Shown: positions 1-64,000 of the stretch, piece by piece | How positions within the stretch are numbered: the first letter of the stretch is position 1 | Layout of the letters: every line of letters starts with the position of its first letter | NCBI GenBank assembly: GCA_949317995.1 | Contig: OX439045.1 | Coordinates: 3,744,174 to 3,808,173, forward strand | Length of the DNA stretch: 64,000 nucleotides | From: Acholoe squamosa | Taxonomy: Eukaryota; Annelida; Polychaeta; Phyllodocida; Polynoidae | Reading direction: 5' to 3' | The notes under the pieces: model-generated | What the model saw: only the letters and a program-made list of their open reading frames with translations | What the model was told of the DNA's origin: nothing | Databases searched by the model: none | Translations under genes and position numbers: made by a program

Positions 1-163
1 TAAAAAAAAATGAAATAGGTGGCTGAAGTGTTTAGCCTGAAACACACACATTAACGTGGCCTCACCCTGCTCATAATACACAGGTGGGACCCCACAGGTG
101 TAGTTAGCTACAGGTGGATAGAACCTGCAGGGTGCAGGGTGGGTTACCTGGTGGGTGAGGGTT

Positions 164-612
164 AACCCTTTAATCCTTTAAGCCTAGCCAGCTATAGTAG
201 GAGTGCATCATGCCCATTGGTCGTCATGATGCACCAATGAAGTGCTGGTAATGAGAATCCTAGCCCTCCTGCATAGCCTTGGTGAATAACTCACCGGGGC
301 TATACATGTATGTAACTGGAGGACAAATAGGCAGATCCCATCAGTGCAGTATCTAGATCTTAATCCTTTAAGGGCCGGTGATGCATTAATGCATCATGCC
401 CATTGGTCGTCATGATACATGAATGCAGCCCTGGCGCGTAACTCGCAAGGGCTACATTCATGCATCATGCCAACCTTACAGGATTGATACACCTCCGGAG
501 GGTCGGTGTGATGCTCCAATGAAGTGCTGGCGAGCAGTCTCGCCAGCACTTCATTGGTGCATCATGATGACCAATGGGCATGATGCACTCCTGTATCAGC
601 GGCCCTAAAAAG
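164..612. mobile_element. Rep-A, one or two adjoining copies
   Basis: Starts near TTAACCCTTTAATCC and ends GGCCCTAAAAAGGTTAA. It holds the palindromic module CCAATGAAGTGCTGG / CCAGCACTTCATTGG, GCATCATG modules and CGACCAATGGGCATGATG. A second internal TTAATCCTTTAAGGGCC at ~359 suggests two copies in tandem. Confidence 0.8.
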
Positions 613-1092
613 GTTAAGAGGTTACTATGGACTGGGCACCTGTGTGTGGGGAGGGGGTTGAGGGGGAGGCCCTGGAGGGAGTGATGGCTAGGCTAAATGT
701 GACAATACTGTCAGGAGGTGACTATAAATGTCTCCCTTACTTCACTACACACATAAAAGTTTTGCTTTCCTGACCTCTGCAGTACATTTGGAGTGGGAAC
801 CTATCTTCACAAAAATATCCCTATTCTACATGTGTGAAATAAGCACATTCTAATAGATTGTTCTGTTCAGTTTCCAGATAAAATTAGCAAAACATAGAGG
901 TTATTTTTTCTATATATGAATCACTTACCCTCTTAGACACTTATCTCCCCCTCTAATGTCAATTATTCTGACATAATAAGCCTCGTAACCTTTTGAATCG
1001 ACATTTAATTTCAATATGAATATATATTTCTCTAACGAAAAGGGTATACTACTGTCCCAGGACACCTGTTGGTTAAACTCAATTTATCTGTC

Positions 1093-1156
1093 TCTCACTC
1101 TCTCTCTCCATCTCCCACTCTGTGTGTCTGTCTCTGTCTCTGTCTCTGTCTCTGTC

Positions 1157-1251
<95 letters not shown>
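1093..1251. repeat. (CT)n / (CTGT)n microsatellite
   Basis: About 160 bp of CT dinucleotides and TCTG/TGTC tetramers on the plus strand. On the integrin strand it is a GA/GACA purine run beginning about 12 bases inside the intron after exon 6. The long serine/leucine or Arg-Glu open frames here are by-products of the repeat. Confidence 0.97.
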
Positions 1252-1254
<3 letters not shown>

Positions 1255-1263
1255 GTATCTTAC

Positions 1264-1312
1264 CTTGCCAATAGTAACTTCCCACAGCACCAATAGCCAT
1301 CTTCTTGCCGTC
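1264..1312 (-). CDS. Integrin alpha, exon 6 (49-bp micro-exon); gene continues past the left edge
   Basis: Bounded by a tgttgcag acceptor and gtaaga donor, this 49-bp exon encodes DGKKMAIGAVGSYYWQ plus one base of the next Gly codon. GSYYWQG is the integrin alpha motif GSFYWQG of the third blade. It enters in phase 0, as both alternative exons 5 require, and leaves in phase 1. The remaining propeller, leg, transmembrane and tail exons must lie beyond position 1. The donor is followed within about a dozen bases by the GA/GACA microsatellite. Confidence 0.9.
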
Positions 1313-1610
1313 CTGCAACATGAAATGGAATTTACATTATAAACTATCATTTTATCAACATTTTCAGAACATCGCTGGTGTATTGAGGCGTTTGGGGTTG
1401 GCATAATCTATTATTTCCTTGTATATTATAGAGGGATAAAATACTAAAATTATTAAAAGAATTGCTATGATAAAGCTTACTACATAACCATATTAACCCC
1501 TGAGTTGAAAAGTTATGCATGTGATTTATTCAAATAGGGTACTATTTCTGGGAAATGTTACAAAGAATACAATACAAAAACATCCTGTGCTAAAAACGGA
1601 CCACTACCAT

Positions 1611-2120
1611 AAACCCCGCACATAAGCAGCACACTTGTATAAGTCATACCCTGACTTTGGGAGAATGCTATAGGCTGCACTAGGGGGCTGAAATGGTTCC
1701 AATTCTTTGCTTCAGTCTATATATATTCAAAACCCCTTGTATAAGTTCATGGCAATGCTATAATTAGGGAATAATGCATGGGGCATGGCTATAAGGCTCC
1801 TCGATGTCTCAATAAGGCCCCTCAATGTCTCCAGCATGACCACAGCCATGCCCAAGTGCATTATTCCCGTTATAACACAGAAAAATGACCCATCAGCCAC
1901 CTGACAACACATGAATATCAATTTTGAAGTCAAGAGGTGAGATGAATTTAACCTCCATTGCCAGGAGTCCATTATCCATCTAGATAATGCACAGTCAATC
2001 AGCCAATCAGATCACAGCATTCAGGATAATGCATTCTGACTGCGACCAGCAGTGTTATATAGCCACACTAATGTTTTGAAATGGTCTATAAGCTGCACGG
2101 CTTATATGCGGGATCTTACT
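1611..2120. mobile_element. Rep-G element, source-like for the 30-bp minisatellite
   Basis: Left TAAACCCCGCACATAAGCAG and right (reverse complement) TAAGATCCCGCATATAAGCC are imperfect inverted ends. Just inside the right end, 2077-2098 reads on the minus strand as GTGCAGCTTATAG...CATTTCA, identical over 22 nt to units of the arrays at 22.6-27.0 kb. No coding potential seen. Confidence 0.55.
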
Positions 2121-2254
2121 GCACACAGAATTCATGGAATTTGACAATATCTTCTACCATGGAGTAGAGAAGTAGACATTTGGCACGTGGAGCAGGTTAA
2201 ACACAGTTTGTTACACGTGGCTGATCAGTGAAGGAGAATTCAGCCCTGAGAAGG

Positions 2255-2480
2255 CCGCTAGTGCATTGATGCATCATGCCCATGATACATTAATGGAGCC
2301 CTGGCGAGTAATTAACTCGCCGGGCTAAATCCATGATGCAGAAACACATTTCTGCTGGAGGGTCGTCATGATGCACCAATGAAGTGCTGGTGAGCAGACT
2401 CACCAGCACTTCATTGGTGTATCATTACGACCAATGGGCATGACGCACTCCTGTATTAGTGACCCTTGAAGGGTTGAAAA
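2255..2480. mobile_element. Rep-A copy
   Basis: From AGAAGGCCGCTAGTGCATTG to GTGACCCTTGAAGGGTT. Contains a complete GAAGTGCTGG...CCAGCACTTC hairpin with an 8-10 bp loop. Confidence 0.8.
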
Positions 2481-2981
2481 TAGTTGTTACACGTGGGTGC
2501 TCAGTGAAGGAGAAGGAATGCAAAACGGCACGTGCAGCATGCAAATAGCAGCTAGAGATACAACCTGCAGTCCTGGGGGGGGCACTGGGCCTCGGTTTGG
2601 GTACCAACTGTGGTCCCGACCCCAGAGAGCGGTGGCTGTCAATGCGCAGCGAGGGGAAAAAAGGGGGGCTGTTGATTTAATTGCATTTAATATTAGGGGG
2701 CTGTTAATAACTGTTATAACTTGCATGGAAAGGAAGTAACTTGAATATTCCTTGTATTCACTCAAGGGCTGATAAATTCCTGAGTATTATTGTCAAAGAA
2801 CCTTAATTTACATGGAAGAGGGCCCCAAAAAGGGGGGCTGTTATCAGACTTCTTTAAAAAAAGGGGGGCTGTAAAAAGTGAGCTGTACTTTAAGGGGATG
2901 TAAAATGGCCCAAAATGGGGGGGCTGTAATTTTGCAGTTGGTACACTAATCAAAGACTCAGTGCACCCTGGCAACCAGTCC

Positions 2982-3500
2982 CTTCCTTAACCCCTTTTAT
3001 GTCGCTAATGCATCAATGAATGCCATGATGCGTGAATGCAGCGCTGATAACAATATGATGCTCCGATACAGCGTGATGCAGGTATAGGCACGATGTACTT
3101 TTCCAGCTTTTAAGGGGAAGTCTGAGGCAGTCTTCGGGAAATCAAACTTGGTAAGGCATCTTAGAGTATAGAATTGATTTTTAGAGTTGGATAAGGGTAA
3201 TTTGGGTGTGCTAAATCCAAATCTGTCAGATAAGAAAATTCTTAGCCCTTAAAGGCCCACATACAAGAGTGCATCATGCTCGTTGTTTGGAATGATGCGC
3301 CCATGAAGTGCTCGAGAGACTGCTCGACAGGTCTCCATTGGAAGATCATACCGACCCACACGGATCCTCTGTGAGACGGAAAGTTTCAGTCATGCAAGGT
3401 CAATGCAGCCCTGGCGATGTAGTCACCAGGGCTGCATTCATGCATCATGCCTACCAATGGGCATGATGCATGAATGCATCAGCGGCCCTTAAAGGGCTAT
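2982..3500. mobile_element. Rep-A pieces (two)
   Basis: An eroded piece at 2982-3112 starts TTAACCCCTTTTATGTCGC. A fuller copy at 3243-3500 runs from CCCTTAAAGGCCC to GCATCAGCGGCCCTTAAAGG and contains the GCAGCCCTGGCGA...TCACCAGGGCTGC hairpin module. Confidence 0.7.
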
Positions 3501-3914
3501 TTAGAACTGCTCATGGTAGATGAGCAACTCAGTACCTACTTAACTCCAACTTACAGCCCTACCACACATGGACGCCACCTGGACGCACATCTAGAAACTA
3601 ATATATGTCTACACCTATTACTGTACGATCCATTCTGCCCCAACTTAGCCTTGACCACTAGCTGCAACATAGTATTGCACCAGCGCCTGCGGCGCTGCTC
3701 GCACAAAAAGAAGTGGCGCCACCACATGCCAAAAGCATTGCAACTTCTACTGTTGTAACTCTGTGCTTTCACACAACTTCTACTTATTTCTAATTCACTG
3801 GGTCACTTTCGCTGGTTGCACTACAGATAGAGTGTGAGTTGCCAACTACGGGAACATCCAAGGTCAAAGCCGACGACTTCCGGGGTAGCCGTTTTGGATA
3901 AGTAGTGCAATTAT

Positions 3915-4110
3915 TTATGCCCATTGGCTTCCAGGCCCTTTATAGTGTATCAGGTAATCTATATGTACGTAAAGACTTGACATAATGCACCAATGCAGGG
4001 CTGTATATGTAGACTCACCAGCACTACTTCATGGGGAACATGAACTTGGTGGCATCCAGTGGTATTTTAAGGGTTAAACGCACTAAAACATTCAGACCTT
4101 AAAGGGTTAA
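3915..4110. mobile_element. Rep-A, eroded
   Basis: ATGCCCATTGGC, AATGCACCAATGCAGGGCTG and a terminal AAGGGTTAAA remain. Modules are diverged. Confidence 0.5.
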
Positions 4111-4704
4111 AGACACTAGCTACCTGCATGCTCATTACTGCTCTGGCAGGTGCTCGTGAGTTTCTCGAGTCTGTACACTTTGTTGATACTCAGGTATTAG
4201 CCGTACAAACCATGGAGGTAAAACATTAAATTAAGTTCAGCAACATAATAACACGGTCAGTTACTTCTTAAAAAAGATATTTTAACGGGACACGTTTTAT
4301 AAGAATAGTATCCAGTAATTTATTTTTGTAACCTTGCAAATCTAAGCTGCCCTGGAGGGTCTTGCCAAAAAGGAAACGTGAACCCAAAAAGAAAACATGC
4401 ACGTTTTTGTATTGCTAAAAGTTTATTAGATCGTTTATAATAAACGAGCACGTTTTTTTTCACTTCTCAAAAAGAGTTTTCCATACATTCTGCTGTCATT
4501 TTTGTGTCAACACTATGAAAATGTGGCCATACTCGTTTTCCTCAGCACTCTCTGAAACAATTTAGAGAATTTCTTCCTCGTCTCCTTTTGGCAAGACCCT
4601 CCTGAGGAGGTTAAACTCCCAGAGACGAACCCTATAGGGTTTACCCTAACCACTTGGACCATCTTCTACCTGGGTGGTTAACCCTACGTTGACTACATGG
4701 TGCA

Positions 4705-4965
4705 TTAACCCTTTAACTGCCTCTAATGCATTCATGCATCATGCCCATTGGTTGGCATGATGCATGAATGCAGCACTAGCAAGCCCTAACTCGCCAGCGC
4801 TGCATTTATGACAACCCTATACTGGATCAATACTGTCTTAGAGGGTCTGCGTCATTGGTGCATGATGCACCAATGAAGTTCTGGCTAACAGTCTCACCGT
4901 CTCATTGGTGCATCATGCCGACCATTAGGCATGATGCACTCCTGCATAAATGCATTATGATGACT
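4705..4965. mobile_element. Rep-A copy
   Basis: Begins TTAACCCTTTAACTGCC. Contains two inverted CATCATG/CATGATG pairs and an imperfect GAAGTTCTGGC hairpin. A Rep-B copy begins immediately after it. Confidence 0.75.
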
Positions 4966-4974
4966 ATGGCCCGG

Positions 4975-5307
4975 GAGGGTGTTGCTCCTATAGTAAAAGG
5001 AAGAGCTGGCTAAAAATGCCCTCGTTTCCAGTCCTTTCTTTTCATGTAGCTATAACTTGTCCCTTTTGTTGCTCACAAGTGGTCATTCAAGTACGGTGCT
5101 AGTTAGGAGAAGTCAGTCAGTATAATATACTATAGAGTGTGTGACATGAGCAGGTACCTGATAGTGCAGCTCTCTCTGTTTTAAACAAGGCAGGTGACTT
5201 TTCAGACTAATGTGCTGAGTGCAAGTTGAATGGTGAAGCAGAGCATGACTTCTTTTAAAAAGAGGGTACCTACTGACAGCTCTTTTTACCATAGGAGCAA
5301 CACCCTC
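4975..5307 (+). mobile_element. Rep-B MITE, copy 1
   Basis: Ends GAGGGTGTTGCTCCTAT and ATAGGAGCAACACCCTC. Flanked by CGG / CTG. It lacks about 33 bp present in the 38.4-kb copy (the GGGGGATTTGAGTAGGTACC block). Non-coding. Confidence 0.85.
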
Positions 5308-5660
5308 CTGGACTTAAAAATGCATTACCAGCTGACTTAGGGTGATTTTCTAATTTCATTATAGTTCCATATACCAAGCAGCTGTAACTTGTGTAAGTCT
5401 ATGTCAGAAATTTGGAGCCTGTCACTTCCCTATCAATCTGTGATTATGCCCACATAGCATGCATTATTACACGATTTCTTGGATTTTGGGTGCTTTTTCT
5501 GGATATCCCCATGCTGATACCTGTCGATATTGCACACCATGATGCATGCATCATGACTTTTGTAAGGTGTGCCTGATATCCATGGATAACAGGCACTAGT
5601 GCCTGATATCCATGGATATCAGCACGCCTTTGAGGTGGAGGAACATATTTAAAACCGTTC

Positions 5661-5733
5661 TTCCCCAACCGGGAATCGAACCCGGATCGCCATAACTAAA
5701 GGCAAACGTGTTACCGCTAGACCATTTTGGCGA
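5661..5733 (-). tRNA. tRNA-like gene or tRNA pseudogene (Glu-like arms, aberrant anticodon arm)
   Basis: 73 nt on the minus strand. The A box TGGTCTAGCGG and B box GGTTCGATTCC are intact, the T arm is a perfect 5-bp stem (CCGGG/CCCGG), and the acceptor stem pairs with one mismatch (TCGCCAA/TTGGGGA, then A). A TTTT pol III terminator follows within about 7 nt. The anticodon stem does not form at normal spacing: a GCC/GGC stem leaves a 9-nt loop (TTTAGTTAT). If the standard spacing is forced, the anticodon would be TTA, which would read a stop codon. I favour a pseudogene or pol III-transcribed tRNA-like element. Confidence 0.55.
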
Positions 5734-6056
5734 TGAGAAAGAAAGGGTGAATCCATATAAAAGCTTACCTCGGTTCCATGACTGCATCGAATAACATCGA
5801 ATTTTAGTATATTTAAAGCATTGTCCATGGGAAATAGTGCTGTGTCCGTGTAGCCTAGATATCCATGTTGATGATAGCAATGCATTTATGCCTATTTATT
5901 AGTAAATAAAATGATATTTTGATACTTTTAGAAGACCTCCATACATCATCCCGCTCGCATGAAACTGAACCGGAAGTCGCTGCCTGACCTACTTTTTTTT
6001 TTACCTCCTAATGTCAGAGAGCTCCACAATATTGGTTTCGTTTCTTCATATACAAA

Positions 6057-6405
6057 ATGGCTTGGCAAGCGATGTACAGAAAAGGACAGTTTGTAGAAGT
6101 TCTACACGAGGATAAATGGATTGAAGGTTTTATTATCAAAAGCAAGGAGACTGGATACAGAGAGTACGATATTCAATTAATGACCAATGGTAGAATTATA
6201 ACTGCTACTGCTCGATCAATGAGGCCTAGTAAACTGGATTTGGGAGACGATGACTTTGCAGAACCGCCACAGCCGAAATCCAACCAGCAAGAAAAGCCTA
6301 AACGATTCGGAAATGTGACTGCTCGAGCCCTTACAGAGTTAGAATTAGGTGCAAAAGCTAAAAATACACATCGTCAGACATCTTGGGGAGTGAAAATCTT
6401 CAAAG
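6057..6405 (+). CDS. Crypton-type tyrosine recombinase gene, exon 1 (Tudor-like N-terminus)
   Basis: The ATG at 6057 (caaaATGG context) opens 116 codons ending CAAAG|gtaatt in phase 1. Residues about 10-62 (from FVEVLHEDKWIEGF to TARSMRPSKL) look like a Tudor/agenet-type SH3-like barrel: a VEV-x-W-x-G-x-I strand, a YDIQL strand, then a basic RP exit. That assignment is by eye. A charged linker follows, then RQTSWGVKIFK, the start of the helical core-binding region. The joined gene encodes 507 residues. It lies in the last integrin intron, antisense to integrin, and is bracketed by Rep-A pieces. Confidence 0.8.
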
Positions 6406-6671
6406 GTAATTAATTTTCATTAATTTTCTCTATTAAATACGTTTGACATTGTCCGCCATATTGATTATACATGGTACGGGACTCACCATGGCCGTGGGCC
6501 AGAACATGTATAGAGAAGCATATGCCGCAGGGAGCATTTATTATTTTAACTCTGCCTTATGCACTATTCCTTTGAATAAGGTGTTGCAGCAAATTTCTAG
6601 TACTACATATGTATGAAAAGTAAAGTGTGTTTCTTATTAAATAACTATTTATAACAATTTTCTTTTTTTAG
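6406..6671 (+). other. Intron of the recombinase gene
   Basis: 266 bp, gtaatt...tttttttag, AT-rich. It joins phase 1 to phase 1 and restores a GAC (Asp) codon. Frame continuity across the junction is the support. Confidence 0.8.
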
Positions 6672-7846
6672 ACTGGCTTGTTGATGTTGGTGAGGATTTG
6701 GAGTTTGAAAAAAAGGACAAGGAAGAGGTCTGCAAATTGTTAAAGAACTTCTATGCTAACGTCCGTACAAAAGATGGACATGAATATTCTCAAAAAAGTC
6801 TAACATGTGTTAGAGCCAGCCTGCAAAGATATCTAACAGAACCACCCTACAACATTGGATACAGTATAATAGGAGACCCTGCCTTCACCTGTGCAAATAA
6901 TGTGTTAAAGGGACATATAAAACAAAACAAACAAGCAGGTTTAGATGTAAGTTCCCATTATGAAGCTATTACACCAGCTGATCAGAAATTGATGTACTCA
7001 AGTAGGGTCTTGTCTCATGATACACCCAAGGCTCTCCAATACAAAGTATTCTATGAAATGAGCCTTCATTTTGGAAGAAGAGCACGTGAAGGCCTTCATG
7101 CTCTTAAAAAGACTGATTTTGTATTTAAGCAGGACGAGAATGGTGAAGAGTATGCTACTCTTACATATAACCCCTTTGAGAAAAACCATCAGGGACTGTC
7201 ACAGGGAAGACATGAACATTCTCAAAGAATGTATGCTACTGGTGAAAATGATTGCCCCATGCAAACCCTTAAACTATATCTGAAACTTTTGTCTCCTGAG
7301 AGTGATGGATTCTTCCAAACACCTAAGTACAAAGGTTTCAAAGGAAATGATTGTTGGTACACTAAATCCAGTGTGGGTATAAATACCCTTGGCAAATTCA
7401 TGGCAAATATTTCTAAGGCATCAAAATTGTCAAAGATCTATACAAATCATTGTATTAGGGCTACTTGCGTAACCACCCTGAGAAAACATGGTGTAGCTTC
7501 CAGAGACATAAAAAGTGTAACTGGTCACAAAAGTGAGCAAAGTATTGAATTTTATTCAAAAACATCTGATGTATTGAGAAAACAAATGAGCAATACCTTG
7601 GCTACTAGGGTAACACGTACCAGCACAGTAACCAGTGCTTCTGCTAGTATTGTTCCTTCTGTGCCTGCTATTTCAGTAAAACCAGTCCCATCAAGTTCCC
7701 ATCAGATTACTCAAAATACTCAGAATACTCAAAGTACTGATGTGAAAGTGAATAAGGTTGTCAATGTTGACCAACACCCCCAGGCTACAACCTTGTTCTC
7801 CCATGTTAATTTCAAAGATTGTACTGTTACCATCAACTACAAGTAA
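6672..7846 (+). CDS. Crypton-type (DUF3504/QRICH1-ZMYM-KIAA1958-like) tyrosine recombinase, exon 2
   Basis: A pyrimidine-rich tttttttag acceptor opens 390 codons to TAA at 7844-7846. Across the junction the protein reads SWGVKIFKDWLVDVGEDL, typical of Crypton-derived recombinases. Visible catalytic elements, by approximate residue: Arg in FGRRAREGL (~253), HCIR (His ~376, Arg ~379), GHK (His ~402) and Tyr in EFYSKT (~411). So the R-HxxR-H-Y set of tyrosine recombinases looks complete, unlike host-domesticated Crypton proteins, which usually lose it. The C-terminal ~90 residues are Ser/Thr/Gln-rich and probably disordered. Cryptons move as DNA by site-specific recombination. No terminal inverted repeats are expected and I could not fix the element ends. 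It could be a live element or a conserved host gene. Confidence 0.85.
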
Positions 7847-7952
7847 CGAGCAATGATATCAGAGTCCTGAAAGAGAAAAATGTATTGTCTATTTATTATA
7901 TATTTTCTGTTAAAATGTTCAACTGTTATTATATATGTACTACAATTTAATT

Positions 7953-7958
7953 AATAAA
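7953..7958 (+). promoter_or_regulatory. Polyadenylation signal of the recombinase gene
   Basis: AATAAA about 110 bp after the recombinase stop, in AT-rich sequence. It is the nearest canonical signal. Confidence 0.6.
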
Positions 7959-8221
7959 TGCATTTGTTTAGTTCTGTACACATTTCTTATGTCTTTTCAA
8001 TGACTGCAATACTACATGGGCGGGAAACAAATCCAGTACCAAACAAATAATATATGCTCCCTGTCGACCAAGGAATGAAAACGAGGCACGGTTATGTTGC
8101 TCGCAGAACGTAAACAAAATGGCGGACGTGGAGAGGTCCCGCTTCGATATCACTTTATTTCTTCAAATATGAAGGTAAATAATGGCTTTTTTAATTCAAT
8201 TTAACGTGTAATAAAGACAGT

Positions 8222-8342
8222 AAGGAATGGGCTATCGGGCACCTCGTTCAGTGTATCGTAGGATATCGTAACTCGTGGCCTACGGCCACTCGTTACGATA
8301 TCCTACGATACACTGAACTCGGTGCCCGATAGCCCATTCATT
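8222..8342. repeat. Near-perfect short hairpin
   Basis: Left arm from AATGGGCTATCGGGCACC to TCGTAACTCGTGGC, loop of about 4 nt around position 8282, and right arm its reverse complement with one or two differences (arms ~58 bp). It lies about 270 bp after the recombinase polyadenylation signal. Confidence 0.85.
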
Positions 8343-8409
8343 ACTCTCTTAAAATATACAAGTGTGAGCCGATAGTGTATGCCTTTTCCCCTTTTTAGCT
8401 TGTCTTTAT

Positions 8410-8515
8410 AGTCCTAGTGAGAGCTATTACCATGCATCATGTCGACTCTACAGGGGTTGTTGATACGCCCCCATAGGGTCACGTGACTGTATCAGCGTCT
8501 ACTAAGGGCCACCTG
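8410..8515. mobile_element. Rep-A fragment
   Basis: CATGCATCATGTCGACTCTA and GTATCAGCGTCTACTAAGGGC are the recognisable modules; the hairpin core is missing. Confidence 0.5.
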
Positions 8516-9594
8516 GTGTTTGACAGGTGGAACTAACATCATGACGTACTCTACGTCATGGGAAACGTCATGGGAAATCCCATGATGATTTTGATAGATG
8601 CTAAATTTTCTAAATTTCTTCACCTGTTGTGATCTGGATTATATCTGACTATATCACTACATTGTTGGACTGGGGCACGGTCTTTGCAGTAGATTGCTTC
8701 TATTTTTGGAAAACAGTAGGAGTTAATGTTAGTACAAATGCTATGCCCTGGTGTGCATTTCCCTGTACCCAGTACAGTGCTCTTTATAGCCCATTTTCAA
8801 TTGGGGCTGAGAGTGAAGAGACCTAAACTGAATAGATATCTATAGATATGGGGCACGTTAACCCTTCAAGTCTGTGGAAACTACTTACGACGTCCGGATA
8901 TACAGTAACCCAGGGGATAAACAGACCAAAACTCGTAAAAGAAGCTTCATTCATTGAAATGTCAATCAGAATGACATAATCGTTTCATGCATGCTGAGAA
9001 TGATATCCTCATTGAAACAAAAATCTTTCATGGAAATCGTTTACAATTTCCATGGTAAAAATCAATACAGCATGTTGTGAATTGAATCAAAAACGATCAA
9101 GAGGTTTGTTTTTTTCTCACAGACCTGATCGTTTTCAAACAAAATCTGTACTTAATAATTCTTTAACTTTTGACTCTCCATCCAGGGCTATGTGCGGGGT
9201 GTTACAGTGGAGTCCACATGACAAATGTATACCTACTCAATTTACTCTATCAACACTTGAGCAAAACTCTTGATAATCATAATAGACCACCTGCTGCTGT
9301 GCTGTGATATGCCTGACATGACATGAATGTTGTAACATGGTAGAGTTACTGTCAGTGTCAATATGAGTCAGGGCTAGGTGGTAGATTATGATTCAGGCTG
9401 TCACTATGTGTAAATCTATACTGTGGGATGAGAAGCAAGAGGGTATATACCTCCCAGCCTGATATCATATCAGATTCTAATCTTAGGTGAGGATTTACTT
9501 TTACAAGTCAGGATCACATCCCCTTTGAAATGTACTGAAATCTTTCATATACATTTCACTTGATATGTATATGCATTGTGTTTTAGTGTTTTAG
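8516..9594. other. Intronic sequence with no recognisable feature
   Basis: No coding exon, tandem array or family member is visible. A short inverted pair (TCATTGAAA...TTTCATGG) around 8950-9060 and AACGATCAAGAGG / CCTGATCGTT near 9090-9130 form small stems only. Confidence 0.5.
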
Positions 9595-9967
9595 TTGATA
9601 AAGGGTCGACATGATGCACCAATGAAGTGAGAGCCAGACTACTCACCAGCACTTCATTGGAGCATCATGCCGACCCTCCTGGACTTTTGATCCTGTACGG
9701 TCTTCACGATGCATTGATTAATTGTAGGGGGCCATCCACAAATGACGTCATGCTGAAGGTGGGGAGGGCGGGGGGGGGGTCAGGCCCGGTATGACGAAAT
9801 AAATTTTCCATATGCCTTCAGCATTGCAAAATTGGAAAAAAACATGATGAGGGGGGAGGGGGGGTCAAAAATGGTCAAATTTTGCATGACGTCATTTATG
9901 GATGGCCACTAGCCATATGGCCAGTTTTCCCGCTTCTTCATGTATCAGTGGGCATGGTGCACTCCTG
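9595..9967. mobile_element. Rep-A copy interrupted by a Rep-D and, at its end, by a Rep-B
   Basis: A clean hairpin core (GACATGATGCACCAATGAAG...TTCATTGGAGCATCATG) is followed by AATTGTAG, the Rep-D insertion, then TAGCC...CAGTGGGCATGGTGCACTCCTG, where the Rep-B copy interrupts it. Confidence 0.7.
9728..9909. mobile_element. Rep-D MITE, copy 1
   Basis: Inverted ends GGGGCCATCCACAAATGACG and CGTCATTTATGGATGGCCAC with TAG on both sides (9725-9727, 9910-9912). The interior is G-rich with GGGTCA blocks. Confidence 0.85.
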
Positions 9968-10325
9968 GAGGGTGTTGCTCCTATTGTAAAAAGAGCTGTG
10001 AGTATGTGCCCTCTTTTCTAAACAAGTCATGCACTGCTTCATAAGTACTTGCACTCACCACATCAGTGTGAAAAGTCACCTGCCTTGTTTAAAATAGAGA
10101 GAGCTGTACTACCAGGTACCTACTCATATCACACGCTCTATAGTTTATTATACTCACTGACTTCTCCCAACTGGGTACCAACTCACATCCCCCTTTTTTA
10201 GCACCATACTTGAATGACCACTTGTGAGCAACAAAAGGGACAAGTTTTAGTGACATGAAAAGAAAGGACAGGAAATGAGGGCATTCTTTGGCAGCTCTTC
10301 CTTTTACTATAGGAGCAACACCCTC
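9968..10325 (-). mobile_element. Rep-B MITE, copy 2
   Basis: Reverse orientation to copy 1. It has CTG on both sides and interrupts a Rep-A end (GCACTCCTG | CTGCATGCATCAACGG). Confidence 0.85.
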
Positions 10326-10494
10326 CTGCATGCATCAACGGTCTCTGAAGGTGGTGGGGAAGTACCATGGTGAGTTACAGGATATCAGACATGGTGGGGG
10401 TAGACCACATCTTGGTACTCTCACCAGGAACGGTGCTCAGAGTAACACAATGTGTAAAATCACTCACAATCATGTTTTACATTCGTGATCCCAG

Positions 10495-10793
10495 GAGGGT
10501 GTTGCTCCCATGGGAAAAGGTAGTTTTCCTAAGAAGTGTCTCACCCGCAGCACTCTGTTTCTTTGTAGTCCTAACTTGTTTTGTGTTGCACGCTAGTGGT
10601 CAGCACAAGAGCAACCAAAGAGTGTGTGACAAAGGTAGGTATCTCACAGTGCAGCACACACTATTTTTAAGCAAGGCAGGTGACTTTTCAGACTAATATG
10701 GTGAGTGGAAGTTAAATGGTAAAGCAGAGCGTAACCTCTTTGGAAAAGAGGCCACCTACTCCCAGCTCTATTTAGCACAGCAGCAGCTCTCTC
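10495..10793 (+). mobile_element. Rep-B MITE, copy 3 (diverged)
   Basis: Left end GAGGGTGTTGCTCCCAT. The right end has decayed to CAGCTCTCTC. Abuts copy 4 with only CTG between them. Confidence 0.7.
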
Positions 10794-10796
10794 CTG

Positions 10797-11140
10797 GAGC
10801 GTGTTGCTCCTATGATAAAAAGAGCTGTCAGTAGGTACCCTCTTTTCAAAAGAAGTCACGCTCTGCTTCACCATTCAACTTGCACTCACCACAAAAGTCA
10901 CCTGCCTTGATTGAAATAGAGAGAGCTGCACTATCAGGTACCTACTCATGTCACACATTCTATACTATACTATACTGACTGACTTCTCCCGAGTAGGTAC
11001 CTACTGTCTTTTTTAGCACCGTACATGAATGACCACTTCTAAGCAACAAAAGGGACAAGTTATAGCTACTTGAAAAGAAAGGACTGGAAACAAGGGAATT
11101 TTTAGCCAGCTCTTCCTTTTACTATAGGAGCAACACCCTC
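10797..11140 (-). mobile_element. Rep-B MITE, copy 4
   Basis: Ends GAGCGTGTTGCTCCTAT and ATAGGAGCAACACCCTC, flanked by CTG and CAG. Head-to-head with copy 3. Confidence 0.8.
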
Positions 11141-11229
11141 CAGACATGGTGAGGGTAGACCACAACTTGGTACTCTCACCAAGAATAGTATAGGTTCCCT
11201 AGGATATGTTACTCCATAGAGTCCTATAG

Positions 11230-13465
11230 TGCAAGCCACCCCCCTCTACCCCCCCTTCAAAGTAGGCTCCCTTTTGTGTTCAGTATTGAGTCCTATGTAG
11301 GATAAGGGGGTTTATAGAGATGTCAGGAATCTTTATCAGAGTGATATCAAATGGAAACAAGGGGCCACCTATACCAGAAAATCCTGCTGAATCCAGAATT
11401 TGTGGTCTTGATTCTCAGAATTTGGCCAAAGGTACCTAAAAATGAGGTTTGATGATGAGAATATTTTAAAAATGTACAAAAGTTATATTGAAAATGATTG
11501 GAACTGTTTATAGATGCAACATGCTAATCAAAGTCAGTACCTCAATCTACATATCCCAATGTTTGCCTATCCACACCTGGCAAGTACTCTGCTTGCGTAT
11601 GGCTCTACCTCTCCCACTGCCTATCACTCATACTACCTATCCCCTGAAACATCTAGAGTTTAATTAGGTTTTCCCTCAAATGGCTTAAAGGATTAAAGTT
11701 TACCCCTCACCTTTGTACCTAATTTTCTCTGTACATTCTTACCATTAGTCTACCTATCCTCAATCTGCCTATCATTCACTTTACCTATCCCTCATGGTGA
11801 CTATCCCCCAAATCTGCACATCCCTCATATTTGACTGGCACATCTGTGATATTACCTAGCACCAATGTATCTTTTGAATATGCTCACCTTACAAGGTACC
11901 CTCTGTACCTATCTCTTAAACTGTTTATTACCTATCCTCCTTGCTACCCATCCTCTTCAATACCTATCCCTCAAGCTCACCTTATAGCTTTCCTGCCTAT
12001 CACAGCTTGATCAGCTGGGATAGCTCACATCCAACCTTTGTTATGATCTCTTAGTCAACCTATCCCCTAAAGAACAAATCCAACAGTCTACCTCAAGCAT
12101 ACATCTACTGATCACTCATGCTATATATCCTTGAGGTTACCTATCCTTCAGGCTGCCTATCCTTCATGGTATATAGCCCTCTGCCTACCTAACCAGCTAT
12201 CTATGTATCTCTCACCTTGTATGCTATTCTTTCTACCTTTATAGTAGCTCTCATAGTCTATGCCTTGTGAAATATACCTATCGCTCATTGTACCTATCCT
12301 CAAGTCTGCATATCACTCATGTTTACCTTACATATCCCTCAGGCCATTGAATTATCATGCTTTTCTAAAATGCCTCACCATGGCTATCATTAGACTAGCT
12401 AACTTCCTATCCTACATGTATGTTTTTTATTCCCCTCTTCCTATCCTTCATGCTGCATATCGTTCATGCTATCCCTCTTGACAAGTTAAAAAACTGAGGG
12501 CTATATACCATGAAGGATAGGCAGCCTGAAGGATAGGTAACCTCAATGATATATAGCATGAGTGATAGGTAGAGGTATGTGTGAGGTAGACTGTTAAATT
12601 TGTTCCTTAGGGGATAGGTTGACTAAGAGATCAAAATGAAGGTTGGTTGTGAGCTATCCCAGCTGATCAAGCTGTGATAGGCAGGAAAGCTATAAAGTGA
12701 GCTTGAGAGATAGGTATTGAAGAGGATGGGTAGCAAGGAGGATAGGTAATAAACAGTTTAAGAGATAGGTACAGAGGGTACCTTGTAAGGTGAGCATATT
12801 CAAAAGATATATTGGTGCTAGGTAATATCACAGATGTGCCAGTCAAACATGAGGGATGTGAAGAGTTGGGGGATAGTCACCATGAGGGATAGGTAAAGTG
12901 AATGATAGGCAGATTGAGGATAGGTAGACTAATGGTAAGAATGTACAGAGAAAATTAGGTACAAAGGTGAAGGGTAAACTTTAATCCTTTAAGCCATTTG
13001 AGAGAAAACCTAATTAAACTCTAGATGTTTCAAGGGATAGGTAGTATGAGTGATAGGTAGACTAAGGGATAGGCAGTATGTGGGAGAGGCAGAGCCATAC
13101 ACAGGTAGAGTACTTGTCAGGTTGAGATAGGCACACATTAGGATATGTAGATTCAGGTATTGACTTTGATTAGCATGTTGCATCTATAAATAGTTCCAAT
13201 CATTTTCAATATAACTTTTGTACATTTTTAAAATATTCTCATCATCAAACCTCCTTTTTAGGTACCTTTGGTCAAATTTTGAGAATCAAGATCACAAATT
13301 CTGGATTCAGCAGGATTTTCTGGTATAGGTGGCCCCTTGTTTCCATTTGATATCACTCTGATAAAGATTCCTGACATCTCTATAAACCCCCTTATCCTAC
13401 ATAGGACTCAATACTGAACACAAAAGGGAGCCTACTTTGAAGGGGGGGTAGAGGGGGGGGCTGTT
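11230..13465. repeat. 2.2-kb inverted repeat (long hairpin) with ~960-bp arms
   Basis: The left arm 11230-12182 recurs reverse-complemented at 12497-13465, around a ~314-bp spacer. Shared landmarks: CAAAGTAGGCTCCCTTTTGT / ACAAAAGGGAGCCTACTTTG, ATGCTAATCAAAGTCA / TGACTTTGATTAGCAT and CTTGATCAGCTGGGATAGC / GCTATCCCAGCTGATCAAG. The inner part of each arm is a degenerate ACCTATCC-rich sequence. Arms differ by scattered substitutions and small indels. Flanking CTCACCAGGAAC...CATTCGTGATC segments occur on both sides (10425-10491 and 13537-13596). Confidence 0.9.
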
Positions 13466-13689
13466 ACACTGTGTCCATAGGTAAAGCTCTGAGTTTCATC
13501 TCCTATCTATTGAAGCTTCTTGCTCTCACCAGGAACTCTGCTCAGATAAAACAATGTGGAAAAAAAATGTCACAATCATGTTTTACATTCGTGATCTCTG
13601 CATCCTACACAATGGGAAGCACTGACAATAACACACACTCCTAAGTCGGTGTTATTGATTCTTAAACAATAATGAGGTAGTCGCGGAAG

Positions 13690-13905
13690 TGGATGATGCT
13701 TTTGACCCCTTTCACAGGGAGGGGGGGGGTCAAAATTCTGTCAGCCCCTATGAGAGGGGGGGCAACATTTTTTTTAAAAAAAAAAAGCTTTTCCTCTCCC
13801 TTTTCATTCTTAGCCCCAGAGGGGATGGGGGCGGTTTACAATTTTCTTAAAATTTTCTCACCCACCAAACCCCTGTTACTATTGAGTTGTCACCCCCTAA
13901 GTAAT
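13690..13905. mobile_element. Possible Rep-F-related fragment
   Basis: G-run/GTCAAAATTCTGTCAGCCCC blocks, and on the right an end reading TTAGGGGGTGACAACTC on the minus strand, like Rep-F ends. The left end is not recognisable. Confidence 0.4.
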
Positions 13906-13933
13906 TCACAATACGCAACAACAAATGGTTACA

Positions 13934-15375
13934 AGTCAGGCCCGTGACTAAGGGGGGTTCGTCGTTTTGAAGCTATTGGAGGTAAAGAGGTCCACCCTAT
14001 AGCTCGATGCAGCAAGTTGGGAACCTAAAACTTAGTTTTTCCTGAATTTTCGCTAAGAAATGCTGTAGTTTAGCCAAAAATTATCTAATTTACATAATAT
14101 TTGCAGCAAATGAAAGATGAAACTCATTGCTTTCAGGCCAGGGTAGATGGTATTACAATAATATAGTGCACAGTTTACCACTGAAGTACAAATTATAAAT
14201 TTAAAAATCATTAGTTTAAAAAAATCGCTGTTTTTCAAAGTTTGGCCCTATATATTTTGTGAAAAAATATTCTAACCATCAGTTTTTGATAGATAATGCA
14301 TAATACTGACCCATCAAGTTTATAAATGAGTATGCTTTTTCCCCCTACCTCTATGGTGGCTTATTACACTATGGGAGACATGTGATTTTTGTTAGTTTGC
14401 AAAAACTGTGATTTTCAGCAAAATTTCTGCTTGGTTTTTGATGAGGGACCACATAGATCACCATATATGGACGCGTGATCACCCACTGATACCAGAATTA
14501 TCCATTTTTATGTTCTACTCGATCATCTTTAAAGGCATATTAAATATCTAAGTGATACAATAAGTGTGAGAAGAATTAGCCACATCTTATTATTCTAGTC
14601 TTTGGTGCCGACAACGCTTTTGTTGCTATTTACAGCTAAATAGCTCAATAGTGCATTATAATAGGGCTCACATGCCTTATATGGGGTTCTAATAGCATTT
14701 CAATATGGTTTTCAATGGGTCATCAGGTCAAAACAACAATGGATGATGGAATTTAATAGAAACAAAAGGGTTTTGCACCATGGACCTGTTCACATTGTTC
14801 AGGTCTTCAGATATTCTTATCTTGAAAATGATGAAGACATTTATGAGCAAGGTGCTTTTCCGGCCCATATGGGACCTACAGAGGTCATTTTGTCTAGTCT
14901 GACATGTATTATGAGGGAATAATGCATAGCAAAAGATTCTATTTTCATATTTTGTTATGATTTTTGAGATACAATCATACACAAGACTTGTCTTGTGCAT
15001 CATATACAAAAATGTCCCTTGAATGAAGGCATTTTACATGCACAGCTGCCTCCAAAACTGGAAAACACTCAGGTTCCCAACTTGCTGCATCGAGCTATAG
15101 CAGACATGACATTCAAGAGGAGATAATGAGCTACATGTCAGTTTTTACAGCTTCAAAATCGGACGATTATTAAGGATTCTATGAGAAAACCATATTAGAA
15201 AGATTTTCTCTTTCTTATTTGGCCCACTTTGATAATACTTTGGTATAATATAAAGTCAATTCTTGTATTTGTTTAATGAAATTTTTCAAAGTTCCGACAT
15301 TAAACTGATGAGGGTCCACCTCATAGGAAAATCGAACCGCCCCGCAACGAGTGCTAGTTAGGGGCCTGACAAGGA
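13934..15375. mobile_element. DNA element with long inverted ends
   Basis: Left 13934-14030 (GTCAGGCCCGTGACTAAG, TTTTGAAGCT, CTCGATGCAGCAAGTTGGGA) is matched on the minus strand by blocks at 15373, 15150 and 15100-15072. About 1.44 kb, AT-rich interior without a convincing transposase. A clear target duplication was not found. Confidence 0.6.
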
Positions 15376-15479
15376 TCCTGGCACTCCTCTTGTATTCAGT
15401 CCCAATATGGTCCTCACTGATAAGGACTGACATTGGGCTCAGTTTTATACATGACAAATTCTCTTACACTTAGCCAAAA

Positions 15480-16209
15480 TTTACTCAAATAGAGAAATAG
15501 GTATAGCATGCCTTAATGCATTTGGTACTGGTTTTCTATTTAAAATAACTGGTTTTCTGATTATTGGTAATCTTACATCTATTACCATTTTAAGTCATGT
15601 AAGATTTTTGCTCTCATTTTTATTATTATTATTTTTTTTTTTTTTTTTTTGAAGAAAGAGAGAAGAAATATTTTCAATGCCTTGCTTCTTGAAGGGTCTT
15701 GAACACTATTCTATCTTTGTAGTTTCCCCCTTACAAGCGGAAGATGTTGAGTAATAAAGTTATTTATTTTGGTGATGAAAGTGGTGAGAGACAACCAAAT
15801 ACAGGAGTGAAATTATCTAGGGACATCTTTTCCTGTGTTGTGCTTCCTTATACATTTGCCTCACTGCCTTATATGGTTGGATTCTTACTTCCCTGAGTCC
15901 CCTAATAATATTGAACATATATAAATCAGTTATTGCATTAGTTTTTAGATTTGAGTAACCTTTATTTTTGTTTGGTTGGCAAAAATGACCAGTTTTGCTC
16001 TCTTTTTCAAACTAGCCATTTATGTCCTGTTCCTCGAATCCCTTTGAATGATACAAATTATTTCAGCTGGAGGATCAAAGCATCCAACAGTGGCAACAGT
16101 GCCTAATGTGACATGAAACAAATCCCATACACTTACTTATTTGTTCTAACATACACAGAGAAGCTATGAATCTACATATAAAAGCAAGCAGAGTATAGGC
16201 AATACGCAC
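15480..16209. other. Intron sequence just downstream of exon 5B
   Basis: AT-rich, with a T-run at 15630-15650. No other feature seen. The integrin exon 5B donor is at the right-hand end. Confidence 0.5.
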
Positions 16210-16271
16210 GTTGGTTAGAGCGGCCGACATGCCGGCTTGACAGAAGCCTTGTCTGTGATAGCTCGATCCAC
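16210..16271 (-). CDS. Integrin alpha, candidate alternative exon 5B (canonical, cysteine-bearing)
   Basis: 62 bp with acceptor tgctttcag and donor gtgcgt. After the G of exon 4 it reads GGSSYHRQGFCQAGMSAALT then N, ending in phase 0. GFCQAGMSA matches GFCQGGFS of alpha-V and YCQGGFS of alpha-5, so this is the canonical version and supplies the disulfide partner. It lies 18.9 kb from exon 4 and 18.3 kb downstream of exon 5A. Splicing 5A directly to 5B would shift the frame and run into TAA within 5B, so the two should be mutually exclusive. Confidence 0.85.
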
Positions 16272-16492
16272 CTGAAAGCAGCACATAGAAGAGAAAAGGC
16301 AGAATCAATACAAAGCACAATATAAAGTTAAATGTGATCCCAAAGCATTGAGAGGCATATGGGTGAAGACATTAGAATAGTCACAGACACTGCATGAACA
16401 TCTGGATTTTAGCCATTTAAAAAAAGTGCAAAGCTGTTTTTTTTTTGTTCTGAAATATCAAGCAAAATCAAAACAAGCACTTAAGCCGTGTG

Positions 16493-16676
16493 TCCACATG
16501 GCGATAGAATTTGGTGCTAACAAAATTGCCGACTACAAAAACCCTTTTATCATCTATTTGCGACGATAATATCTAACATGTTTGATTTTTGTTTTCGGTA
16601 ATCGACGACAAAAGTGTTTTTTTTTCGTCGTATATTTTGTCGGTACCAATTCTATCACCCTGTAGACACAAGGCTA
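16493..16676. mobile_element. Small MITE, ends AGCCGTGTGTCCACATGGCG
   Basis: Left CGATAGAATTTGGT and right ACCAATTCTATC plus GTAGACACAAGGCT are inverted. About 184 bp with internal inverted GACGACAAAA/TTTTGTCG-type motifs. It lies about 220 bp upstream of exon 5B on the gene strand. Confidence 0.7.
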
Positions 16677-16679
16677 TAG

Positions 16680-17195
16680 AAGACAAAGCATGATCAGGGT
16701 GACCAAAACTGACTAGGAGTGTGTGAATGTATTAAGACAGGCAAAGACACTGCATAAGAATCTGAGTTTGATTAAACAGCTGGAAGCGAAGTCTAAAGCT
16801 GATTAATCTTTTTTCTGCAATATCAAGAATCAATCAGGACAGTTGGACAGGTGCATGTGCATAAGAAACAAGTACAGAAATTGCATCTGGATTTAAGCAT
16901 TTTCAAGCAAGATGGACATAGCTTAGTAATTATGACTTTCTCCCTGCAATATTTAACAACTTTAAAAAATTAAAGCCATTTTTCCAATTGAAGTTCCCCA
17001 AATATATTCAGGTTTCAGAGGCCAGTGACCCAATGAATTCAACCAAAGTTCTTCAATGACCAATGAATTCAACCAAAGTTCTTCAACATAGAGCCAAAAA
17101 AAGACCATTAAGTTTTGCTTGATCTTAAACTTTCTTATATCCAGGTGTTCATGCAATGAGAGAGTGAAGAAACATTTGTGTCCACAGTGATGTGT
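16680..17195. other. Intronic stretch with one short tandem duplication
   Basis: CCAATGAATTCAACCAAAGT plus CTTCAA occurs twice in a row at about 17031-17088. Otherwise nothing recognisable. Confidence 0.5.
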
Positions 17196-17199
17196 AAAC

Positions 17200-17465
17200 A
17201 TTGACCCTTTAAGCACTGCTGATCCAGGAGTGCATCATGCCTATTGTTCGTCAAGATGCACCGATGAAGTGCTGGCAGGACTGCTTGCCAGCACTTCATA
17301 AGAGCATCATTCTGACCCTGCGGGGATGATATACACAAACTCCCAGAGGGTCGACATGATGCTCCAATGAAGTACTAGCAAGCAGTTTTGCCAGCAATTC
17401 ATTGGTGCATCATGACGACCAATGGGCGTGATGCATGAATGTATTAGCGGCCCTGTAAGGGTTTA
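17200..17465. mobile_element. Rep-A copy
   Basis: From GACCCTTTAAGCACTGCTG to GTATTAGCGGCCCTGTAAGG. Has two hairpin cores (AGTGCTGGC...GCCAGCACTTC and AGTACTAGC...GCCAGCAATTC). Confidence 0.8.
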
Positions 17466-17695
17466 CTTCAGGAAGCTGGAATCAGAAGCACTGAAGTGTT
17501 ATAGTGCATGGTTATTAGATCAAGCAGAATCATCAATAATACATCTTCTGGTGCAAGGAAATTGCACAGATATACTCATTATATTGTGCAATCAATGTCA
17601 TATATAACATCTATCGTTTTTAGATTGGTGTTCGCAACAGACGTCCATAATGTTGAGACATATATGCAGTAAAAGTTCTTTATAAGAAGTTTGGC

Positions 17696-18370
17696 TAGGC
17701 CATAAAAAGGTTTGGTTTCCGGTCACCTGACCTACCTCAGCCAAACAGGGCCGACCTCAGAATTTTTTAAGAATTTTTTAAAGAATTTTTCATAATTATT
17801 TATATTTTTCATTATTATTTATATTAATTTCATATTTTTATTATTTTGATATTTTCCCTGCACCAAGGCAAAGAATCCATGATCTCTAACCAAGTTCTCT
17901 ACATTTTGGCTGGTATAATAGTTAAAATGGAATGCCTGTGATTGTTTTTGATAATAACAAATCAATGTCGGCCAAAATATGACTCAGTGGAAAAAAAAAT
18001 CAAAAAAAAAAAAAATCCGACCTACTTAGGGAGTGATCACTTTTTAACAACAAAGGGGGGGCTGGTGGGTTTGAGGAGGGGGTCAGAATTTTTTCAACCC
18101 CTTGACCAGGGGGGTCAGAATTTTTTCAACCCCTTGACCAGGGGGGTCAAAATAATTTCACCTGTTTTCAGTGGAAAACCCCGCGTGTTACTATAGGCTA
18201 AAAGTGGACATTCGCGCGCGATTTTTGTCCCTTATGGGGGGGTTGAAAATTTTTTTTCGCACGTCCACACGCAAACCAACCAGCCCCCCCCCCCCCCCCC
18301 GTTGTTAAAAGATTAAAAAATTATCACTCCCTTACCTCAACTTTTTGGACCATATTATAAGGAGACCTTG
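17696..18370. mobile_element. Rep-E element split by a Rep-F insertion
   Basis: GGCCATAAAAAGGTTTGG, TTTCCGGTCACCTGACC and GGGCCGACCTCAGA open it. The far part CCTCAACTTTTTGGACCAT resumes after the insertion. The internal GGCCAAAATATGACTCAGT block matches the copy at 34.3 kb. Confidence 0.8.
18029..18331. mobile_element. Rep-F element (Harbinger-like MITE) inserted into Rep-E
   Basis: Inverted ends GGGAGTGATCACTTTTTAAC / AATTATCACTCCC with an AACAAC/GTTGTT inner match, and TTA on both sides (18026-18028, 18332-18334). The 34.3-kb and 45.7-kb Rep-E copies show the uninterrupted sequence. 303 bp, G-rich and C-rich blocks inside, no ORF. Confidence 0.85.
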
Positions 18371-18371
18371 C

Positions 18372-19200
18372 TTATAAGGAGCAAATTCTCTTTTCAAGAA
18401 TAATTTTCTTACATGTAGCATAAATCCTTGCGTAGAGGGCGCACCTCACATATATATAAGACACACCCTGCATGAGTTGAAGAGGAGCTGAGTCATACTA
18501 TTTCCGATGTTTTAAAATAACATAGGAGATCAATACGGAGCTGATATTATGTGTCGTGTGCAGGGTATGTATTGGTACAGTATAGGCTATATTCTATATG
18601 AGAGTATAGAGAGTTGTTGTGCCCCTATGCATTAGTATATTCTGTAAATAGAGAGTTGATATGTGTTGTCTCTCCATATGTTAGTCAGTCCCTAATCCCC
18701 TTATGTAACCCCCACAGCTGGAGTTATCTCCCACATTGCCCAACCAAAGTCCTACACCAACACACCAGACACCTTCCTTACACCATGAGCTACTCATGAG
18801 TTCCTCATTGCCTCATAGGTGAGCAGCTCACCGAGGTCAGATCTCTTGGCTTTGGCCAAAATCTATGTTACTACTTCTGTTCTACAACATTTGATGGAAT
18901 ATGGCTTATGTCATTTTCCTTAAGTCTACTTGCGGCTTATGAGCTGAATTTTCAGAGGATTCACCCATATGAAAAGTAGATGCATGTTTTTTACAGTGTG
19001 ATTTCCCAACATTGTCCACATTACAAAGTATTTGGTCAAACTTTCAGCATTCCCCTTGATCAGATTTGGAGCTGCTCTATGCACTGCTCTATGCCTATGA
19101 GCCGCCTGTGAGCTGCTCTGACCGCTGATACAGACTTCACAGGGCATGGAGTTGGCCTGAGGCAGGGCTCTGACATGATGGGGCCCTCAGGTACTTACTC
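18372..19200. other. Intronic stretch, no recognisable feature
   Basis: A short tandem hint (AGAGAGTTG...TATGTG repeated around 18600-18670) only. No exon-like motif found on either strand. Confidence 0.45.
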
Positions 19201-19202
19201 AA

Positions 19203-19404
19203 CAACTCCTTTAGCACTGTAAGGGGCCAGTAATACAGGAGTGCATCATGCCCATTGGTCGTCATGATGCACCAATGAAGTGCTGATGGGTCTGCTCACC
19301 AGCACTTCATGACTGCATCATGACGAACATCTTGGAGTGTATCAATTGTGAAGGGTCATAATGCATGAAAGTAGCCCTGGGGATAAACTCACCAATACTG
19401 CATT
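19203..19404. mobile_element. Rep-A copy adjoining the 34-bp array
   Basis: AAGGGGCCAGTAATACAGG start and a GATGCACCAATGAAGTGCTG hairpin. It grades into the tandem array through CATTAATGCATATGACCGA. Confidence 0.75.
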
Positions 19405-20460
19405 AATGCATATGACCGATGGGCATGATGCATTGATGCATCATGACGACCGACGGGCATGATGCATTGATGCATCATGACAACCGACGGGCATGATGCA
19501 TTGATGCATCATGACGACCGACGGACATGATGCATGGATGCATCATGACGACCGACGGGCATGATGCATGGATGCAACATGGCGACCGACGGGCATGATG
19601 CATTGATGCATCATGACGACCGACGGGCATGATGCATTGATGCATCATGACGACCGAGGGACATGATGCATGGATGCATCATGATGACCGACGGGCATGA
19701 TGCATCAATGCATCATGACGACCGATGGGCATGATGCATTGATGCATCATGACAACCGATGTACATGATGCATAGATGCATCATGACGACTGATGGGCAT
19801 GATGCATTTATGCAACATGGCGACCGATGGGCATGATGCATTGATGCATTATGACGACTGATGGGCATGATGCATTGATGCATCATGACGACCGATGGGC
19901 ATGATGCATTGATGCATCATGACGACCGATGGGCATGCATGCATAGATGCATCATGACGACCAATGATGCATTAATGCATCATGACGACCAATGGACATG
20001 ATGCATTGATGCATCATGACGACCGATGGGCATGATGCATTAATGCATCATGACGACCAATGGGCATGATGAATTAATGCGTCATGACGACCGAAGGGCA
20101 TGATGCATTGATGCATCATGACGACCGATGTACATGATGCATAGATGCATCATGACAACTGATGGGCATGATGCATTAATGCAACATGGCGACCGATGGG
20201 CATGATGTATTAATGCGTCATGACGACCGATGGGCATGATGCATTGATGCATCATGACGACCGATGGACATGATGTATTAATGCATCATGACGACCGATG
20301 GGCATAATGCATTGATGCATCATGACGACCCATGGGCATGATGCATTGATGCATCATGACGACCCATGGGCATGATGCATTGATGCATCATGACGACCCA
20401 TGGGCATGATGCATTAATGCATCATGACGACCGATGGGCATGATGTATTAATGCACTTAG
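19405..20460. repeat. 34-bp satellite array built from a Rep-A module
   Basis: About 31 units; each unit is GCATCATGACGACCGATGGG followed by CATGATGCATTGAT. The unit is an interrupted palindrome (TGCATCATG ... CATGATGCA). Variant positions are ACGACC/ACAACC and GATG/GACG. Confidence 0.97.
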
Positions 20461-20740
20461 GGCTCTTCGACGCTAACCCTGTAGGCCTAGGATCTATAAC
20501 TAAGGAGTGTGGATCAATTGAATGTAGCAAAGGGGCGGATCCAGGAGAAGAGAACCTTAGTTGTTTTTTATCTGGAAACATTTTGAATGTATATAGAGAT
20601 TCTTGTGTCTTCCAAGGAGCTCTTGTGAGTTACTCACTAGGCCCCCAGTCCTGTATCGTGCCATCGGAATGGCAGAAGCAGTATTCATGCATCATGACAA
20701 CAAATGGACGTGAATTTTGATGCGATCCTTAAAGGTTTAG
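20461..20740. mobile_element. Rep-A tail with unrelated insertion
   Basis: After the array, unique sequence (20461-20690) is followed by a last ATTCATGCATCATGACAACA and GATCCTTAAAGGTTTAGG, a Rep-A-like end. Confidence 0.45.
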
Positions 20741-21695
20741 GGAAACCCCCGAAGCAGCCCATGCCCTAGAGGCGGGGCAACTTCATAAGGTCACTAAGTG
20801 AAATCTGATGTCGATAATGATATAAAGATACTAAATAGTTGGATGCATATAACGATCTAATAAGACCCCCATTTGGAGACGTAATGCTAATAATCTACAG
20901 AATTAAGTCAGCTTTTGAAGTACATGCCCTCCTGTGGGTGGAGGTTATACCATGGAGGTTTTACATACTCTGTGGATATACTAATCAGTTTACTTTGAAC
21001 CAAAAAGGACGAGGATGGGAGTTATTCTGCAAGTTGATATTGGCCTGACCCCGGGACTGACCATATGTATACCATGAGTATTGATACATAATATTTTTTG
21101 GGTAAAATTAAAAATTGAAACACTGTGAATGGATTGCATTCAGTCTGCTAAGATGATAAATTATCTAAAACACTTCTGCCACTTCAAAATCTTTATTCAA
21201 TGCCTACAAAAGAAGATGTGTGCGTAATTAATATGGGTGAATGTAGCCTGAGACACCTCCTCCAGTGTCTGCCAGTGGTTCATTAGGTGGTATGTTGTGC
21301 ACTTTGCAAGCAGCAGGTTTGTTCTGCAGTCTAAAATGCGCAATGCTTGCAGCAGGTTCTGTCAATTGAGGACAACTCTGTTGATATGACGTCACAGGCT
21401 GCCGAATAAATTTAAAAGATTTGTGTAAAAAAGATCTACCCTAGTTTCTGGAGATTTCATCATTACTGGTGTTTATTCTTTATGTATTGCTGGAGATTTC
21501 TCTTGAGCTTTCTCACACACAATGTGTTCATTGTTGTAAGTACTCAACATATCCAACAATGATTTTGATTGGATCTGGACCTCTCTTTTATCATTTAGAC
21601 CATGTTACCAGAAACCTTTTCCCTCCTTTGGGCCTGTGTTTGTTGGAATAGGGGAGGAGTTTTGGAATGAAGACTTCATCTGAAACTGGGCAGCA
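20741..21695. other. Intronic stretch, no recognisable feature
   Basis: No exon, tandem array or family member recognised. Short AT-rich runs only. Confidence 0.45.
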
Positions 21696-21699
21696 GCAG

Positions 21700-22000
21700 C
21701 TTTGATAAACGGAGCGTCAGACTAACACCAGCCCCGCCCCCAAAACACGCCCTATACCAGAACCCACCCCCCCTCCCCCGCCCTGCACCTTCCATGCTAC
21801 AGCCACATAACCTGCGATCCCATATCAGGAAAATATCCCTGGAACCATGAACAAGGGGTCTTTCACCCCGGATTTCCACAAAAAAAAAAAGATTTTCTTG
21901 TCATAAAAGTGCATGGAACTGAGGTACTTTTAGAAAGGATGGAACGCAGGTTGTGTACCTGTGCCATGGAGAGTGGTGCAGGGACCAGGAGAAGTCCCCA
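21700..22000. mobile_element. Element with ends related to the one at 30704-31488
   Basis: GCACCTTCCATGCTACAG and GAACGCAGGTTGTGTACCTG are inverted partners (left CCACATAACCTGCGATCCC). It provides the uninterrupted form of the site that a Rep-C copy occupies at 31185. Confidence 0.55.
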
Positions 22001-22582
22001 TCCACCCTCATCCCTTACTGTAGACTGCCAAGGTAGGGCACTCACTGCTAAACCCTAAATGCTAAAGAATTCCAATGATGTGTTAAACCAACTGTGTTAT
22101 ATGTGTTTCCTCAACCCTTTCTAACCCCCTAGTAACATCGCTACACAGTACATTCTCACTATTTCGACTAAAGTATGAGAGAAGAGAACATTTAATTTAA
22201 GAAAGAAAGAAGGAGAAAGTAGACAGTTAAATAAAGGAAATGAATAAATCATGAATTCAGATTGCACAATGGTCAGTGCCTGAATTAATTATTGATTATT
22301 GATTTTCCCCTTCCTGGAATATAGAAATTTGGTCAAGGCTGATGAGAATTGACAATATAATTTCAACTCTGCAGTTAAGAAAACCTCAACTCTCAGCAGT
22401 TTACTTTTATAAATAATTAAATGGCCATGGACATGTGTTTAAATTTACCTAGACACATTTTCCATCAACCACAATTATTAACGCTTCATTCATTTTGGCC
22501 TGTCATGTCCTCATCCGTCCGTATTCCGCAGGCAAAAAAAAACATCTTCTATACACCTGTACCGTATTGACATGTATAAACG

Positions 22583-25080
22583 CCAACACCAGGTGCGGCT
22601 TATAGACCATCTCAAACACCAGGTACGGCTTATAGATCAGACACGAGGTGCGCCTTATAGAACATTTCAGACACCAGGTGCGGCTTATAGACCATCTCAA
22701 ACACCAGGTACGGCTTATAGATGAGATACCAGGTGCGCCTTATAGACCATTTCAGACACCACGTGTGGCTTATAGACCATTTCAGGTACGGCTTATAGAC
22801 CATTTCAGACACCAGGTGCGGCTTATAGACCATCTCAAACACCAGGTACGGCTTATAGATCAGACACCAGGTGTGGCTTATAGACCACTTCAGACACCAG
22901 GTGTGGCTTATATGCCATTTCAGACACCAGGTGCGGCTTATAGACCACTTCAGACACCAGGTGTGGCTTATAGACCATTTCAGACACCAGGTGTGGCTTA
23001 TGGACCATTTCAGACACCAGGTGCGGCTTAGAGATCATTTCAGACACCAGGTACGGCTTATAGACCATTTCAGACACCAGGTGCAGCTCATAGACCATTC
23101 CAAACACCAGGTGTGGCTTATGGACCATTTCAGACACCAGGTGCAGCTTAGAGATCATTTCAGACACCAGGTGTGGCTTATAGACCATTTCAGACACCAG
23201 GTGCAGCTTATAGACCAGACACCAGGTAAGGCTTATAGACCATTTCAGACACCAGGTAAGGCTTATAGACCATCTCAGACACCAGGTGCAGCTTATAGAT
23301 CATTTCAGACACCAGGTGTGGCATATACATCATTTCAGACACCTGGTACGGCTTATCGACCATTTCAGACACCAGGTGCAGCTTATAGACCATTTCAGAC
23401 ACCAGGTGCAGCTTATAGACCAATTCAGACAACAGGTGTGGCTTATAGATCATTTCAGACACCAGTTGCGGCTTATAGACCATTTCAGACACCAGGTGCG
23501 GCTTATGGACAATTTCAGACACCAGGTACAGCTTATAGATCGTTTCAGACACCAGGTGTGGCTTATAGATCATTTCAGACACCAGGTGGGGCTTATAGAC
23601 CATTTCGGACACCAGGCGCGGTTTATAGACCATTTCAGACACCAGGTGTGGCTTATAGAGCATTTCAGACACTAGATGCAGCTTATAGACCATCTCAGAC
23701 ACCAGGTGCAGCTTATAGACCATTTCAGACACCAGGTGCGGCTTAGAGATCATTTCAGACACCAGGGACGGCTTATAGACCATTTCAGACACCAGGTGCA
23801 GCTCATAGACCATTTCAGACACCAGGTGTGGCTTATAGACCATTTCAGACACCAGGTGCAGCTTATAGACCAGACACCAGGTAAGGCTTATAGACCATTT
23901 CAGACACCAGGTAAGGCTTATAGACCATCTCAGACACCAGGTGCAGCTTATAGATCATTTCAGACACCAGGTGTGGCTTATACATCATTTCAGACACCAG
24001 GTACGGCTTATCGACCATTTCAGACACCAGGTGCAGCTTATAGACCATTTCAGACACCAGGTGTGGCTTATAGATCATTTCAGACACCAGTTGCGGCTTA
24101 TAGACCATTTCAGACACCAGGTGCGGCTTATGGACCATTTCAGACACCAGGTGCAGCTTATAGATCATTTCAGACACCAGGTGTGGCTTATAGATCATTT
24201 CAGACACCAGGTGTGGCTTATAGACCATTTCGGACACCAGGTGTGGCTTATAGATCATTTCAGACACCAGTTGCGGCTTATAGACCATTTCAGACACCAG
24301 GTGTGGCTTATGGACCATTTCAGACACCAGGTGCAGCTTATAGATCATTTCAGACACCAGGTGTGGCTTATAGATCATTTCAGACACCAGGTGTGGCTTA
24401 TAGACCATTTCGGACACCAGGTGCGGCTTATAGATCATTTCAGACACCAGGTACGGCTTATGGACCATTTCAGACACCAGGTGTGGCTTATAGACCATTT
24501 CAGACACCAGGTGCGGCTTATAGACCATTTCAGACACCAGGTGCGGCTTATTGACCATTTCAGACACCAGGTGCGGCTTATAGACCATTTCAGACACCAG
24601 GTGCGGCTTATAGACCATTTCAGACACCAGGTGCGGCTGATAGACCATTTCAGACACCAGGTGCGGCTTATAGAACATTTCAGACACCAGGCGCGGCTTA
24701 TAGACGATTTCAGACACCAGTTAACGGAAGATCATCAGTAAACCGAAAGCTAATGATGTTTAAAAGAAAAAAAAAAGAAAAAAAAAGGTGCGGCTTATAG
24801 ACCATTTCAGACACCAGGTGCGGCTTATAGACCATTTCAGTCACCAGGTGCGGCTTATAGACCATTTCAGACACCAGGGTCGGCTTATAGACCATTTCAG
24901 TCACCAGGTGCGGCTTATAGACCATTTCGGACACCAGGAGCGGCTTATAGACCATTTCAGACACCAGGTGCGGCTTATAGACCATTTCAGACACCAGGTG
25001 CGGCTTATAGACCATTTCAGACACCAGGTAAGGCTTATAGACCATTTCAGACACCAGGTAAGGCTTATAGACCATTTCAT
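22583..25080. repeat. 30-bp minisatellite, array 1
   Basis: About 80 units of 30 bp: GCTTATAGACCATTTCAGAC then ACCAGGTGCG, with variants at a few positions (GTG/GCG/GCA, ACC/ATC). It is interrupted at 24721-24787 by non-repeat sequence ending in an A-rich run. A shortened unit (CCAGACACCAGGTAAGG) recurs at ~23216 and ~23871, marking a 655-bp higher-order repeat of 22 units. Because 30 is a multiple of three, all frames stay open; these are not genes. Confidence 0.97.
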
Positions 25081-25081
25081 A

Positions 25082-25640
25082 TAGGATTCGCCTAGACAAG
25101 GGGTGAGGCTTATAGCTCAGGTTTTGATACCATAGATGCAGCACTAAAATCGCAATTTTCAAGCCACAACTGTAGCCTATAGCTTTCTCCTGAACTCAGG
25201 GCGCGGCTTACATACTCGGGGTAGGTGTTGAGTGCGTTAACAGGGTACTACGACATACATCATATGTAGCAAGGCGGACTAACAGATGTCTCATCAGAAG
25301 TGTATAATCTACTCCTGACCCCCCCCCACCCCCTCTGACTCCACCCCAGAGATATCTCTAAGATACCCAATACCAGGGGTATATAGGCCTTATGTAACGC
25401 CATCATGGCATCTATCAGCAAGAAGGAAGGGTGAGGGATGGGGGTAGGGTGCAGCAGGCCCAATCTGTGAATGGGCAAAGAAGGGGTTCAGCAAGCTTAA
25501 CCCGTTAATGGCCGCAGCAGTGCATCATGTATTTATGATGTACCATAGACCAGCACTTCATTGCATCATGACGAGCATTGACGACCAGTGGACATGATGC
25601 CCCCCGCCCCTCCCCCCCACCCCCCCAGGGGAGGGGATGA
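25082..25640. repeat. Array flank, first copy of a segmental duplication
   Basis: Near-identical to 27037-27605 (landmarks GGATTCGCCTAGACAAGG, GGCGCGGCTTACATACTCGG, ATCTCTAAGATACCCAATAC). It includes a Rep-A fragment at ~25495-25600 (TTAACCCGTTAATGGCCGC). The copies differ mainly in C-run lengths. Confidence 0.95.
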
Positions 25641-25649
25641 CTTCATATG

Positions 25650-27033
25650 TTCCATTTCAGACACCAGGTGCAGCTTAGAGATCTTTTCAGACACCAGGTG
25701 TGGCTTATAGACCATTTCAGACAACAGGTGCAGCTTATAGACCAGACACCAGGTAAGCTTATAGACCATTTCAGACACCAGGTAAGGCTTATAGACCATC
25801 TCAGACACCAGGTGCAGCTTATAGATCATTTCAGACACCAGGTGTGGCATATACATCATTTCAGACACCAGGTACGGCTTATCGACCATTTCAGACACCA
25901 GGTGCAGCTTATAGACCATTTCAGACACCAGGTGCGGCTAATGGACCATTTCAGACACCAGGTACAGCTTATAGATCGTTTCAGACACCAGGTGTGGCTT
26001 ATAGATCATTTCAGACACCAGGTGGGGCTTATAGACCATTTCGGACACCAGGTGCGGTTTATAGACCATTTCAGACACCAGGTGTGGCTTATAGAGCATT
26101 TCAGACACTAGATGCAGCTTATAGACCATCTCAGACACCAGGTGCAGCTTATAGACCATTTCAGACACCAGGTGCGGCTTAGAGATCATTTCAGACACCA
26201 GGTACGGCTTATAGACCATTTCAGACACCAGGTGCAGCTCATAGACCATTTCAGACACTAGGTGTGGCTTATAGACCATTTCAGACACCAGGTGCAGCTT
26301 ATAGACCAGACACCAGCTGCGGCTTATAGACCATTTCAGACACCAGGTAAGGCGTATAGACCATCTCAGACACCAGGTGCAGCTTATAGATCATTTCAGA
26401 CACCAGGTGTGGCTTATACATCATTTCAGACACCAGGTACGGCTTATCGACCATTTCAGACACCAGGTGCAGCTTATAGACCACTTCAAACACCAGGTAT
26501 GGCTTATAGATCATTTCAGACAAAAGTTGCGGCTTATAGACCATTTCAGACACCAGGTGCGGCTTATGGACCATTTCAGACACCAGGTGCAGCTTATAGA
26601 TCATTTCAGACACCAGGTGTGGCTTATAGATCATTTCAGACACCAGGTGTGGCTTATAGACCATTTCGGACACCAGGTGTGGCTTATAGATCATTTCAGA
26701 CACCAGTTGCGGCTTATAGACCATTTCAGACACCAGGTGTGGCTTATGGACCATTTCAGACACCAGGTGCAGCTTATAGATCATTTCAGACACCAGGTGT
26801 GGCTTATAGATCATTTCAGACACCAGGTGTGGCTTATGGACCATTTCAGACACCAGGGTCGGCTTATAGACCATTTCAGTCACCAGGTGCGGCTTATAGA
26901 CCATTTCGGACACCAGGTGCGGCTTATAGACCATTTCAGACACCAGGTAAGGCTTATAGACCATTTCAGACACCAGGTAAGGCTTATAGACCATTTCAGA
27001 CACCAGGTAAGGCTTATAGACCATTTCATATAG
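25650..27033. repeat. 30-bp minisatellite, array 2
   Basis: About 46 units with the same variant order as parts of array 1, including the shortened unit at ~25743 and ~26307. Ends at the same AAGGCTTATAGACCATTTCA | TATAGG boundary as array 1. Confidence 0.97.
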
Positions 27034-27036
27034 GAT

Positions 27037-27605
27037 TCGCCTAGACAAGGGGTGAGGCTTATAGCTCAGGTTTTGATACCATAGATGCAGCACTAAAATC
27101 GCAATTTTCAAGCCACAACTGTAGCCTATAGCTTTCTCCTGAACTCAGGGCGCGGCTTACATACTCGGGGTAGGTGTTGAGTGCGTTAACAGGGTACTAC
27201 GGCATACATCATATGTAGCAAGGCGGACTAACAGATGTCTCATCAGAAGTGTATAATCTACTCCTGACCCCCCCCCCCCCCACCCCCTCTGACTCCACCC
27301 CAGAGATATCTCTAAGATACCCAATACCAGGGGTATATAGGCCTTATGTAACGCCATCATGGCATCTATCAGCAAGAAGGAAGGGTGAGGGGTGGGGGTA
27401 GGGTGCAGCAGGCCCAATCTGTGAATGGGCAAAGAAGGGGTTCAGCAAGCTTAACCCGTTAATGGCCGCAGCAGTGCATCATGTATTTATGATGTACCAT
27501 AGACCAGCACTTCATTGCATCATGACGAGCATTGACGACCAGTGGACATGATGCCCCCCGCCCCTCCCCCCCACCCCCCCCCCCAGGGGAGGGGATGACT
27601 TCATA
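27037..27605. repeat. Array flank, second copy of the segmental duplication
   Basis: Repeats 25082-25640 at an offset of 1955 bp, so the duplicated unit is flank plus array 2. Confidence 0.95.
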
Positions 27606-27657
27606 TGTTCAAGATACACATGTGTGCGACTGACAAGGAGACTTCTGAGGGTGTATT

Positions 27658-28005
27658 CAGGGTGGCATGATATTTGAATGCAGCCTTGGCGAGTTACTCT
27701 CAGGGTGGCATGATACTCAAATGCAGCCTTGGTGAGTTACTCTCAGGGTGGCATGATACTTGAATGCAGCCTTGGCGAGTTACTCTCAGGATGGCATGAT
27801 ACTTGAATGCAGCCTTGGCGAGTTACTCTCAGGATGGCATGATACTTGAATGCCGCCTTGGCGAGTTACTCTCAGGATGGCATGATACTTGAATGCAGCC
27901 TTGGCGAGTTACTCTCAGGGTGGCATGATACTTGAATGCAGCCTTGGCGAGTTACTCTCAGGGTGGCATGATACTTGAATGCAGCCTTGGCGAGTTACTC
28001 TCGGG
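27658..28005. repeat. 43-bp tandem array from a Rep-A module
   Basis: Eight units containing GGCATGATACTTGAATGCAG and CCTTGGCGAGTTACTCTCAG, equivalent to the TGAATGCAGCCCTGGCGAGT module of Rep-A. Confidence 0.95.
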
Positions 28006-28179
28006 ATGGCTACATCCATGCATCACTCATGCATTCGCAGCATCGCCTTTCCTTTTAGAAATTATCGTGAAAAAGAATTTCATGAATAAGTATTTAAATA
28101 CTCCTTGATTGGCCTTTTTATTTCATTATTGAGATATTATCGAACGTATTCTTTGGGTTTTTTTTTGGGGTTTTTTTTT

Positions 28180-28320
28180 TGCCTTATGCCCATTGGTCGG
28201 CATGATGCATGGGTGCAGCTCTCAGCATGATGCATCAATGAAGGTATCAATGAGCCTGCTCACCAGCACTTCATTGAATCATGACGAGCATTGACGACCA
28301 ATGGACATGATGCCCCCCCC
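28180..28320. mobile_element. Rep-A fragment
   Basis: TGCCCATTGGTCGGCATGAT, then CACCAGCACTTCATTGAATC and GACCAATGGACATGATGC. It ends in a C-run shared with the two array flanks (25600, 27560). Confidence 0.65.
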
Positions 28321-28995
28321 CACCCCACCCCCCCCCCAGGGGAGGGGATGACTTCATATGTTCGAGGGGGTGTGCGGATGGGCCTCTGACAACCCTTACC
28401 CTTGCTGAGAGGGATTTTTGGGCAAAAGGAGACCCTTGCTGAGAGGGATTATGGTCCAAAATGTTCACAGCTTTTTACCTTGAATAAAACTGACCACATC
28501 CGAAAACTGGCACTTGTCTGGACATGCAGGGTCAAAATATGAGAAAAGTGATCCTTGGTGAGAGGGGTTTTGGCCAAAAAGTGGCCTTGCCAGCCGCACA
28601 CCCCTGTCAGTGACATATAGAGAGTGACCCCCTAAGCAACCTAGCACCAGCGGCCCTTAGAGGTTATAAAAGAGATATCATTTGTATACATGCATGGGTG
28701 GGCTGGTTAGGGTTGTAGGATTCTAGGAAGCTGATGGTTTAGGATGGGGTTTGGGGCTGGTGGTGGTGATTCAGAGATTAGTCGGTAGGGGGCGGGATGA
28801 CGGGGTAATGAGGGATGAAGATTAGCCCCGACACGTGACTACCACGTGTCCTATCTCAGCCAGGAGCCGCTCCTAGTAACTCTCTCTCACCTGGCGGCAA
28901 TCTTTGGTACTACCCCCTCCCCCCCCCCCCCGTATACACACACAGAGCACCCTTTTGCACAACCCTTCTTTCCTCCAGTCACTTTGCCAAAACTA
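28321..28995. other. Mixed stretch with a short direct repeat
   Basis: GACCCTTGCTGAGAGGGATT-type motifs occur at about 28395, 28431 and 28550. A Rep-A end (CAGCGGCCCTTAGAGGTTA) lies near 28650. No coding exon recognised. Confidence 0.5.
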
Positions 28996-29352
28996 TTTGA
29001 GGGCCGCATGATGCATTCTACATGTATATTTTTTTTTTGTGTGTTATGAGGCACCAATGCACTGCTGGTGCGTCTATTCACCAGACCTATATCTGGCCTA
29101 ACTCTGAGGTCTTTCATGGCAAACCTTGAAGCTAAAAAAACTCTAAATGACTTTGGGCGATTCATGCATGTTACCTGCCCAGGCTATGTATAAATGCATC
29201 ACCTTAATCCTATAGGTTTGATACACTCTCATAGGGTCGGCATGATGCTCCAATGAAGTGCTGGCCAGCAGACTCATCAGCACTTCATTGGTGCATCATG
29301 AGAACCAGGGGGCATGATGCACTCCTGTATCAGCGGGCCTTAAAGGGTTAAC
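28996..29352. mobile_element. Rep-A copy
   Basis: GGGCCGCATGATGCATTC at left, CAGCGGGCCTTAAAGGGTTA at right, and a hairpin core GAAGTGCTGGCC...CATCAGCACTTC. The internal part is diverged. Confidence 0.7.
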
Positions 29353-29400
29353 ATTCCTCAAACCTTTATGTTACTCTTACATCACTCTACCCCTTCTCTT

Positions 29401-29649
29401 ACAGGTCTAGACCCCTAAAATCGACAGTGTGACATGGCCTTTTCTTAAAATCGACAAGGGACATAGAGCTCTAGTGACAAGGACAGGGGAAAAAAAAAGA
29501 TAATGACATGGGACATGGTCCTTTCTTAAAATTGACATGTGATATGGAGCTAAGTGACAAGGTGAGAGGAAATTACAAATTTAGTGACATGTGACATGGG
29601 CTTTTCTTAAAATCGACAAGTGACATGGGGACCCCCCATCTAGACCCCC
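29401..29649. mobile_element. Rep-C element, copy 1
   Basis: Starts ACAGGTCTAGACCCC and ends CATCTAGACCCCC. The 6-bp duplication TCTCTT is at 29395-29400 and 29650-29655. Internally, three to four TTAAAATCGACATGTGACAT-like modules alternate with AGTGACAAGG modules. Confidence 0.9.
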
Positions 29650-29879
29650 TCTCTTACCTGTTCACAGAGGGGATGTTTCTACTTTGTAACATTTGGGTTG
29701 GAACAAACTGATTCAATGGAGGATGATATATTCCTTACCCTACCAAAGAATGCACACACATGTGTATTTCTCCCTGAGTCTACTCTAGGGAAGTAACCAG
29801 TATAGAAAAATGGGGCCTGAAAACTTGAGGAATGATCGAGGAGGGAGGGGGGTGAATATATATGTGAGCCCTATTCCCC

Positions 29880-29957
29880 ACCAAAATAAATAAATAAATA
29901 AATAAATAGATAAAATAAATATTAAATGAATAGATAAATAAATAATTAATAAATACA
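29880..29957. repeat. (AAAT)n microsatellite
   Basis: AATA tetramers with interruptions (ATAGATAAA, ATTAAATGAA). Confidence 0.95.
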
Positions 29958-30703
29958 CACTCAGCCACAATTGTAAACAGGCTATAAATGCCCCTGCTAT
30001 GCATACAGCAGGATCCACATTGGGTCAATGGTTTTATACCTACAGCAGCTACTACTGTATTCCAGAATAAGTAGTTCTCTTCTGTCAGACCTTTGAGGAG
30101 GGCTGACAGTGTATATACTAGTACCAAGGCCCATTATATGAGATATTATCATGAACCCTGCCCTGTCATACTAGATAAATATACTACTATAAAAGTAAGA
30201 CACAGTTAAATTGAAGGGGGGGTGCAAAAGTGCAAGGTGGTTGCCCCCCCCCCCACTGACCCCACCCCCCACCAATAAAAAAATGTGCTTCTTCTGCCTG
30301 TGTATACAAGGATATACCACCCATGTTAGCTGCCCCCTGGCGGTACTAAAAGTGTACTATCCTGGGTTGTAGCGGGTTGTGGTGGTTAACGGGCAATAAG
30401 AGCAGGTAATGGTTACGGAGTAGGATTGAGATGGTCACCTACAGGTACTCGGGTTAGGTAGACCTACAGGAGGAAACACCTGGTTTAAGTCTATTCAACC
30501 TATAATACAAAATAGGGTGCATCCACTTCCTTGCTGGTTCATGATAATCAGATGGGAAAATGTTCATATTAAAGATTAACTTCTGAATCCCACACACACA
30601 GGGTTTAAAAATGCCCGCCAGGCAAGACGCAAGAATCTTCGATAGGATTTTCCTACCAATTGCCTCTCACCACCCCGTTCCCAACATCCTACCTAGATCA
30701 GCC

Positions 30704-31488
30704 CATGAACCCCGGTCCCAGCACTTTCCATACTACAGGTACACAACCTGCGTTCCCAAAAGCAGGAAATAAGGGTAATCTTTCTCTCAATTCCAATGTC
30801 CCTAGAATCAGGAAAAAGAGGTCTTTTCCCCAAATGAACTCCATGGATTTGAGGAAAAAGGGGTATTTTTGAGGGCTAAATCCATGGAATTGGAAATATG
30901 GGTAATTTTGGTAGCCCATGCAGGGAATCTCCCTCTAGTTAGCCTTAAGGCATCAAACTGATGCCATACATGTATATTGAATTCATAGTGTTTAATAGGA
31001 CAATTCTCCCATATTTTATTTTCAGTCTATGATAAGGGGGCTGTTGAAAAAAATGTCAGTGTTTTGTCAAAAAAAGGGGTGTTCTTTTACCCTGAAAAGT
31101 CAACGTTTTTCTACAAAAAGGGGTCTTTTTGAGCATAAAGGTCCATGGAAATGGGGTACTTTTTGAAAGGAGGGAACGCAGGTTATGGGTCTAGACCCCT
31201 AAATTTGACAGGGTGAAATGGCCGTTTTCTTAAAATCGACATGTGACATGGAGCTTAGTGACAAGGACATTGAAAGGAAAAAGTTAGTGACAAGAGACAA
31301 GGCCTTTCCTTAAAATCGACATGTGACATGAAGCCTAGTGACAAGGACATGGGAAAATAGAAATTTAGTGACAAGTGACATGGCCATTTCTTAAAATCGA
31401 CATGTGACATGGGGACCCCCCATCTAGACCCCCCAGGTTGTGTACCTGTACGGTGGAGAGTGCAGGGACTGGGCCATGAACTCTGTTC
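30704..31488. mobile_element. DNA element with ~50-bp inverted ends, carrying a Rep-C insertion
   Basis: Left CATGAACCCCGGTCCCAGCA and GGTACACAACCTGCGTTCCC. Right GAACGCAGGTT, interrupted, then AGGTTGTGTACCTGTACGG and CAGGGACTGGGCCATG. The interior has AAAAGGGG-type blocks without an ORF. Confidence 0.7.
31185..31433. mobile_element. Rep-C element, copy 2
   Basis: 249 bp, ATGGGTCTAGACCCC...CATCTAGACCCCC, 6-bp duplication CAGGTT at 31179-31184 and 31434-31439, inside the right end of the 30704-31488 element. Confidence 0.92.
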
Positions 31489-31669
31489 CATGTCACACAC
31501 ATGACATGTAGAGTCAGGAATGGGGTCTGTGACGTAACGTCACATACAGCGTTCTTGACGTAACGTCATTACAACAGATTCTGCAACGCCAACACGATTC
31601 TACACGTCCCTATAGCAACTGAACCAAACCAGACAAATCTAAGCCAGCTTCAGTTTGATAGCTAGCATC

Positions 31670-31945
31670 TTTATGGGCCGCTGATGCACGAGTACATCAT
31701 GCCGGCATGGTGCACCAAGCATGATGCACCAATGAAGTGCTGGTGAATCTGCTTCAACCTTGTCAGCAGTTCATAATGTTCATTGGTGCGTCTTGCCAAT
31801 CCTAAGGGAATGTATCAGCCCTGTAGAGTCGGCATGATGCATGAATGCAGTCTGGTGAGTTACTCAAACGGACTGCATTCATGCATCATGACGACCCATG
31901 GGCATGATGCGCCCGTGCATTCATCAGCGGATTAGAGGCCGTGGG
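31670..31945. mobile_element. Rep-A copy
   Basis: GGGCCGCTGATGCACGAG at left and TTCATCAGCGGATTAGAGG at right. Contains GAATGCAGTCTGGTGAG...ACGGACTGCATTC. Confidence 0.75.
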
Positions 31946-32279
31946 AGGAGGAATATTAGCTCATGGGTTGTAGTCGACATCTTAATAGATTTTTAAATTT
32001 GCTGCCTGCTCCCCCATATTTCAATGTCATGTTAAAACAGATGGCATCTTTGAAGTACAGGTAACCATGACGACCATATGGCTATAAGGACATATCCTAC
32101 CCCCAGCTTCTAATACACTGCCGTGACAGGTTGTAAATAAACGTCATGTCAGACGTGGCAGTTTGACGGCTGCATAGTGAAATGAAATTATGCCACCCTT
32201 GGATCTAATACCCGGTATACCGGTAGTAAATAAACATCAGTTATGGCCTAGTAGGCCTACTTTGAGTGTTGCGTCGTGA

Positions 32280-32375
32280 ATTGATGAAACTGTGCCTTTG
32301 GTCAGCATGATGCATGAATGCAAACCTCGTGATTCTACTGGCAGGAGATGTATTTAAATGCATTATGCTGACTTA
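32280..32375. mobile_element. Rep-A fragment
   Basis: Only GGTCAGCATGATGCATGAAT and TAAATGCATTATGCTGAC remain. Confidence 0.4.
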
Positions 32376-33854
32376 AGGATGGCCATAAGGCACTAATGGG
32401 GGGGGGGCTAGGGCTGAATTGAGTTCTGGGCCAATCTTTACCAGGAATGACCTTTATCTTTGCCATTTTAAGGAAATTATTAATATTTGGAAGACATGTC
32501 CCCCCGTCAGTTGCTAAGGCCGTGTGCACCATGGCAACAATGCATCATATGACCCTCACAGGGTTAGATATGTGTGTGTGTGGGGGGGGGGGATCTAATC
32601 AGCCCCCCCCCCCCTACGTACCATACTCCTGTATCCCCTGGTGGCTGGTAGGAGAAACAAAATGACGTAACGTTACCGTGAGGGGACGCTACGTTAATCA
32701 GGTTCTGGCTGGTTGCCGCGTGTACAACATGAAGAGAGAGGACAACCAGGGTACCAGCTGTATCTATCTACCTTTCCTCTCAAGCCATAACACAGGAATA
32801 CTGCACACTGCGACTGTATAGCATAATATAGCAGTTTATGAAATTATGAGAAAAAGTTTGGAACTTCTTGCCTTGTAGATTAAGGTTCTGTTGTACAAAG
32901 TAGACTTTGAGTAGTGATATAGATTGTCAGAAAAAAAAAGAAAGAAAACAGCATTTTAACACAGGCATGTTCATATGATATAATACATATATAGATTATA
33001 GAGAAAGGATCGGCTAAAAGAGGAATAATTATGTGGGATGGTAAAGGCTATGCTTGAGACATGGTGTCAGATCTGGTCAGATGGTGATGGGCGTCTGCCG
33101 CAGGATCGACCAAGAACCAAGTGCCTGTATCAAAGCTCTTATTAATGGTAATTAAAACTATGCAAGGTTGGTGCAATATATTCAGAGGCGACATAGGTAG
33201 ACAGGGCAGCGTGTGAACAAGTGTTAACCCGTTAGGCTTTATACAAGCATAATTTCATCTAATAGCCCTCACTACATATGGCCATATGCAAATTAGAAAA
33301 AAAAAGAAGCATTGTCCATTGTGATATTATACCAGTTTTCGATGTCACATTGACAGCCAGATTATTAAGCAATAAAGAATTGCTCAACCCCAGAATGACA
33401 GCTTGGCTTACTACCCAGTAAATTGTCGCATCTGTCGCCATGATTGGTCATCAATGGTGACTCCTTTTTGAGTGACAACTCATTCCGTCATCTTTTGCCA
33501 CTGTGTGTTAGACTCATGTGGCATAGCAATTGCTTTTCCTGGTGATCTTGTGCTATAACGACGTCATGTTCCATCTAGCAACATGTGTGAGCCACTTCAC
33601 ACAGGTTGACCAGGACTCACAACAATTTGCTGGGTAGGGTGTAGGATGTGTAATGGCATAGAATTAGACTCCAGAAGCAACATTAGTCTCCGTCTGCATT
33701 CTGAATCCTTTTGTGTGAAAGGTGTAGATTATGATGTGCATTCCTTAATCATATTGAATCATGTGCATGCACCAGTAAATGCTCAATTTAGCTAATCAGT
33801 GAGTTTCAGGTCAGTGATTCTGTGCATGGCGAGTGGTTTAAGTTTAACCAATTT
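32376..33854. other. Intronic stretch with homopolymer runs
   Basis: G- and C-runs at 32398-32407, 32581-32592 and 32605-32614; otherwise unique-looking. No exon of the integrin pattern found here on the minus strand. Confidence 0.45.
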
Positions 33855-34063
33855 AAGGACGACATAGTGTTATTATGCACTTTGCCCGTTTTCGTATCAT
33901 TGTGGCTCAATGCAGCTCTGGTAAGTAACGCAGCAATGCAGAGGTGCATTTAAGCGCCCGGGCACTCATTAATTCCAATACCCCTGTTACGCCTTATTCA
34001 AGACGAGTGCTTACTCGAATACTGTTTAGTACTTATGAATGAGTTCAGTACCTCTGTAATCAC

Positions 34064-34406
34064 CAAACCTACCTCACCCAAAGAGGGCTGACCTCAGATT
34101 TTTTGAGGAAATTTTCATAATTTTTCCAATAAAATCTTCATTTTTTCAAAATTTTTCATATTTTTGATACTTCTAGAACTTCTTTGTTTCCAAATAAAGA
34201 ATCCACGATTCTTTCTCAAGCTTTCTATCAACTGACTGGTATAATAGATTAAATGGATTATCTGTGAGGTTTATTAGTAATAATGATTCAATATTTCGGC
34301 CAAAATATGGCTCAGTAAAAAAAAAAAGAAAAAAAAAAGAAATCCGACTTTCCTACCTCAACTTTTTGGACCATGTTACCGGAAACTTAGAATTTTTTTT
34401 GGCCTT
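34064..34406. mobile_element. Rep-E element, copy 2 (no Rep-F insertion)
   Basis: CCAAACCTACCTCACCCAAA at left; CCTCAACTTTTTGGACCAT, GTTACCGGAAAC and TTTTTTTTGGCC at right. It shows the undisturbed form of the site occupied by Rep-F at 18029. Ends about 190 bp from exon 5A. Confidence 0.75.
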
Positions 34407-34593
34407 ATTCACGACCAGTACTTTTTTTAGACCCCAGTGCTTAAACGAGTAATTACGGAACCCTTCACATGTAATGAGCCTTTAAGCAGTATGTCACCCT
34501 TAAATGATTTTAAAAAGCAAGTATGCTTGTGATTGCTGATTGCCATTGACAGCAGTTGACAGCTATTGACAGCATGCTAAAGAACACACTCAC

Positions 34594-34673
34594 GGAAGTC
34601 ACGACAGCAGACATGCCGAACTGAGCCTTGGATTGTTTTTGAAAGGCGTCCGGTTCATTTGTAAAATCTACTT
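34594..34673 (-). CDS. Integrin alpha, candidate alternative exon 5A (cysteine-free)
   Basis: 80 bp between a tttttatag acceptor and a gtgagtgtg donor. With the G left by exon 4 it reads EVDFTNEPDAFQKQSKAQ then FGMSAVVTS, ending in phase 0. FGMSAVVTS aligns with GMSAALTN of exon 5B and with the GFSxDFT strand of integrin alpha chains, so this looks like a paralogous copy of the same exon. It has no cysteine, leaving the SPC cysteine of exon 4 without its usual partner. Length is 2 modulo 3, like exon 5B, so skipping both or including both breaks the frame. It lies only 485 bp after exon 4. It could instead be a decaying duplicate, but splice sites and frame are clean. Confidence 0.75.
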
Positions 34674-35158
34674 CTATAAAAAACAGGTTTGGGGGTAAAG
34701 AAATGAGATATAACACAAATTAAATGGTAGGTTATGGTAAATAAAATAGGGGGAACAGAATAATACAACACAATAATATCAAGTAAACATTCAAATAAGA
34801 AATACATCAGTGAAGGTCACACTGAAAAAAACAACATGCACACACTACTAGGCCTTTGTACATATAAGCAGCTATGGACGGTGTATGTACATAGGTTTAC
34901 ATAATTAGAGGGAATGCATTTCCCATAAATCATCGTATATTGTCATCACAAAAGACAAAAGCATTGGCTTTCCAAGATATATAGAGATCAGTATACATTC
35001 CTTGGGATAACACCAATAAGATACCTATCAAATATCAAGCTTTTTATGTAACTTTTTGCATTCATCATTTATCCATCTATCTATTTGTCTATTTTTCATA
35101 TGATATTAAACACCTATATTATTTTCAGCTAAAATACGAAACTAAATGTTAAACTTAC

Positions 35159-35279
35159 CGTCCATACAGGGGCTGTAGAACACTGATTGTTCCCCAGTAG
35201 GGGGCACCACGTAACATGCGCCCACTGGTTCACGTTTGTCTAACCTCTCAGAGAAGTAAACATACCGCGGGGCACAGCC
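35159..35279 (-). CDS. Integrin alpha, exon 4
   Basis: 121 bp, acceptor atttcag, donor gtaagt. It encodes GCAPRYVYFSERLDKREPVG, ACYVVPPTGEQS and VFYSPCMD, ending in phase 1 with a single G. The CAPRY...EPVGAC pair and the YSPC cysteine match the RGD-type integrin alpha pattern (CAPLY...EPVGTC...YAPC in alpha-V). The final cysteine (SPC) normally pairs with a cysteine in the following exon. That matters because two different following exons are available. Confidence 0.92.
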
Positions 35280-35456
35280 CTGAAATGATAGAATAAGAAG
35301 AAAATCTGAGATCCATTTAGATTAAGCAGCATATTTCAATAGCACTACATTCTGAATCTTTGCAGTGGAATTATTCCACATCATAAGTGAAGGGTTGTAG
35401 ACCAGCTGTATCCACCCCCATCTCCACCTAAAGGTATAGTGGATATTTTCTTTTAG

Positions 35457-35679
35457 TTAACCCTATAAAGGCCGCTTGTGCAGGAGTGCATCATGATTAT
35501 TGGTCGTCATGATGCACCAATGATGCGCTGGCAAGTAGACTTGCCAGCAATTCATTGGTGCATCATGCTGCAGGAGTGTATCAACCCTGTATAGGGTCGT
35601 CATGATACATGTTACTTGATACGTCCTGAAGACCAATGGGCATGATGCATTAATGCATCAGCGGTATTTAAAGGGTTAA
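35457..35679. mobile_element. Rep-A copy, best-bounded
   Basis: TTAACCCTATAAAGGCCGCT at left and GCGGTATTTAAAGGGTTAA at right. Both ends carry TTAA. Hairpin core ATGCGCTGGCAAG...CTTGCCAGCAATTC. It lies between exons 3 and 4 of the integrin gene. Confidence 0.85.
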
Positions 35680-35931
35680 GGCTTCATAAGATGCAGTGCT
35701 GGTGAGTTGCAGATTGCTGCGTCCGTGCATATTAACTACAAAACAGGATAGACTAGATAGGACGCTTACAAGGAAATAGATCTATCATTTCTCTGTATAT
35801 ACACAAATAAAGAAAACTATATTAAAACAAAGAAAGGGAAGAAAAGAGGAGAGAAAACAAGAAAACAAAGAGGTGAAGGTGGAGAAAATACTGACAGGGA
35901 AAAAAAGGGATCTAATATTTGTTCTACTCAC

Positions 35932-36041
35932 CACAATAGATCCGTTGGGCCCTGAGCTGGCCACACTGGCACCAAACCACTGATGGGACTTCTCCTCCTT
36001 GGGTTCATAACGTCCTGGTCCCACATACTTTATATTGTTTC
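35932..36041 (-). CDS. Integrin alpha, exon 3
   Basis: 110 bp with a tttccttag acceptor and gtgagt donor. The reading frame entered in phase 1 gives NNIKYVGPGRYEPKEE, then KSHQWFGASVASSGPNGSIV. HQWFGAS is a signature of integrin alpha blade 2. The exon ends in phase 0 with GTG, so the next exon continues GCAPRY. Confidence 0.92.
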
Positions 36042-36300
36042 CTAAGGAAAAAAAGAAAATTGTAAACAGAAATGTGTATAAGTGAAAAAGATAAGATCCT
36101 TAAAATGAGCAGCCTATAACAAATGAGGCCAAACTTGTAAAATTTAACTTGTCAGACCTGGCCCTCACTCTTCATATTGACAACTTGTATGCCCATGTTA
36201 ACAACCTCAGAGTTTGTCACTGTTGAAGGAAACAGATGTGCCTATACATGGGTGCTCATGACGAATGTCTGCTTGTGTTGTGGGTTGTGTGCAGAAGTCT

Positions 36301-36549
36301 ATGGGTCTAGACCCCTAAATTCGACAGGGTGACATGGCCGTTTCTTAAAATCGACATGTGACATGGAGCTTAGTGACAAGGACATGGAGAATGAAAAAGT
36401 TAGTGACATGAGACATGACCTTTCCTTAAAATCGACATGTGACATGGAGATTAGTGACAGAGACATGGGGAAATAGAAATTTAGTGACATGTGACATGGC
36501 CTTTTCTTAAAATCGACATGTGACATGGGGACCCCCCATCTAGACCCCC
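36301..36549. mobile_element. Rep-C element, copy 3
   Basis: 249 bp, 6-bp duplication AAGTCT at 36295-36300 and 36550-36555. Four ATCGACATGTGACATGG-type modules. Confidence 0.92.
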
Positions 36550-37325
36550 AAGTCTGAAGGACCTGATGCATGGAACTTATAACAGACCTGTCTGCTGAAA
36601 TCTTGAGTAAAATCCTGGTGGATGTTTTCAAAACTAAAGTAAATAGGTCAGAAGTCACATGATATCTCACATGACTCCAGGGACTGCCCTTATTGGTCAG
36701 TTTGCAGCAGACTAGTCAGAACAAGTCTGCTGCCCCTGATACACGGCAAATTTTGAGCAGATAAGACCAGGTTTGAGCAGACAACAGACAAAACATGTTT
36801 GCTATCTGCAGACAAGTGGAGACAACTGCAGACATTTGTCTCGAGCCTGTATACATGGCACATTTTGAGCAGACAAAACAACTGCAGACATGTGTGCAGT
36901 AGTCTTGTCTCCTCTAGTCTGCTGAAAAACACGCCGTGTATACACCACTTTAGAAGTATCTCTTCTGCAGAACTAGCTGTCCATGTAGTGGTAACTTTTA
37001 ACTTGTGTTGCTCAAAAAAGGTCATGTACAGTCCAGTGCTAGAAAAGGGTTAGGGAAGGACAAATAAATAACTTTTTTTTCGTATATGAAGCTTTTCCTC
37101 GTATATGAATTTTGTTCTCAAGAGAGAGGGTCAAATTTGTAAAAAGAAAGACCATTTTCATTGTTATTTTTACAGCCTCATGTATATCAAGGGATAGAGT
37201 GTCACTGTGGTCATATACGGTAACAGCTCAATAAATTCCCAGGCATCTATGTGGGGGCCTCACTAGTCATGGGTATCAAACAAGCACTGAGCAGGATTCG
37301 AGTTGGAAACGTTCACAACTTGGGC

Positions 37326-37544
37326 AAGAGAACGTGATTATCACCAGAAATTTGGACACGCCAAAACATCTTATACACGAAAAAAAAACAATGTCCTGTT
37401 CCTGGGAATATCCTGATATTTCCCGAGAAATTCTCGAGTATTTGCGGAGAAATTCCTGAGCCATTCTCGAGATCTAGACTAGAGAACTTTCTCGGGTATA
37501 AGATGTTATGGCGTGTCCAAATTTCCAGGGAAAATCACGTTCTC
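37326..37544. mobile_element. MITE with ~50-bp inverted ends
   Basis: Left AGAACGTGATTATCACC, AAATTTGGACACGCC and AACATCTTATAC recur inverted at 37496-37544. The interior is rich in TTCTCGAG/CTCGAGAA motifs. About 220 bp. Confidence 0.75.
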
Positions 37545-37549
37545 TATTC

Positions 37550-38370
37550 TTGTTGTATTGTTCAGTGGGAGGTGATTTAATATCTAGGATATTGACATAG
37601 ATTGAAACAAGACCCGCCTATCGCTACCACATCAAGTAAATTTAGTGCTCGGCAAATATAGAAGGGATAACAACCCAGAGTTATTGTATGGAACAGTTAG
37701 ATATTACCAAGGTCTATTTTAGCTTTTATACCAACAGAAAATTACATCTAAGCCTGGACTTGTCCATTAGTATATTGTGTAGGTCTATGATCTAAGGTTT
37801 CAATGTCTATTTTCTGCCAGTATACTTAAGCACTGCAAAGTCTTATTTCATCCATTTTACAAAAGAAAGCACATCCAAGGTGTAACTGTACAGGTACATG
37901 TACACAGTTTCAAGAACAATCTTACCAACAGAAAGGCACATTCAAGATTTCAAAATCAATTTTGACCATCATATCAAAAAGCTTCGTTTGACTTTATTCC
38001 TAACCCAGATTTGAAACGTAACATTGGAGCATGTGACAACATGGTATGGGGTGAGTAGCTCACACAGAGCAGCTCGAAGAATACCCCTATTGTCGCCCAC
38101 TTGGACCCTGAGAATAGCTGCAGGGCACTCTCTCTGTGTGTCTTATATTGGGTTTATTTTACTTCTCCAATCCCACATAAGAACGTCTGTGGTGACTGAC
38201 TGGTGCACTCATATCAGGGGTTCCATATTCTTACAGTCATTCCTTTCTAAAATGTAGAATCATTCTCTCACGAACTAGAATGGAGGTTTCATGTGGGTTA
38301 GCCCTAGTGAGTACCTCACCAGGGTTACTTTCATGAACCATGTGACCAAGTTGCAGTCGGGTTGTTGTAC
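37550..38370. other. Intronic stretch, no recognisable feature
   Basis: Unique-looking sequence. A weak Rep-A-like module (AGCCCTAGTGAGTACCTCAC, CATGAACCATGTGACC) is at 38300-38345. Confidence 0.4.
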
Positions 38371-38375
38371 TCCTG

Positions 38376-38734
38376 GAGGGTGTTGCTCCTATAGTAAAGG
38401 GAAGAGCTGGCTAACAATGCCCTTGTTTCCAGTCCTTTCTTTTGATGTCGCTATAACTTGTCCCCTTTGTTGCTCACAAGTGGTCATTCAAGTATGGTGC
38501 TAAAAAAGGGGGATTTGAGTAGGTACCTAGTTGGGAGAAGTCAGTCAGTATGATATACATAGAGTGTGTGACATGAGTAGGTACCTGATAGTGCAGCTCT
38601 CTCTGTTTTAAACAAGGCAGGTGACTTTTCAGACTAATGTGGTGAGTGCAAGTTGAATGGTGAAGCAGAGCGTCACTTCTTTTGAAAAGAGGGTACCTAC
38701 TGACAGCTCTTTTTACCATAGGACCAACATGCTC
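38376..38734 (+). mobile_element. Rep-B MITE, copy 5 (full length)
   Basis: 359 bp, CTG on both sides; same orientation as copy 1 and includes the block copy 1 lacks. The right end is slightly decayed (GGACCAACATGCTC). Confidence 0.88.
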
Positions 38735-39566
38735 CTGAAGGAGGGGCATGGTCACGATGCATTAAAAATAATTCCTAATGTGCAAACTTGATCCGGGATG
38801 CGTTATTAACTAATCATATCATACCCTCCATTCACTGCAGAATTTTTTAGGTACATTTATAATATGTAACACATGGTACCTATCATGTTGGTTCTTATCA
38901 GTGTCTATCTTGCCAGGTGCCACATCAAGCAATGGCGGACACATTAGAGTCAATACTGAGCCCTATAGGCTACAGTATGCTGGCTTGTTATTGATACACA
39001 ATCATTAAACTGTTCTGTTTAATATTTATCTCGACGTGCATCGATCTATTGGACGCAAGCCTCAACATATACTAGATCCACAACAGAGCTGCTTTAATTT
39101 ACATTTTATTGTTTTAATGGTCTAGAATTGATTGGGTGCTGCAAGCTTATAGTACAAGTGTGTATAATAGTGTTGTGAGTATACTAAATGCGGGTTACAT
39201 TATGATGTGGGAATCAAGCCCTAGTTGGCACAATCCCCTATACCAGTGGGGTGTTTCAGAAGCTGGACATGATAATGAACATTAAATATCTGTTTCTAAA
39301 ACTGTTAGATTCTAAACTTACAACTGCAACCATTATCATCTCTCACCAGTCATATAGTTATAGACACAGTACGGTAATGGTAATTCTTTAGAAACACATG
39401 CAGTTATAAGCCTACAATCACTATTAAAACTGCTATCATATCTCCTTATGACCGGTTGTAAACATTACCTGCTTCTGAAACACCCCACTGCTATTATACC
39501 CTAAGCCTTTGTTCTAATGTAACGGTTTAACCCAGTATTGGCCACATTCCAATACATGTGTACTGT

Positions 39567-39660
39567 ATCAAATACAGTCTTGAATAACTGCCCCTGGCGC
39601 TTATAGATTTTAAGGGGTCGTTACCCTTATTCAAGACAGTTGATTATTCAATTTCTATTT
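39567..39660. repeat. Short inverted motif pair (TTATTCAAGAC)
   Basis: ACAGTCTTGAATAACTG and CTTATTCAAGACAGTTG face each other across ~45 bp. A related TTATTCAAGAC lies at 33995 and 60564. Confidence 0.45.
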
Positions 39661-39705
39661 TTATTGCTTTAATGATAAGGTATATGTCATGTATTTAGTG
39701 CTTAA

Positions 39706-41734
39706 GATTGATTTGAACACCCTCCTAACACTTCATTTTGATGACTTAAGATTGATTTGAACACCCTCCTAACACTTCATTTTGATGACTTAAGATTGAT
39801 TTGAACACCCTCCTAACACTTCATTTTGATGACTTAAGATTGATTTGAACACCCTTCTAACACTTCATTTTGATGACTTAAGATTGATTTGAACACCCTC
39901 CTAACATTTCATTTTGATGACTTAAGATTGATTTGAACACCCTCCTGCCACACTTCATTTTGATGACTTAAGATTGATTTGAACACCCTCTTAACACTTC
40001 ATTTTGATGACTTAAGATTGATTTGAACACCCTCCTAACACTTCATTTTGATGACTTAAGATTGATTTGAACACCCTCCTGCCACACTTCATTTTGATGA
40101 CTTAAGATTGATTTGAACACCCTCCTAACACACTTCATTTTGATGACTTAAGATTGATTTGAACACCCTCCTAACACTTCATTTTGATGACTTAAGATTG
40201 ATTTGAACACCCTCCTGCCACACTTCATTTTGATGACTTAAGATTGATTTGAACACCCTCCTGCCACACTTCATTTTGATGACTTAAGATTGATTTGAAC
40301 ACCCTCCTGCCACACTTCATTTTGATGACTTAAGATTGATTTGAACACCCTCCTGCCACACTTCATTTTGATGACCTAAGATTGATTTGAACACCCTCCT
40401 AAAACTTCATTTTGGTGACTTAAGATTGATTTGAACACCCTCCTAACACTTCATTTTGATGACTTAAGATTGATTTGAACACCCTCCTAACACTTCATTT
40501 TGGTGACTTAAGATTGATTTGAACACCCTCCTGCCACACTTCATTTTGATGACTTCAGATTGATTTGAACACCCTCCTAACACACTTCATTTTGATGACT
40601 TAAGATTGATTTGAACACCCTCCTGCCACACTTCATTTTGATGGCTTAAGATTGATTTGAACACCCTCCTGACACTTCATTTTGGTGACTTAAGATTGAT
40701 TTGAACACCCTCCTGCCACACTTCATTTTGATGACTTAAGATTGATTTGAACACCCTCCTAACACACTTCATTTTGATGACTTAAGATTGATTTGAACAC
40801 CCTCCTGCCACATTTCATTTTGATGACCTAAGATTGATTTGAACACCCTCCTAACACACTTCATTTTGATGACTTAAGATTGATTTGAACACTTTCCTGC
40901 TACACTTCATTTTGATGACTTAAGATTGATTTGAACACCCTCCTAACACTTCATTTTGATGACTTAAGATTGATTTGAACACCCTCCTAACACTTCATTT
41001 TGATGACTTAAGATTGATTTGAACACCCTCCTAACACACTTCATTTTGATGACTTAAGATTGATTTGAACACCCTCCTAACACACTTCATTTTGATGACT
41101 TAAGATTGATTTGAACACCCTCCTGCCACACTTCATTTTGATGACTTAAGATTGATTTGAACACCCTCCTAACACACTTCATTTTGATGACTTAAGATTG
41201 ATTTGAACACCCTCCTAACACACTTCATTTTGATGACTTAAGATTGATTTGAACACCCTCCTGCCACACTTCATTTTGATGACTTAAGATTGATTTGAAC
41301 ACCCTCCTGCCACACTTCATTTTGATGGCTTAAGATTGATTTGAACACCCTCCTAACACTTCATTTTGGTGACTTAAGATTGATTTGAACACCCTCCTGC
41401 CACTTCATTTTGATGACTTAAGATTGATTTGAACACCCTCCTAACACACTTCATTTTGATGACTTAAGATTGATTTGAACACCCTCCTAACACACTTCAT
41501 TTTGATGACTTAAGATTGATTTGAACACCCTCCTAACACTTCATTTTGATGACTTAAGATTGATTTGAACACCCTCCTAACACTTCATTTTGATGACTTA
41601 AGATTGATTTGAACACCCTCCTGCCACACTTCATTTTGATGACTTAAGATTGATTTGAACACCCTCCTAACACACTTCATTTTGATGACTTAAGATTGAT
41701 TTGAACACCCTCCTAACACACTTCATTTTGATGA
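39706..41734. repeat. 44/46-bp minisatellite in integrin intron 2
   Basis: About 45 units of CTTAAGATTGATTTGAACAC plus CCTCCTAACACTTCATTTTG plus ATGA, in 44-bp form, or 46-bp form when the junction reads ACACACTTC or GCCACACTTC. The two length classes are interspersed. No stable open frame. The array ends about 300 bp from exon 2. Confidence 0.97.
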
Positions 41735-42034
41735 CTTAAGATGGGACTGGCACGCATCCTTCCTGACAACCCTAGTGTGATGAAGTTTTCAACCTAGGCA
41801 CCTACGTTGTCTGTGCCAGGTCTGACATATTGATATTAAATCTTACAGGTTTTGCCTCATTCACTGAGGGCTGCAGGCATTCATGATAAGGGCACGTGTA
41901 GATAGTTTTATGAAATTGCAATACCACTTTTTTAATCTCCATGACATCCTATGAATTATTGTGTAAGTTATTATCTAATTCTTAAAAGAAAGATCTAAAA
42001 ATCTCATAAAAATTATAAAACTGAGAGTTCTTAC

Positions 42035-42156
42035 CTCTGTTGTCAAAAGGTACCAGTGTACAGGACTGGGTGGCGTCCAGGGGACACTTGTAGATGGCGC
42101 CACCGTTCTCTATGTTAGACTGGGATGTCTGTGTCTTAGGTGCACCCACCAATAAC
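42035..42156 (-). CDS. Integrin alpha, exon 2
   Basis: 122 bp, flanked by cacccacag acceptor and gtaaga donor. It encodes LLVGAPKTQTSQSNIENGG then AIYKCPLDATQSC and LVPFDNR, ending in phase 1. The GAPK and GAIYKC motifs and the small Cys-8-residue-Cys loop match propeller blade 1 of integrin alpha chains, where those two cysteines form a disulfide. The exon is an island between two multi-kilobase minisatellites (39706-41734 in the next intron, 43046-45160 in the preceding one). The introns on either side are about 16.3 kb (5') and 6.0 kb (3'). Confidence 0.92.
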
Positions 42157-42374
42157 CTGTGGGTGATAAAACAAGGGAAAAGTAAAGTAAAAAAAAAAAA
42201 AAAAAACACGAAAGATATGTGTTTTCAAGTGCATGTCTTGTCTTTGGTGCACCAACCAACAATCTAAAAATAAAGGAAAGAAGAAGTCATATGAAATTCA
42301 AAACAATTATTTTAGTCTTCTTATACTCTTTCATACATATGCAAGTAAAATGACACACTTTAAGGGCTCCATAA

Positions 42375-42681
42375 ATGAGTTGTCATTATTTATCAACAGG
42401 GGCGGTGGTGAGTTTTTGTGTGGAAGTTTTTCACGCCTGCCCCTCGACAGAAGTCAAAACTTTTTGCACCCCCCCTGCCAGAGGCGCAGAGAATTTTCAA
42501 TTTCCGCTCCCCTCTTTCATCTATAGTAGCGTGCTTGCTGGCATGTGTTGGCCTTTAGGCTAAAAAGAGTGTACATATTTTTAGCCCCCCCTCAAGCGGG
42601 GTCAAAACTTTTTTTAGCCCCCCTTGGGAGGGGTTTGAAATCTTTTATGCTCCCCCTTGTTGATACATAATGACAATTCCC
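42375..42681. mobile_element. Rep-F-related element, copy 2
   Basis: Ends TGAGTTGTCATTATTTATC and, inverted, GGGAATTGTCATTATGTATC, both followed by AACA(A)GGGG. TAA lies on both sides. 307 bp, close to the 303 bp of the 18-kb copy. Confidence 0.7.
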
Positions 42682-42824
42682 TAACTAGGGAACGTACAAC
42701 AATTATGTCACTGTTATTTAGGCATTTTCCAGGACCTACCCACCCCTTTGTCACTGTTTTTGTATAGAACAAATAGAGGAACTAAAAGACCCCCCCACCA
42801 CCACCCCCTAAACACAGATGTAAT

Positions 42825-43040
42825 TGTTGAACGTTCCCTTAATGCCCTGCCTGCAATTCATACCCCGTCGACCTTGCAATGCACTAATGTAATAGTGCTG
42901 GTGATCTTACTGGCAGTGTTACATTGTACAAATAGGCTCATTGGGGGTTGGAAACTAGAGGATGAGTTCAATGCAAGCTCGGCCAGCATTTATTATGACT
43001 GCAATATGGAATAATATATTGGCAGCCCTTAAAGGGACTT
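42825..43040. mobile_element. Rep-A fragment
   Basis: Only the right end GGCAGCCCTTAAAGGGAC and eroded modules remain; it runs straight into the 44-bp array. Confidence 0.4.
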
Positions 43041-43045
43041 GGGGT

Positions 43046-45160
43046 TAAAGCACAATGTGGAGCTAAGAGTATGGACGGTGCTACTGTACCCCAATGTCAT
43101 GTGGAGCTAAGAGTATGGAAGGTGCTACTGTACCCCAATGTCATGTGGCGCTTAGAGTATGGACGGTGCTACTGTACCCCAATGTCATGTGGAGCTAAGA
43201 GTATGGAGGGTGCTACTGTACCCCAACGTCATGTGGCGCTTAGAGTATGGAAGGTGCTACTGTACCCCAATGTCATGTGGCGCTAAGAGTATGGAGGGTG
43301 CTACTGTACCCCAATGTCATGTGGAGCTAAGAGTATGGAGGGTGCTACTGTACCCCAATGTCATGTGGAGCTTAGAGTATGGAAGGTGCTACTGTACCCC
43401 AATGTCATGTGGAGCTAAGGGTATGGGGGGTGCTACTGTACCCCAATGTCATGTGGCGCTTAGAGTATGGACGGTGCTACTGTACCCCAATGTCATGTGG
43501 AGCTAAGAGTATGGAAGGTGCTACTGTACCCCAATGTCATGTGGAGCTAAGGGTATGGAAGGTGCTACTGTACCCCAATGTCATGTGGAGCTAAGAGTAT
43601 GGAAGGTGCTACTGTACCCCAATGTCATGTGGAGCTAAGGGTATGGAAGGTGCTACTGTACCCCAATGTCATGTGGAGCTAAGAGTATGGAAGGTGCTAC
43701 TGTACCCCAATGTCATGTGGCGCTAAGAGTATGGAGGGTGCTACTGTACCCCAATGTCATGTGGAGCTTAGAGTATGGACGGTGCTACTGTACCCCAATG
43801 TCATGTGGAGCTAAGAGTATGGGAGGTGCTACTGTACCCCAATGTCATGTGGAGCTAAGGGTATGGAAGGTGCTACTGTACCCCAATGTCATGTGGAGCT
43901 AAGAGTATGGAAGGTGCTACTGTACCCCAATGTCATGTGGCGCTAAGAGTATGGAGGGTGCTACTGTACCCCAATGTCATGTGGAGCTTAGAGTATGGAA
44001 GGTGCTACTGTACCCCAATGTCATGTGGCGCTAAGAGTATGGAGGGTGCTACTGTACCCCAATGTCATGTGGCGCTAAGAGTATGGACGGTGCTACTGTA
44101 CCCCAATGTCATGTGGAGCTAAGAGTATGGAAGGTGCTACTGTACCCCAATGTCATGTGGTGCTAAGAGTATGGAAGGTGCTACTGTACCCCAATGTCAT
44201 GTGGAGCTAAGAGTATGGAGGGTGCTACTGTACCCCAATGTCATGTGGAGCTAAGAGTATGGAAGGTGCTACTGTACCCCAATGTCATGTGGAGCTAGGA
44301 GTATGGAAGGTGCTACTGTACCTCAATGTCATGTGGAGCTTAGAGTATGGAAGGTGCTACTGTACCCCAATGTCATGTGGAGCTTAGAGTATGGAAGGTG
44401 CTACTGTACCCCAATGTCATGTGGCGCTAAGAGTATGGAGGGTGCTACTGTACCTCAATGTCATGTGGAGCTAAGAGTATGGGAGGTGCTACTGTACCCC
44501 AATGTCATGTGGAGCTTAGAGTATGGACGGTGCTACTGTACCCCAATGTCATGTGGAGCTAAGAGTATGGGAGGTGCTACTGTACCCCAATGTCATGTGG
44601 AGCTAAGGGTATGGAAGGTGCTACTGTACCCCAATGTCATGTGGCGCTTAGAGTATGGACGGTGCTACTGTACCCCAATGTCATGTGGCGCTTAGAGTAT
44701 GGACGGTGCTACTGTACCCCAATGTCATGTGGCGCTAAGAGTATGGGAGGTGCTACTGTACCCCAATGTCATGTAGAGCTAAGAGTATGGGAGGTGCTAC
44801 TGTACCCCAATGTCATGTGGAGCTAAGAGTATGGAAGGTGCTACTGTACCCCAATGTCATGTGGCGCTTAGAGTATGGAGGGTGCTACTGTACCCCAATG
44901 TCATGTGGAGCTAAGAGTATGGACGGTGCTACTGTACCCCAATGTCATGTGGAGCTAAGGGTATGGGGGGTGCTACTGTACCCCAATGTCATGTGGCGCT
45001 TAGAGTATGGACGGTGCTACTGTACCCCAATGTCATGTGGAGCTAAGAGTATGGAAGGTGCTACTGTACCCCAATGTCATGTGGAGCTAAGAGTATGGAA
45101 GGTGCTACTGTACCCCAATGTCATGTGGAGCTAGGAGTATGGGAGGTGCTACAGTTCCCC
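43046..45160. repeat. 44-bp minisatellite in integrin intron 1
   Basis: About 48 units: GTATGGAAGGTGCTACTGTA then CCCCAATGTCATGTGGAGCT then AAGA. Variation is confined to a few positions (GGAAGG/GGACGG/GGAGGG; GGAGCT/GGCGCT; AAGA/TAGA). Frames stay open over runs of units but there is no gene. Confidence 0.97.
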
Positions 45161-45192
45161 AATATCATCCTATGGAGGTTACAGTGCAGGAG

Positions 45193-47402
45193 AGTATAGG
45201 ACTCAGTATGAAGGCCTAGTGGAGCCGCCATTTTGAATTTCGCTGGTTGAGGTAAAACCCACTGATCAGACATACCATGATGGGTACCTTGTCCCTGGTT
45301 AACACCAACTTCCAGGGACATGCTGGTCCCATCTTATCAGTTCATATCTGTGTGTGTCGCCGAAACCAGCTCCAGACCAGCTAGTGGCCAATAACCTCCG
45401 ATCACCAGGCTGCCCTTAGAGGTTAAAACACCACGTGGCCTTCATAGCGATAATGCATCATGCTACTCTTATAGTAAGGCAAAAAAAAAGGTTTGTTTCC
45501 GGTCACCCGACCGTCCTCAGCTCTATGGGGCCGACCTCAGATTTTTTTTTGAGAATTTTTTCAAATTTTCCCAGATTTTTTGAAGATTATTTCCAAACTT
45601 TTCGAAGATTCTTTCCCAAAACTGTTGTTTGACACATATGCACAAACTTTCTCATCATTTTCTCAAATCTCCTACAGGAAATCAACGTTTCTAACAACTG
45701 ACAGTGAAAACCCAGCAAATTATGACTATATGAGGCCTTAGATACAAAAAGAAATTAAAGAAAAAAAAATCTGACCTACCGACCTCAACTTTTCTGAGCA
45801 TGTTACCGGAAACACAGCTTTTTTTTGGCCTAAGAAGTATGTGGAAGGTATTAGAGGTCATCTTGTGGCGGCTACAGTAGGGGATCCCCTGTCAGTGTTT
45901 GTATTAACCAACCTATGACAACAAACTGGTTGACACACACCGCATGGGGGGACACGCCTCTATGGTCACTACCCTGACCATCTGACCATGGCTGTATCTA
46001 ATGAGGGACTCCATGAGGGTTCAGATAACTTGCTGTATACTGAACTGCTCACCCACCCTGATTCCGGCCCACATGAGCTACTCACATATTATAGACTCCA
46101 CGTGACCTATGTATTGTAGAGCTGGGCCATCAAGAATGCACCTTTACAGGTATTTCGGACCCTCCCCCTTCCCATCCCCTGTCGTAAAGTGCCACACCTT
46201 CCTCAACACCCCCGTTTGGACATCACCCCCCCCCCCGCCCGATATGACATGCTTTATGCATCGGTCCATTCTTACTGTCCAAGTAGGACCACAGGTTTGC
46301 AAACCCAATCCCCTCTAATCCCCCGGCCTCTAACCTCTCTTGAGTGGTTCGTTGAGTTCCTTAAATAACCCTTCCTGGATCCGCCCCTTCCTGGATCCGC
46401 CCCCATGCACCTGTAGAGTACAGGGCAGTAAGTGGAGTTTTATACACTTTACACTGACGGTTTGAGGCACAGGCAAACACTGAGTAGAAGTGCAAAGGCT
46501 CTGGGTATTATTATAACGTTAAGGGTATGGCACTCTTAGACGCCTGTCTGCTGTGAGTCACTGTAAGTATACCTGTCATGGCTGTCAATAGGGTACTGTG
46601 ACAGGTATACCTTTTTATTTTATGCAAATAACTCCTTCCCATAGGATTGACGTTGAAGGGCCGATCCACACACCCTGAGTGGCGTAACATGCGCCGATTC
46701 ACTACTGGGCCGATCCAGTACTGCAGCCTCGTTTTGGGACAGGTAAACAAACAAATTGGTGGACAGCGGCTCCTACGGAGAGCTATGGTAACGGATTTTG
46801 TTAATTTTCATTACATTAAACCTTGAAAGCATAACATAGACAACAAAACTCCCTGGTGTCCTCGGTGGATGATCCACCCCTTGTGGGAAGGTCTCCCCCG
46901 AGGGTTTGAGACATTCCCCTCGTGGTGAATCGGCCACCTCGTACACCAAGGTCGTTTGGTTCTCTCTGTTTAGTTACAGTGGTTCACAGAAGACAGGCGT
47001 CTTACTCTTAACTTTATGATTACACCCATACCAGACCCTTTGCACTTCTACTCAGTCTTTGCCCGTGGTTTGGTCAGAGTTCTACTGACAGTGCAGTCCA
47101 TCTGTTTGTACATCTGGAGCTACTCTGTGAGTGGTCAGTGGTCACTTTGTGATTGTAAAGGAGGGAATGGACTCCATCCAGTTTATAGGGTACAGCACAG
47201 TGGATATATTTCCACAAGTTGGTCTGGCGCTGGTTCCGGCAACACACAGTGATAGGATGGGACCAGCATGTCCCTGGAAGTGGGTGTTAACCAGGGACAA
47301 GGTACCCATCATGGTTTGTCTTATCAGAGGGTTTTACCTCAACCAGCGAAATTTAATATGGCGGCTCCAGTAGGCCTCCATACTGAGTCCTATACAGCCC
47401 GG
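45193..47402. mobile_element. 2.2-kb element with ~190-bp inverted ends
   Basis: 45193-45388 recurs inverted at 47212-47402 (GTATAGGACTCAGTATG, GGTACCTTGTCCCTGGTTAA, TCCAGGGACATGCTGGTCCC). A second inverted pair further in (46440-46520 with 47010-47080: ACTGAGTAGAAGTGCAAAGG) indicates longer, interrupted arms. A Rep-E copy sits in the left arm. No transposase recognised. Confidence 0.7.
45478..45830. mobile_element. Rep-E element, copy 3 (complete)
   Basis: 353 bp with inverted ends GGCAAAAAAAAAGGTTTG...TTTCCGGTCAC and GTTACCGGAAAC...TTTTTTTTGGCC. TAA on both sides (45475-45477, 45831-45833), as for TWA-targeting Harbinger-type elements. Confidence 0.85.
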
Positions 47403-47879
47403 TCCACCTCATCCTCATATTGGACATTCAATGGCTGTATATTGTTTTAATGCATTATACCGGAGATATGGGTAGTATACGCCATGATTATGTTAATTAG
47501 TTTTCATGAAGCAAGGCTGTAATACTAGTGTCAGAGTAACTCACTAGACCTGCATTCATTCAATATCAACGCTACAGACGTTGCACACAATCTATGACCA
47601 TCAGAAATATTTTGATAACAAGTAGTAGCAGGTAACAGGTAATATGAGAAAATCCTGAATAAAGTGAAACTATCTCTCATTCATTAAGTATATCCTATTA
47701 GGAGTCCATGGGTACGGGAAATATGGAATCGTGTGATAAGAATGGGTAGAATGGCAATGAATCACAACTTATGTGGGGATAAAAATGGGTTATGTCATAT
47801 ACGCTAGGAATGTACGCAAATTGTTTCAGAAAAAAATCTGCATCAAATGGAGGGAAGTATCCCATTGGTTGATAATGTA

Positions 47880-48060
47880 TCCCGGGTCAGCCCTATAGGA
47901 TTTCATGCCAACTCAGGGTGCGTCCTATATGTGAGGATTTTACACTATATAACAGTACTTAAGTGACTAAAAATTTACCCGAGATGCATCTTACTTTTCC
48001 TGACTCAGGGAGCGTCCTATATGCGAGGGGCGTCCTAAACGCGAGGATTTACGGTACTAC
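47880..48060. mobile_element. Rep-G fragment
   Basis: Repeated CAGGGTGCGTCCTATATG and CAGGGAGCGTCCTATATGCG, ending GCGAGGATTTACGGTA, the reverse of the TACC-TAAATCC end. Confidence 0.55.
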
Positions 48061-48371
48061 CTTTTAAAGTACAAAGTGTGGAAATGATGAAGAAGCATGT
48101 TTGATCTATCTGCTATGTGACAAATCCAACTGGGATTTTATATACTGGAGTAACACTGAGTGATCTATGACACTGTGTCATACCTAGCAGATATAGGGCG
48201 GCTCTGGGTTGGATCTTTTATCTCTTCTCCCAGCCTCTGTGACAGAAACCCAATACCATGACAACTGGTACCCGACACCGCCACCAGGCGGCCATGCCAT
48301 CAATGACGTCACGTGCGGGAAATAAACATGGCCGACCTGACTGCAGTCTGGTCAGTCTAAGCTGACCGCGG

Positions 48372-48792
48372 CTCTTTAACCCTGTCAGGCCTGCTGCTGC
48401 ATTATGTAGCAACCGTCGGTGCACCAATGAAGTCCTGGCGGGCAATCTTGCCGACCCTTCATTGGTGCATCATAACCACCAATAGGGCCCCAGACGGGTA
48501 AAATCGACAAGGGGACAAGAGAACTTTTTAAAATCGACAAGGGACATGGGGTTGTGTGACAAGGGACAAAACCACTTCTTAAAATCGACAAGGGGACAAG
48601 TCCACTTCTTAAAATCGACAAGGGGAGAAGTTTACTTCTTAAAATCGACAATGGACATTGGGTTAGCCCACAAGAGACAAGGCCCATTTCTTAAAATCGA
48701 CAATGGACATGGGACCCCCCCCCCCCCCGTCTAGGGCCCTACCAATGGGCATGATGCATTAATAACAATAATAATACACCAGCAGCCATTAA
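48372..48792. mobile_element. Rep-A copy carrying a Rep-C insertion
   Basis: TTAACCCTGTCAGGCCTGC at left, hairpin AAGTCCTGGCGGG...CTTCATTGGTGCATC. Interrupted between ACCAAT and ACCAATGGGCATGATGC. Confidence 0.8.
48484..48740. mobile_element. Rep-C element, copy 4 (diverged subfamily)
   Basis: Inverted ends AGGGCCCCAGACGGG / CCGTCTAGGGCCCT, 6-bp duplication ACCAAT at 48478-48483 and 48741-48746. Internal modules read TTAAAATCGACAAGGGGACA. Confidence 0.92.
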
Positions 48793-49257
48793 AGGGTCAG
48801 GGGCCACAGAGTGTTATATGAAGCATGAATGCGAGTTACTCGCCATGGCCGTTTCCAAGCATCATGACCAACCTATCAGATTGATGCACTATATTCACTG
48901 CGGGGTGGGTGGTAACCACTGGTAACCAGCTTCAGCCATGGCGGGGCCCTTTGGACAACCCACTACCTCGGTATTGAATTTACAATCGTAAATTCTGCAA
49001 TAAACATTAAAGTCCAACATCCCGGGTCCAACACTTTGCATGCTATCACTGGTATTGTCTGGTATTGTATTCTCGCCCCGGATTCTCGCGTGACTACATG
49101 GATACTGCTTAGCATAGAGTGTAAAATACCTCTGAGATGTAGGGTACATGCCCATGCTTACAGAAAGTCAGCCTCGGCCAGCGGCTATTAATACTCAGTT
49201 TAATACGGGCTGGAGGGGGCGAGCCTGACAGAAAGTGCCCATGGGCAAATCAGCAAG

Positions 49258-49427
49258 GGGGCCATCCATAAATGACTTCATGGAAATTGATATACGACCA
49301 TTGTTGACACCCCCCCCCCCCACCCTTCTCTCTCATTTCTAACAATTTTGTAATGCTGAAGGTATGGAAAATGAGGCCTGATCCCCCCTCCCCCCTCTCC
49401 AGCATGACGTCATTATTGGGTGGCCCC
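49258..49427. mobile_element. Rep-D MITE, copy 2
   Basis: Ends GGGGCCATCCATAAATGAC and GACGTCATTATTGGGTGGCCCC; flanks AAG / TAG. Confidence 0.75.
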
Positions 49428-49493
49428 TAGACCCCCTCCCCATACGTCACGGGCAGTGCTGGTTCGCCACTTCCCCTGGACCATATAATACAG

Positions 49494-49853
49494 GAGGGTG
49501 TTGCTCCTATTGTAAAAAGAGCTGTGAGTATGTGCCCTCTTTTCTAAACAAGTCATGTACTGCTTCACCTAAGTACTTGCACTCACCACATTAGTCTGAA
49601 AAGTCACCTGCCTTGTTTAAAATAGAGAGAGCTGCACTACAAGGTACCTACTCATGTCACACACTCTATAGTTTATTATACTGACTGACTTCTCCCAACT
49701 AGGTACCTACTCAAATCCCCCTTTTTCAGCACCGTACTTGAATGACCACTTGTGAGCAACAAAAGGGACAAGTTATAGCTATATGAAAAGAAAGGACTGG
49801 AAACGAGGGCATTTTTAGCCAGCTCTTCCTTTTACTATAGGAGCAACACCCTC
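49494..49853 (-). mobile_element. Rep-B MITE, copy 6
   Basis: 360 bp, CAG on both sides, GAGGGTGTTGCTCCTAT ends intact. Confidence 0.88.
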
Positions 49854-50445
49854 CAGGTATACACCATGCTATTTTGTGTTTGTGGTATATACAACTCAAA
49901 AAGGCCTCCGTTTAGACCAAGGAGGCTATCCTTGTTTAGACATAGTAAGCATAATGCTGACTATACAGGTGTGTGGCAGAGTGATCCCCATCAGTGAACT
50001 GGTTGGAAGTGGATTTATACATGGACCTACCTTCTACTCTCAACTGCCGACCTACCCCCCTATCTCTCAGTGATATTGAAATCTAACCACCCTACTTGAC
50101 TGATAAGCTAGACATTGACCGCATCCCCTTTTTTGACAATCCGAGGTATTGACTGGACCGCCCCCCCCCACTACACCTTATTTTTTACTGTCCAGCACTG
50201 TGTCTTTTTATCACTTTCATGCCTTCATATGTATGGTGTATAAACAATACAGTCCTTTTGAGATCTAATGGAATTCCACCGCCCTGCTATTAGAGATCTG
50301 ATGGGAATCCACTGCCCCCCTTTCTCGGGATCGCGTGGGAATCCACCGCCACCGCTCTCGAGAGTCGGGCTGCAGTCGATATCCATTTCAGGGGCAAGTG
50401 TCCCCCGGGGACATGCACACTCTCCTAGGTTAATAATACCCTCGC

Positions 50446-50555
50446 CCCATGATGATAGGCATAATACTCCAATGAAGCACTTTGAATTGATTAGAGCATC
50501 ATGTCGACCCATGGCCATGATGCTCTCCAGCACCTGCCACCCTTAAAGGGTTAAA
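50446..50555. mobile_element. Rep-A fragment
   Basis: GATGATAGGCATAATACTCC, GACCCATGGCCATGATGC and a CCACCCTTAAAGGGTTAAAG end. Confidence 0.6.
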
Positions 50556-51437
50556 GGACATCCCGAGATGACCAGACAACACGCTAACCACTCTATCTAC
50601 AAACACTTCCGGTCTGGGACACTGCGCATGACCTCGACTACCGTGACGTAACATCCGGTCTGTTATAAGTAGCCTGTCATGTTTGTCATGTGTACATATC
50701 CAGGGTTATATCCTCCATGTCTAGACTCTGAAGGCGATAAATAGGGTAGTGCATTTAAGACTGTGTTTGCCCATTTGTTGGAGGATGAAGGAAAACAATT
50801 CTGGTGAGTAACTCGGCGTGGCTGCAGCTCATGATGAAAAGTTGAAAGGAATAAATCAGGTAGGCCAATGACTGTGAATATCTCCCTAGGACTATGAATG
50901 ATTGCGTATAACTCGCACCCCCCCCCCCAATATTCCCATCCCCCAGATCTTAACAGTCGCTTATTGACTCGTCATGTATGCAACACCGCCAGAGTCCCGT
51001 ACTCACTCTCCAAGCATATCAAGAGTCATAGAAGGGCGATAGCAGCAGCATGAATTTGATACTGTGCTAGGAGAGCGATCAGAGATCACACATGACCTGT
51101 CATGGCGGAGACCGGGCGGGAGGAGACCCCCTGCGTCTCCGTTCTGACTTCCGGTATAGAGCCCCCTGGCGGCGGCCAACAACAGCATCACGGGAGGCCG
51201 CCTACCACAATAAGTATAAAACAAACCAGATGAATTTATCCACGCCGTAAGCGGCCCACACCACGTGGGGGTCTTCCACCAGGGGACGCAGGGGACGGGC
51301 AGCTTCCGGTGGGTATTAGGATTTGCCGGCAGACGGCGGCAGTGTTTTGGTTGGAGTTTGTTGGCGGAAATAGAGGCCAGGTTTACTGAAGTAGCCATGA
51401 AAAGGATAACCCGTGCTAAACCTTTATGGGCTGCAGA

Positions 51438-51658
51438 GGGGCCGTCCATAAATGACGTCATCATTTTCGATCATTTTGACCTCCGCCGTCGTCATGCTTT
51501 TTACTAAAGAAATGTATCTAGGGGTCCAATAATTACGTCATGCTTGTTTAGACCATTTTGACACTCCTCCTCCCCCCTTCATCATAATTTTACGAAATGT
51601 ATTTATGAGGCTCAGACCCCCCCCCCCTACCTACTGCATAACGTCATTTGTGGGCCCC
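51438..51658. mobile_element. Rep-D MITE, copy 3 (diverged)
   Basis: GGGGCCGTCCATAAATGACG at left, ACGTCATTTGTGGGCCCC at right. The duplication is not preserved. Confidence 0.65.
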
Positions 51659-52477
51659 CGAAGTGCTTGAACACTCTTCAAAGTCGTCGCCTTTGTGAAT
51701 AACTCACCTTAGTTGTGTTCATGTATAATGACTGTTTAACCTGGAATTCAAGCTCTATGGTTTAACCAATGAAATTGCAGAAATACGGGGTCCTTAAAGG
51801 GCTGATGGAAAGGCGGCTGAATGCTTAGCAAACGGCGCCCCTTGATCACAGCTAACAAGTGGGGTTATAAGGACCGGAAATAGTTAAACATCAATGGTCT
51901 ATCATCTTTCCATTATCGAGGGACATGTTCGGATGGGATTGCTAAATAGATGATACAATAGAGGGGGTGGTTATAATCTAAATGCTGGTGGTGGTGGTTT
52001 GGGTGGGGTAGGCAGAGCGTGTTCTGGGCTCTGCATGTGTAGATAGATCTAGCTCCAGGGTTTTACACAGAACCTTCAGAATGAAATTCCACATTTCAAT
52101 CACTACGACAATTTTTTTTTTTAAATGTCCCTTGCACAGTAATCTATTTTCTTTTATTGAGGGGGGGGGCAGTATGTTAAATAGAGTTTGTTAAGTTTTT
52201 CCCATGTTCCGTGTCTTTTCATGACTCATAAAATGTCCTTGCCCTGTGATTACATAACTCTTCATGACGTGTGTGATCCCTGTTCCCAGAAAAAAAGATG
52301 GGTATAGGAAGCGTAAGGAGAGCAAACCCCTCAAAGTGAACTGAGAAATTAAATACTAAAGTAGGTATATATTCTGACAGCAAGTATATAGCCTTGCTCA
52401 TCAGATGTCCTCAGATGAATTCCGCCAGAGAAATGGGCTGTGACATGGCGCACCCTTCAAGCCTTCCCCATCTTACT

Positions 52478-52625
52478 CTTAAAGGACCGCTGATGCATTA
52501 ATGCAGTGCTGGCGAGACTGCTCCCCAACACTTTATTGGTGCATCATGCCGATCCTCCGGCAGTTTAAGTGTCAACCCCGGAGGGTCACAGTCTCGCCAG
52601 CACTTCATTGGTGCATCATGACAGA
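52478..52625. mobile_element. Rep-A copy, short
   Basis: TTAAAGGACCGCTGATGCATT at left, hairpin parts GTGCTGGCGAGACTG and GTCTCGCCAGCACTTC, ending GGTGCATCATGAC. Confidence 0.65.
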
Positions 52626-52629
52626 GAGA

Positions 52630-53885
52630 TTAGAATAATCTGGAGTGCGTGGTCCCGAATCTGGGTCATTATGTTCGTTATGTAGGTCAACCCAGCTCCA
52701 AACTGCTACTTCACTTCCGGTTTTGCCATAGCCAGTAGATATCTTATGAGACCAATTGGCAGGGTACAATAAAATGTAGATTTTCATTTGGAAATATTTA
52801 GCCAAAAGATTTCAAACTTATAGTGTGTCTTCTAAAGGTATGAAAGAATACTCTATGTGAATATCAATCTAATTTTCCTGGTACTTTCTAATTGGATTAA
52901 AGATCCACTTCTGGGATTTTTAGCCATATGCACTCATTACATAGGCCTAGACCCATCTCCACTCATCTGCCATAGTAAAATACATGTACTTATTATTGAC
53001 CACCCCTCCCCCGACAATTACTTCACAGAGCCTCAGAGGTGGGACTTTGATGTGAACTTCAAAGGTGCTGATTAGCATGGGCTATCACTCATCACACCTC
53101 AAGGTGTGGAGTATTCACACTTACAGGTGTGGAGGCTGAGTTACAAGTACATACATGTACATGTATTTATCTATGTACTGTTACTCATTGGACCTCAGTG
53201 TATATTTGTACATGCACTAGTTATAAGCTGGAGAGAGAGAGTCCAATGAATGGTACTTTTTAATATTGTACATGGATTACAGGATAAATCATAAAGAAGG
53301 TTTTTGCCAAGACAATGTATATGGACCAGAAGAGACTATTTACCTGTGCAAGTGGTAGGCCTAATATCATTCACATGATCACAGAATAGTGCCATATTTA
53401 CATACATTTATGTAGTTATTCACACAGGTTTCTCCAGGTAAGCCTGTAATTGTAAGTAAGGACTAAGGTAAGTCACATGCATGACATCTCTAGAAAAAAT
53501 GCTCTGAATCTTCTGGACAAAATGCTTCCATATTAAAGTGCAGTTTATCTAGATACCTATAGAACACATACTGAAAGTTTACCATTGTGTGATTAAGTAT
53601 TTCCAGGCAAAAATGTTATTCTATTTGCCCTCACAATCAGCCTTATGAGGACTCTACCAGTAATGTCAAAACCGGAAGTTAGGTAGCAGTTTGGGGGGAG
53701 GTTGACCTAGATAACGAAGATAAAACAGACCCGTAGTGGGCAGCGCCCAGAGCTACCCTTCCAGTCTCTCTCTATATTCTATGGGTCACCTTAGAAATCC
53801 CCCCAGGATGCCACTCACGGGGTCATCATCAAGTGTCTACTTGGCACCGTGTGACAGACTGTGATGAATGATGTACACAACCGTA
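52630..53885. other. Intronic stretch with an inverted segment pair
   Basis: AACTGCTACTTCACTTCCGG (52697) is roughly inverted at 53673 (CCGGAAGTTAGGTAGCAGTT), with further inverted similarity inward (CTACTGG/CCAGTAG, AATATTT). This suggests an aged ~1-kb inverted-end element. Otherwise nothing recognised. Confidence 0.45.
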
Positions 53886-53890
53886 TACTG

Positions 53891-54254
53891 GAGGGTGTTG
53901 CTCCTATTGTAAAAAGAGCTGTGAGTATGTGCCCTCTTTTCTTAACAAGTCGTGCACTGCTTCACCTAAGTACTTGCACTCACCATATTAGTCTGAAAAG
54001 TCACCTGCCTTGTTTAAAATAGAAGGAGCTGCACTACCAGGTACCTACTCATCTCACACGCGCCATAGTTTATTATACTGACTGACTTCTCCCAACTAGG
54101 TACCTACTCAAATCCCCCTTTTTTAGCACCGTACTTGAATGACCACTTGTGAGCAACAAAGGGGACAAGCAAGTTATAGCGACATCAAAAGAAAGGACTG
54201 GAAACAAGGGCATTGTTAGCCAGCTCTTCCCTTTACTATAGGAGCAACAACCTC
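53891..54254 (-). mobile_element. Rep-B MITE, copy 7
   Basis: 364 bp, CTG on both sides; last motif decayed to CAACAACCTC. Confidence 0.88.
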
Positions 54255-54292
54255 CTGGTTGTGTGGTGCGGTCCTCAACCCTTCAACCCTTT

Positions 54293-54379
54293 AAGGCAAA
54301 AAAAAAAAAAAAAAAAAAAAGTTGAATTTCCGGTAAAATGGTTAAAAAATGTAGTCGAATTTTTTTTTTCTTAGGCCGG
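54293..54379. mobile_element. Rep-E-like short piece
   Basis: AAGGCAAAAAAAA..., TTGAATTTCCGGTAAAATGG, then TTTTTTTTTCTTAGGCC; internally reduced. Confidence 0.5.
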
Positions 54380-54567
54380 GATCTTAGGCCTCATATAGTC
54401 AGACTTTGCCAGATTTTCACTGTTTGTTGTAAGAAAGGATCGTTTCTTGTATGAAATATGAGAAAATGATGGGAAAATACAGGTGTCTATTCCGAATACA
54501 ACTTTTGATATAAACGAGGTAGCAGATTGAGTGATGAGGTCCACAGCCGGGTATACGTCACACACAG

Positions 54568-54735
54568 GGGGCCATCCATAAACGACGTCATATAAAGTTT
54601 TACCATTTTTTTACCCCCCCCCCCCGTCATGCTTTTTGTCAATTTTGCAATGCTGAAGGTATATGGAAAATTAATTCCGTCATGCCTTGCCTGACCCCCC
54701 CCCCCTTAAGCATGACGTCATTTGTGGATGGCCCC
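54568..54735. mobile_element. Rep-D MITE, copy 4
   Basis: GGGGCCATCCATAAACGACG and GACGTCATTTGTGGATGGCCCC with CAG on both sides (54565-54567, 54736-54738). Confidence 0.88.
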
Positions 54736-54807
54736 CAGGGCACTTTGTGTGACGCTGACGGTACGTCAGCCATGAGAGACTGCCACATCTCCTGTCCGCC
54801 ATGTTAA

Positions 54808-55165
54808 CCCTCTCACCCTATAAGGGCCACTGATGCATTAATGCATCATGCCCATTGGTCGTCATGATGCACCAATGAAGTGCTGGCAAGACTGCTCGCC
54901 AGCACTTCATTAGAGCATCATGATGACCTTCCGGGAGTATATGTATCAACCCTGTAGATTTGGCATGATGTTCCAATAAAGTGCTGGCAAGCAGTCTCGC
55001 CTGTACTTCATTGGAGCATCATGTCCATCCTCTTGGAGTCGATCAACCCTGTAGGGTTGGCATGTTGCATGAATGCAGCCCTGCGGAGTTACTCACCAGG
55101 GCTGCATTCATGCAACACGTTGATCAATGGACATAATCCGTCAGCGGCCCTTACAAAGTTAACCT
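54808..55165. mobile_element. Rep-A copy, long
   Basis: TTAACCCTCTCACCCTATAAGG start, two hairpin cores (GCTGGCAAGACTGCTCGCCAGC and GCTGGCAAGCAGTCTCGCC) and the GCAGCCCTGCGGAG...CACCAGGGCTGC module. Ends GTCAGCGGCCCTTACAAAG. Confidence 0.85.
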
Positions 55166-55483
55166 TGACTGGGACATCTCCTGTCCGCTATGTTGACCTT
55201 GGCTCTTACCTCGGCCTTGACATTCCTGGAAGGCGCCCAACCAGGGAGAGGGGGAGCAGGGGGAGGGGTATACCTGTATGTGATGAGAGGAGGAAGGGTG
55301 CAAAACACAGAAGCAACATTTCGGCAACATCTTCACGTCATCACATTATAACAAGTCTATTTCCTCTCTATCTCTGTGAGAGCAATGGGGAGGGGGGGGG
55401 GCAGCAGATTAGACAGATTTACTTTAGAGAAGTAATGCTTACTTCCTATCTGAATATTCATTGGATAAGGAAAATGTGATTTT

Positions 55484-55646
55484 ATTTCCGGCCACCAACC
55501 GACCAAAGCAATTTAAAGGCCTGACCTCAGTATTTCTTTATAATGCTTTTTGATTTTTTCCCCTTGTCCTTCCTTTTTCTGTTCAAATCACTTCGAAGTT
55601 TTTTCTTCCTTTTCTATTTGTTGCCATGCTTCCCAAATAAAGCCAT
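55484..55646. mobile_element. Rep-E fragment
   Basis: TTTATTTCCGGCCACCAACC and AAAGGCCTGACCTCAGTA, then T-rich sequence; the far end is absent. Confidence 0.5.
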
Positions 55647-55649
55647 TTG

Positions 55650-56360
55650 GTAAGGCTAAAAGAGCGAAAGAAACACAAACACCCTCTAAATTTAGATTTT
55701 GCAATAGAAAATAATATGAATGAAAATAAATAACACATAGCTTCCCAAATAAAACTATTTAATATGTGACTTAAAAGAGAGCGAAGGAAACAAAAAATCT
55801 ATAATGACATTTTGCAAAAGAAAAAGATGAAAATAAATAAATGAATACATACACACCCCTAGGTCACACGTGTGGATACCGTGCCCACAGGGGACGGTGG
55901 TGCCGGCTGATGCAGTGGGGCTCTAAACTTATAAATCGGTAATTAAGGAATTTTAGGAAAATATCTAAATATTTCAAAAGCACTGAAAAATCAGGATAAG
56001 ACTCACTAAAAATAAGAAATAAACCAGGGATTATTTGTCAGATAGAAAGGCAGTCAATGCATTAAAGAAATCACTTCTATAAAATGCAAGTAGGTAGAAT
56101 AAAATATCCAGGGGCCAGTTGAAGGGAGCCCGATTGGACCCTTATCTTATCTCTTATCTGCGATCTTTCCAGAACATGTCACGTGTGACCATATACCGTA
56201 TATAAATATCAAAACAAAAATTGAAATAAGACCACGCTCCCCAGTGGTAGCTGACCAGGCTACCCCCCTCTGTGCTGGAGGCAGCCCCCCAGGAGGGGTC
56301 CAGGTGGAGGAAGGGTCGGGTGTCAGCCACACAGGGTTACCACATCTTATACTGTATGGG
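55650..56360. other. AT-rich intronic stretch, no recognisable feature
   Basis: A short direct repeat (TTCCCAAATAAA...AAAGAGCGAA) at 55625-55800 suggests a local duplication of ~115 bp. No exon recognised. Confidence 0.4.
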
Positions 56361-56364
56361 GGAA

Positions 56365-56625
56365 GGTCCTTAACCCTTTAAGGGTCGCTGATACAGGAGT
56401 GCATCATGCCCATTGGTCGGCATGATGCACCAATGAAGTGCTGGTGAGACTGCGCGCCAGCACTTCATTGGAGCATCATGCCGACCCTCCGGGGGTGTAG
56501 TAACCCTGTAAGGTCAGCATGATGCATGATTGTATAAATGCAGCCCTGGTGAGTCACTCATGTATCATCATGACGACCATCGGATCAATGTCCTTGATAC
56601 CTGGATGCATTGATGCCCAGCCCCC
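56365..56625. mobile_element. Rep-A copy
   Basis: TTAACCCTTTAAGGGTCGCT at left; hairpin AAGTGCTGGTGAGACTGCGC...CCAGCACTTC; GGTCGGCATGATGC and GAATGCAGCCCTGG-type modules. Confidence 0.85.
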
Positions 56626-57479
56626 GCACTTATACTCAAGCTAAGACACCATCCTCGTTAGAAAAAGCACAGAAATAGGGTCATATTTCCCTTGCTTCCC
56701 ATGTCCGCTTTTTAGGGAATGGGGTCTATTTTTCCAAAGAAAATTTGTGAAAACTAGAAAAAGGGGTGTTCATTTACAATTTAGAGAAAAAAGAAAAAGC
56801 CTTTGAGCATACTCATATCTCAATATGGTTCACCCACCCAACCATGTCTGCCCCGAAAATGTTTAATGAGATCTTCATTATTCATTGCTATCAGATTTTA
56901 GATGAAAAATCTACTTTCAACGATGTTAGCATTCTGTGAACAAAGGGATAGAGGTTCTACAATTGTCAGCATTTTCCAAAAATAGGGGTGATTTTTAAAC
57001 ACCAAAAATTAACTATTTTACTCAAAATAGGGTACTTATTTCATTCAAAAATCCGTGGAAAGGGGCTATATTTTGATTCCTCTGACGAGGATGGTGTCAG
57101 TTTCATAGGGAGTGCGGGGGCCGGGCATTGACGGTCTGAGTGCAGCACTGCTAAGATGCATGCATGTATATACCCTGCAAGTTGATTAATAAAAAGTGAC
57201 GACCCATCTAGAATTAAACGATGAATTTACAAACGATCCTTCTAGAAAAGTATTTCTGGAATTATTTGCCGAAAAAGCAAATCTTTTACAATCTTTCATG
57301 CCGTAAAAGAATATTGATTGAATTGATGTTTATTGTGAATGAAAAAAGTCTGTTCCATAGGTTGTAATTCTATTATTTCCATCAAGTACATGTATCTTTT
57401 ATTGACGAATTACATAATTCTCTGATCGTTTTACCTTGATGACATCGTGAGTTTTTATGAATCACCCTGCTGGTCCACA

Positions 57480-57795
57480 TCTGTGCATCTTGCTGATGTT
57501 ATGGGTCTGATACACCGCACAAGGTCAAGGGTCAAGTCTGATGTAATAGGGCAGCCCTGGGGGTAACTCACCAGGACTGCATTCATGGATCATGCCGACA
57601 CTATGGGGTAGGTGATAATTATAACCCCGGAGGATCAGCATGGAGCTCAAATGAAGAGCTGGCAAGTAGATTCACCACCCGGGACTCACCAGCACTTCAT
57701 TGGTGCATCATGACGACCAATGGGCATGATGCGCTGCTACATCAGCGGCGTATGAAGTATTAATGCATGCTTGTTCCTCTAAAGGGTTAAACCTC
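57480..57795. mobile_element. Rep-A copy, diverged left half
   Basis: GCAGCCCTGGGGGTAACTCACC, a TCACCAGCACTTCATTGG arm, GACCAATGGGCATGATGC, CATCAGCGGCG and a final AAAGGGTTAAA. Confidence 0.7.
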
Positions 57796-58436
57796 TGACA
57801 CGCCAGCCACCCCCAGCAGTGCCCCACGTGCGGCATTAAATGTGGAATAATAATCACACGGAGTAGGTCCTCAACGTCTCCTCTAGAGGGAGTTATTACT
57901 TGAAGAGCATCTATAAACGACTCATTGCTTTATCATGGCCATAGTCCAAACAGTAATACCAAATACAATAATACACCATATCAATATGACTCATGAGTGG
58001 GGGGGGGGGGGGCAGGAGGGGGGCCAAAAGCACGGCGGTCTACTATGACATGTTTGAGGCCGATCCCAAGGTGGTATTTTGACAGATGTAAGATGGTATC
58101 CATAACGTCCATCACCACGCCCACCCACGTGTCACAGGTCCAAGTAAATTGACTCAGACTTGTGAATGGTCCAATACGGGTTGCCATTTTGTTGCACGAT
58201 GCACAGCAGTAGCAGGGGCGTGGGAAGCAATTTCAGAGTGGGTGGGACCAGGGGGGAGGGGAGGTCCTGCAATGTTCACCTCCCTTTGCTTGAACTTTTA
58301 GTTTTGACCTTTTGAGGAGTTGGCCAAAAGTGGGGGGGGGGGGGGGCTTTTCGATCTGCCAGACTCAAAAAAAGTAGAAACAAAGAAAATAAATCAGTGA
58401 ATATATAATATAATATTATATAAAAACTTTACTCAC
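57796..58436. other. Start of integrin intron 1, no family recognised
   Basis: G-runs at 57999-58012 and 58331-58346. TATAATATTATATAA AT-repeat near 58405-58422, about 15 bp from the exon 1 donor. Nothing else identified. Confidence 0.5.
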
Positions 58437-58639
58437 CAATTTTGTCTGGAGTCTGAATGTTGTGTCACAGAATATCCAAACATGGATCCTGGCTGGATGG
58501 CTCCAAACCCAGCCCCAACCCCACTCCTGGGGCTATGTATCACGGCCGTCCTTAGATCTACGTTAAATCCTGTCACTGCTATTACCCCCACACACATCCA
58601 CACCCACACCCAACCCACACAGCTACCCCACACTGCCAT
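58437..58639 (-). CDS. Integrin alpha subunit, first coding exon (signal peptide and start of beta-propeller)
   Basis: Read leftward, this exon encodes 67 residues plus two bases. It starts at the ATG at 58637-58639, followed by a hydrophobic signal-like stretch (MAVWGSCVGWVWVWMCVG). The mature-like start FNVDLRTAVIHSP matches the FNxDxR start of integrin alpha chains, and GSMFGYSVTQHSDSRQN is the first propeller strand. It ends AATTG|gtgagt. The split codon TG+G gives Trp and joins to LLVGAPK in the next exon, the family motif WLLVGAP. Integrin alpha chains are type I membrane receptors that pair with a beta chain and bind matrix ligands. The extended sequence most resembles the RGD-binding/PS2-like group (SHQWFGAS, EPVGAC, QGFCQAG), but orthology is not assigned. 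The start context is ordinary (cca before ATG, G after). No promoter is recognisable upstream. Confidence 0.9.
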
Positions 58640-59410
58640 TGGAACAGGTGTGTGTTAAAGTGTAAGGCACTGGAGGAGGAGATGGTCTGTGGTGGGGTTC
58701 CTCAGCCCTGGAGAAGGGAGGATGGGTGGTTGGGGTGTGAACTTTGTGGATTGATGGGTGGGTGTCTTCCTCCTCACGACTTTTAAATGTCAGACACTTG
58801 GGTTTGTATATATTCAAACTTCTGTTCAGTCACTCACTGACTCACCCATTCGGAAATATTCTGTATAAAATGTGAATGGTGTTTCCTAAGTGGATTATAT
58901 GCACTTTGTAAAGAAATATCTAGGTGTAGTGCTGCCTAATATGCCATTAATCCTTGTAGGTTATATGGTATGGGTTACATACAGTTTGCTCTATTATATA
59001 TCTGAAGTTGTTCAAAGTAGTATATATCCAATTGTTTCCAATAGAGAAGTAGTTACTTCTTCCAATTGAAGCTACTGTTGTAGATTCTCAGGGTATTCCA
59101 AGCTATAAATGGTTTCACCTCTCCCTTCACTCTGGGTTCACACTGTTACATATCCATACTGCTACCCCAGCAGCCAATCCTCTACGTCCTTTACTCCGGG
59201 ACCGCACGTTACCCACTCCAGGGGCTGAATGACCGTACATCCCTCATACCGCTCCCCATCACCTTAGTACCTCAAACTCCCACCAGGTGGATATGTGGGG
59301 ACGCTAGCAAACTACTAGGGGGCGTTACTGCATAGGGGATGTGTGGCGCCATCTGGGATACACAGAGAGAAGCTCGTTCAACTCCATTCAGTTCCTCAAT
59401 TTTCAGACTT
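58640..59410. other. Region 5' of the integrin start codon
   Basis: Should contain the 5' UTR and possibly the promoter if there is no upstream non-coding exon. I see no convincing TATA box or CpG-rich block. Confidence 0.35.
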
Positions 59411-59414
59411 TTTT

Positions 59415-59842
59415 ATTGAGCCTGGGCCCTTAAATTCGCTGGATTATCTTAATACATGGGTGCAGCCCTGGTGAGTAACTCGTCAGGGCTACATTCATAC
59501 ATCGTGTCACCTAACGGGCTTGGTATAGCCCCGCCCCGAAGAGTTGGTAATTGGCGGACACAATGCACTCGTGTATCTCATGGGTCTAGACCCCTAAATT
59601 CGACAGTGTGACATGGCCATTTCTTAAAATCGATATGTGACATGGAGCTTAGTGACAAGGACATGGAAAGGAAAAAGTTAGAGACAAGGCATTTCCTTAA
59701 AATCGACATGTGACATGAAGCCTAGTGATAAGGACATGGGAAAATATAAATTTAGTGACAAGTGACATGGCCATTTCTTAAAATCGACATGTGACATGGG
59801 GACCCCCCATCTAGACCCCCTATCACCGGCCCTTAAAGGTTT
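59415..59842. mobile_element. Rep-A copy carrying a Rep-C insertion near its right end
   Basis: GCAGCCCTGGTGAGTAACTC...CAGGGCTAC module and GCACTCGTGTATC, interrupted, then TATCACCGGCCCTTAAAGG. Confidence 0.8.
59580..59820. mobile_element. Rep-C element, copy 5
   Basis: 241 bp, ATGGGTCTAGACCCC...CATCTAGACCCCC; duplication TATCTC / TATCAC (one mismatch) at 59574-59579 and 59821-59826. Confidence 0.9.
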
Positions 59843-60171
59843 AAATCAGTGTTTTTTAGTAAATTCTGAATTAGGAGAGAAAAAGACATGTATACGGTAT
59901 GTGGGATGCATGCAGTCTTGGTGAGATGGAATCTCATTTAATAATATATTTTATTATCGAATAATATATTTAATCGCAGAATTGAATATTCCATCCATGT
60001 TTTCCTTTAAAAGTATTGTGAACGGATATACAATGAAAAAATCCTTTATTTCTTAAGGAGCTATGTCGTTTTATTCAGTCATCTTACATTATATTTGGTA
60101 GGCTATCATAGTACATGTGTACATAAAGAGTATTTTCATACAGATCTTTGTCCTGAATATTGTATCTTATG
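59843..60171. other. Intergenic stretch between integrin 5' side and CTBS 3' side
   Basis: AT-rich, with AATAATATATTTTATTATCG/AATAATATATTTAATCGC at 59939-59978. No gene recognised. Confidence 0.45.
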
Positions 60172-60942
60172 TCATGGCAGATACAATCATTACTATAGAT
60201 TAGTACTAGAACAGCGGGGCATGGAATACAATATGCGTTTATTCAATGGGGTCAGCCATCTTGGATTTTGAATGGAGCTATAAGGCGTCGTTGAATACGG
60301 ACAGCCTCACCTCGGTGAATACGATGCAAAAAATATTCCATGGTTGTGGACATTTGCTTATGTATTTTCCAGATTCATGTCCCTTTATTGTCATGGTGTA
60401 AGTATTGCTGCACTGGTGGGTAACCCAACAGATCTCTCTTCAAGGGCCTACTTATCATACATGCTTAACCAAGAAATATCATTATGGCCTCTTTTAGCAC
60501 TGGGAGCTGAAGTTTTTCCTTTTTTTAATTAACCTGTACCCTCCTCCCCCCTCTTTATTGCTTTATTCAAGACAGTCAGTCATATAAAGACGCAGTTTAT
60601 ACCTTTATAGCATAGATGTACATAAGCAAATGTCCACGACCATGGGATATGCAGGGTGGGACTGGGTGCATCCCACTCAGCCATTTAATGGCTTCGTGGG
60701 ATATGCCAGTCCCACCTCGGGGAATACGATGTAAAAAATCCCATGGAAGTGGACATTTGCATTTATGTCATGGCCTAGGGGGTTATTTTGCTTTTAAATA
60801 AAGAAAAACAGCTCAGATCTGTTCAAAATCCAAGATGGCAGACACCCATTGAATACGGACCCATTGTATTCAATGCCCCCCTTGAATACAGCGGTTCTAG
60901 TACTAATCTATAGTGACGTTCGTATCAGCCATGACAGCCAGC
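60172..60942. mobile_element. Non-autonomous DNA element with ~100-bp inverted ends
   Basis: Left end 60172-60280 (GTCATGGCAGATAC, then CTATAGATTAGTACTAGAAC, then a CCATCTTGGATTTTGAA block) recurs inverted at 60815-60942. Internally, TGGACATTTGC...CACCTCGG blocks are also repeated in inverted orientation (60300-60360 against 60610-60770). Unclassified; it sits in the CTBS 3' flank. Confidence 0.65.
60554..60567 (-). promoter_or_regulatory. Two possible CTBS polyadenylation signals
   Basis: Two TTTATT copies on the plus strand (AATAAA on the gene strand) at 60554-60559 and 60562-60567, about 1.05 kb after the CTBS stop. They lie inside the inverted-repeat element 60172-60942. If used, the 3' UTR would contain the 17-bp minisatellite. 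Confidence 0.3.
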
Positions 60943-61014
60943 TTGATACCACACTACCGCACCCGTACTTCAATGGGCAGGCTGCACTTCTGCATCAGTT
61001 TCCCTTAAAGGCTC

Positions 61015-61553
61015 TACAGGCCATTATAGTCTACATGCCATTACAATCTACAGGCCATTACAGTCTACAGGCCATTACAGTCTACAGGCCATTACAGTCT
61101 ACAGACCATTACAGTATACAGGCCATTACAGTCTACAGACCATTACAGTCTACAGGCCATTACAGTGTACAGGCCATTACAGTCTACAGGCCATTACAGT
61201 CTACAGACCATTACAGTATACAGGCCATTACAGTCTACAGGCCATTACAGTCTACAGGCCATTACAGTCTACAGGCCATTACAGTCTACAGGCCATTACA
61301 GTCTACAGTCCATTACAGTCTACAGGCCATTACAGTGTACAGGCCATTACAGTCTACAGGCCATTACAGTGTACAGGCCATTACAGTCTACAGGCCATTA
61401 CAGTCTACAGGCCATTAAAGTCTACAGACCATTACTGTCTACAGGCCATTACAGTCTACAGGCCATTAGAGTCTACAGGCCATTACAGTCTACAGGCCAT
61501 TACAGTCTACAGGCCATTACAGTCTACAGACCATTACAGTCTACAGGCCATTA
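61015..61553. repeat. 17-bp minisatellite (GGCCATTACAGTCTACA)n
   Basis: About 31 tandem units of 17 bp with few substitutions (ACAGACC, GTGTAC and GTATAC variants). It lies about 50 bp beyond the CTBS stop. The Tyr-Arg-Pro-Leu-Gln open frames are repeat artefacts. Confidence 0.97.
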
Positions 61554-61601
61554 CAGTAATGATACCATCATAGGCACCCAGTAGCAATAAAAACTCAGTA
61601 T

Positions 61602-61847
61602 CTAAAAGACATTATTCTGTACTTTCTTGTCCATGAGTTTTATTTTATGCAGGTGTTGGTTGACCACTGGCAGTGCACCATACATGTCTGCTCTCTGCTT
61701 TATGCCTTCAGGAGTGTCGGAGTAGTCTATATGATCGGCTGTCCACATTCCAACCCCTCTCAGACCTCGATTTTGTGCAAACTTGTATTTGACGCCAAGA
61801 CTTTGTTTGTCATCATACCACGTCTGACGCAGCTCTCCTGCATTGTT
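61602..61847 (-). CDS. CTBS: Di-N-acetylchitobiase, last coding exon
   Basis: 246 bp from the tttatag acceptor to the TAG stop at 61602-61604. It encodes 81 residues beginning NNAGELRQTWYDDKQSLGVK and containing QNRGLRGVGMWTADHIDYSD. WYDxxxSLxxK and RLRGxGMW are C-terminal chitobiase motifs (the barrel-closing strand with its conserved Trp). The C-terminus extends about ten residues past the usual family end. The 17-bp minisatellite starts about 50 bp after the stop. Confidence 0.92.
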   Translation of the reverse strand, partial: NNAGELRQTWYDDKQSLGVKYKFAQNRGLRGVGMWTADHIDYSDTPEGIKQRADMYGALPVVNQHLHKIKLMDKKVQNNVF

Positions 61848-62015
61848 CTATAAATGTGAATGTATAAATTAAATAAATAGTGGTTACGATTTGTTTCAAT
61901 TACAATTCAATTGCAATGATACCATCCACTCAATAGTCTTTGATCAGAGGACCAGTATCAATTTTGTAATGTTATAATTCTAACAGTCATGACTTTTCGG
62001 TTGCTTTGTTAGTTA

Positions 62016-62597
62016 CCATAAATCCTCACATAAAAGACATGGCTTATATACACAAGGGTGACCATAGCTGTGCCTTAAAAGATATGGCTGCATGCAGTCA
62101 ATACGAAAACTCGCGGGAACGAGGCCATTGCTGTCAAAATTGCTGCTGGGGCTTCAGAAATTACCAGACTGTGGGACCGAATATCTGGCTGTAATCTTGG
62201 GACCTTGTGCTACATTTTGGTTTTCATGGCTTGCAATTATTAAGGTTTGTAACAAAAGGCATTACAGATTGTTAAGATTTAAAGGGGTAAATGATTAAAA
62301 TAATGAGTTGATTATTGTTTTTCATCATTTCTTTCTTGACAACAATGATCTTGAGGAATCCGGTCCTGCCAAAACCAGTCCGGATCAATAAGATCGGCAA
62401 GACTGAATGGCCTTGGGGGGGGGGGGGATTTTGTTCGTATAGACTGTGGCTGAGCTCTTATAGGTATGGCTTTCATACCATAACAGTAATAAAATGACCA
62501 AAATTAGTCCTCGAATACATGTTCTACCATTTCTTCTAACCCAGGGTGCGTCCTATATACGAGGGGCATCCTCTATGCATGGATTTAAAGGTATTTT
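62016..62597. mobile_element. Rep-G element in the last CTBS intron
   Basis: Left end TACCATAAATCCTCACAT and right end (reverse complement) TACCTTTAAATCCATGCAT, with subterminal CAGGGTGCGTCCTATAT. It nearly fills the intron and reaches to within a few bases of the donor-side exon at 62601-62738. Confidence 0.55.
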
Positions 62598-62600
62598 TAC

Positions 62601-62738
62601 CTTACGGTTGAAGTAGGGAGTTACAGATGCCTTGTCCCACAGTCTGCCTGAGATCCTTCTCTTGTACAGAGTGTTCATGATGAAGGAATACCCCACCTGC
62701 CTCCCTTCAGATCTTGGGACCACAGTACAATGATTGTC
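62601..62738 (-). CDS. CTBS: Di-N-acetylchitobiase, second-last exon
   Basis: 138 bp (46 codons, phase 0 to phase 0), acceptor tttctatag, donor gtaaaa. It encodes DNHCTVVPRSEGRQVGYSF, IMNTLYKRRISGRLWDKAS and VTPYFNRK. GRQVxYxxIM and SGxLWDK...PYxN match the same region of vertebrate CTBS. A decayed copy of its first half lies about 35 bp upstream in the same intron (62772-62842). Confidence 0.92.
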
Positions 62739-62771
62739 CTATAGAAATTAAAAACACTCACTGTGAAAATA

Positions 62772-62842
62772 ATAATGTTCTTGATGAATGACTACCCCAC
62801 CTGGCTCCCTTCACATTTGGGTACCATGGTACCCTGGTCATC
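62772..62842 (-). pseudogene. CTBS: Decayed duplicate of the CTBS second-last exon
   Basis: Read leftward from a ttttacag acceptor: DDQGTMVPKCEGSQVG, then an in-frame TAG, then SFIKN. It aligns with DNHCTVVPRSEGRQVGYSFIMN of the intact exon next door, roughly three-quarters identical in DNA. The acceptor survives but the frame is stopped. It is too close to the intact exon (about 35 bp) for both to be spliced into one transcript. Confidence 0.8.
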
Positions 62843-63036
62843 CTGTAAAACACACACTGTAAAAAGTTAATACAGATGAAAAACAACTTTCCTCACACAA
62901 TTACCAACTTTGTTGCTGTGAAAACAAGTTAACAGCAAATGTAAGGATTGATCAACTAATCTACCCCAAATCAAACTCATCTAGGAAATCATAGCATGAA
63001 GGTAATCTACAGAAATAGAGCATTGTTTTAGATTAC

Positions 63037-63134
63037 CTTAGAGATAGTTCCACATGGGTAGTCATAGCCATACCACGGTAATCCCAGGACGAGGCGTTTT
63101 GGTGAGATACCCAATGCCATACATTGCCTGACAC
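63037..63134 (-). CDS. CTBS: Di-N-acetylchitobiase (GH18), third-last exon
   Basis: 98 bp, acceptor tttttgtag, donor gtaatc. It encodes VRQCMALGISPKRLVLGLPW then YGYDYPCGTISK. LVLGLPWYGYDYPC is the distinctive strand of lysosomal chitobiase (human: LVMGVPWYGYDY), a GH18 enzyme that trims N-acetylglucosamine from the reducing end of chitobiose cores of glycoproteins. The catalytic DxxDxDxE motif lies in upstream exons outside this window. The upstream intron holds a LINE. Confidence 0.92.
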
Positions 63135-63541
63135 CTACAAAAAGATTTAGTTAATCTGTTGCCAGTCAAGAATGAGCTTATAAATACTGGCATTTGGAAG
63201 TTACATTATGTAATTCAGATAGTAAATGATCTTGAGGAATCCGGCTGACTGGGACTGTAATGGCCGTCAGTGAGTGAGTCTATCTCGAGAGCGTGAGACT
63301 AATTTCTTCGAATTGAAGAGGATAATAGTGCAGCAACTTCACCAAATCTTCAGGGAGGCTTATTGAATGTCTAGTGCCAAGCCCGACAAGGTTTTCAAAG
63401 GAAAAAACCCATTTTTTAATCCTATTTTAAGTGTTTTTAATATTGGACGATCACCGAGTGGACGATATTAGGAGTCGCTAAATACGGATTTACCTGTGCT
63501 CACCTGGTCTCAGTGGCACGACAGCCGGCTGCACAACCAAA

Positions 63542-64000
63542 ATGGCGGAGAGTCAAGGCCAAAGAAGTGAACACACACCCCTCACAGAGGCTATTAGGGA
63601 TCTAAAAACATTAAACCTGGGTAGAAAGGACTCCCCAATTGCAGCCTTACAAGAAAAAACAGGAGAGGTGCTAAACCTGTACAAGGAAGAAGCCATTACA
63701 GTAGGTGAAAATATTAAGTGGAATTACGATGAAATTGCCCAACTTAAAAACAAAAATGAGACACTGGAAAGTGAACTAAAACGCTTAAAATCTGAGATGG
63801 CTGAGGTACAAAGAGCTACTAGAGTTAATAGAACCATCATTGAAGACAATAAGGAGCAAATCTCAGTATTAGACAATAACTTGAGGAGACGAAATATAGT
63901 GGTCGATGGACTAGCCTACCAAGAAGGCGAGCGCACAAAGGATGTTGCATACAACTTGTTATTAGGCATTGACCCATCTCTTGACTACTATGATATAGAT
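63542..64000 (+). CDS. LINE ORF1 protein (coiled-coil, L1-ORF1-like), partial at right edge
   Basis: ATG (aaaATGGcgg) opens 153 codons without a stop to the window edge. The protein starts MAESQGQRSEHTPLTEAIRD and has a heptad-rich coiled coil from about residue 38 to 112 (EIAQLKNKNETLESELKRLK). It then enters LRRRNIVVDGL, the (S)RRxNIxIxGL motif that opens the RNA-binding domain of L1-type ORF1 proteins. It lies antisense inside the CTBS intron upstream of 63134. The element's 5' UTR probably starts near 63230-63300. Whether ORF2 follows is outside the window. Confidence 0.8.
   Translation, partial: MAESQGQRSEHTPLTEAIRDLKTLNLGRKDSPIAALQEKTGEVLNLYKEEAITVGENIKWNYDEIAQLKNKNETLESELKRLKSEMAEVQRATRVNRTIIEDNKEQISVLDNNLRRRNIVVDGLAYQEGERTKDVAYNLLLGIDPSLDYYDID

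Follow-up and report, generated by a model that had tools for sequence, protein, structure and literature searches.

Candidate mutually exclusive exons at the exon 5 site of an alpha-V/PS2-type integrin alpha gene in the annelid Acholoe squamosa

Alternative propeller exons in known integrins

The ligand choice of an integrin is usually ascribed to which alpha and beta genes the cell expresses, but a mutually exclusive exon at the rim of the propeller makes two receptors obtainable from one gene. Alternative exon 8 of Drosophila alpha-PS2 is a propeller exon of an invertebrate RGD-type integrin alpha and alters the response to ligand. The X1/X2 site lies further along than the site described here, between blades 3 and 4, and to our knowledge the X1/X2 swap removes no Cys pair. 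In ITGA7, X1 and X2 are reported to be mutually exclusive and to change laminin affinity (PMC12564407).

The closest described case is ITGA8 of the abalone Haliotis gigantea, in which exon 5 was reported to be mutually exclusive in January 2026 (PMC13170236). Isoforms 1 and 2, which differ in exon 5, were Sanger-sequenced from muscle, and a minigene containing exons 3, 4, 5-1, 5-2, and 6 gave 3-4-5-2-6 from the wild type and 3-4-6 and 5-1-6 from the variant (PMC13170236). The authors blamed the phenotype on less isoform 1 and more truncated isoform 3, isoform 2 being unchanged (PMC13170236). As a kind, mutually exclusive exon 5 is already known from this gene. An earlier note on the DNA examined here knew of no cassette at this site; should abalone exon 5 correspond to the exon described here, as the shared numbering suggests, that statement is outdated. 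What is new here is a probable second phylum, the exon anatomy, and two corrections, namely that the Arg-binding columns are constitutive and that a His occupies the Asp150 column.

The gene and its two exon 5 candidates

The window, i.e. the whole stretch of 64,000 nucleotides that was analysed (contig OX439045.1, positions 3,744,174 to 3,808,173), contains the following exons of an alpha-V-like integrin alpha gene.

58437..58567, minus strand: exon 1, the stretch encoding FNVDLRTAVIH...FGYSVTQHSDSRQN, from a motif scan and reading; donor TTG/GTGAGT
42035..42156, minus strand: exon 2, LLVGAPKTQTSQSNIENGGAIYKCPLDATQSCTLVPFDNRG, from tblastn with alpha-8 and alpha-V
35932..36041, minus strand: exon 3, NNIKYVGPGRYEPKEEKSHQWFGASVASSGPNGSIV, from tblastn and the joined reading
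35159..35279, minus strand: exon 4, GCAPRYVYFSERLDKREPVGACYVVPPTGEQSVFYSPCMD+G; phase 1 at its end, with the first Cys of the pair
34594..34673, minus strand: exon 5A (80 bp), peptide EVDFTNEPDAFQKQSKAQFGMSAVVTS; without Cys, with a longer acidic/polar loop and a TAGAAG tandem acceptor
16210..16271, minus strand: exon 5B (62 bp), peptide GGSSYHRQGFCQAGMSAALTN; one Cys, the second of the pair, in an alpha-V-like loop
1264..1312, minus strand: exon 6 (49 bp), DGKKMAIGAVGSYYWQG; starts in phase 0 (GAC GGC), with a Tyr at the alpha-V Tyr178 column

The gene continues below the window past exon 6, where matches to later alpha-V/alpha-8 segments are found. When exons 1-14 were joined in the 5B form and compared with PDB chains, alpha-V was the best match (E 6.7e-82, query 26-422), followed by alpha-5, alpha-4, alpha-IIb, and alpha-6; the joined propeller with 5A also aligned with alpha-V end to end (E 2.7e-76). 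An I domain is absent between blades 2 and 3, as exon 4, 5A or 5B, and exon 6 join in frame and no insert of that size is seen relative to alpha-V. Judged by its sequence, the gene appears to be an alpha-V/PS2-type integrin alpha without an I domain. A putative duplicate of exon 2 was noticed by eye; no repeat family came out of a search for direct repeats in the surroundings of exon 2.

Elsewhere in the same genome, a globin search gave 18 places. The mitochondrial contig (C63, locus L047) has Pfam matches to NADH chain 3, an NADH antiporter-type subunit (343 residues), COX1, COX2, and COX3; the 343-residue subunit was taken as nad2 by its size and place, and a small frame between COX2 and COX3, with no Pfam match, was read by eye as atp8. 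The annelid mitochondrial pattern reported in PMC2639372 has nad3 beside nad2 and no atp6 between cox2-atp8 and the cox3 that follows, and the gene order of the contig fits it. Neither the molluscan haemocyanin family nor the annelid linker family gave a match when searched for, results that are uninformative as to phylum.

The coordinates, lengths, and phases of 5A and 5B were re-derived and are the same as those given in the earlier note. As read from the sequence, 5A has the acceptor TTTTTTATAG/AAG and the donor TCC/GTGAGT, and 5B has the acceptor GCTTTCAG/GTG and the donor AAC/GTGCGT, the latter donor being the weaker of the two as judged by eye. The 5A acceptor is of the NAGNAG type (TAGAAG), and the first Glu is possibly optional; the resulting lengths of 80 or 77 bp are both 2 modulo 3. 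The two exons are 18.3 kb apart, and tandem arrays make up ~5.8 kb of the interval.

5A and 5B are neighbouring exons with identical phase on both sides, and each alone preserves the frame. The joined readings 4-5A-6-7 and 4-5B-6-7 are both open, whereas 4-5A-5B meets a TAA inside 5B at residue 86 of the joined reading and 4-6, with both exons skipped, meets a stop at residue 69, in agreement with the earlier claim that including both or neither breaks the frame. Such products, being shifted to a stop, are expected to be degraded.

A scan of 264 kb on both strands with splice and frame filters passed 135 + 91 = 226 candidate segments, among which the strand-motif scores were 32 for 5B, 25 for 5A, and 12 for the next; the 5B score is high by construction, the motif having been derived from 5B. 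As a null, the region was copied 60 times with an order-2 Markov model, and the best of the resulting 5851 candidates scored 15, short of the 25 of 5A. When the filters were loosened to any segment of 40-140 bp from an AG to a GT or GC, the interval from exon 4 to exon 6 gave 1320 segments, with 5B and 5A again at the top, followed by a score of 15. The view that this is a real exon pair is borne out, 5A lying far above chance. Searches with short queries were less informative: the 23-residue 5B peptide, too short as a query, gave no Pfam match, and the short 5A query gave weak matches only against PDB (best E 0.0038).

The exon 5 loop, its cysteines, and the paralogues

The exon 5 loop, which we take to lie between propeller blades 2 and 3, is at the position where the I domain of vertebrates is inserted, and in alpha-V it is closed by the pairing of Cys142 with Cys155. 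Exon 5B encodes this usual Cys-closed loop, whereas the 5A loop is six residues longer and Cys-less; the translations agree with the earlier reading that 5B keeps the Cys and 5A lacks the second one.

The earlier proposal that splicing swaps a ligand-contact loop holds for the place of the site in the propeller but not for the main Arg clamp. Tyr178 and Asp218 of alpha-V are reported to bind the ligand Arg (PMC6889490). In an alignment with alpha-V, with columns counted by hand, these columns are occupied by the Y of YYWQG in exon 6 and the D of YDYNYMG in exon 7, both constitutive exons. The earlier note also names Asp150 of alpha-V as a ligand contact in this segment; 5B, the canonical form, has a His in that column, and the lack of the acid in 5B complicates a simple ligand story. 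Splicing at this site may toggle ligand specificity.

The three paralogues in the same genome that were readable at the exon 5 site all lack the second Cys (by eye, in three-frame translations). Loss of the disulfide therefore need not mean instability, and the earlier idea that the swap toggles propeller stability is not supported in that form. Among the present gene and these three paralogues, two exon 5 candidates were seen, by eye, in the present gene only.

Paralogue P3 (C11:60.02 Mb, locus L046) has the Cys-less exon 5 VEFYQERDSKSLEQYSKEGKAMLGFSADISP. It is like the present gene in the layout and phase of exons 4-5-6, and its exon 5 resembles 5A; it differs in the single exon 5 seen, in its short introns, and in the loss of the first Cys in exon 4 (FNPIIN versus YSPCMD). 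Against P3 exon 5, 5A and 5B scored 42 and 27, respectively (loop-only shuffle p 0.01 versus 0.132), whereas against alpha-V, 5B and 5A scored 43 and 20, respectively (loop-only p 0.0035 versus 0.82); the comparisons covered nine pairs and the p values are uncorrected. Against paralogue P2, 5A was no better than 5B (38 and 39). Since P2 gives 5A no edge, the likeness of 5A to the Cys-less paralogues rests on P3. The 5A form would leave the exon 4 Cys unpaired, which is unusual; P3, with its 5A-like exon, has lost that Cys too.

Explanations of the pair and comparison with known systems

The anatomy, frames, and homology of 5A and 5B suit alternative use, and we consider it probable that the two function as mutually exclusive exon 5 variants, a working pair, in an alpha-V/PS2-type gene, giving two receptors that differ in ligand preference or affinity. 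Each transcript would take one exon, 5A or 5B. With 5B, the ligand-binding rim would present a short Cys-closed loop, adjacent to the Tyr178/Asp218 columns of the constitutive exons; with 5A, the loop would be longer, acidic/polar, and Cys-less, and the exon 4 Cys would be partnerless. The two receptors would have a common Arg clamp and different outer rims, and ligand preference or affinity may vary by tissue or stage, as may be compared with X1/X2 in ITGA7. The effect of the swap on ligand is presumed, and so is the use of both exons in the present species, for which the exon 5 isoforms of abalone ITGA8 give outside support. By analogy with the abalone variant minigene, in which exon 5 was skipped, the choice may not be strictly one-of-two in every context.

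A less likely possibility, compatible with the working pair and overlapping it in probability, is that both exons are used but that the 5A form is mainly of low activity or differently folded, splicing tuning the amount of active integrin rather than ligand choice. The free Cys and longer loop would impair folding, delivery to the surface, or pairing with beta, and it fits this idea that 5A takes away the partner of a Cys retained in exon 4 and that the abalone phenotype was ascribed to lost activity, i.e. less isoform 1 and more truncated isoform 3 (PMC13170236). However, the open frame, consensus splice sites, GMSA strand, and P3-like character of 5A argue for a retained shape, and the three paralogues read at the site, which presumably function, are also Cys-less.

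A reading in which 5A is a relic, dead or seldom used, and 5B alone serves in practice seems improbable. The 5A protein, searched against its own genome, returned only itself, which gives no within-genome test of conservation, and the 18.3 kb with tandem arrays between the exons would suit a relic; but all 80 bp read open in the frame that is needed, and the acceptor, the donor, and the strand motif are undamaged, features that ought to decay in a relic under no selection, and abalone muscle contains both exon 5 isoforms (PMC13170236). Very unlikely is that the pair serves mainly as an off-switch through degraded transcripts, as the early stops of 4-6 and 4-5A-5B and the exon 5-skipped abalone minigene product might suggest, since one non-triplet cassette would suffice, a second diverged in-frame exon would be superfluous, and both single-inclusion isoforms occur in abalone muscle (PMC13170236).

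On the working-pair reading, the abalone and annelid cases together raise the question of age. Orthology with the abalone exon 5 pair is possible, the number of the exon and the type of gene being in agreement. Against it, the exon 1-11 amplicon of abalone has a reverse primer encoding LTKLGD, and LGDI is here in exon 12 by our own count, an offset of one. The nine oligonucleotides printed in PMC13170236 (seven for ITGA8, two for a control gene), which include primers and an intron probe, were each compared with 20 shuffled versions; none matched the 264 kb better than its best shuffle, and no orthology claim is built on them.

Annelids and molluscs split more than 500 million years ago, and with the mollusc case the present annelid pair suggests that the device may be >500 million years old. 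Tentatively, with the odds somewhat against it, the exon 5 switch could be an ancient spiralian device that predates this split, with one RGD-type gene having both Cys-closed and Cys-less loops and the readable paralogues fixed in the Cys-less form only.

Compared with the 5A/5B pair, exon 8 of Drosophila alpha-PS2 is an in-or-out cassette at a later site and not a two-exon swap. X1/X2 of ITGA7 and ITGA6 resemble 5A/5B as alternative exons in an integrin propeller, mutually exclusive in ITGA7 (PMC12564407), and differ in belonging to the laminin-binding class. The annelid pair offers an anatomical hypothesis, i.e. one disulfide lost and a loop longer by six residues; the main text of the abalone paper is not cast in those terms, cysteine and disulfide having 0 occurrences in it (PMC13170236). 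Abalone ITGA8 is like the present gene in being a spiralian integrin alpha with two alternatives between exons 4 and 6 and a predicted propeller effect (PMC13170236), and unlike it in belonging to another phylum, the identity of the exons being suggested by exon number and gene type.

Structure of the integrin alpha gene

Exons 5A and 5B are alternative versions of exon 5 in an integrin alpha gene whose first exons lie on the minus strand of the window and which extends at least 27 kb below it. It is likely that they form a working mutually exclusive pair, through which one gene would give two receptors with a common Arg clamp and two rims, set by 5A or 5B. The sequence shows the splice anatomy; that this species uses both exons, that the swap affects ligand binding and that the pair is orthologous to the one in abalone are inferences.

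Exons of the integrin alpha gene (window coordinates)
near 58.5 kb, minus strand, exon 1
42156-42035, minus strand, exon 2
36041-35932, minus strand, exon 3
35279-35159, minus strand, exon 4
34673-34594, minus strand, exon 5A (80 bp)
16271-16210, minus strand, exon 5B (62 bp)
1312-1264, minus strand, exon 6

The genome comprises 1.48 Gb in 63 contigs, and the window lies on contig C11. On contig C63, the gene order is nad3, an nad2-like gene, cox1, cox2, a small frame without a Pfam match (taken as atp8 by eye) and cox3. This order makes an annelid, rather than a mollusc, the probable source: in annelid mitochondria, nad1 and nad2 flank nad3, while atp6 has been relocated between cob and nad5 (PMC2639372).

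The first three of the tandem arrays listed below occupy ~5.8 of the 18.3 kb separating 5A from 5B. A 401-residue open frame on the plus strand (6641-7843), located in the intron that separates 5B from exon 6, matches DUF3504 (E 1.2e-11) and, below the cut-off, phage integrase (E 0.00013); it probably belongs to a mobile element of the tyrosine-recombinase type. A partial second copy of the exon 2 start is present ~107 bases upstream of exon 2 (42263-42220, minus strand; AG followed by ATTGTTGGTTGGTGCACC..., reading LLVGAPKTRHALENT); it soon diverges, looks like a decayed duplicate and was not reported by the repeat search. Beyond the lower end of the window (minus strand; -9113 to -9130 when the window's numbering is continued), a short stretch, CCTCAG followed by GTGGCGGGCTTCTTCTAG, resembles the start of the VAVYFP exon but stops at once, and may be a decayed copy.

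Large tandem arrays in the window
19414-20455, period 34
22586-27028, period 30
27657-28010, period 43
39701-41742, period 46
43055-45168, period 44
61013-61557, period 17

With 5B, the propeller ranks alpha-V first (query residues 26-422, E 6.7e-82), with alpha-5, alpha-4, alpha-IIb and alpha-6 behind; with 5A, the E-value against alpha-V is 2.7e-76. The propeller is therefore complete and alpha-V-like with either exon. A 58-residue 5A query has weak matches to two I-domain integrins, alpha-X and alpha-M (E 0.035 to 0.14), which begin at query residue 18, within the loop of 5A; the insertion point of the I domain lies near this position of the propeller.

The exchanged loop and its counterparts in paralogues

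The alpha-V counterpart of exon 5 begins just past YAPC and extends through GFCQGGFS. Counted along the alignments, Asp150 lies between Cys columns 142 and 155, which we take to be paired. Exon 5B keeps the second Cys, with 12 residues between the two as in alpha-V, and has His at the Asp150 column. Exon 5A contains no Cys, so that the exon 4 Cys is without a partner in the 5A form, and the distance from this Cys to GMSA, the strand motif ending both exons, is 21 residues in 5A versus 15 in 5B.

The Arg of the ligand is bound in alpha-V by Tyr178 and Asp218 (PMC6889490); the aligned positions here are a Tyr encoded by exon 6 and an Asp encoded by exon 7, exons that are common to the two isoforms. 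Alpha-V residues 145-151, which fall within the exon 5 loop, are listed as lying no more than 6 A from FGF2 in a predicted interface (PMC5482197). From this arrangement, the swap is predicted to change the pocket at its outer rim and to leave the core Arg clamp.

The same site was read by eye from translations of three other integrin-alpha-like genes of this genome (P1, P2 and P3); a further one lies at C11:8.12 Mb.

Exon 5 in the paralogues
C11:60.02 Mb, P3: exon 5 VEFYQERDSKSLEQYSKEGKAMLGFSADISP, exon 4 FNPIIN
C11:56.11 Mb, P1: exon 5 YAYGQVGMAAHYV
C11:56.09 Mb, P2: exon 5 YAYGQLGFSAAIS

In P3 (C11:60021001-60031000, locus L046, ~1740-2480), both loop cysteines, of exons 4 and 5, have been lost as a matched pair. 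The second Cys is absent in all three paralogues. Nine exon 5 pairs were compared by scores and shuffles (p uncorrected): 5A scored 42 against P3, a value that none of 2000 shuffles reached (p 0.01 for the loop alone), and 20 against alpha-V (loop p 0.82), and 5B scored 27 (loop p 0.13) and 43 (loop p 0.0035), respectively. P2 scored 38 with 5A and 39 with 5B, P1 scored 23 and 24, and 5A versus 5B gave 37 (loop p 0.058). The paralogue reading and these scores argue for the Cys-less loop as a normal integrin design, and the window gene appears to hold both designs, Cys-closed and Cys-less. The 5A form would retain one unpaired Cys, whereas P3 lost both, a difference that tells against simply equating 5A with the P3 design. 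The 5A form is unlikely to be a low-activity receptor, a reading that can coexist with a working pair, so that the likelihoods given here total more than one.

Splice frames and a test of 5A against chance

Exon 4 ends with one codon base and exon 6 opens on a whole codon, a phase gap bridged by 5A alone or 5B alone. The joined readings 4-5A-6-7 and 4-5B-6-7 are both open, 4-5A-5B encounters TAA within 5B, and 4-6, without exon 5, runs into a stop. The exon coordinates, phases and frame logic of the earlier note, in which either exon singly keeps the frame and both or neither lead to a stop, are borne out by these readings. The 5A acceptor is a TAGAAG tandem (34676-34671, minus strand), which may allow the exon's initial Glu to be included or left out, with the frame kept either way.

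Both strands of 264 kb were scanned for segments of the right length class with an open frame, a pyrimidine-rich AG acceptor and a GT[AG] donor with G at +5, and 226 candidates passed. Scored against the strand motif taken from 5B, which places 5B top by construction, 5B reached 32, 5A 25 and the next best 12. None of 5851 candidates in 60 Markov copies reached 25 (maximum 15). A relaxed scan of the stretch between exons 4 and 6 (AG and GT/GC only; 1320 segments, 40-140 bp) yielded no third candidate, the next score being 15. That 5A is a relic exon is improbable. That the pair, open with either exon and stopped with both or neither, serves as an off switch is very improbable.

Precedents for a mutually exclusive exon 5

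A working 5A/5B pair has a precedent in the mutually exclusive integrin alpha exons X1/X2 of ITGA7 (PMC12564407), and exclusivity of exon 5 is already in print for abalone. In Haliotis gigantea ITGA8, Sanger sequencing of isoforms 1 and 2 from muscle showed a difference in exon 5, an exon described there as mutually exclusive (PMC13170236). In the same work, a minigene of exons 3, 4, 5-1, 5-2 and 6 gave 3-4-5-2-6 in its wild-type form, and 3-4-6 and 5-1-6 in its variant form. A text search of the main text of PMC13170236 returned no occurrence of cysteine or disulfide, and the matches listed from the open-licence PMC literature (12 of 66 and 6 of 49 entries in two of the listings) included no other report of a mutually exclusive exon at this site. 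Should the pair described here be the same as that of abalone, the exon 5 switch would antedate the separation of annelids and molluscs, an age that we regard as possible, falling just short of probable.
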